Source of the DNA: Chloroflexota bacterium
Lineage (GTDB): Bacteria; Chloroflexota; Anaerolineae; UBA4142
DNA length: 33,119 bases
Direction: 5' to 3'
Assembly: GCA_023381515.1 (NCBI GenBank)
Contig: JAMCQI010000010.1
Span: forward strand, 1 to 33,119
Position 1 is the first letter of the stretch. Each line of letters starts with the position of its first letter. The notes beneath the pieces are model-generated. The model was not told where the DNA came from, did not search any database, and saw nothing but the letters and a program-made list of their open reading frames with translations. A program made the translations under genes and the position numbers. Below, one piece after another: positions 1-33,119 of the stretch.

Positions 1-212
1 TGTCGCCGGCGACGGTAGCGGCGATCCAGGGGGGTTGGACGAGTCTGGTGATCGACCAGCAGGAGTGGCTGCAGGGTTATCTGCCGATTCTCCAGATCTG
101 CCTCACCAAGGTCTATGGCTTTTCCGGCTTGGACATCAACACGGGTGCGGGGTTTGTGGACAAGAGTAATGTTGCTTTCATTGCCCCCCTCGCTCAGAAG
201 AATATCCGATAA
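1..212 (+). CDS. Sugar ABC transporter substrate-binding protein, 3' fragment (5' end outside window)
   Basis: This is the last 69 codons of a periplasmic sugar-binding protein, read in frame from base 3 to a TAA at 210-212. Its protein is identical, residue for residue, to the C-terminus of the complete gene at 268-1353, so the two form a tandem pair. Bases 1-127 are identical to 1142-1268. From base 128 on, 21 of 28 sense codons plus the stop codon differ, all at the third position and none changing an amino acid. The sharp switch from perfect identity to heavy silent divergence points to gene conversion or to an assembly join at a shared repeat. The role is the same as the next gene: binding a sugar outside the membrane for the ABC permease. 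The rest of the gene lies upstream of the window. Confidence 0.85.
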   Translation, partial: SPATVAAIQGGWTSLVIDQQEWLQGYLPILQICLTKVYGFSGLDINTGAGFVDKSNVAFIAPLAQKNIR

Positions 213-267
213 TGAACAGTCAATGCTTGCCTGTTCGCTCTCGACACCAGAGGAGGAGATGTAACAA

Positions 268-1353
268 ATGAAAAAGCAACTGGTCTTTGCCTTGCTGGCA
301 TTGATTGGCATCGCGCTGTCCGCCGCCGCCCCTGTGGTTTCCGCAACTGCGGCGCCGGTGCCTGTTTCTGCACCTGCGGCGGTTGAGCTGAGCGCGCCTC
401 CCGCAGCTCCGGAGCAAGCGCCGGTGGCGCAAGCCACGGACAAGTGGTGCAGCAACGTGCGGATCGTCTTCTTCCCGGGCGGTCCCCAGGGCGGCGTCTT
501 TGCCGTGAACGTCTATAACGGGGCTGTCCAGGCGCAGAACGACCTGGGTCCCAAAGTGGATTATGTGTGGTCGAACTGGGACCCGCAGACGATGATCTCC
601 CAGTTCCGGACCTCGGCGGCGACCAAGCCGGACGGCATCGCCGTCATGGGGCATCCGGGCGACGAATCCTTTGACTCGCTGATCGACGATGCTGAGAAAC
701 AAGGGATCATCGTGACGAGTCAGAATACGCCCTTGCCCAAGGCGCAGGCGAAATATGCTGCCAACGGCTTTGGGTATGTGGGGGCGCAGTTGTACCAGGC
801 GGGTCACGATCTCGGGGTGGAAGCGTTCAAGCGGTCGGGCTTGAAGAAGGGAGATCGGGCGATGGTGTGGGGCTTGCTGTCCCAGCCGACCCGCGGGGAA
901 CGGACGAAAGGCGTCATGGATGCGCTGAAAGAAGCGGGGATGCAGGTAGATTACATCGAGATTGATGCGGCGACGAATGCGGACCCGGTGGCAGGGGTGC
1001 CGACGTTTGCGGCGTACGTGTCGTCGCACCCGGATGTCAAGCTGGTGGTGACGGATCACGGGGGCTTGACGGCGACAGCGCAGACGTACTTGTCGGCGGC
1101 GGGGAAGAAGCCGGGGGACATTTACCTGGCGGGGTTTGACCTGTCGCCGGCGACGGTAGCGGCGATCCAGGGGGGTTGGACGAGTCTGGTGATCGACCAG
1201 CAGGAGTGGCTGCAGGGTTATCTGCCGATTCTCCAGATCTGCCTCACCAAGGTCTATGGCTTTTCCGGGTTGGACATTAATACCGGCGCAGGCTTTGTGG
1301 ATAAGAGCAACGTGGCCTTTATCGCGCCTCTCGCCCAAAAGAACATTCGCTAG
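268..1353 (+). CDS. Sugar ABC transporter substrate-binding protein (type-I periplasmic binding fold)
   Basis: A 361-aa exported sugar-binding protein of the ribose/xylose type (Peripla_BP_4-like). The N-terminus (MKKQLVFALLALIGIALSAA) is a typical Sec signal. A Pro/Ala-rich linker follows to about residue 57. There is no lipobox Cys, so it is probably a soluble or otherwise tethered protein. The mature part starts near DKWCSNVRIVFFPGGPQGG and alternates beta strands and helices as in type-I binding proteins; VVTDHGG and LAGFDLSP resemble the second-lobe strands of sugar binders. The ATG is supported by an AGGAGG-type ribosome site about 10 nt upstream. It is followed after 69 nt by its ATPase and then its permease, forming a full importer. 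The araBDA genes downstream suggest a pentose or pentose derivative as ligand, but the ligand itself cannot be read from sequence. Confidence 0.9.
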   Translation: MKKQLVFALLALIGIALSAAAPVVSATAAPVPVSAPAAVELSAPPAAPEQAPVAQATDKWCSNVRIVFFPGGPQGGVFAVNVYNGAVQAQNDLGPKVDYVWSNWDPQTMISQFRTSAATKPDGIAVMGHPGDESFDSLIDDAEKQGIIVTSQNTPLPKAQAKYAANGFGYVGAQLYQAGHDLGVEAFKRSGLKKGDRAMVWGLLSQPTRGERTKGVMDALKEAGMQVDYIEIDAATNADPVAGVPTFAAYVSSHPDVKLVVTDHGGLTATAQTYLSAAGKKPGDIYLAGFDLSPATVAAIQGGWTSLVIDQQEWLQGYLPILQICLTKVYGFSGLDINTGAGFVDKSNVAFIAPLAQKNIR

Positions 1354-1368
1354 GTTCGTGTGAAGGTT

Positions 1369-1397
1369 GACAGGCCTCGCTCAAGGCGAGGCCTGTC
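1369..1397 (+). promoter_or_regulatory. Intercistronic hairpin after the binding-protein gene
   Basis: A perfect 12-bp inverted repeat (GACAGGCCTCGC / GCGAGGCCTGTC) with a 5-nt loop lies between the binding-protein stop and the ATPase start. There is no T-run after it, so it is unlikely to be a full terminator. Hairpins at this place in ABC sugar operons commonly protect the upstream mRNA or partly attenuate, so that the binding protein is made in excess over the membrane components. That role here is inferred from position. Confidence 0.6.
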
Positions 1398-1422
1398 CGG
1401 TCTATCCGACAGGAGAGGGCTT

Positions 1423-2202
1423 ATGGATGATATCCTCCAATTGAAAAACGTCTCCAAGACCTTTGGCGAGGTCGCCGCGCTTCACAAAATCAATTTCGAG
1501 GTTGGCGCGAACGAGATCGTCGGCCTGCTCGGCGACAATGGCGCGGGCAAGTCTACGCTGGTCAAGATCATTACGGGCTATCATCCGCCGGACCCGGGCG
1601 GTGAAATCTACTGGAAAGGTAGAAAGGTGGACCACCTGTCCGTGGCCAAGGCGCGCGACCTGGGGATCGAGGTCGTCTATCAGGAGCGCGCGCTCGCCGA
1701 TCAACAATCCCTGTGGCGCAATATTTTCATGGGACGGGAGCTGACAAACCGTTGGGGGGTCCTCGACCTCGGCGGGATGCGGAACGAGACGCAGAAATTG
1801 ATGAATACCATGATGGGGTTCACCTCCGCCGCCGTCACTCCCGATTCGGTCGTCAAGACGTTTTCCGGCGGAGAGCGGCAGGGGGTTGCGATTACACGCG
1901 CGCTCTATTTCCAGGCGGAGCTCATCATCCTCGATGAACCGACGATGGGGTTGTCCCTTTCCGAGACGAAAAAGTGCCTCGACTTTGTCGAGGGGATCAA
2001 GAAAGCCGGCAAGTCGGCCATCTTCATCGATCACAACATCTTTCATGTCCACCCGGTCGCGGATAGAATAGTAATCCTGGACCGCGGCACCATCGCCGGT
2101 CAATTCAAAAAGAATCAATTGACGGTTGATGCTTTGATTGACCGGTTGCAGCGTCTGGCTCACACCGGGACTCTGGATATCAGTCCTCAGACGGCAGCGT
2201 AG
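1423..2202 (+). CDS. Sugar ABC transporter ATP-binding protein (single ATPase domain)
   Basis: A 259-aa ABC ATPase that energises sugar import. Visible motifs are Walker A GDNGAGKST (Lys43), signature FSGGERQ (about 147-153), Walker B LIILDEP (Asp171-Glu172) and the H-loop FIDHN (His204). RbsA/XylG/AraG-type sugar ATPases usually carry two fused ATPase domains in about 500 aa. This protein has one, as in the FrcA type, and would act as a homodimer on the cytoplasmic face of the permease. An upstream GTG at 1360 would also keep the frame open. I prefer the ATG at 1423 because it follows a good AGGAGAGGG ribosome site, and the upstream codons lie within the intercistronic hairpin and do not look like protein. 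The permease starts 16 nt downstream. Confidence 0.92.
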   Translation: MDDILQLKNVSKTFGEVAALHKINFEVGANEIVGLLGDNGAGKSTLVKIITGYHPPDPGGEIYWKGRKVDHLSVAKARDLGIEVVYQERALADQQSLWRNIFMGRELTNRWGVLDLGGMRNETQKLMNTMMGFTSAAVTPDSVVKTFSGGERQGVAITRALYFQAELIILDEPTMGLSLSETKKCLDFVEGIKKAGKSAIFIDHNIFHVHPVADRIVILDRGTIAGQFKKNQLTVDALIDRLQRLAHTGTLDISPQTAA

Positions 2203-2218
2203 GGAGGGAGACGATCAT

Positions 2219-3238
2219 ATGAATTCTGCGATTGAAGCTGAAGCCAAACGTCCCCAAGCGCCCGCGGTGCGCCGGCATCCTCTCGCTAGATGGGCGCGCC
2301 GGTATGCTCTTCAAATCGGCACCGTCGGGGTCGCCTTCGTCATCTGGTTAGTCTTCGTGATCGCCGCGCCCACTACCTTTCTGTCGTTCAACATCTATAA
2401 CGCGCTGCTCGTGACGACGCCCTACTTTGCCATGGTCGCGATCCCTTTGACTCTGGTGATCATTGCGGCAGAGATCGATCTGTCTTTTGGCTCGATCATG
2501 GCGTGGGGGATGACGGGCTTTGACGTTGTCTACCTGAACACTCAGAACTTTTGGCTCGGTTTTGTCGCCTGCCTCCTATTCGGACTGATGGCCGGACTCA
2601 TCAACGGCCTCATCGTCGTCAAGGTCGGCGTCCCTTCGCTCGTCGCGACGATCGGCACGCAGTTCTTTTGGGCGGGTGCGGTGCTCGTCGTCACGAACGC
2701 TCAGGGCATCGGACTCACCTTCCTGCAGGGCTCGATCTTGCACGAGGGGCTGGTCGGCCGGGTCGGCGGTGCGCTTCCGATGCAGTTCATCTGGATGATC
2801 ATCATCGCGATTATCGTATGGTTCCTCTTGAATCGTACGCAATTCGGCGCCCACGTGTTTCTCACCGGGGATAACGTCGACAGTGCGCGCCTGATGGGCG
2901 TGAACGTCGACCGCGTCAAAATCACATGCTTCGCTCTCGTCGGTCTGGCCGCAGCGTTTGCGGGTTTTGTGCAGAGCGTCGACCTCCTCTTCTTCTGGCC
3001 GACGATGGGACAAGGCAACTTTTTGAATACGTTGGCGGCTGTGTTTCTGGGCGGTACTTCGGTCTTTGGCGGCACCGGCACCATCTTTGGCACTTTTGTC
3101 GCTTCCTTCATCATCAATGCAATCAATCCGGGCATTGTCGCCGCGGGTCTCACGCAGTACTACACCCAGGTCATTTACGGGTTTATCGTCGTCGTTTCGA
3201 TTGCCTTGCAGGCGCTCCTCAGAAGGAGGTTGAGCTAG
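2219..3238 (+). CDS. Sugar ABC transporter permease (RbsC/XylH-type)
   Basis: A 339-aa inner-membrane permease of the BPD_transp_2 family (ribose/xylose/galactose type). After a basic N-terminus of about 35 residues there are eight to ten hydrophobic segments. The family hallmark is visible as LVIIAAEIDLSFGSIMAWG, matching the IDLSxGS loop of RbsC-like permeases, and a late FLGGTSVFGGTGTIFGT stretch matches the conserved GG-rich coupling region. It pairs with the ATPase and the binding protein(s) just upstream. The start ATG has a GGGAGGGAG ribosome site. Only one permease gene is present, so a homodimeric channel is expected. Substrate specificity is not visible; the operon context argues for a pentose-related sugar. 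Confidence 0.93.
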   Translation: MNSAIEAEAKRPQAPAVRRHPLARWARRYALQIGTVGVAFVIWLVFVIAAPTTFLSFNIYNALLVTTPYFAMVAIPLTLVIIAAEIDLSFGSIMAWGMTGFDVVYLNTQNFWLGFVACLLFGLMAGLINGLIVVKVGVPSLVATIGTQFFWAGAVLVVTNAQGIGLTFLQGSILHEGLVGRVGGALPMQFIWMIIIAIIVWFLLNRTQFGAHVFLTGDNVDSARLMGVNVDRVKITCFALVGLAAAFAGFVQSVDLLFFWPTMGQGNFLNTLAAVFLGGTSVFGGTGTIFGTFVASFIINAINPGIVAAGLTQYYTQVIYGFIVVVSIALQALLRRRLS

Positions 3239-3253
3239 ATCCAGGGGGGGAGG

Positions 3254-4402
3254 ATGAACTCGCGCGAACGCGTCTCGCACGCACTCAATCACCAGGAGCC
3301 GGATCGCGTACCCATCGACCTGGGCGCGACGATTGTCTCCTCGATTTCCCAGACCAGTTACGTCGAGCTCAAAAAGCATCTCGGCATGCCGCTCGAACAG
3401 ATCAAGATGCTCGACTATATCCAGCAGCTCCCGTATGTGGACGACGCGCTCCTTCAGCGCTTTGGCGTCGATTTCCGGCTTGTGCAGCTGCCTGCGGCCA
3501 CCGCACCTGGCCTCCAGATCTTTGAGGAGGGCAACTATTACGCCTTTACGGACCGCTGGGGCTCCAAGTTGCACATGCCTAAAGAGGGGGGCCTCTATTT
3601 TGATTGGGTGGATTTTCCTATCAAGGAACCGACCCTTACAGCCCTTGACCATTATGCGTGGCCCGCGCCCGATCCTCCGGAGTTGAATGCTCAGCTCGGC
3701 GAGCAGGCCCGGTACCTTTACGAGCACACCGATTATGCGCTCGTTGGCTCCGGGGTCATCGGAGGCGGCATCTTTGAGCAGCCGGCGCGCGTCATGGGGC
3801 TCGAGAATTTCCTGATGGCTCTCGTGTCCGAACCTCGCTTTGCGGACCGGCTGATGGAGCAGATTACGGATATCTACATCGAGTCGAGCACCCGCTACCT
3901 CGACGAGGTGGGCAAGTATATCCAGGTCTTTACCTATTGGGACGATGTGAATACCCAGAGCGGCTGGCTGATCCGTCCCGAAACCTATCGCGCCATGATT
4001 AAACCGAAACAACGGCGATTGGTAGATGCCATCAAGAAAAAGACGGATGCCAAGATCTTTTTCCACGGCTGCGGCGCGGTCTTTGATCTGATTCCCGACC
4101 TCATCGACGTGGGCTTTGACATTCTCAACCCGGTCCAGGTCTCTGCCAAGGGGATGGATACGCGGAAACTGAAACAGACCTACGGCCGCGACATCACTTT
4201 CTGGGGAGGGGGCGTCGATACGCAGCATGTGCTGCCTTTTGGCACGCCGGCAGAGGTCGCCGAGGAGGCCAAGCGGCGGATTGACGATCTCGCCCCCGGG
4301 GGCGGCTTCGTGTTCGCGGCCGTTCACAATATCCAGGCGTTTGTGCCGCCGGAAAATATCGTCGCCTTGTTCGATACCGCACAGGAGTACGGAAAATACT
4401 AG
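3254..4402 (+). CDS. UroD-superfamily protein 1, probable corrinoid-dependent methyltransferase
   Basis: A 382-aa TIM-barrel protein of the uroporphyrinogen decarboxylase superfamily (COG0407-like; typical start MNSRERVSHALNHQEPDRVP). True haem-pathway UroD would not sit in a sugar operon. The subfamily that includes MtaA/MtbA moves methyl groups to and from corrinoid proteins using a zinc ion. The His-x-Cys zinc motif of those enzymes is present as FFHGCG (His271, Cys273). The third ligand, Cys in MtaA, aligns by eye with His358 in AAVHNI. The next gene, 9 nt away, encodes the corrinoid protein, so a methyltransfer role is strongly suggested: either substrate to corrinoid or corrinoid to final acceptor. 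Which of the two is unknown. The ribosome site is GGGGGGAGG. Confidence 0.8.
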   Translation: MNSRERVSHALNHQEPDRVPIDLGATIVSSISQTSYVELKKHLGMPLEQIKMLDYIQQLPYVDDALLQRFGVDFRLVQLPAATAPGLQIFEEGNYYAFTDRWGSKLHMPKEGGLYFDWVDFPIKEPTLTALDHYAWPAPDPPELNAQLGEQARYLYEHTDYALVGSGVIGGGIFEQPARVMGLENFLMALVSEPRFADRLMEQITDIYIESSTRYLDEVGKYIQVFTYWDDVNTQSGWLIRPETYRAMIKPKQRRLVDAIKKKTDAKIFFHGCGAVFDLIPDLIDVGFDILNPVQVSAKGMDTRKLKQTYGRDITFWGGGVDTQHVLPFGTPAEVAEEAKRRIDDLAPGGGFVFAAVHNIQAFVPPENIVALFDTAQEYGKY

Positions 4403-4411
4403 AGGAAAAAC

Positions 4412-5071
4412 ATGGAACCGAATCTGCAAACTATCTTTGACGGGATTGTGGATGGGAACGCTCCGCTCGTTCGCGAAAAGGTAACCGAGGCGCTCGGGGC
4501 CGGTTTGGAGCCCGCCACAATCCTCAACCAAGCGATGGTTGCAGCAATGGCCGAGGTCGGTCGCCGTTTTGAAGGTGGCGAGTACTATGTGCCGGACATG
4601 CTGGTCGCGGCACGCGCCATGCGGACCGGGACTGAGATTCTAAAGCCGCGGCTGCAGCTAGACCCGGTCCGTTCCGCTGGCAAGGCCGTGATCGGCACGG
4701 TCAAAGGCGATTTGCACGACATTGGCAAGAACTTGGTGGGCATGATGCTCGAAGGGGCAGGCTTCGAGATCGTCGATCTCGGCACCGATGTGGCGCCGGA
4801 CAAGTTTGTAGACGCGGTCCGCGCGAGCGGGGCTACGCTCATCGGCATGTCCGCGCTCCTGACGACGACGATGCCGAACATGAAAAGCGTGATCGAGGCG
4901 CTCGAGAAAGCGGGCGTCCGCGCGCAAGTCAAGGTGATGGTCGGGGGCGCCCCGCTGACGGCCGAGTATGCCCGGCAGATCGGGGCGGATGGATTTGCTT
5001 CGGATGCGAGCCGCGCTGTCACGCTCGCCCAAACGCTGAACGCCGGCTTACCGTCCTCTTCCATGGCTTGA
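4412..5071 (+). CDS. Corrinoid (cobalamin-binding) methyltransfer protein, MtaC/MtbC/MttC-like
   Basis: A 219-aa cytoplasmic methyl-carrier protein. Residues 1-82 form the helical B12-binding cap domain (ending near PDMLVAARAMRTGTEILKPR). Residues 90-215 form the Rossmann-like cobalamin domain with the diagnostic D-x-H-x-x-G motif as DLHDIG (Asp100, His102, Gly105), where His102 is the lower cobalt ligand. The later MSALLTTTMPNMK and VMVGGAPLT segments are the usual S-x-L and GG nucleotide-loop motifs. Length and architecture match corrinoid proteins of methanol, methylamine and methoxy-compound demethylation. It is flanked by two UroD-type genes, the expected arrangement of a methyltransferase I / carrier / methyltransferase II set. 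No reductive-activation protein (RamA/RACo type) is encoded in this window. Confidence 0.93.
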   Translation: MEPNLQTIFDGIVDGNAPLVREKVTEALGAGLEPATILNQAMVAAMAEVGRRFEGGEYYVPDMLVAARAMRTGTEILKPRLQLDPVRSAGKAVIGTVKGDLHDIGKNLVGMMLEGAGFEIVDLGTDVAPDKFVDAVRASGATLIGMSALLTTTMPNMKSVIEALEKAGVRAQVKVMVGGAPLTAEYARQIGADGFASDASRAVTLAQTLNAGLPSSSMA

Positions 5072-5138
5072 CTTGCTCGCCGGCGACGGCGGTTCCATTG
5101 CAGGTGACTCGCCGGTGCCGGCCGAGGAGAATGCGTTC

Positions 5139-6254
5139 ATGAGACACCGCGACCGCGTCCTCACCGCGCTCAGCCACCAAGCCCCGGACCGCTGCCCAAT
5201 GCAGATCAGTTTCACGCCCGAGTTCGCCGATCGGCTCAAGGCGAACCTGCAGGTCCAGGGCCGCGGGTTGCACAATCCGCATGGCGGCGGGAATACCTAT
5301 GAGCTGGAGCGCTTGCTCGACCAGGATATGCTTCTCACATCCGTGGGCTGGGTCAACGGCTATTATGCTCCCGGTTACCAGGACGTGGAATCCTACACGG
5401 ATGAGTGGGGTGTGCTGTGGAAATGTGTGCAGTACACCACTCGCTTTGGGGAGGGGAAATACACCGAACCGTTCGGCCATCCGCTCGGGGAGGATGCCGC
5501 CGTCGAAACCTATCGAGCACCCGATCCCCATCGACCCGAATTGTACACGGAAGCGGCGCGCGTCATCCACGATTTTGCAGACGAGTATTGGATCGTCGGC
5601 GTCGTCCCGACCACGATCTTTGAATCTGCCTGGGCGCTGCGGGGCTATGACCGCCTGATGATGGACCTGCTCCTCAATCCGGACCTCGCGAATGGCATCC
5701 TTGATTTCACCTATCGCTATCACCGGGTCGCTACCCAGGAACTGGTCGAAATGGGCGTGGACATGGTCTGGCTCGGCGACGACTTTGGAGCGCAGAAATC
5801 CATGCTCGTGTCGCCAGCCACCTGGCGCCGCTATTTCAAGCCGCGCATGGCCCACCTGATCGCGTCGCTGAAAAGCATCAACCCTCAGGTCAAGATCGCC
5901 TATCACTCGGACGGCAATATCTACCCCATCATCCCCGACCTCGTCGAAATCGGCCTGGATGTTCTGAACCCGGTCCAGCCCGCCGCGATGGATCCCGCGA
6001 AACTCAAAAAGGATTTCGGAGACCGGCTCTGTTTCTGGGGATCGATTGACTTGCAGCACACGCTGCCTTACGGCACTCCGGCCGATGTGGCCGCCGAGGT
6101 GCGGACTCGGATCGATACCATCGGCCGGGACGGCGGGCTCATCATCGGACCCACGCACAATGTCCAGTTGGATACTCCGCTAGAGAATTTCTGGGCAATG
6201 GTGGAGACGATCAAATCGACCAACACATCGGGAGCCACACATGCAGTATCGTGA
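5139..6254 (+). CDS. UroD-superfamily protein 2, variant metal site
   Basis: A 371-aa second UroD/MtaA-like TIM barrel. The frame is open from 5073, but the ATG at 5139 gives the family-typical start MRHRDRVLTALSHQAPDRCP and has a GAGGAG ribosome site 9 nt upstream. The region matching the His-x-Cys zinc motif reads AYHSDGN (His256, Asp258), so Cys is replaced by Asp; the C-terminal motif is GPTHNVQLDTP (His340). This protein therefore lacks both thiolate ligands of MtaA-type enzymes and should have different metal or substrate chemistry from proteins 1 and 3. It could be the substrate-side methyltransferase, binding an ether or sugar rather than a thiol, but that is inference. Its stop overlaps the start of the reductase gene by 14 nt, so translation is probably coupled. 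Confidence 0.8.
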   Translation: MRHRDRVLTALSHQAPDRCPMQISFTPEFADRLKANLQVQGRGLHNPHGGGNTYELERLLDQDMLLTSVGWVNGYYAPGYQDVESYTDEWGVLWKCVQYTTRFGEGKYTEPFGHPLGEDAAVETYRAPDPHRPELYTEAARVIHDFADEYWIVGVVPTTIFESAWALRGYDRLMMDLLLNPDLANGILDFTYRYHRVATQELVEMGVDMVWLGDDFGAQKSMLVSPATWRRYFKPRMAHLIASLKSINPQVKIAYHSDGNIYPIIPDLVEIGLDVLNPVQPAAMDPAKLKKDFGDRLCFWGSIDLQHTLPYGTPADVAAEVRTRIDTIGRDGGLIIGPTHNVQLDTPLENFWAMVETIKSTNTSGATHAVS

Positions 6255-7224
6255 ATTCGGTAGAACGGGCTGGCGAATCTCGACGGTCAGTTTCGGGACG
6301 TGGGCGATCGGGAGCGCGTGGGGAAGTGTGGACGACCGCGAGTCCTTTAATGCCCTGCTCCGCGCCGTGGATCTCGGCGTCAACTTTTTTGACACCGCGG
6401 ACGTCTACGGCGACGGTCACAGCGAGCAATTGCTGGCGCGACTCAAGCGGGAACGGCGCGAGACCATCCACATCGCCACGAAAGCAGGTCGCCGGCTCAA
6501 TCCACACGTCGCCGGCGGGTACAACCGTGAGAATCTGACGGCTTTTGTCGATCGCAGCTTGAAGAATCTCGAAACGGATGCCTTGGACCTTTTGCAGCTT
6601 CACTGTCCACCGACCGAGGTCTATTACATGCCGGAGACCTTTGGTATCCTGGATGATCTGGTCAAAGCGGGCAAAGTGCGCTACTATGGCGTGAGCGTCG
6701 AAAAAGTCGAGGAAGGGCTCAAGGCGATCGAATATTCCGGTGTGCAATCGGTCCAGATCATCTTCAACCTCTTTCGACAGCGTCCGGCGGAGCTCTTCTT
6801 CTCTCAGGCGCAGCGCCGCCGGGTCGGAATCCTGGCGCGTGTGCCCCTGTCGTCGGGAATGCTCTCTGGCAAAATGACGCGTGCCAGTACGTTTGCGTCG
6901 GACGATCACCGCGCTTTCAACCGGCATGGGGAATCCTTCGATCGGGGCGAGACCTTCTCGGGTGTGGATTTCGAATTGGGACTGCAGGGGGTCGACGAGC
7001 TTCGGCCGCTCGTTCCCCCCGGCTGGACGATGTCTCAGTTTGCGCTCCGCTGGATCCTGATGTTCGATGCAGTCACCGCCGCGATTCCGGGCGCCAAGCG
7101 CCCCGCTCAAGTCGAGGAAAACTGTCGCGCGGCAGACCTGGCTCCGCTTTCGGTGGCGACGATGAAGCAGGCCCGGGAGATCTACGATCGGCGCATCCGT
7201 GAACTCGTCCATCACTATTGGTAG
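6241..7224 (+). CDS. Aldo/keto reductase family oxidoreductase
   Basis: A 327-aa NAD(P)-dependent (beta/alpha)8-barrel oxidoreductase. The catalytic tetrad of the family is visible: Asp51 and Tyr56 in FFDTADVYGDGHSE, Lys81 in IHIATKAG, and His121 in LLQLHCPP. The start MQYREFGRTGWRISTVSFGT is typical of the COG0667-like subgroup that acts on sugars, aldoses and other aldehydes or ketones. It overlaps the upstream UroD-like gene by 14 nt and precedes the glycyl-radical activase by 9 nt, so it belongs to the same pathway. Plausible roles are oxidation or reduction of the imported sugar or of an aldehyde released by the radical enzyme. The precise substrate is not visible. Confidence 0.92.
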   Translation: MQYREFGRTGWRISTVSFGTWAIGSAWGSVDDRESFNALLRAVDLGVNFFDTADVYGDGHSEQLLARLKRERRETIHIATKAGRRLNPHVAGGYNRENLTAFVDRSLKNLETDALDLLQLHCPPTEVYYMPETFGILDDLVKAGKVRYYGVSVEKVEEGLKAIEYSGVQSVQIIFNLFRQRPAELFFSQAQRRRVGILARVPLSSGMLSGKMTRASTFASDDHRAFNRHGESFDRGETFSGVDFELGLQGVDELRPLVPPGWTMSQFALRWILMFDAVTAAIPGAKRPAQVEENCRAADLAPLSVATMKQAREIYDRRIRELVHHYW

Positions 7225-7233
7225 GAGAGTCGA

Positions 7234-8037
7234 GTGAGCAAGGGAGCCCCATCTGCGGCGCCGTCGACGGGTACCTCCGCCGCTGCACTTGGAATCGTCT
7301 TTGATATCCGCGAATTCACCGTGCACGACGGACCGGGCATCCGCACCACCGTATTCATGAAGGGTTGTCCTCTGCGCTGCGAATGGTGCCATAATCCTGA
7401 AGGGCAGTCCGTATCGCCGGAGGTCATGCGCGGGCCCGCTGGAGAGAGAATAACTGGGAGGGAATACTCCGCAGATCAACTCGCTGGAATTCTGAACAAG
7501 CAGGCCGCTATTCTCAGGGACAATGAAGGGGGCGTCACATTTTCGGGCGGGGAACCCCTCCTGCAGGCGGCGTTTGTCGCGGAGGTAATAGATCGGCTGG
7601 ACAGGGTCCATGTGCTCCTGGATACCTCAGGCTACTCGAGCGAGCCGGATTTCCGCCTGGTCGCCGAGCGCGCGGACCTCGTATTCTTTGACCTCAAGCT
7701 GATGGACCGCGAACGGCACCGGCGCTATACCGGGGCTTTCAATGATCTCATCCTGCACAATCTGCATGTGCTGAGTGAGATCGGCGTCCCTTTTGTGGCT
7801 CGTGTTCCCTTGGTGCCGGGTGTGACCGACGCCGACGAAAACCTTTCTGCCATCGCCGCCGCACTGCGCGGCTTGCGAGGCCTGCGGCGCGTCGACCTGC
7901 TCCCGTATAACAAGGCGGCCGGCGCCAAGTATCCTTTGGTCGGACGAGAGTTCATACCGCAGTACGACGAGGCACGCGAGCCGAATATCAACTTGCATCT
8001 CTTTCAGAGGGTGGATATTCCGGTGAGGGTAGCTTGA
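7234..8037 (+). CDS. Glycyl-radical enzyme activating protein (radical SAM)
   Basis: A 267-aa radical SAM activase that places the radical on the partner glycyl-radical enzyme. The [4Fe-4S] motif C-x3-C-x2-C is seen in FMKGCPLRCEWCHNPEGQ (Cys45, Cys49, Cys52), preceded by the activase signature EFTVHDGPGIRTTVF. GGVTFSGGEPLLQ is the SAM-binding GGE motif. Between Cys52 and that motif there are only about 40 residues with no cysteines, so the extra ferredoxin-like domain present in many dehydratase-type activases is missing, as in pyruvate formate-lyase activase. The gene starts with GTG. Its stop overlaps the TTG start of the radical enzyme by 4 nt, which fits coupled production of the pair. 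Confidence 0.95.
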   Translation: MSKGAPSAAPSTGTSAAALGIVFDIREFTVHDGPGIRTTVFMKGCPLRCEWCHNPEGQSVSPEVMRGPAGERITGREYSADQLAGILNKQAAILRDNEGGVTFSGGEPLLQAAFVAEVIDRLDRVHVLLDTSGYSSEPDFRLVAERADLVFFDLKLMDRERHRRYTGAFNDLILHNLHVLSEIGVPFVARVPLVPGVTDADENLSAIAAALRGLRGLRRVDLLPYNKAAGAKYPLVGREFIPQYDEAREPNINLHLFQRVDIPVRVA

Positions 8038-10136
8038 ACGAGCGACTGGAGAACCTGCGAGCGCGAGTGCGCGCAGGGGAACACAAACGCTGGCGCCAGC
8101 CGGCGCCGCCCGACGTTCTACGCGAGTGCGAGCGCGAGGGCCTCTCATGGATGCGCCGCGCGGCCCGGTTGACCCGCCGGCAGTGCGAAGCGGAACGCGT
8201 TGTCGTCGAACCGGACGAGCGCTTGGCGTTCACCCGCACCGTCCCTTCCATTCCCGCGACCTATTCCCCGGAAGACTGGTCCCGCCTGACGGCGCAGCGC
8301 ACCCTTCACGAGTTCGGCCCCATCAGCAACATTTGTGCAGATTGGGGCATGGTATTGGGGCAAGGCTTGCACGGCCGCCGAGAGGCGGCCTGCGCTGCGC
8401 GGCGCCGGCTGGGAAACGATCCTCGCGCGGTCGAGTTCCTGGAGAGCGCGATCGAGACCATTGACGCCGTCCTCCAATTGGCCGCCCGCTATGCGCACGC
8501 CGCGCGCGAGATCGGACGCGACGACATCGCGGCGGCGCTTGAACGCGTGCCGGGGCAGCGGCCGCGTTCTTTTCGTGAGGCGCTGCAATCACTGCGGCTG
8601 CTCCATTCTGTCGTGTGGCTCAGCGGCAATTACCACGTCGGACTCGGACGCTTTGATCAATACATGTGGGAGTATTTGCAAGCCGATCTGGAGGCGGGGC
8701 GGCTGGATGTACAAGGGGCGGAGGAGCTGCTCGCCGAGTTCTTTATTTCGCTGAACAAGGACAGCGACTTGTACCCCGGCGTTCAGCAGGGCGACAACGG
8801 GCAAAGCCTGACGGTAGGCGGCGTGACGCGCGAGGGGGGCGATGCGGCGAACGAATTGACCCGCATGGTCCTACGGGTCTCACGCGACCTCTGCATGATT
8901 GACCCCAAGATCAACCTCCGCATTTCGGCCCGGACAGACTTGGACCTGCTCTCTCTTGCCGTAGAGTTGACGCGCAAGGGGCTCGGTTTTCCGCAGTTCT
9001 CCAATGACGATGTGGTGATCCCCGGTCTTGTCGCCCACGGCTACGACCTGCCAGATGCGCGCGATTACACGGTCGCCGCATGTTGGGAGTTCATTGTCCC
9101 CGGCCAAGGGATGGAGGTTGTGAACATCGGCGCCGTCTCGTTTCCCGCCGCCGTGGAGGCTGGAATTCGCAACGGCCTCGCCGCGAACGGCACGTTCGAC
9201 GACATACTTTTACAGGTGGCCGAGAACGTCGAGGTCCAGGTCCGGCATCTCGCCGGCGCCTATTCGGACTTGCTCCTGCCCCCGGCGCCGTACTATTCGG
9301 TGTTGATGGATGGTTGCCTCGAACGCGGTCGAGACTTGTCAGAAGGGGCCAAGTACAACAATCTGGGCATTCATGGCGCCGGTTCGGCGAACGCCGCGGA
9401 TGCTCTCGCCGCGGTCCGGCGATTCGTTTTTGACGACCCCATGGTCACCCCGGATAAATTGATGGCGGCGCTCGACGCGAACTATGAGGGCTATGCGCCG
9501 CTCCGCCGACTGCTCGCCGAAGAGGGTCCCAAGGTCGGCAATAACGACGATGCCGCAGACACACTGCTCGTCCGATTGTTCGAATATCTCGCGGAGGCAT
9601 GCGAAAAGCAAAGCCGCTCCTGGCGCGGGGGCACGCGCCGCATCCGCCCAGGCACCGGCTCTGCCATGTACTACATCTGGCTGGCGCAAGGACACGCGGG
9701 AATGCGCGAACCCAGTGTCGGCGCCACGGCCGAGGGCCGCCTGCGGGGCGAGCCTTTCAGCGCGAACCTCGCGCCATCTCCGGGGGCGCGCGTCCGCGGT
9801 CCGATCAGTGTGCTTCAATCGTTCGCCAAAATTGACTATCGCCGCGTCTGCAATGGCGGACCGATCACGATGGAGCTCTCGGATACGGTCTTTAGCGACG
9901 ACGAGTCGCTCCGCAAGACCGCGATGCTGGTGCGCACGTTCGCTCGACTCGGCGGTCAGCAGCTGCAGCTCAACGCGCTGAACGCCGAGACCCTGCGCGA
10001 TGCGCAAGCCCATCCCGAGCGACACAAGAACCTCATCGTGCGCGTGTGGGGATGGAGCGGCTACTTCTGCGAGCTCGCTCCCGAATACCAGGATCATATC
10101 ATTGCGCGGACGCTGTACCAAACGGTGTCCGGCTAG
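8034..10136 (+). CDS. Glycyl-radical enzyme of unknown substrate (PFL/dehydratase superfamily)
   Basis: A 700-aa oxygen-sensitive radical enzyme. The C-terminal glycyl loop is visible as RVWGWSGYF (Gly673 as the radical site). The active-site cysteine lies in [13 protein letters not shown]: Cys350 followed by Glu352, a Cys-x-Glu arrangement shared with dehydratase, lyase and decarboxylase members and different from the adjacent Cys-Cys of pyruvate formate-lyase. It is about 80-150 residues shorter than typical family members. It starts with TTG, overlapping the activase stop, with GAGGG just upstream. The sugar importer, aldo/keto reductase and arabinose genes around it suggest a sugar-, polyol- or methoxy-derived substrate undergoing dehydration or C-O cleavage. 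I do not recognise a characterised clade, so no name is given. Confidence 0.9.
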
Positions 10137-10152
10137 GCTTTCGAGGATCAAG

Positions 10153-11844
10153 ATGAAAAGCAAGTACGCGATCGGCGTTGACTTTGGTACCGAGTCGGGA
10201 CGAGCGCTGCTCGTGGATGTGGCCACCGGTCAGGAGATAGCCACAGCCGTCCACGCGTATGCCAATGGCGTGATCGACGAAAAACTGCCGCAAAGCGGTG
10301 TGCGTCTGGAGCCGGATTGGGCGCTGCAAGACCCCAACGACTATCTGGAGGTTTTCAAGAACGCCATCCCCGCCGTATTGAAGCAGAGCGGGGCGAACCC
10401 GGCGGATGTGGTCGGCCTCGGCATCGACTTTACGGCTTGTACCATGCTCCCGGTCAAGGCGGACGGCACGCCGCTGTGCTCCCTGCCCCAGTTCCGCAAC
10501 CGACCGCACGCTTGGGTCAAGCTGTGGAAGCACCACGCCGCCCAGCCGGAGGCCAACAAGCTGAACGAGACCGCCCGCCGTCTCGGTTATCAATTCTTGA
10601 GTCGTTACGGCGGCAAGATCAGTTCCGAATGGTTCATTCCCAAGGCCTGGCAGATTCTGAATGAGGACCCCGAGATTTACGAGGCCGCCGATCGCCTGAT
10701 TGAAGCGGCCGACTGGGTCGTCTGGCGGCTCACCGGCGTCGAGACGCGGAATACCTGCACCGCCGGCTACAAGGCCATCTGGTCCAAGCGCGAGGGATTT
10801 CCGCCCAACGAGTTCTTTCGAGCTCTCGATCCGCGTCTGGAACACATCGTCGACCAGAAAATGTCCCGCGACCTGCAGCCGCTCGGGCAGAAGGCCGGCG
10901 GCCTGACCGCAGAGGCGGCGGGCTGGACAGGCCTGCTGCCTGGCACGCCGGTTGCGGTTGCGAATGTGGATGCCCACGTCGCGGCGCCGGCCTCTACCGT
11001 CACGGCGCCGAGGCGGATGGTCATCATCATGGGGACATCCAACTGCCATATGGTGTTGGGCGAGGAGGAGAAAATCGTCCCTGGCATGTGCGGCTATGTC
11101 GAGGATGGCATCATCCCTGGCCTGATCGGTTTTGAAGCGGGCCAGTCGTGCGTCGGCGACCATTTTGCATGGTTTGTCGAGAATGCCGTGCCGGGCGCGT
11201 ACGAGCGCGAGGCGGCGGAGCGTGGCATCGGCGTGCATGAGCTGCTCGAAGAAAAAGCCGGCCGGTTGAAACCCGGCGAGAGCGGCTTGTTGGCCTTGGA
11301 TTGGTGGAACGGTAACCGGAGTGTGCTCGTGGATGTCGATTTGACGGGATTGCTGATTGGGGCCACCCTGTCCACCAAGCCGGAAGAGATCTACCGGGCG
11401 CTCATCGAAGCCACCGCCTTTGGCACGCGCCTCATCGTCGAGACGTTCCGGGCGAACGGCGTGGCCGTGGACGAAATTGTCGCCACCGGCGGTCTGCCGG
11501 ATCGCAACAAGCTGCTGATGCAGATCTACGCCGATGTGACCGGCCTGACCATTCGTATTCCTGAAACCCATCAGGCAGGGGCGCTCGGCTCGGCGATGCA
11601 CGGAGCGGTGGCGGCCGGTGCCGCCGCCGGCGGATACGATTCCATCGTCGAGGCCGCTCATCACATGGCGCGTTTGCGCGACGAATTCTATACGCCGGTG
11701 CCGGAGCACCAAGCGGTCTACGACCGGCTGTACGCCGAATACGTCACCCTGCACGACTATTTCGGACGCGGAGAGAATGATGTGATGAAGCGCCTGAAAG
11801 CCATCAAAGCTCAAGCGCGCGGGGCGTCCCCCACGGGGGCCTGA
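10153..11844 (+). CDS. araB: L-ribulokinase
   Basis: A 563-aa FGGY-family carbohydrate kinase that phosphorylates L-ribulose to L-ribulose 5-phosphate. The N-terminus [18 protein letters not shown] closely follows AraB, and [10 protein letters not shown] matches the E. coli region ATGEEIATSV. The FGGY catalytic Asp region is [11 protein letters not shown] and the ATP-side motif is [20 protein letters not shown]. The frame is open from 10000 inside the preceding gene, but the ATG at 10153 gives the correct N-terminus and has CGAGGA upstream. It is followed by araD and araA, completing the arabinose set, although the order B-D-A differs from the E. coli order B-A-D. Confidence 0.95.
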
Positions 11845-11850
11845 GCCCCC
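11828..11850 (+). promoter_or_regulatory. Two mutually exclusive hairpins across the araB stop codon
   Basis: CCCCC-AC-GGGGG (11828-11839) and GGGGGC-CTGA-GCCCCC (11835-11850) share the same G-run, so only one can form at a time. The second places the araB TGA stop in its loop. There is no T-run. It could modulate the araB/araD expression ratio or be chance in GC-rich DNA. Confidence 0.35.
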
Positions 11851-11892
11851 CCGCCTTCTAGCGAGGTCCGGCAGGCAGAGAGGAAAGCAAGG

Positions 11893-12537
11893 GTGTTACT
11901 GAAATCCATCCGCGAAGAATTGGTCACATTGAATCAGGAGCTGCCCGCGAATAATCTGGTCGCGTGGACAAGTGGCAACGTGAGTATCCGCGACCCGGAG
12001 ACCGGGCTGGTGGCGATCAAACCCTCGGGTGTCAAGTTCAGGGATCTGACCGCCGAGAGTATGGTCGTCGTGGACCTGGACGGCCAGGTGATCGAAGGGC
12101 GCTTGAAAGTTTCTTCCGATACCGCGAGCCACCTGTATATTTACCGTCACCTGCCGGAAGTGAACGGCGTTGTGCACACGCATTCCAACTACGCGACGGC
12201 CTTTGCCGCGCTCGGCAAGCCCATCCCCGTGTGTCTGACCGCCCAGGGAGACGAATTCGGCGGTCCGATTCCCTGCGGCGGTTTTGCCCTGATCGGCGGG
12301 GAGGAGGTTGGCCGTGCGGTGCTCGACGTCATCGGGACATCGCGTGCCGTGCTTCTCAAGAATCACGGAGTCTTTACCGTCGGTCCGAACGGCGAGGAGG
12401 CGGTGAAAGCGGCGGTCATGGTGGAAGATATCGCGCGGACGATGTGGTTGGCTCTCCAGATGGGACAGCCGGAGGAGATTCCGGCGGAATTGGTCGCCAA
12501 GTTGCACCATCGCTACCGGCACGTGTACGGCCAGTAG
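11893..12537 (+). CDS. araD: L-ribulose-5-phosphate 4-epimerase
   Basis: A 214-aa class II aldolase/epimerase that converts L-ribulose 5-phosphate to D-xylulose 5-phosphate using a divalent metal. Key residues fall at the same numbers as in E. coli AraD: Asp76 in VSSDTASH, His95 and His97 in VVHTHSNY, and Asp120 in AQGDEFGG. A further ligand candidate is His158 in LLKNHGVF. The C-terminus HVYGQ matches the E. coli AraD tail, which ends in YYGQ and contains the catalytic Tyr. Asp120 and this tail favour the epimerase over fuculose-phosphate aldolases of the same fold. It is 17 residues shorter than the E. coli enzyme. It starts at GTG with GAGAGGAAAG upstream. Confidence 0.92.
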   Translation: MLLKSIREELVTLNQELPANNLVAWTSGNVSIRDPETGLVAIKPSGVKFRDLTAESMVVVDLDGQVIEGRLKVSSDTASHLYIYRHLPEVNGVVHTHSNYATAFAALGKPIPVCLTAQGDEFGGPIPCGGFALIGGEEVGRAVLDVIGTSRAVLLKNHGVFTVGPNGEEAVKAAVMVEDIARTMWLALQMGQPEEIPAELVAKLHHRYRHVYGQ

Positions 12538-12591
12538 GCATCGGCGTTGGACCACGATCATCCGAGCCCGAAACGTCAGGGAGATAGAGCC

Positions 12592-14100
12592 ATGATTGAT
12601 TTGCGTGAATATCAGGTGTGGTTTGTCACCGGAAGCCAACACTTGTACGGCGAGCAAACCTTGCGCCAGGTGGCCGAGGACGCACAACAGATCGCAAGGG
12701 TCTTGGACGAGTCCACCCGGATTCCGGTCCGAGTCGTCTTCAAGCCTGTGCTCACCACCCCCGAGGCGATTCACGGCCTCTGCCTTGAGGCGAATTCAGA
12801 CCGCACCTGTGTCGGATTGGTTCTGTGGATGCACACCTTCTCGCCGGCCAAGATGTGGATCGCGGGGCTCAAGGTGCTGACCAAGCCCTTTGTTCACTTG
12901 CACACCCAATACAACCGCGATATTCCCTGGTCGACCATCGACATGGATTTCATGAATCTCAACCAGTCCGCTCACGGAGACCGGGAATTCGGATACCTCT
13001 GTTCGCGCATGGGGCTGAACCGCAAGGTCATCGTGGGCCATTGGCAGGACGAGGCGGTCCAAGCGGAATTGGGAACCTGGTCCCGGGCAGCCTGCGCCTG
13101 GCAGGATGCGCAGGGCGGCAAGATCGCTCGCTTTGGCGATAATATGCGCGACGTCGCCGTGACCGAAGGGGACAAGGTAGAAGCACAGATCCGCTGGGGC
13201 TATGACGTCTACGGATACGGAGTGGGGGACCTGGTCCAATGCGTCGACGGCGTGCCGGAGGGCGCGGTCGAGGAGCTCATGTCCGAGTACGGCGAGCGCT
13301 ATACGGTCGCCGATACTCTGCGGCCGCACGGTAGTCGGCGTTCCGCCCTGCGCGAGGCCGCCCGGATCGAGCTCGGAATGCGATCCTTTCTGCAGGAGGG
13401 TGGGTTCAAGGCTTTTACCACAACCTTTGAGGATTTGCACGGTCTAGCCCAGCTCCCCGGGCTCGCCGTCCAGCGGCTCATGGCGGATGGATACGGATTT
13501 GGCGCCGAAGGGGACTGGAAGACGGCGGCGCTCGTTCGAGCCATGAAGGTGATGGGCGCCGGATTGGAAGGTGGGACTTCCTTCATGGAAGATTATACTT
13601 ATCACCTGGACCCCGGCGAGATGAGAGTGCTTGGAGCCCATATGCTAGAGGTCTGCGAATCCATCGCCGCCGACAAGCCGGCTCTGGAGATCCATCCTCT
13701 TTCGATTGGCGGCAAAGCCGACCCACCTCGCCTCGTGTTCAATGTTCGCAGTGGACCCGCCGTGAATGCCTCCGTGATCGACTTGGGACATCGCTTCCGT
13801 ATGATTGTGAACGAGGTGGACGTCGTGCCGCCGAAAGAACCCTTGCCCAAGCTGCCGGTGGCCCGAGTCGTCTGGAACCCTCAGCCCAACCTCCCAGTCG
13901 CCGCGGCCGCCTGGATCTATGCCGGCGGAGCTCATCATACCGGCTTTAGCCAGGCCGTCACCGCGGAGCACCTGCAGGACTATGCCGACATGGCCGGCGT
14001 CGAGTTCTTGCGCATTGGCCGGGACACCCGCCTTACCGAGTTCAAGAAAGAGCTGCGCTGGAATGAGGCCGGCTTTGGCGCGACGGAAGGACGGCGATGA
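12592..14100 (+). CDS. araA: L-arabinose isomerase
   Basis: A 502-aa isomerase converting L-arabinose to L-ribulose with Mn2+. The start [18 protein letters not shown] is characteristic of AraA. Catalytic and metal residues align almost exactly with E. coli AraA: Glu306 in FGAEGDWK, Glu333 in SFMEDY, His350 in LGAHMLE, and His449 in GGAHHTGF (His450 in E. coli). Length matches the 500-aa family norm. The ATG at 12592 has a CAGGGAGA ribosome site; the earlier in-frame start at 12547 adds unrelated residues. Its TGA overlaps the ATG of UroD-like protein 3 (ATGA), so that gene is translationally coupled to araA. Together with araB and araD this gives a complete route from L-arabinose to D-xylulose 5-phosphate. 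Confidence 0.97.
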
Positions 14101-15110
14101 CCGCGCGCGAGATTGTGAAACGGGTGCTCGATGGCGAGCGCCCGCCTTACGTGCCGTGGTCGTTCGGATTCACCAAAGAGGCCAGGGAAAAACTGGAACG
14201 GCATTATGGCGCCGTAGACCTGGAAAGCGTCCTGCGGAACCACCTTTTGGAACTGGGCAGTGATATCGGCTTCTTTCAAGACCTGGGCGACGACCGCGTC
14301 CGCGATGTCTTCGGCGTGGTGTGGGACCGCCGCGTGGACGAGGATATCGGCTTCCCCGAGGGCTGTGTGTTGCCTGAACCCACGCTGCAAGGATACACGT
14401 TTCCCAACCCGCTCGATCCGCGCTTTTTCTCGGACATCCCCGCCAAGCTGGCGAGATACGGGGACCGCTTTCGCGTGTTCCAGATCGGTTTTTCCCTCTA
14501 CGAACGCGCCTGGACATTGCGCGGCATGCAAAACCTGCTCTTGGATTTCTACGATCATCCGCAATTCGTGAGAGAGCTCTTGAATGCCATCGCCGATTAC
14601 AATATCGCCCAGATCGGCCAAGCCCTGACCTATGATATTGATGCCGTTTACTTTGGCGATGACTGGGGACAGCAGCGCGGACTCCAGATGGGGCCCAAGC
14701 TCTGGCGCGAGTTCATCAAGCCGGTCCTTGCGCGCATGTATGCCGTCGTTCGCCGCGCCGGCAAGTATGTCTTTATCCACTCTTGCGGGGATGTGGATGA
14801 ACTGTTCGACGACTTGATCGAGATCGGCTTGAATTGCTTTAATCCGTTCCAGCCCGAAGTCATGGACACACTCGCCCTCCTGGAGCGCTACCGCGGGCGT
14901 TTGACGTTTCACGGTGGTCTTTCGGTTCAGAGGACGCTCCCGCGTGGGACGGTCGCGGAGGTGCGGCGCGAAACGGAAAAATTGATAAAAGCCGGCCGCC
15001 CCGGCAGCTATATCTTGGCGCCATCACACGACGTCACCAAGGATGTCCCGTTGGAAAACATGCTGGCATTTATCGAATTGGCACAGGCTCAGGCGGAGGG
15101 AATGGGATGA
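14097..15110 (+). CDS. UroD-superfamily protein 3, probable corrinoid-dependent methyltransferase
   Basis: A 337-aa third UroD/MtaA-like barrel, shorter than the other two. The zinc motif is intact as His-x-Cys in FIHSCGD (His228, Cys230). The C-terminal motif is [16 protein letters not shown], with His311 where MtaA has Cys. [11 protein letters not shown] resembles the WLGDDFGAQKS segment of protein 2, so these two are closer to each other in the barrel face than to protein 1. It overlaps araA and the dehydrogenase by 4 nt on each side, placing it inside the pentose pathway block rather than in the B12 block. It may be the methyltransferase serving a different substrate or the acceptor-side enzyme; the sequence does not decide. 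Confidence 0.8.
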
Positions 15111-16099
15111 AAGTGCTTCGTTTGCATGGTCCGGGCGATTTGCATTTGCATGACGAACCGGTCCCCACGCCGGGACCGGACCAAGCACTGGTCCGGGTGA
15201 TGGCCGTCGGCCTCTGCGGGTCAGATCTGCATTGGTTTTCTGAGGGATCGATCGGAGATGCGGCTCTGGGCCACCCGCTCGTCCTGGGTCACGAGTTCGC
15301 GGGCCTCGCCGAAACGGGCGAGCGCGTCGCCGTGGATCCGGCAATTCCCTGTGGCGCGTGCGAGGCCTGCAGTGAGGGGAATCCAAATCTGTGCACCTCA
15401 ATTCGCTTTATGGGACACAGCGCGGAAGATGGGGCCCTGCGGGAGCAAATAGCCGTGCCTCGTCGTTGTCTCTTTCCGCTCCCCCCGTCCTTCGCCGATG
15501 CCGATGGCGCCATGCTCGAGCCGCTCGGCGTGGCCCTGCACGCCGTGGACCTCGGTCACGTTAAGCCGGGTATGAGCGTCGGCGTGTTTGGCTGTGGTTC
15601 GGTCGGCCTGTTGATTGTGCAGCTCGCGCGCGCGGCGGGAGCGACGACGATCATTGCCACCGACCCGCTCCTCCATCGGTTGGACGCGGCCCGTGCCTAT
15701 GGGGCGGCGACGATCCGGGCGGAAGACGGACGGGAAGCGGAGGAGGTGTGGGCGGCGGCAGGTCGACGCGGGGTGGATGTGGCCTTCGAAGCAGCTGGCG
15801 CCGACGCTGCGGTGGCCACGGCGATCGCGACGGCTAAACCGGGCGCGCGCGTCGTCCTCGTCGGAATCCCTGACGACGATCGGACGACCTTCACGGCGTC
15901 CGTCGCGCGGCGCAAGGGGCTGACCCTCAAGCTGTCACGCCGCATGAAGCACACGTACCCGCGTGCGATCCGGCTCGTGACAAGCGGCCAAGTCGACGTG
16001 CGATCGTTGGTCACCCACCGCTTCCCTCTTCACCAGTTCGCTCAAGCCTTTGCGACGGCCCAGCGGCGAGAAGGCATCAAAGTCGTCATCGAACCCTAG
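15107..16099 (+). CDS. Zinc-dependent alcohol/polyol dehydrogenase (MDR family)
   Basis: A 330-aa medium-chain dehydrogenase of the sorbitol/threonine dehydrogenase type. Catalytic zinc ligands are visible as Cys37 (GLCGSD), His62-Glu63 (GHEFAG) and Glu138 (MLEPLG). The structural zinc site is the four cysteines 82, 85, 88 and 96 in PCGACEACSEGNPNLC. The NAD-binding fold shows GCGSVG (162-167) with Asp186 at the end of the second strand, favouring NAD over NADP. It starts in a 4-nt overlap with the third UroD-like gene and is the last gene of the operon. A likely role is oxidation of a sugar alcohol or sugar to the keto form that enters the araBD route; the substrate is unknown. Confidence 0.93.
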   Translation: MKVLRLHGPGDLHLHDEPVPTPGPDQALVRVMAVGLCGSDLHWFSEGSIGDAALGHPLVLGHEFAGLAETGERVAVDPAIPCGACEACSEGNPNLCTSIRFMGHSAEDGALREQIAVPRRCLFPLPPSFADADGAMLEPLGVALHAVDLGHVKPGMSVGVFGCGSVGLLIVQLARAAGATTIIATDPLLHRLDAARAYGAATIRAEDGREAEEVWAAAGRRGVDVAFEAAGADAAVATAIATAKPGARVVLVGIPDDDRTTFTASVARRKGLTLKLSRRMKHTYPRAIRLVTSGQVDVRSLVTHRFPLHQFAQAFATAQRREGIKVVIEP

Positions 16100-16105
16100 C
16101 CCCCC

Positions 16106-16562
16106 ACACCCGCGGTCATTGCGAGCCGCCCAGAGGGCGGCGAAGCAACCTCACCGACACCCGCGGTCATTGCGAGCCGCCCAGAAGGCGGCGAAGCAAT
16201 CTCACCGACACACGCGGTCATTGCGAGCCGCTCAGAGGCCGGCGAAGCAATCTCACCGACACCCGCGGTCATTGCGAGCCGCCCAGAGGGCGGCGTGGCA
16301 ATCTCACCGACACACGCGGTCATTGCGAGCCGCCCAGAGGGCGGCGCGGCCATCTCACCGACACACGCGGTCATTGCGAGCACGCCCAGAGGGCGGCGTG
16401 GCAATCTCACCGACACCCGCGGTCATGGCGAGCCGCCCAAAGGGCGGCGAAGCAATCTCACCGACACACGCGGTCATTGCGAGCCGCCCAGAGGGCGGCG
16501 AAGCAATCTCACCGCCACCCGCGGTCATTGCGAGCCGCCCAGAGGGCGGCGAAGCAAACTCC
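16106..16562 (+). repeat. Nine tandem copies of a 51-bp palindromic repeat
   Basis: Immediately after the dehydrogenase stop there are nine head-to-tail units of about 51 bp. Each unit has a hairpin core GCCGCCC-AGA-GGGCGGC inside an outer arm pair ATTGC / GCAAT, joined by a short linker ending CTCACCGACA. Copies differ at a few positions: the linker alternates CCCGCGG / CACGCGG, the right arm reads GAAGC, GTGGC or GCGGC, and one copy has a 1-nt insertion. The 51-bp period is divisible by three, so several frames stay open and encode 17-aa repeats. These are not genes. The core resembles dispersed REP-like elements of many bacteria, but a tandem array is uncommon. It could also act as a terminator for the upstream operon. 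Confidence 0.9.
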
Positions 16563-16760
16563 CTCTTCACGGGGGCAACCTCCCCCTGAGCCGTCGGCGC
16601 AATACCACCCGCCGCCAGGCAGCGAACCGCACCCCCGCACGCGCTACCCCCTCCGCCTGTCCCCTCATCCCTCATCCCCCCGCCTTCATCACCCGCCCCG
16701 CGCTTTTCAGCGGGGTTCATCTCTCATCCTTCCGACCTTGGCTCATTGGCAAATTGGAAA
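16563..16760. repeat. Non-coding spacer with a dispersed hairpin repeat
   Basis: No gene is visible. At 16695-16720 there is a hairpin element (CCCCGC...GCGGGG followed by TTCAT). A close copy occurs at about 32508-32533, near the transposase remnant on the other side of the defence-like operon; both copies are preceded by CTTCATC. The rest is low-complexity C-rich DNA (repeated CCCTCATC) and short AT-rich direct repeats (ATTGGCAAATTGGAAATTGGC) just before the promoter. Confidence 0.6.
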
Positions 16761-16789
16761 TTGGCTCATATGGGTTTCTGTGCTATACT
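16761..16789 (+). promoter_or_regulatory. Probable sigma-70 extended -10 promoter of the defence-like operon
   Basis: The -35 box TTGGCT (16761-16766; 4 of 6 consensus bases), a 17-nt spacer, an extended -10 TGC and the -10 box TATACT (16784-16789; 5 of 6) form a good housekeeping promoter. The surrounding 30 bases are AT-rich in an otherwise GC-rich region. Transcription would begin near 16796, giving a leader of about 390 nt before the PLD/SNF2 gene. No competing promoter of this quality is seen nearer to the gene. Confidence 0.65.
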
Positions 16790-16795
16790 CTCCCC

Positions 16796-17107
16796 ACCAG
16801 GGGCAACGGCACTGGACTTCCGAATTCTTTGTCGCTCGAAGAGCGCAGAATTCGCAAGTCTCGCAGACCCTGCCCCGTCTTGTCTTTGCACCGCGTGCGA
16901 CTGCATTAGCAAACCAAACCCCCTGCCCCCTTCCCTACCAGGAAGGGGAAAGGACCTTGCTGGAGATAGCGGAATCTCCGGTCCCGCTGATCCTTCGACT
17001 TCGCTCAGGACGCGGGATCCGCGACGAGGAAGGGGGCCCCGTACCGGCACGTCGGCAGTTGCCCGGGTGGCGAAGATCGCATGTAATCGGATCGTCGGCG
17101 ATCCTCG
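16796..17107 (+). promoter_or_regulatory. Long folded 5' leader upstream of the defence-like operon
   Basis: The untranslated stretch contains successive inverted repeats. The strongest is 16800-16876: GGGGCA pairs with TGCCCC, CTG with CAG, a 14-nt arm 16815-16828 with 16847-16860 (13 of 14 pairs), and an inner CGCTC-GAA-GAGCG. A second hairpin is CCCCTTCC-CTACCA-GGAAGGGG (16927-16948). Weaker arms follow (GGAGA / TCTCC, TCCCGC / GCGGGA, GATCGC / GCGATC). Some parts, such as CCTTCGACTTCGCTCAGGA, resemble widely dispersed bacterial repeats, so the leader may be built of repeat elements. I do not recognise a known riboswitch. It leads directly into an intrinsic terminator. Confidence 0.5.
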
Positions 17108-17156
17108 GCACTTGCCATTTGGCGCGCTCGCGCCAGGGGCGGGTGCTTTTTTGTTT
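17108..17156 (+). terminator. Intrinsic terminator just before the PLD/SNF2 gene (possible attenuator)
   Basis: GCACTTGCC (17108-17116) pairs with GGCGGGTGC (17138-17146), nine pairs including two G-U, and encloses a 7-bp hairpin TGGCGCG-CT-CGCGCCA. Six T residues follow directly (17147-17152), then GTTT. This is a textbook rho-independent terminator on the + strand. Its T-run ends 30 nt before the ATG at 17186, too close for another promoter to fit easily in between. It either ends stray transcription or acts as an attenuator of the operon downstream. Confidence 0.75.
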
Positions 17157-17185
17157 GCGACATCGCAGTTTGGAGGGTACAGCCC

Positions 17186-20100
17186 ATGCCCCGCATCTTC
17201 GATAACATCGAGCAGCACTTGCGCCCCGCGCTGCAAGAGACCCTCAAGGTCTCCGAGCGCGCTGATTTCTGCGTTGGATACTTTAACCTCCGCGGCTGGA
17301 AGGAACTGGACTCGTACATTGAAGACTGGTCCGGGGGCGAGGGGCACCGCTGCCGGCTGCTCGTCGGCATGCAGCGGCTGCCTCAGGAAGAAATGCGAGC
17401 GGCGTTTGGCCTCGCCCCCGACGAGGGCATCGACAACCAGACCGCTCTGCGCCTCAAGAAAAAGGTCGCCGAAGAATTCTGTGAGCAGCTTACAATCGGC
17501 GCACCCACCAACGCAGACGAAGCGGGACTGCGCCGTCTCGCCGCGCAGATCCGAGCCAAGCGCGTCGTCGTCAAGCTGTTCCTGCGCCATCCGCTCCATG
17601 CCAAGCTCTACCTTCTCTTCCGCCCCGACCCAATCAACCCGATCGTCGGTTATCTGGGGAGCAGCAACCTGACTCTGGCAGGTCTTTCCCACCAAGGTGA
17701 GCTCAACGTCGATGTTCTCGATTGCGATGCCGCGGCCAAACTTTCCCGGTGGTTTGACGACCGCTGGGCGGACCGTCGGTGCGTGGATATTTCCGAGGAG
17801 CTCGCGACGATCATCGAGGAGAGTTGGGCGCGTGAGGTTCCAATTCCCCCTTACCACATCTACATCGACATGGCCTACCATCTGTCCCAGGAGGCACGCA
17901 CCGGTCTTGCCGAGTTTAGTATACCCTCTCGGTTCGATCGCGAGCTCTTTGATTTTCAAAAAGCCGCGGTCAAGATCGCTGCGCACCATCTGAACAAGCG
18001 CGATGGAGTGCTCATCGGGGATGTCGTGGGGCTCGGCAAAACGCTGATGGCGAGCGCCGTCGCGGCCATCATGGAGAACGACCAGTTCATGGAGACGCTG
18101 ATCATCTGCCCCAAGAACTTGGTCAAAATGTGGGAAGATTATCGCATGCGCTACGGCCTCCGCGCGACCGTCAGGTCGCTGACCGACGTCCAGAAGGTGC
18201 TCCCCCATCTCCCCCGCCATCGGCTGCTCATCATCGATGAGAGCCACAACCTCCGGAACCGAGACGGCAAGCGCTACAAGGCGATACAGGCGTATATTGA
18301 AAAGAACGAGTGCAAGGTTGTCATGCTCACAGCCACGCCGTACAACAAGACATACCTCGACCTTTCCAACCAACTCCGCCTTTTTGTCCCCGAGACCAAG
18401 GACCTTGGCATCCGCCCCGAGCGCCTCCTTGCAAAGATGACCGAGACAGAGTTCATGCGCGTGCACCAATGCGGCCCGCGCACCCTTGCCGCCTTCGAGT
18501 TCAGCGATTCCCCAGACGATTGGCGCGAGCTCATGCGCCTCTACCTGGTGCGCCGCACACGCAGCTTCATTCTGGACAACTATGGGCAGACGGATGAGAA
18601 CGGGCGCAAGTATCTCACGTTCTCCGACGGGCGGCTCTCTTACTTCCCCGTCCGCATACCCAAAAGGGTCCCCTTCGACATCGACGATGCCAATCCCGAG
18701 GACCAGTACGCGCGGATGTACGCGGAGGATGTCATAGATACTATAAATGATCTGCGACTGCCCCGCTACGGATTGGGGAACTACGCAGACTCGCCCAGCA
18801 TCGATCCCACCGCGGTCGAAGCCGCCGTCTTGGACGACCTGTGCCGAGCGGGCAAGCGACTTATGGGTTTTTGCCGCACGAATCTGTTCAAACGTCTTGA
18901 AAGCAGCGGGTCAGCCTTCCTGCAATCCCTCGAGCGCCATATCCTACGCAACTATATCTATCTGCATGCAATTGAAAACGACGTGCCAATTCCGCTTGGG
19001 GCCCAGGGAGCCGAGTTACTCGACGCCCGCGTAAACGACGGCGACGAGAACGACCGTGGTCAGGACGATCTCTTTGATGAGGATGAGGGTGAGGACCGGG
19101 CAGCGCCGGCCATCAACAACCTCAGGAAAGAACGCGATTTCCAGGCACGCGCATCAGAGATCTATGCTGAATACTCTACCTCGTACCAGAAGCGCTTCAA
19201 GTGGTTGCGCCCTGGCCTCTTCGACGCGGACCTCGCCAAGGACCTCCGTCACGACGCGAGAGACCTTTTACAGGTCCTCAAGAAATGCGGCCCTTGGGAT
19301 CCCGCGGCCGATACGAAGCTAAGCGCGCTGCACAACCTCCTGACCAGAAAACACCCGACCGAAAAGGTGCTCGTCTTTAGTCAGTTCGCGGACACGGTCA
19401 ATTACCTTGAGGCGCACCTCAAGGCAATGGGCGTGGTGAACCTTGAAGGTGCAACCGGCGACACGGCCGACCCGACCGAGTTGGCGTGGCGGTTTAGCCC
19501 GGTGAGCAACGACAAGCGTGACCGGATCACCCCGGCTGGGGAACTCCGTGTTTTGGTCTCCACGGACGTTCTCAGCGAGGGCCAAAACCTCCAGGACTGC
19601 AATATTGTCGTCAACTATGACCTGCCCTGGGCCATCATCCGCCTGATTCAGCGCGTCGGCCGCGTCGACCGTATCGGGCAGACCGCCGAGAATATCCTCT
19701 GCTATTCCTTCCTGCCCGCTGAGGGGGTTGAGCGCATTATCCGCCTGCGCACGCGCGTGCGCCAACGTCTTCAAGAGAATGCCGAAGTCGTCGGAACCGA
19801 CGAGATGTTCTTTGAAGATGATCGGAACGATCGAGCCGTCCTCGATCTCTACAATGAAAAAGCCGGTATCCTCGACGGTGACGCAGACACCGAAGTTGAC
19901 CTGGCGTCGTACGCCTACCAGATTTGGAAAAACGCCACAGACGCAGATCCCTCTCTCTCGGACATTATTGCAAAGCTGCCTCTCATCGCGTACTCTGCGC
20001 GATCCCACACGCCCACCGCCCAAGCGCCCGAGGGCGTCCTCCTATACCTCCGAACCGCAGAAGGCAACGACGCGCTCGCGTGGATGAACAAGGACGGCAA

Positions 20101-20554
20101 TAGCGTCACGGAATCACAATATGCCATCTTAAGAGCAGCAGAATGCCAGCCCGATACACCCGCCGTTCCGAGGGATCCAGTCCACCACGAACTTGTCAAA
20201 CAGGGTGTTGAGATGATTGTGCGTGACGAAAAGACCGTCGGAGGCCAGTTGGGGCGACCATCCGGTGCCCGCTTCCGGACCTACGAGCGTCTCAAGCGCT
20301 ATTCCGACGAGGTCAAGGGCACCTTGTTCGCGACGCAGGAATTGAATAAAGCAATTGAGGAGATCTATCGCTACCCTCTGAGGCCCACGGCAGTGGAAAC
20401 ACTGAACAGGCAACTGCGGAGCGGGGCGTCCGACGAACGCTTGGCAGAGATCGTGGTTGGCCTGCGCGATGAGGACCGCCTGTGCATCGTGGAGGAGGAG
20501 GCTCAGACCCGGGAACCGCAGATCATCTGCTCGCTGGGGCTGCGTCAGGTATAG
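17186..20554 (+). CDS. PLD-nuclease / SNF2-type helicase fusion
   Basis: A 1122-aa protein, probably the DNA-translocating nuclease of a restriction or defence system. Residues 1-200 are a phospholipase-D-like nuclease domain with one HKD half-site: His138-x-Lys140 in HPLHAKLYLLF, then GSSNLT (159-163) and Glu172. Single HKD nucleases work as dimers. Residues 250-900 form an SF2/SNF2 helicase: a Q-like FDFQKAAVKIA, Walker A GDVVGLGKT (Lys285), DESH box (351-354), ATPYNKTYLDLSN (motif III region), then a C-terminal lobe with VLVFSQFADTVNYLE, VLVSTDVLSEGQNLQ and QRVGRVDRIGQ. The last 200 residues are unassigned and may contact the partner or DNA. The ATG follows TGGAGGGT. PLD and SNF2 functions occur as separate proteins (DrmC, DrmD) in DISARM; here they are fused. 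Confidence 0.93.
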   Translation: MPRIFDNIEQHLRPALQETLKVSERADFCVGYFNLRGWKELDSYIEDWSGGEGHRCRLLVGMQRLPQEEMRAAFGLAPDEGIDNQTALRLKKKVAEEFCEQLTIGAPTNADEAGLRRLAAQIRAKRVVVKLFLRHPLHAKLYLLFRPDPINPIVGYLGSSNLTLAGLSHQGELNVDVLDCDAAAKLSRWFDDRWADRRCVDISEELATIIEESWAREVPIPPYHIYIDMAYHLSQEARTGLAEFSIPSRFDRELFDFQKAAVKIAAHHLNKRDGVLIGDVVGLGKTLMASAVAAIMENDQFMETLIICPKNLVKMWEDYRMRYGLRATVRSLTDVQKVLPHLPRHRLLIIDESHNLRNRDGKRYKAIQAYIEKNECKVVMLTATPYNKTYLDLSNQLRLFVPETKDLGIRPERLLAKMTETEFMRVHQCGPRTLAAFEFSDSPDDWRELMRLYLVRRTRSFILDNYGQTDENGRKYLTFSDGRLSYFPVRIPKRVPFDIDDANPEDQYARMYAEDVIDTINDLRLPRYGLGNYADSPSIDPTAVEAAVLDDLCRAGKRLMGFCRTNLFKRLESSGSAFLQSLERHILRNYIYLHAIENDVPIPLGAQGAELLDARVNDGDENDRGQDDLFDEDEGEDRAAPAINNLRKERDFQARASEIYAEYSTSYQKRFKWLRPGLFDADLAKDLRHDARDLLQVLKKCGPWDPAADTKLSALHNLLTRKHPTEKVLVFSQFADTVNYLEAHLKAMGVVNLEGATGDTADPTELAWRFSPVSNDKRDRITPAGELRVLVSTDVLSEGQNLQDCNIVVNYDLPWAIIRLIQRVGRVDRIGQTAENILCYSFLPAEGVERIIRLRTRVRQRLQENAEVVGTDEMFFEDDRNDRAVLDLYNEKAGILDGDADTEVDLASYAYQIWKNATDADPSLSDIIAKLPLIAYSARSHTPTAQAPEGVLLYLRTAEGNDALAWMNKDGNSVTESQYAILRAAECQPDTPAVPRDPVHHELVKQGVEMIVRDEKTVGGQLGRPSGARFRTYERLKRYSDEVKGTLFATQELNKAIEEIYRYPLRPTAVETLNRQLRSGASDERLAEIVVGLRDEDRLCIVEEEAQTREPQIICSLGLRQV

Positions 20555-20604
20555 AGTGCGCTCTTGGTTCTGTCAAGATACCAGATTAAGCCGGAGTTGA
20601 AAGC

Positions 20605-23600
20605 ATGCTTCTGAACGCTGCGCGCGTCCGCAATTACCTTAAAGACAATGATTTCAGAGGCCTGTTCATCGAGGAGCTCGGTTGGGACCACTGCAAAACA
20701 GATTTACAGATCACTGTGGACGGCCGAATCTTCCCTCTGTTTGGTCTAGCCGAAAAGCGCGGGATGGTCGCCTTCACATGCGATCTGCCTTCGGACGGCT
20801 GTTTCCCCGACTATGCTACGCGCCGCAAGATTGAGACGCAGGTCGCCAAATCCGTGCGCGAGCATCTGATCATCTACGTTGATCCCACACACGGAACCCA
20901 AGTCTGGCAGTGGGTCAAGCGCGAGCCCGGGAAACCCATCGCCTGTCGCGAACACATTCACTACCGCGCTCAATCCGGCGACCTTCTGATCCAAAAGCTC
21001 CAGACGATTTCCTTCAGCCTTGACGAAGAGGGGCAGATTACGCTCCCTGACGTTCTCGGCAAGGTGGCAAAAGGCTTTGACGTCGAGCACGTAACCAAGC
21101 ACTTTTATGATCGCTTCAAGATAGAGCACGCAGCGTTCACGAAATTCGTGCGAGGCATTCCCGACGGGCACATGCAGCGCTGGTATGTGTCGGTCATGCT
21201 TAACCGCTTGATGTTCATCTACTTTGTCCAGAAAAAGGGCTTTCTCGACGGCGACCCCAACTACCTCCGCACCAAGCTCGCTGCAACCAAAGCTCATGGC
21301 AAGGATCGGTACTATCGCGAGTTCCTATGTCCGCTCTTCTTTGAAGGATTTGCCAGGCAAGAGACCGATCGATCGCCCGAGGCCAAAGCGCTCCTGGGCA
21401 AGGTGCCCTACCTAAACGGCGGCCTCTTCCTCCGTCATCAAGTAGAAGAGCAGTACGGAAACGCCATAGAAATCCCCGATGCAGCCTTTGAAAAGATCTA
21501 TCGATTCTTCGAAGAGTATCAATGGCACCTGGACGAGCGCCCCCTGCGCACGGGCAACGAGATCAACCCTGATGTTTTGGGCTACATCTTCGAGAAGTAC
21601 ATCAACGCGGTTCAGCCCGGCGAGCAAAAGGCGAAAGGCGCATACTACACTCAGGAGGATATCACCGGATACATCAGCCAGAACACCATCATCCCGTTCC
21701 TCTTCGACGCCGCGCGCAACAAGTGCAAAACTGCTTTTGAGGGTGCGCAGTCCGTTTGGCGGCTTCTGCAGTCCGACCCCGATCGCTACATCTACGCCCC
21801 GGTTAAGCATGGGGCCGCACTGCCCTTGCCCCCCGCGATTGCCGTCGGGCTCGACGACGTATCGAAACGAACCGAATGGAACAAATCTGCGCCGTCGGAT
21901 TTCGCGCTCCCCACAGAGATTTGGCGAGAGATGGTTGCGCGGCGCAAGCGCTATGAAGAGGTTCGGGCGAAGCTCGCGAACGGAGAAATAAGGGACGTCA
22001 ACGACTTAATCACCTACAACCTCGACATCCGGCAATTCGCCTTGGACGTGATCGAAAACTCCGAGGGGCCAGAGTTGCTCCGCGCCTTCTGGCATGCCAT
22101 TGAAAAGGTGACCGTGCTCGACCCGACGGTGGGGTCAGGGGCCTTCCTTTTCGCCGCGCTCAACGTCCTCGAGCCTCTGTACAGCGCTTGCCTCGACCGA
22201 ATGCGCGGGTTCCTGGATGACCTCGAGCGCTCTGGTGAAAAACACCGCCCCGAAAAGTATGCAGACCTTCGCGCCATTCTCGAACGAATCGCAGACCGCC
22301 ACAAGGAGCGGTATTTTGTGCTCAAGTCGATCATACTCAACAATCTCTACGGCGTTGACATCATGGCCGAGGCGACCGAGATCTGTAAGCTGCGCCTTTT
22401 CCTGAAGCTAGTCGCGCAGGTGGACACCGCAGACAGAATCGAGCCGCTTCCCGATATTGACTTTAACATCCGGTCGGGCAACTCCCTTGTCGGGTTCGCC
22501 ACATATGACGAAGTGAAAAAGGCCGTGCTCGGCGACAGGCAGGCGAAGATGGACCTGGCCGACGACATGCAGAGCATTGACGAGAGCGCTGAGAATGCCG
22601 ACCATGCCTTCTCCAGGTTTCGGGAAATGCAGATGCTGCGCGGCATGCAGCCGGAAGAGTTCGCGGCTGCCAAGCACGAGTTAAGGGAGAGACTGGTCAA
22701 GTTGGAAGCCCAGCTCAACCGATACCTGGCCACGCAATACGGCAGGGACCCCAATAAAGAGGCCGCGTACGCTTCGTGGCTCGAATCTCACATGCCGTTC
22801 CACTGGTTCGTTGAGTTCTATGGTATCCTAAAGCGAGGCGGCTTCGATGTGATCATCGGGAACCCGCCCTACGTAGAATACAACTCCGTGAAGAAGAACT
22901 ATGCGGTGAAAGACCCTGATCTGCTAGCCGGCGGGAACCTCCATTCCATGATCACCGCAAGGTGCCTGCGGCTAAGCAAACAGACCGCATACATCTCCAT
23001 GATTGTACCGATTGCTCTCGGGAGCACAGACCGGATGGCTGAGATTCGGCACCCCTTGTCGAACGAGGCAACCATCTGGCTGAGCAACTACGCAATTCGC
23101 CCGGCGAAACTATTCGTTGGAGCGGAACAAAGGCTCTCAATCTTCATAGCCTCTCGCAAATTCAACGGGAGGATTTTCACCACAAAATACATGAAGTGGA
23201 ATTCTGGGGAACGTGACTGCCTATTCCAGCGGCTTGATTATTCAGAGTGGGCACGAATCGCAACACTGAGAGACGTATGGCCCAAGCTCGGGTCTGCCGT
23301 CGCGCAGAGTGTCCTTGAAAAAGTCACCCGGCAGGACGTTGCGCTGGCACAATGTTTGGGCGCTAGCCAATCAAGCACTTTGTACCACAAGAACACTGGC
23401 ATCGGCTACTTCGTGGTCGTTACGAGGACACCCCCAGAATGCTTTATAAACGGGAAGAGGACGCCCAGCTCACGGGAGACACCGCTGGTGGTCAAGACGC
23501 CAGCGCTTGCTTCAGTCGTGCACTGCATCCTCAGTAGCTCTCTTTTCTTCCTAGTATACCAACAGCTGAGCAATTGCCGTGACCTCAACCCCTCGGATAT

Positions 23601-23898
23601 TCGGACCTTCCGCGCTCCCAGCACCCTCCTAAACGAAGCGGCTCTCCTCCCCCTGTCCCTCCGGATGCAAAAGAGCCTGATTGAAAACTCCTGGCTTCAA
23701 GTGCGGCACCAGCGGCAAACAGGGGAGGTGAGAATCCAGTCATTTACGCCATCCCTTTCAAAGCCAATAACCGATGAGGTAGATCGGCTCCTGGCCAAGC
23801 ACTACGGCCTCAACAGCGAGGAGTTGGATTTCGTTATCAACTACGATATCAAGTACCGTGTGGGGACTGACTCGGCAGAGGACGAAGACTCGGACTGA
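20605..23898 (+). CDS. Large N6-adenine DNA methyltransferase (Eco57I/PglX-type)
   Basis: A 1097-aa class I methyltransferase of the type IIG/PglX group. Motif I is DPTVGSGAFL (Asp506) and motif IV is NPPY (753-756), the signature of N6-adenine enzymes. Between them LNNLYGVDIMAEATEICKLR is the conserved motif II/III region. The upstream helical section KGAYYTQEDITGYISQNTI is typical of this group. Residues 1-150 (FIEELGWDHC, EHLIIYVD, QVWQWVKRE) resemble the N-terminal part of Eco57I-like restriction-methylases and might be a nuclease or its remnant; I cannot assign catalytic residues with confidence. The region after about 780 should hold target recognition. It lies 50 nt after the PLD/SNF2 gene and would mark host DNA against it. 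The ATG follows GGAG. Confidence 0.93.
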   Translation: MLLNAARVRNYLKDNDFRGLFIEELGWDHCKTDLQITVDGRIFPLFGLAEKRGMVAFTCDLPSDGCFPDYATRRKIETQVAKSVREHLIIYVDPTHGTQVWQWVKREPGKPIACREHIHYRAQSGDLLIQKLQTISFSLDEEGQITLPDVLGKVAKGFDVEHVTKHFYDRFKIEHAAFTKFVRGIPDGHMQRWYVSVMLNRLMFIYFVQKKGFLDGDPNYLRTKLAATKAHGKDRYYREFLCPLFFEGFARQETDRSPEAKALLGKVPYLNGGLFLRHQVEEQYGNAIEIPDAAFEKIYRFFEEYQWHLDERPLRTGNEINPDVLGYIFEKYINAVQPGEQKAKGAYYTQEDITGYISQNTIIPFLFDAARNKCKTAFEGAQSVWRLLQSDPDRYIYAPVKHGAALPLPPAIAVGLDDVSKRTEWNKSAPSDFALPTEIWREMVARRKRYEEVRAKLANGEIRDVNDLITYNLDIRQFALDVIENSEGPELLRAFWHAIEKVTVLDPTVGSGAFLFAALNVLEPLYSACLDRMRGFLDDLERSGEKHRPEKYADLRAILERIADRHKERYFVLKSIILNNLYGVDIMAEATEICKLRLFLKLVAQVDTADRIEPLPDIDFNIRSGNSLVGFATYDEVKKAVLGDRQAKMDLADDMQSIDESAENADHAFSRFREMQMLRGMQPEEFAAAKHELRERLVKLEAQLNRYLATQYGRDPNKEAAYASWLESHMPFHWFVEFYGILKRGGFDVIIGNPPYVEYNSVKKNYAVKDPDLLAGGNLHSMITARCLRLSKQTAYISMIVPIALGSTDRMAEIRHPLSNEATIWLSNYAIRPAKLFVGAEQRLSIFIASRKFNGRIFTTKYMKWNSGERDCLFQRLDYSEWARIATLRDVWPKLGSAVAQSVLEKVTRQDVALAQCLGASQSSTLYHKNTGIGYFVVVTRTPPECFINGKRTPSSRETPLVVKTPALASVVHCILSSSLFFLVYQQLSNCRDLNPSDIRTFRAPSTLLNEAALLPLSLRMQKSLIENSWLQVRHQRQTGEVRIQSFTPSLSKPITDEVDRLLAKHYGLNSEELDFVINYDIKYRVGTDSAEDEDSD

Positions 23899-23957
23899 TA
23901 CGGTTGGCAACGCCCGGCCCCAGCCTCCCCACAGCCACGTCCCGCGGACAACACCTG

Positions 23958-26453
23958 ATGACCCCAGATGCCCACCCTGAGTACGTCACCGAAACAGAAT
24001 ATCTCGATCGCACGATCAAGGCAATTGACAACCGGATCGCCAAGCTCACGAAAAGCCATGGCTCGGCTGCCGACGAGGACACGGAGGAATGCCTGCTCAC
24101 GATCTTTAGCACAGACGTGAAAAGACTCCGCGAGGTCCGCCCCTCGCCTTACTTTGCCAGAATTGACTTTTGCGAGGCCGGCCGCGAAGAACTCGAAAAG
24201 TACTACATCGGCAAGGTCGGTGTTCCCGGCCCCGGCACGTTCGGGGTCCTGGTGGTAGATTGGCGAGCGCCCATTTGCACCATGTTCTTTGGCAAGATGA
24301 CGGATAACGCATCCTTCAGGGGTCCCGGAAGCGTGCTGACGGGCGACATCCTCTTGCGCCGCCGGTATGAGATCAAAAACTCTTCTCTTGAGAGGATCAT
24401 CGACGAATACGACCATCGGCCGCAAACAACCCCGGAAGAGAAGGCGGCCTTCCGCGAGGACCAATACCTGCAGGAAGCGCTCTCTCGCAAGCGTGCGGCG
24501 GAGCTTGACGAGATCACAGCTACAATTCAGTCGGAGCAAGATACGCTGATTCGCGCCCCGGCCGATGAGGTTCTGCTCATCCAGGGAGTTGCCGGGAGCG
24601 GCAAGACATCCGTAGCCCTGCAGCGGCTTGCATACTTGCTCTACCCCGGCCTCAAAACCGGCATGCGGCCTGATCGAATCGCCGTTTTCGCGCCGAACCA
24701 TCTCTTCCTTTCCTATATAGGAAAGGTTCTCCCAAATCTGAGTGTTGACGGCATTCGCCAAACCACCTTTGAGGATTGGGCCCTCCGCCAGATGGGCCTT
24801 GCCTCCTACAAAGTTGACAACGACTACCTCGAGGAGCTCTACGACCCGCTCACGCTCCCTTCAGCCCGGGCAAACCTCGTGATTCGCAATAGCGTGAAAG
24901 GCTCGCTGCGCATGGCAATCGTGCTGGAGCGCTATGTGGAGCAGAGGCGGGCCGCCTTCAATCCCCCCGACCAGGGACTGGTGTATTCTGACGTAGGTCC
25001 ACTGAGCGTGCGGATCGAGATCGGTCGCCAGGCAATGCTCGAAATCCACGCCCAGACGAGCAGTTCACCCCTGAACGTGCATCGCCTCCGCGTCGTCAAC
25101 CGAATCCACGAGCTATTAGAGCAGCGATACAAAGACGCTGTAAAGGCATTCAACCCCGAGGAGCCCGATCCGAAGCTGGTGGAGCAAATCGAGCGCACAA
25201 GATCGCAGATGGAGGGCATGCAAGCGCTGGCTGAAGAGTTGTCCGCCATGTGGCCTCGCCGCGTCGCGTACAAAGAGCCCCCTGATTTGGCGCAGATGCG
25301 CGACAATCTGGCCAGAGGTGTGCTCGGGCTCAAACAGGCGATCAAGAGGCTGGAGCAGGAGCAGACCACCAGCACCGCGGACCGGCGCCTCCTTCGGACA
25401 CGCGCCCTCAATTCGCAAGAGATGAAAGAAACGATGGACCAGCTCTTGCGCCAAATCAAGAAAGACATATCGGGGATCTGGCCTGCCTTGCCCGGAGAGC
25501 AGGATTATTACCGTCTCCTCTCCACTCCGGAGCTCTTGCGTGGCTCCGGCGACGATCTTCTCACTGAGGAAGAGATCACTGCACTGGCATCCTCCCAGCG
25601 ACCTCCCAAAGAACACATCCGGGTCGAAGATATCCCGCCTCTCTACCATTTTCATTCTCTGCTCTTGGGTCACACCGGGCAGGAGCGCTTCCATCACATG
25701 GTGATCGACGAGGCGCAGGATCTATCTCCGCTTCAATTTCGGATTCTGCATGACTTTGCCCAGTCGGCCACCGTCTTGGGCGACCTCGCGCAAGGGGTCC
25801 AAGGTTCGCGGGCGATCCAGTCGTGGGATGACGTCAAACAGATCTTTTCGGACCGGCCGGTAGAGTACGCCGAGATTCCATGCAGCTATCGCTCCACCTT
25901 TGAGATAACGACTGTTGCCAATGATGTCATGAATACAAACCACCTCGCACCATACCTGCCCGCCCAGCCTTTTCATCGGCACGGCCCCCCGCCCGAGTTG
26001 GTACAGGAATCGGACACGGGCTCGATGTTCGCGGCCATTGCACAGACAATTCACGAGGTAGCCAAGGAAGACTTCAAGTCCATCGCCGTCATCGGAAAAA
26101 CCCTTCGGCACTGCAGGAATATCGCGGCCGACCTCCGCAAACAGAAAATTCCAAACGTCAAGCTCGTTGACTCGACTGGTTCGGATTACCAAACGGGCAT
26201 CGTCGTGATTCCGGCCTACTTGGCGAAAGGCATAGAGTTCGACGTTGCCCTCGTGGTGGGTGTTGACGCCTACACCTACACCTCAAGCCCGGAGGACCTC
26301 CATCTGTTGTACGTAGCGATGACGCGGCCCCTGCACAGGCTCTCCCTGTTCTACGTGGGTCCGCTGACACCCCTGCTCGCGCCCCTTGAACAACGTGCCC
26401 CTGAAGAGGGTCAGCAAGGGCAACACATGATCGAAAGCTCGGAGCACCGTTGA
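23958..26453 (+). CDS. HelD-like SF1 helicase (UvrD/Rep superfamily)
   Basis: An 831-aa protein with the layout of bacterial HelD, an ATPase that works on RNA polymerase. The N-terminal helical region (TEYLDRTIKAIDNRIAKL) and the segment PYFARIDF ... YYIGKVGV ... VDWRAPICTMFF are diagnostic for HelD. Walker A is QGVAGSGKTSVALQRLAYL (Lys216), Walker B is VIDEAQDLSPLQF, and late helicase motifs include IPCSYRSTFEI and LLYVAMTRPLHRLSLF. A TTG at 23904 is in frame 6 nt after the methyltransferase stop; I prefer the ATG at 23958 because the extra residues look non-native, but neither has a strong ribosome site. A HelD relative inside a restriction-like operon is unusual: it may process transcription complexes, or have been recruited as a DNA helicase. 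Confidence 0.88.
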   Translation: MTPDAHPEYVTETEYLDRTIKAIDNRIAKLTKSHGSAADEDTEECLLTIFSTDVKRLREVRPSPYFARIDFCEAGREELEKYYIGKVGVPGPGTFGVLVVDWRAPICTMFFGKMTDNASFRGPGSVLTGDILLRRRYEIKNSSLERIIDEYDHRPQTTPEEKAAFREDQYLQEALSRKRAAELDEITATIQSEQDTLIRAPADEVLLIQGVAGSGKTSVALQRLAYLLYPGLKTGMRPDRIAVFAPNHLFLSYIGKVLPNLSVDGIRQTTFEDWALRQMGLASYKVDNDYLEELYDPLTLPSARANLVIRNSVKGSLRMAIVLERYVEQRRAAFNPPDQGLVYSDVGPLSVRIEIGRQAMLEIHAQTSSSPLNVHRLRVVNRIHELLEQRYKDAVKAFNPEEPDPKLVEQIERTRSQMEGMQALAEELSAMWPRRVAYKEPPDLAQMRDNLARGVLGLKQAIKRLEQEQTTSTADRRLLRTRALNSQEMKETMDQLLRQIKKDISGIWPALPGEQDYYRLLSTPELLRGSGDDLLTEEEITALASSQRPPKEHIRVEDIPPLYHFHSLLLGHTGQERFHHMVIDEAQDLSPLQFRILHDFAQSATVLGDLAQGVQGSRAIQSWDDVKQIFSDRPVEYAEIPCSYRSTFEITTVANDVMNTNHLAPYLPAQPFHRHGPPPELVQESDTGSMFAAIAQTIHEVAKEDFKSIAVIGKTLRHCRNIAADLRKQKIPNVKLVDSTGSDYQTGIVVIPAYLAKGIEFDVALVVGVDAYTYTSSPEDLHLLYVAMTRPLHRLSLFYVGPLTPLLAPLEQRAPEEGQQGQHMIESSEHR

Positions 26454-26461
26454 GAAACGCC

Positions 26462-27133
26462 ATGCCGACAACTTGCATCGATGCCCACCATCCCTGCTTC
26501 CCTCATTCTCTTTTACACTTTCTTGGCCCGCGCGCCCCTCAATCCATAAGCGCGATCGGCAACCCGCACCTGCTGAAATCAAAATCCTTGGCCCTCTTCA
26601 GCTCCGTCCGCTGCCCGGGGAACCTGATCTTGCACACCTACGATCTGGCCCAGGCCCTTCGCGACAGTGGGGTAGCCGTTATTGCGGGCTTCCATTCCCC
26701 TATGGAGCAGGAGTGCCTCCGGCTCCTGCTGCGAGGCAAGCAGCCTGTGATCCTCTGTCCCGCGCGCGCTATTGACGGCATGAGGGTGCCGTCCGACCTG
26801 AGAGTGCCGATCGAAGAGGGTCGCCTCCTAGTCCTTTCGCCGTTTTCAGGCAAGCACAAGCGGTTGTCCAGCGTGCTCGCGCCCGAGCGCAATCGGTTCG
26901 TCGCGGCGCTTGCAGATAAAGTCCTCGCCATCCACGCCGAGCCGGGCGGCAAGGTCGAGCAATTATGCCGCGAGGTTACCGGGTGGGGCAAACCGCTGTA
27001 CACGCTCGCCGACGATGCCAACGCAAACTTGGTCGCGCTCGGGGCGAGGGCGATCAGCGTAGGGGATGCGCCACGGTTGCTCAGCCGGGGACCGGATGTT
27101 GCGGACCACCAAGCAGAAAGCTACCAACCATAA
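26462..27133 (+). CDS. DprA/Smf-like (SLOG superfamily) Rossmann-fold protein
   Basis: A 223-aa protein whose residues 30-185 follow the DprA pattern: ISAIGNPHLLKS, then SLALFSSVRCPGN in place of the AIVGSR strand, ALRDSGVAVIAGFHSPMEQECLR in place of VSGLAxGID, QPVILCPARAID, LLVLSPF, and PERNRFVAALAD, the conserved RN-R segment. HAEPGGKVEQLC matches the next strand. True DprA loads RecA on single-stranded DNA during natural transformation; here the protein lacks the usual extra domains and sits between two helicase genes. It may bind DNA ends, single strands or a nucleotide signal, as other SLOG proteins in defence loci are thought to do. A TTG at 26450 overlapping the helD-like stop is an alternative start. 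Confidence 0.75.
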   Translation: MPTTCIDAHHPCFPHSLLHFLGPRAPQSISAIGNPHLLKSKSLALFSSVRCPGNLILHTYDLAQALRDSGVAVIAGFHSPMEQECLRLLLRGKQPVILCPARAIDGMRVPSDLRVPIEEGRLLVLSPFSGKHKRLSSVLAPERNRFVAALADKVLAIHAEPGGKVEQLCREVTGWGKPLYTLADDANANLVALGARAISVGDAPRLLSRGPDVADHQAESYQP

Positions 27134-27146
27134 GCTGGAGACTCGA

Positions 27147-30100
27147 ATGACCATCCACATCTCTGCTCGCCTCGCCTGGCATGATAGCGGCTGGAACGGC
27201 CGAATATGCCACAATCCCCGCGCCAACACCTACTGCGTCGGCCAGTACTCGTTTCCCGCGGACCACATCGCCAAGCACCGCGACCTCGAATGGGAATGCA
27301 CAGAAGGAACGCAAGGTGAGCGCATCTGCCGGTTGAACGGTATTCCACCGTGTATCATGAGCGTGAACGCCTTCGGTGCCGACGAGCTTGTCGCCTCCAA
27401 TGATCCCCCCGATTGGTTCAACGACAACACCGACACAAAACGTTGGCCTCTTCCCCCCGCGACCGTCGCGACCTGGCCCTATGAAGAGATGTTCCGAGAT
27501 GAGGTGGTCAATCCCGAGGGCAGCAAGACGAAATATGACGCGGTGAAACGTCGGGAATATATGCGCGCGTTTTTCTCTGCCATTACCCCGGACCGCAGCC
27601 TGGTATTCTATTACACTAACTACAGCAACCCATTCTCGGAGAATGACCAACTCCGCTATGTGCTGGTCGGCGCAAGCCGTGTCAAAGGTGTTGGGGACGA
27701 GCTCACATGGGTAAATCAATCTCCGAAAATCGCCACACGCTATGGCCCAATGGTCTGGTTCCGCAACATAACGTCCCATTACCCGGACCAGGGGTTCCGA
27801 ATTCCCTATCATTTGTATTGGAACTCGCCCGAGATACTGGAGCGCATACTTGTCGTCCCGGATAATCCTCGCCATTTCAAGTATGCAGCCCGCCATATAA
27901 CCGACGACGGGGCGCTTGGTCTCATCGAACGGCTCCGCGAAGTGGCCGCGGTGCTGCAAGAAATCGGTGACGAGTCGGAGAACTGGCAAGCCCGCCAGGA
28001 TTGGCTCGCGTCGGTTATGGCCGAGGTCTGGCATAACCGTGGCCTTTACCCGGGCCTGACGCGGGTATGGGACTATTTGAAATTCGGCGAAGCGATTCCC
28101 TACACCAAGGCTAAAATTGCAGAAAAGGGGGAACTGGCCGTCAAGGACCAGCTGTTTGCCCTAGTGGAGGGTCGCACTGAACGTGTCCAGGGGCTCGAAA
28201 TTGCCGCCGCGCGACTGGGCAAGGTGCGGAAAAAGTGGAAAGAGCTGGAAACGGATCAACACTCCCTCCTGCGCGACACTCTTCCCCGCTTTGATCTTCA
28301 GGCTGACCAGATCGCCAGGATCATGGATGAACCGGAGAAAGCGAGCATCTACGCTGCACCCGCGCAAATCAGCGCCGATCCGTACATCCTTTCCGAACAG
28401 TACGTAGGCGGCAATCCGGACGACCAAGTCTCGTTCAGCCAGATCGATCATGGCCTGTTTCCCTCCCCGGACCTCGGAAACACCGCCGCCCTCGAGCCCG
28501 ATGGATGGGAACGCCTTCGTGCCCTCTGCGTCCAACAACTTCAGGAAACTGAGCAGCACACATTCCAGCCCGCAGACCTGGTACTCGACAATGTGAACCG
28601 GCGGCTTTCGTTCCTCCCGGAATGGAAGGCCGTCCTGTACAAGGCCAGACAATTCGAGACTGAAAAAGACAATCTCGGGGATGCTCTCACCTATCGTTAC
28701 GAGGGCGACACCCTCTACCTCTACCTAAAATCCGTCTTCGATGACGAGCGCTTTGTTGAAACGACCCTCCGTCAACTCGCTGCACGCCCCGATATACCCC
28801 TCCGCTCCCCGGTAGTCGAAGGGGACTGGAAGACCTACCTGACCGACCCCAACAGTCCGTTCTACAAGCAGCACCCCAACGAGTACGCGGAAGCGATCTC
28901 CCAGCAGGTCGTCGTTTGCCAAAAGATCTTCCGCCGGCCCCTCAGCGTCCTCTCTGGTGCTGCAGGAACTGGCAAAACAACGGTCGCGAGCGCGATCATC
29001 AAGGCCATCGAAAAAGGCCATGGGACGGGTACTTCCTTTCTGCTGCTCGCGCCGACCGGCAAAGCGGCTGATCGGCTCCGCGACCGAACCGGAAAGCCCG
29101 CCTCGACGATACACTCGTTCTTGGCAAGCCAGGGTTGGCTCAACGATAATTTTGCCTTCAGGCCCAAAGGTGGCAAGCGGGCCGACACCATCACAACCTA
29201 CATCGTCGACGAGTCCTCAATGCTGGACTTGCCGCTCCTCGCGACTCTCTTTCGCGCCATCAACTGGAATTCCGTTCAGCGCCTCATCTTCATTGGCGAC
29301 CCCAACCAGCTCCCGCCCATTGGCACCGGTAAGGTCTTTGCCGACCTGATTGATTGGCTGAAAGCCGAAATCCCCTCCAATATTGGCGAACTGACCACCA
29401 ATATGCGCAATAAACTCAACGAGTTGCTGGGCCGGGGCACTGGCATCATCGATCTGGCTTCGCTCTTTATCCGCCGCGACCTGGCAAGTCAGAAATCTGC
29501 AGATGACGAAGCAAAGGAAGAGACGCTCTTACAGGAGCTGCAGCAGGAGGGCCTCGTCAGGGGCGATCTCCGTGTGCTGTATTGGAAGACACAGGAAGAG
29601 TTGGAATCCCGGTTGCTCGACACGATCCGGTCAGACATGACCGACTACGTCCGAAAGCATGGGGGAACAGTGGACCCGTCCCGCCCCGACAAGCTCTGGA
29701 AAGCATATTGGAACAACGGAAACAACCCATCTCAGCCGGAGCGCAATCAGGTGATCTCCCCCTACCGAGGCGAGCCGTTTGGTGTCGAACACCTCAACGC
29801 ACTGCTCCAAAGACAAAAGAACAGTTGGTGGCTCGACAACAAGGGGTCCGTTGGAGGAATCACTATCGACGACAAGGTAATTCAGATCATCAACCGCCCG
29901 CAGTCGAACATGATCTGGGCCTACGATACCCGACAGAAAAAGAACATCAAAGTGCAGGCGTATAACGGCGAGATTGGCACCACCAAGATTCACGGGTTCG
30001 ATACGCACAACAACAAGTGGAAATGGCCGACCTTTCACGTCGAGCGCTTGCAGGTTGTGTTCAGCCGCAAGCCCGATCTCTGGGTGAGCTACGGGTCCGA

Positions 30101-31274
30101 GGGCGAAGTGACGGAGAATCTTGAACTGGCCTACGCCATCTCCGTTCACAAAGCCCAGGGAAGCGAGTTTGAATTCCTCTACTTTGTGCTCCCCAAGTAC
30201 AAACGCGGTCTGCTCTCACGCGAATTGTTCTACACTGGCATTACCCGCGCTCAGACTTTTAGCACCCTCCTGATACAAGAGGACATCGCGCCTATCCTCA
30301 GCCTCCGCCGGCCCGAAAACTCCTACCTGGCACGCATTAACTCGTCGCTCTTCCGTTTCAGACCCATCTCTCCCGATTTGCAGCGAATGCACGACTGGTA
30401 CGTTGAGGGGCGAATCCACCGAACCCTGACCAATGAGATGGTACGCTCCAAGAGCGAGGTAATTATCGCCAACCTCCTGTCGGATCGCGAGATTCCCTTC
30501 GAGTACGAAGTTCCGCTCTATTCTCCCGTTGACGGCACTTTTTACCTGCCGGACTTTACCATCAACCTGCGTGGCGAGCGATGGTACTGGGAGCACCTTG
30601 GCCTCCTCCACGACGAGCGCTACAAGAACCACTGGCAAGAGAAGAAGGCGTGGTACAAAAAGAACGGCTACTGGGATCACGTGATTACCTCAGAGGAGGG
30701 TCCGGGCTTTGACAGCAAGCTCGTTGAAGCTCTTATCGCCGACAAGCTTGGCGTTACCGGCCCCGGCATCGACAACACTCCGCCTCTTAGCGATGTCGAG
30801 AAGCTTGCGGCTTTGATCGCCCAGGGAGAGAGCGAGACCCTCGAATTCAAGGAAACGCTCGAGGCAAAGAACACCACTGGGGAACGCTTACCGGCTCTGG
30901 TCCAGACGTCGCTCAAGACCCTTGCGGCTTACTTGAACACCAACGGCGGCATCCTTCTCATTGGCGTCGCAGACAACGGTCAAATCAAAGGGTTGGAAAA
31001 GGATTTTCAGTTGTTATCAAGGAGCAAGAATACCGACGGACTCGAACTCAAGATCCGCGATCTCATCAAGGACCACTTTGACCCTGTGCCACTCGGTTTC
31101 ATTGACATCGCCTTCATTTCCGCTGGCGACCAACAGGTGTGCCGCGTTCAAGTCCGTCCGAGTGATGAGGTTACACACTACGACAAGGCAGTATACGTCC
31201 GCGATGGCAACCGCACGCTTCAGCTCGAAGGACGCCAACTCACAGAATGGCTGCTCAGGCGCCTGCGTAAGTAA
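27147..31274 (+). CDS. Multi-domain fusion: unknown N-terminus, RecD-like helicase, PD-(D/E)xK-like nuclease, AlbA_2 domain
   Basis: A 1375-aa protein with at least four parts. Residues 1-500 (HISARLAWHDSGWNG, NPRANTYCVGQY) are a Cys- and Trp-containing region I cannot assign. Residues 580-1080 are a RecD-like SF1B helicase: GAAGTGKTT (Lys610), DESSML (Asp688-Glu689), IFIGDPNQLPPIG, and the late motif YAISVHKAQGSEF. Residues 1095-1180 look like a PD-(D/E)xK nuclease: Glu1104 in RSKSEV, Asp1136 in LPDFTI and Glu1149 in YWEHLG, with Leu in place of the usual Lys. Residues 1225-1370 form an AlbA_2 (Schlafen-type) domain: ESETLEFKET, AAYLNTNGGILLIGVAD. The ATG at 27147 follows CTGGAG; an earlier in-frame start at 27066 overlaps the previous gene. 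It probably unwinds and cuts foreign nucleic acid. Confidence 0.88.
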   Translation: MTIHISARLAWHDSGWNGRICHNPRANTYCVGQYSFPADHIAKHRDLEWECTEGTQGERICRLNGIPPCIMSVNAFGADELVASNDPPDWFNDNTDTKRWPLPPATVATWPYEEMFRDEVVNPEGSKTKYDAVKRREYMRAFFSAITPDRSLVFYYTNYSNPFSENDQLRYVLVGASRVKGVGDELTWVNQSPKIATRYGPMVWFRNITSHYPDQGFRIPYHLYWNSPEILERILVVPDNPRHFKYAARHITDDGALGLIERLREVAAVLQEIGDESENWQARQDWLASVMAEVWHNRGLYPGLTRVWDYLKFGEAIPYTKAKIAEKGELAVKDQLFALVEGRTERVQGLEIAAARLGKVRKKWKELETDQHSLLRDTLPRFDLQADQIARIMDEPEKASIYAAPAQISADPYILSEQYVGGNPDDQVSFSQIDHGLFPSPDLGNTAALEPDGWERLRALCVQQLQETEQHTFQPADLVLDNVNRRLSFLPEWKAVLYKARQFETEKDNLGDALTYRYEGDTLYLYLKSVFDDERFVETTLRQLAARPDIPLRSPVVEGDWKTYLTDPNSPFYKQHPNEYAEAISQQVVVCQKIFRRPLSVLSGAAGTGKTTVASAIIKAIEKGHGTGTSFLLLAPTGKAADRLRDRTGKPASTIHSFLASQGWLNDNFAFRPKGGKRADTITTYIVDESSMLDLPLLATLFRAINWNSVQRLIFIGDPNQLPPIGTGKVFADLIDWLKAEIPSNIGELTTNMRNKLNELLGRGTGIIDLASLFIRRDLASQKSADDEAKEETLLQELQQEGLVRGDLRVLYWKTQEELESRLLDTIRSDMTDYVRKHGGTVDPSRPDKLWKAYWNNGNNPSQPERNQVISPYRGEPFGVEHLNALLQRQKNSWWLDNKGSVGGITIDDKVIQIINRPQSNMIWAYDTRQKKNIKVQAYNGEIGTTKIHGFDTHNNKWKWPTFHVERLQVVFSRKPDLWVSYGSEGEVTENLELAYAISVHKAQGSEFEFLYFVLPKYKRGLLSRELFYTGITRAQTFSTLLIQEDIAPILSLRRPENSYLARINSSLFRFRPISPDLQRMHDWYVEGRIHRTLTNEMVRSKSEVIIANLLSDREIPFEYEVPLYSPVDGTFYLPDFTINLRGERWYWEHLGLLHDERYKNHWQEKKAWYKKNGYWDHVITSEEGPGFDSKLVEALIADKLGVTGPGIDNTPPLSDVEKLAALIAQGESETLEFKETLEAKNTTGERLPALVQTSLKTLAAYLNTNGGILLIGVADNGQIKGLEKDFQLLSRSKNTDGLELKIRDLIKDHFDPVPLGFIDIAFISAGDQQVCRVQVRPSDEVTHYDKAVYVRDGNRTLQLEGRQLTEWLLRRLRK

Positions 31275-31360
31275 CCGGCGTCACCACCGGAACCGAACTC
31301 GCCGCGCGTAGGTGAGGGCTGCTCCGGTGGCCCGTGGGACCGTCCGCAACCCTATGACCG

Positions 31361-31510
31361 GTAGGGGCGGCCCGGAACCGCGCGTCCGCCCGGAACCGCG
31401 CGATCGATCGAAACCGCGCGTCCGCCCTGGGCCGCGCGACCGGTCGAAACCGCGCGTCCCCCCGGAACCGCGCGTCCCCCGGAACCGCGCGGCCGCCCGA
31501 CACCGCGCGC
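31361..31510. repeat. GC-rich short tandem repeat tract
   Basis: A run of imperfect 14-18-nt units around the core GGAACCGCGCG or GAAACCGCGCG separated by TCCGCCC-like linkers, at least eight in a row. It is followed by GTAGGGGCG elements at 31598, 31680 and 31706. Open frames through this tract give Arg/Pro-rich low-complexity peptides and are not credible genes. No gene is visible between 31275 and 32102. Confidence 0.7.
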
Positions 31511-31679
31511 TCGCCCCAACCGCGTCGCCGCTCGCATGGGACACCCTCCCCGACCGCGAACGTGCGACCTCATGTGATCGTTTGCACCCGACAACCCGTA
31601 GGGGCGACCCGGAGCCTGTCCTGAGCCGCGCGAAGGATGGTCGCCCGGATCCGCACGGCGGCACGGACCGCGATGATTC

Positions 31680-31871
31680 GTAGGGGCGGCCCGCAGGGCG
31701 TCTTGTAGGGGCGGCCCTGAGTGGCCGCCCTGAGCCGCGCGAAGGATGGTCGCCCTGGGCCGCGCGAAGGACGGTCGCCCTGAGCCGCGCGAAGGATGGC
31801 CGCCCTGGGCCCGCTGCCGCTTCGGATCCGCGTGCCCTATTTTGTTGGTCAGCTGGAGGCGCACTCGCCCA
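31680..31871. repeat. 192-bp direct repeat, copy A
   Basis: This segment recurs at 32928-33119 with a handful of substitutions. It begins GTAGGGGCGGCCC, contains three units of a CCGCGCGAAGGATGG(C/T)CGCCCTG motif, and then a single-copy part (CCGCTGCCGCTTCGGATCC). The last 99 bases (31773-31871) are identical to the last 99 of the window. Together the copies bracket the transposase remnant. Confidence 0.9.
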
Positions 31872-31898
31872 TGGTAGGCCGACCCCCCATACACGCTC

Positions 31899-31955
31899 GG
31901 CGTCCCTGCAGAGGGACGCCCGGCTGCAATGCCCCGAGAGGCGATTTCAATCGCC
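31899..31955. repeat. Two adjacent hairpins between repeats
   Basis: GGCGTCCCT-GCAG-AGGGACGCC (31899-31920) is a perfect 9-bp stem, followed by GGCGAT-TTCA-ATCGCC (31940-31955). Neither has a T-run. They look like REP-type palindromes belonging to the repeat cluster rather than a terminator. Confidence 0.6.
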
Positions 31956-31970
31956 CCCGCGTTTTCCGCC

Positions 31971-32087
31971 TTCATCCTTCAACCGCCTCGCCTCCGCCTC
32001 CCGCGTCACCGTCGTTCGGGCGACCGGCCGGCCGCCCCCTCGAGGCCGCCTCAAGACAGGGCGCCCACATCGGGGCGCCCCTACAAA
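31971..32087. repeat. 117-bp dispersed repeat, copy A
   Basis: It begins TTCATCCTTCAACCGCC and ends CGCCCCTACAAA. A near-identical copy of the same length lies at 32529-32645, inside the transposase remnant. The 3' part forms a GC hairpin. This copy ends 16 nt before the ATG of the transposase remnant, the usual position of elements mobilised by REP-associated transposases. Confidence 0.85.
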
Positions 32088-32373
32088 AAACACCTACCGT
32101 CCATGCAACACGATCCCGACCCACACCACCGCAAATCCATCCGCCTGCGCGGCAATGATGACGCGCAACCGGGCGCGTATTTGGTCACCATCTGCACGCA
32201 TCATCGGGAATGTCTGTTCGGTGACCAGGTGCTGCGTTCCGTCGTGGAAACGCAATGTCGCCCGTTGCCTTGTCATTTCTCCCATATAGAATCAGACGAA
32301 TGGGTGGTGATGCCAAATCACCTGGACGCGATTGTTGTCATCGCAGACGATGCGAGGCGCGTGGATCCCGCGC

Positions 32374-32478
32374 GTAGGGGCGAGGCATTTGCCAACGCGA
32401 GATCGGACAGAGAACTGCCTGGCTCGAGCGTATCTCGCCGCCATGACCATATTGATCTGGCAAATGCCTCGCCCCTAC
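32374..32478. repeat. Inverted-repeat (MITE/REP-like) insert in the transposase remnant
   Basis: The 21-bp arm GTAGGGGCGAGGCATTTGCC(A) at 32374-32394 is perfectly complementary to 32458-32478, with 63 nt between. Its outer ends carry the GTAGGGGCG / CGCCCCTAC signature seen at many points of this repeat cluster. With the adjoining 117-bp repeat it interrupts the transposase gene. Confidence 0.85.
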
Positions 32479-32528
32479 ATCCGCGCCGTCTTCATCCCTC
32501 GGCACCTGCCCCGCGCTCTCCAGCGGGG

Positions 32529-32645
32529 TTCATCCTTCAACCGCCTCGCCCCCGCCTGCCGCGTCACCATCGTTCGGGCGAGCGGCCGGCCGCCCCCTCG
32601 AGGCCCCCTCAAGACAGGGCGGCCACACGGGGCCGCCCCTACAAA
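32529..32645. repeat. 117-bp dispersed repeat, copy B (inside the transposase remnant)
   Basis: The same length as copy A (31971-32087), offset by 558 bp and with few differences. Its 3' part forms the hairpin AGGGCGGCC-ACACGG-GGCCGCCCT, which ends in CGCCCCTAC. It is preceded at about 32508 by the CCCCGC...GCGGGG hairpin also found at 16695-16720. Confidence 0.85.
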
Positions 32646-32927
32646 CCATCCCTCCCTGTTCGACATCGTCGACTGGCTCAAGACGGTGACCACGAATGAA
32701 TACATCCGCGGTGTCAAGGAAAATCAATGGCCCCCGTTCGATCGCCACGTCTGGCAACGCAGCTACCATGATCACATCATCCGCAACGAACGCGAATTCG
32801 ATGCCTTTCGCGCCTACATCCTCGCAAACCCCTCCCCCTGGGCGCTCGACATCGACAACCCGATTCATTCTGCGAAATCCACCTCCCCCAGAACCATCGA
32901 AGACTATCTGCGCGACGCCCATCTCCT

Positions 32928-33119
32928 GTAGGGGCGGCCCGCAGGGCGTCTTGTAGGGGCGGTTCTGAGTGGCCGCCCTGAACCGCGCGAAGGATGGCCG
33001 CCCTGGGCCGCGCGAAGGATGGTCGCCCTGAGCCGCGCGAAGGATGGCCGCCCTGGGCCCGCTGCCGCTTCGGATCCGCGTGCCCTATTTTGTTGGTCAG
33101 CTGGAGGCGCACTCGCCCA
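32928..33119. repeat. 192-bp direct repeat, copy B (runs off the window)
   Basis: It starts within the last codons of the transposase remnant and continues to the end of the window, matching 31680-31871 at an offset of 1248. The window ends inside the repeat, so its true length is unknown. Confidence 0.9.

What the first reader, a model, noticed from the sequence alone, without database searches (positions are those of the whole stretch)
17186..31274. Candidate new anti-phage/restriction operon of five large proteins
PLD-SNF2, PglX-like methyltransferase, HelD-like helicase, DprA/SLOG protein and a RecD-nuclease-AlbA fusion are collinear with gaps of 8-59 nt between them. Parts recall DISARM (PLD, SNF2, methyltransferase) and BREX (PglX), but DrmA, DrmB, PglZ, BrxL and BrxC are absent. 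The operon combines methylation-based self-marking, two nuclease-helicase proteins and a DNA-end or strand sensor. Flanking repeats and a transposase remnant fit a mobile defence island.
Basis: partly seen in the sequence, partly recalled or inferred. Interest (0 to 1): 0.8.

Follow-up and report, generated by a model that had tools for sequence, protein, structure and literature searches.

The report
Restriction operon with a swappable cargo slot
A bacterial gene cluster pairs a DNA-tagging enzyme and a DNA-cutting motor with a small DprA-like protein, and relatives of this trio carry different extra genes in the same place, which suggests a restriction system with a built-in slot for a second line of defence against phages.

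Summary
The five collinear ORFs are real, at the stated places and with the stated gaps, but they are not one conserved five-gene system. The core is a PLD-SNF2 helicase-nuclease plus an Eco57I/type-IIG-like adenine methyltransferase, a widespread R-M pair that also occurs without the other genes on plasmids. It lies 3' of the methyltransferase in 9 of 10 assembled non-plasmid loci found through the helicase, and in 0 of 5 opened plasmid loci. In 3 of the 9 it overlaps the methyltransferase end; in 6 a variable cargo sits between: DarTG, HNH plus AlbA_2, DUF1828/1829, AbiLi-like ATPase, radical SAM plus DUF4258, Mrr plus sigma-like. The same DprA subfamily also occurs with type I (3 loci) and type III-like (1 locus) R-M genes. 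In the window the cargo is a HelD-like ATPase, and PDC-S68 (RecD-nuclease with AlbA_2 tail) follows; neither accompanied the core elsewhere. P0004 models as a DprA/ShosA fold. Best reading: an R-M core plus a DprA-like sensor or antitoxin that gates exchangeable effectors; the gating is inference. Not DISARM, BREX, BREX-related or ARMADA.

The parts
17186..20554 (+). PLD (single HKD) - SNF2 helicase - Helicase_C protein, 1122 aa; predicted restriction translocase-nuclease
   Evidence: the 119 listed homologues other than itself are 69-79% identical
20605..23898 (+). Eco57I/type IIG-like adenine methyltransferase, 1097 aa, with N-terminal domain lacking a conserved (D/E)xK
23904..26453 (+). HelD-like UvrD-family ATPase (849 aa from TTG 23904; likelier start ATG 23958); cargo seen only at this locus in the sample
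26450..27133 (+). DprA-like (SLOG) protein, 227 aa from TTG 26450 (likelier start ATG 26462); recurrent third member of the R-M core
27147..31274 (+). PDC-S68 protein: RecD-like helicase, predicted PD-(D/E)XK-type nuclease region (about residues 1114-1211, counted from 27066), C-terminal AlbA_2 (residues 1255-1387); ORF open from 27066

Best explanation
The locus is an R-M operon with an accessory tail. (1) The methyltransferase reads a DNA site and marks self DNA with N6-methyladenine. (2) At unmarked sites it hands the DNA to the PLD-SNF2 protein, which translocates on and cuts the DNA with its HKD nuclease, roughly as HsdR does for HsdM/S. The methyltransferase's own N-terminal domain appears nuclease-dead and may dock the helicase. 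(3) The DprA-like protein is the regular partner of this R-M core. It most likely senses single-stranded or broken DNA, or a nucleotide, made during restriction or when restriction fails, and restrains or licenses the effector encoded next to it, as the DprA-like antitoxins ShosA and PsyrA are reported to do. (4) The effector slot is exchangeable: elsewhere it holds DarTG, an HNH protein, AlbA_2/HATPase proteins, DUF1828/1829, an AbiLi-like ATPase or a second PLD. Here it holds a HelD-like ATPase, with the helicase-nuclease PDC-S68 after the DprA gene as a further DNA-degrading effector. Steps 1-2 rest on intact motifs and constant pairing; the partnership in step 3 and the variability in step 4 are shown by gene neighbourhoods; all activities and the gating mechanism are inferred.
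Against: 0 of 5 opened plasmid loci have the DprA-like gene, so the R-M pair does not need it. In L175, L176 and L179 no cargo sits between methyltransferase and DprA gene, which weakens a strict antitoxin role. DarTG has its own antitoxin DarG. 10 of 25 opened DprA-like places show no R-M gene or core remnant; only 3 of these (L227, L231, L235) have their upstream side cut off by a contig end. The DprA-like matches beside type I genes in L225 and L236 contain an in-frame stop. No activity was measured, and no Chloroflexota genome could be used as a search centre, so the likely home lineage is untested. Kinship among genomes was not controlled in the P values.
Confidence: 0.6

Rival explanations
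1. A conserved R-M pair with unrelated neighbours in an ordinary defence island. DprA-like, HelD-like and PDC-S68 genes act independently; HelD may only recycle stalled RNA polymerase.
For: The pair without the others on 5 opened plasmids. PDC-S68 relative in L185 with no R-M gene among its neighbours by ORF listing (neighbours not profiled) and beside other R-M systems. HelD-like gene absent from all other loci then held.
Against: DprA-like gene in 9 of 10 helicase loci, sometimes overlapping the methyltransferase end, and strong co-occurrence. So it can hold for HelD and PDC-S68 but hardly for the DprA-like gene.
Confidence: 0.3
2. The DprA-like gene is a landing or exchange element: cargo genes enter R-M operons together with a DprA gene or by recombination at it, and it has no role in defence signalling.
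For: L166 holds a DprA fragment (89 aa) and a full copy on either side of an AlbA_2 gene. DprA-like genes persist beside helicase remnants in L226 and L241. The same cassette (DarT-DarG-DprA; AlbA_2-DprA; DUF1828/1829-DprA) appears with different R-M types or elsewhere.
Against: Conserved GFHSPxExECL...QP...RN motif over 23 sequences. Stop-start overlap with the methyltransferase where there is no cargo.
Confidence: 0.2
3. One reading: one dedicated five-protein anti-phage machine.
For: Tight collinear spacing. Chloroflexota relatives could not be examined.
Against: None of the 30 loci tabled has the HelD-like or PDC-S68 gene. The PDC-S68 relatives opened sit with type ISP, type I or other helicase-methyltransferase genes, or without visible R-M genes.
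Confidence: 0.1

Closest known systems
Type IIG / Eco57I-like R-M enzymes (PADLOC REase_MTase_IIG, PDLC03628)
   Same: The methyltransferase matches that model over residues 1-1090.
   Different: No conserved (D/E)xK in the N-terminal domain of 30 aligned sequences. The nuclease is most likely the separate PLD-SNF2 protein.
BREX-related Type-2 systems (PMC12839542: outline, the Type-2 BR section and passages seen)
   Same: HKD nuclease fused to a SNF2 helicase beside an N6-methyltransferase.
   Different: No DUF499 or DUF3780 match. Helicase scores 134 bits against a cut-off of 1100 for NF042964.
ARMADA (PMC12458937: one section and passages seen)
   Same: RapA/SNF2-type helicase, PglX-like methyltransferase and UvrD-family helicase in one operon.
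   Different: No YprA helicase. Here a PLD domain, a DprA-like protein and PDC-S68.
DISARM
   Same: PLD, SNF2 and methyltransferase parts.
   Different: No DrmB among listed matches. DrmD model 134 bits against a cut-off of 610.
ShosTA / PsyrTA / RqlHI toxin-antitoxins
   Different: No phosphoribosyltransferase or RqlH/PsyrT-type toxin found beside it. Here the protein is tied to R-M operons.
PDC-S68 (PADLOC phage defence candidate)
   Same: 1627 bits over residues 28-1224 of the fifth protein.
   Different: C-terminal AlbA_2 added, seen in 4 of the 120 listed homologues.

Membership tests
DISARM | DrmD helicase at curated score | tested here: not met
   134 bits, cut-off 610
DISARM | DrmA and DrmB genes in the operon | tested here: not met
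   no DrmB among listed matches and only a 51-bit helicase-core match to DrmA in the SNF2 protein (for the first two proteins 25 of 41 and 25 of 38 matches are shown)
BREX | PglX at curated score | tested here: not met
   56 bits, cut-off 500; its nearest solved relatives by sequence and by a low-confidence model are nevertheless BrxX/PglX (TM 0.29)
BREX | PglZ, BrxC and BrxL in the operon | tested here: not met
   none among listed matches of the five proteins
BREX-related Type 2 | DUF499 and DUF3780 genes; anti-phage PLD helicase model NF042964 | tested here: not met
   no such Pfam match among the five proteins; 134 bits against 1100
ARMADA | YprA-like helicase | tested here: not met
   none of the five proteins shows a YprA-type match beyond the 51-bit DrmA helicase-core match; no YprA-specific model was run; the defining feature is from PMC12458937
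Type IIG R-M enzyme | full-length match of restriction-methylation protein model | tested here: met
   991 bits, residues 1-1090
Type IIG R-M enzyme | nuclease active site in the same chain as the methyltransferase | tested here: inconclusive
   REase-like order of elements in the model of residues 1-135 but no conserved (D/E)xK; only motifs and one model examined
PDC-S68 | end-to-end model match | tested here: met
   1627 bits, profile 1-1197 of 1202
ShosTA/PsyrTA type toxin-antitoxin | DprA-fold partner | tested here: met
ShosTA/PsyrTA type toxin-antitoxin | PRTase or PsyrT/RqlH toxin beside it | tested here: not met
   neighbours are HelD-like and PDC-S68
HelD RNA polymerase recycling factor | curated score of NF041464 | tested here: not met
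   354 bits, cut-off 419; still the best family, and the HelD entries 6wvk and 6yxu are its best solved relatives
R-M system | methylation and restriction activity | not testable with these tools
   needs methylome sequencing and plating assays

The most novel reading that the evidence does not exclude
R-M operons of at least three kinds (PLD-SNF2 with type IIG-like methyltransferase, type I, type III-like) share one dedicated DprA-like subfamily that turns restriction events into a signal. It gates an interchangeable effector or toxin, so restriction and abortive infection form one modular two-stage immune system. HelD-like and PDC-S68 are this locus's effectors.
Probability: 0.3. Interest if true: 0.8.

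Novelty: new variant of a known kind. Interest (0 to 1): 0.55.

Why it matters
DprA-like proteins are known as competence factors and, in a few systems, as antitoxins. A DprA subfamily tied to R-M operons beside changing toxin-like genes would help explain why R-M loci collect such genes, and offers a direct test of whether restriction and cell suicide are wired together. The subfamily profile (alignment A5) can serve as bait for unknown effectors.

Tried and rejected
Five-gene synteny: not found outside the window in the loci examined. DISARM, BREX, BREX-related and ARMADA membership: defining parts absent among listed matches, or scores far below cut-off. The genome-contig scan with the PDC-S68 alignment returned mostly generic RecD helicases because its two patterns were helicase motifs. 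Its best hit (L001) sits in a 0.7-Mb genome of a phylum where 1 of 286 genomes has a match, so it may be misbinned. No Chloroflexota genome could be used as a centre; a search of the phylum of G002 covered 2 genomes, no match. Viral-contig scan with the single helicase sequence: no relative; with alignment A2: 7 loci; with the methyltransferase alignment: 3 loci, all on contigs already in hand; with the DprA alignment: 5 loci, 4 on contigs in hand and L219 not inspected. P0004 against plasmids and helicase against phages: no match. Synechocystis pSYSX carries the helicase-methyltransferase pair; I suspected a measured methylation motif, but the published pSYSX methyltransferase Slr6095 belongs to a type I locus (passages of PMC6560206), that Slr6095 is a different gene from the one here is my reading of names and positions, and the 2018 methylome paper is not held. 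A correction: I aligned a wrong-frame ORF for L174; one search found the right one (2891-3538, minus strand), and alignments A4 and A5 use it. Model of the whole methyltransferase: mean pLDDT 70, used only for the order of elements in its N-terminus and as a weak fold pointer.

Literature: searches gave listings (101 matched mostly unrelated words). Passages were seen in PMC4176335, PMC5512222, PMC9122126, PMC7641849, PMC8099122, PMC6560206, PMC12839542 and PMC12458937; beyond passages, the outline and one section of PMC12839542 and one section of PMC12458937. None of what I saw describes the R-M/DprA link. The library omits most subscription papers and the bioRxiv collection, so this does not show that the link is unpublished.
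Full report
OBSERVATION. The window has five same-strand ORFs at 17186-31274, 8-59 nt apart when starts 23958, 26462 and 27147 are used. The second protein is an end-to-end match to a type IIG restriction-methylation model (991 bits) and only a 56-bit match to PglX. The fifth is the catalogued candidate PDC-S68 (1627 bits) with an added AlbA_2 domain. Upstream genes include a periplasmic binding protein, ABC ATPase, two URO-D proteins, aldo/keto reductase, FGGY kinase and L-arabinose isomerase.

CORE PAIR. The 119 listed homologues of the helicase other than itself are 69-79% identical, and named sources among them include Chloroflexi, Thermodesulfobacteriota, NC10, Bathyarchaeia and Methanosarcinales. 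On plasmids 26 records cover at least 80% of the helicase; I opened 5 of them: Synechocystis pSYSX, Pelobacter pPRO1, Anabaena pANACY.05, a Rhodococcus ruber plasmid and Pseudarthrobacter pACHL02. In all 5 a gene annotated DNA methyltransferase lies 3', in pSYSX after two small genes, one of VapC type. None of the five stretches has a HelD-like, DprA-like or PDC-S68 gene detectable by tblastn. The R-M pair is therefore an independent module.

THIRD MEMBER. A search of 297 genomes of the phylum of G004 (G004 is the genome of L024, titled Desulfobulbaceae) found the helicase in 8 genomes, 9 places. Of the 9 stretches fetched, 4 show DprA-like genes 3' of the methyltransferase (L174 coordinates corrected). 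IMG/VR contigs gave 7 helicase loci; in all 4 whose 3' side is present (L175, L176, L177, L179) the DprA-like gene follows, overlapping the methyltransferase end in L175 and L176 (4 nt) and L179 (41 nt), and after Mrr-N and sigma-like ORFs in L177. A later draw of 395 genomes added L237 with DprA, and L238 and L239 that end too soon. Among loci found through the helicase with a full methyltransferase and at least 1 kb beyond it, 9 of 10 have the DprA-like gene; L168 does not; L169 has only 0.6 kb left and is not counted. L229 and L230, found through the DprA gene itself, also show methyltransferase then DprA but are not counted.

CO-OCCURRENCE. The DprA profile A4 matched 20 of 297 genomes at E 1e-15; I take this to be the same set as, since size and listed handles agree. 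7 of the 8 helicase genomes are among them (expected 0.54; hypergeometric P 1.6e-8). In the 395-genome draw, which contains the same positive genomes and is not independent, 11 and 23 with 8 shared (P 5e-9). Kinship is not controlled.

REVERSE TEST. Of the 28 distinct DprA-like places (30 rows) I opened 25. 12 have R-M genes in the stretch: 7 with this core (L166, L172, L173, L174, L229, L230, L237), 1 with a divergent PLD-SNF2 and methyltransferase in opposite order (L232), 3 with type I genes (L223, L225, L236; in L236 between them, and with an in-frame stop in L225 and L236) and 1 with type III-like genes (L221). 3 have only remnants of the core (L220, L226, L241). 10 have neither (L222, L224, L227, L228, L231, L233, L234, L235, L240, L243); of these L227, L231 and L235 have their upstream side cut off by a contig end. 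L224 has AbiE genes and L240 SIR2/Dsr1-like and AlbA_2 genes by profile; L234 has DarT- and DarG-like ORFs by resemblance only. The 3 unopened places are G324 (two) and G443.

CARGO. Between methyltransferase and DprA gene: HNH protein, DprA fragment and AlbA_2/HATPase (L166); radical SAM and DUF4258 (L172); DUF6978 and DUF1828/1829 (L173); DarT-DarG (L174); Mrr_N and sigma-like (L177); second PLD nuclease (L230); AbiLi-like ATPase (L237); none in L175, L176, L179 and L229. In the window: HelD-like. Recurrent cassettes: DarTG-DprA (L174, L223); DUF1828/1829-DprA (L173, L231); AlbA_2-DprA (L166, L240, and by resemblance L220); DUF1016-DprA (L221, and by resemblance L241).

READING. The window holds a widespread R-M pair, for which I found no dedicated description, with its usual DprA-like partner, an unusual HelD-like insert and PDC-S68 appended. 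The DprA-R-M partnership is the new element. Whether DprA gates the cargo (0.3 for the strong form) or marks a cassette boundary needs experiment.

Noticed in passing
window 16761-17186: Extended -10 promoter-like site (16761-16789), then about 330 nt of strongly folding leader (z -3.1) ending in a terminator-like hairpin (17124-17146, TTTTTTG) 40 nt before the helicase start; promoter and terminator scan counts are near chance level, no Rfam match, no blastn match in other held loci. Possible attenuated leader or small RNA.
   Followed up: partly
window 16025-16612: Nine copies of a 51-nt tandem repeat starting in the 3' end of the upstream ORF (15107-16099).
   Followed up: no
window 31352-33119: 18-nt and 25-nt GC-rich repeats, a 192-nt direct repeat (97%), and a perfect 21-nt inverted repeat at 32374/32458; three ORFs there have no Pfam match.
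   Followed up: partly
window 1-211 and 1142-1352: 211-nt direct repeat, 90% identical, the second copy at the 3' end of a sugar-binding protein gene, possibly tandem paralogues.
   Followed up: no
L166 8896-9165: 89-aa fragment like the N-terminus of the DprA-like protein near a full copy: sign of cassette turnover.
   Followed up: partly
L232 3605-11580: Divergent PLD-SNF2 (28%), a small ORF, methyltransferase and DprA-like set in the opposite gene order.
   Followed up: partly
L171 10653-11195, L225 13548-14120, L238 4146-4742: Zeta-toxin-like genes: after the helicase in L171 and (by resemblance, not profiled) L238, and within a type I R-M locus in L225.
   Followed up: partly
L243 7286-10448 against L174 and L242: Same-looking neighbours (an ORF starting MDG..EWIETLP, a PIN-like ORF) as at the R-M locus of another genome, but only a DprA fragment and no R-M core: possibly an emptied site (by ORF resemblance only).
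   Followed up: no
L001: PDC-S68 relative (51%) filling a 4.6-kb contig of a 0.7-Mb MAG, possibly misbinned.
   Followed up: no
window 27066-31274: The fifth protein itself was not returned by its own protein search, whereas the first two were returned by theirs; reason unknown.
   Followed up: no
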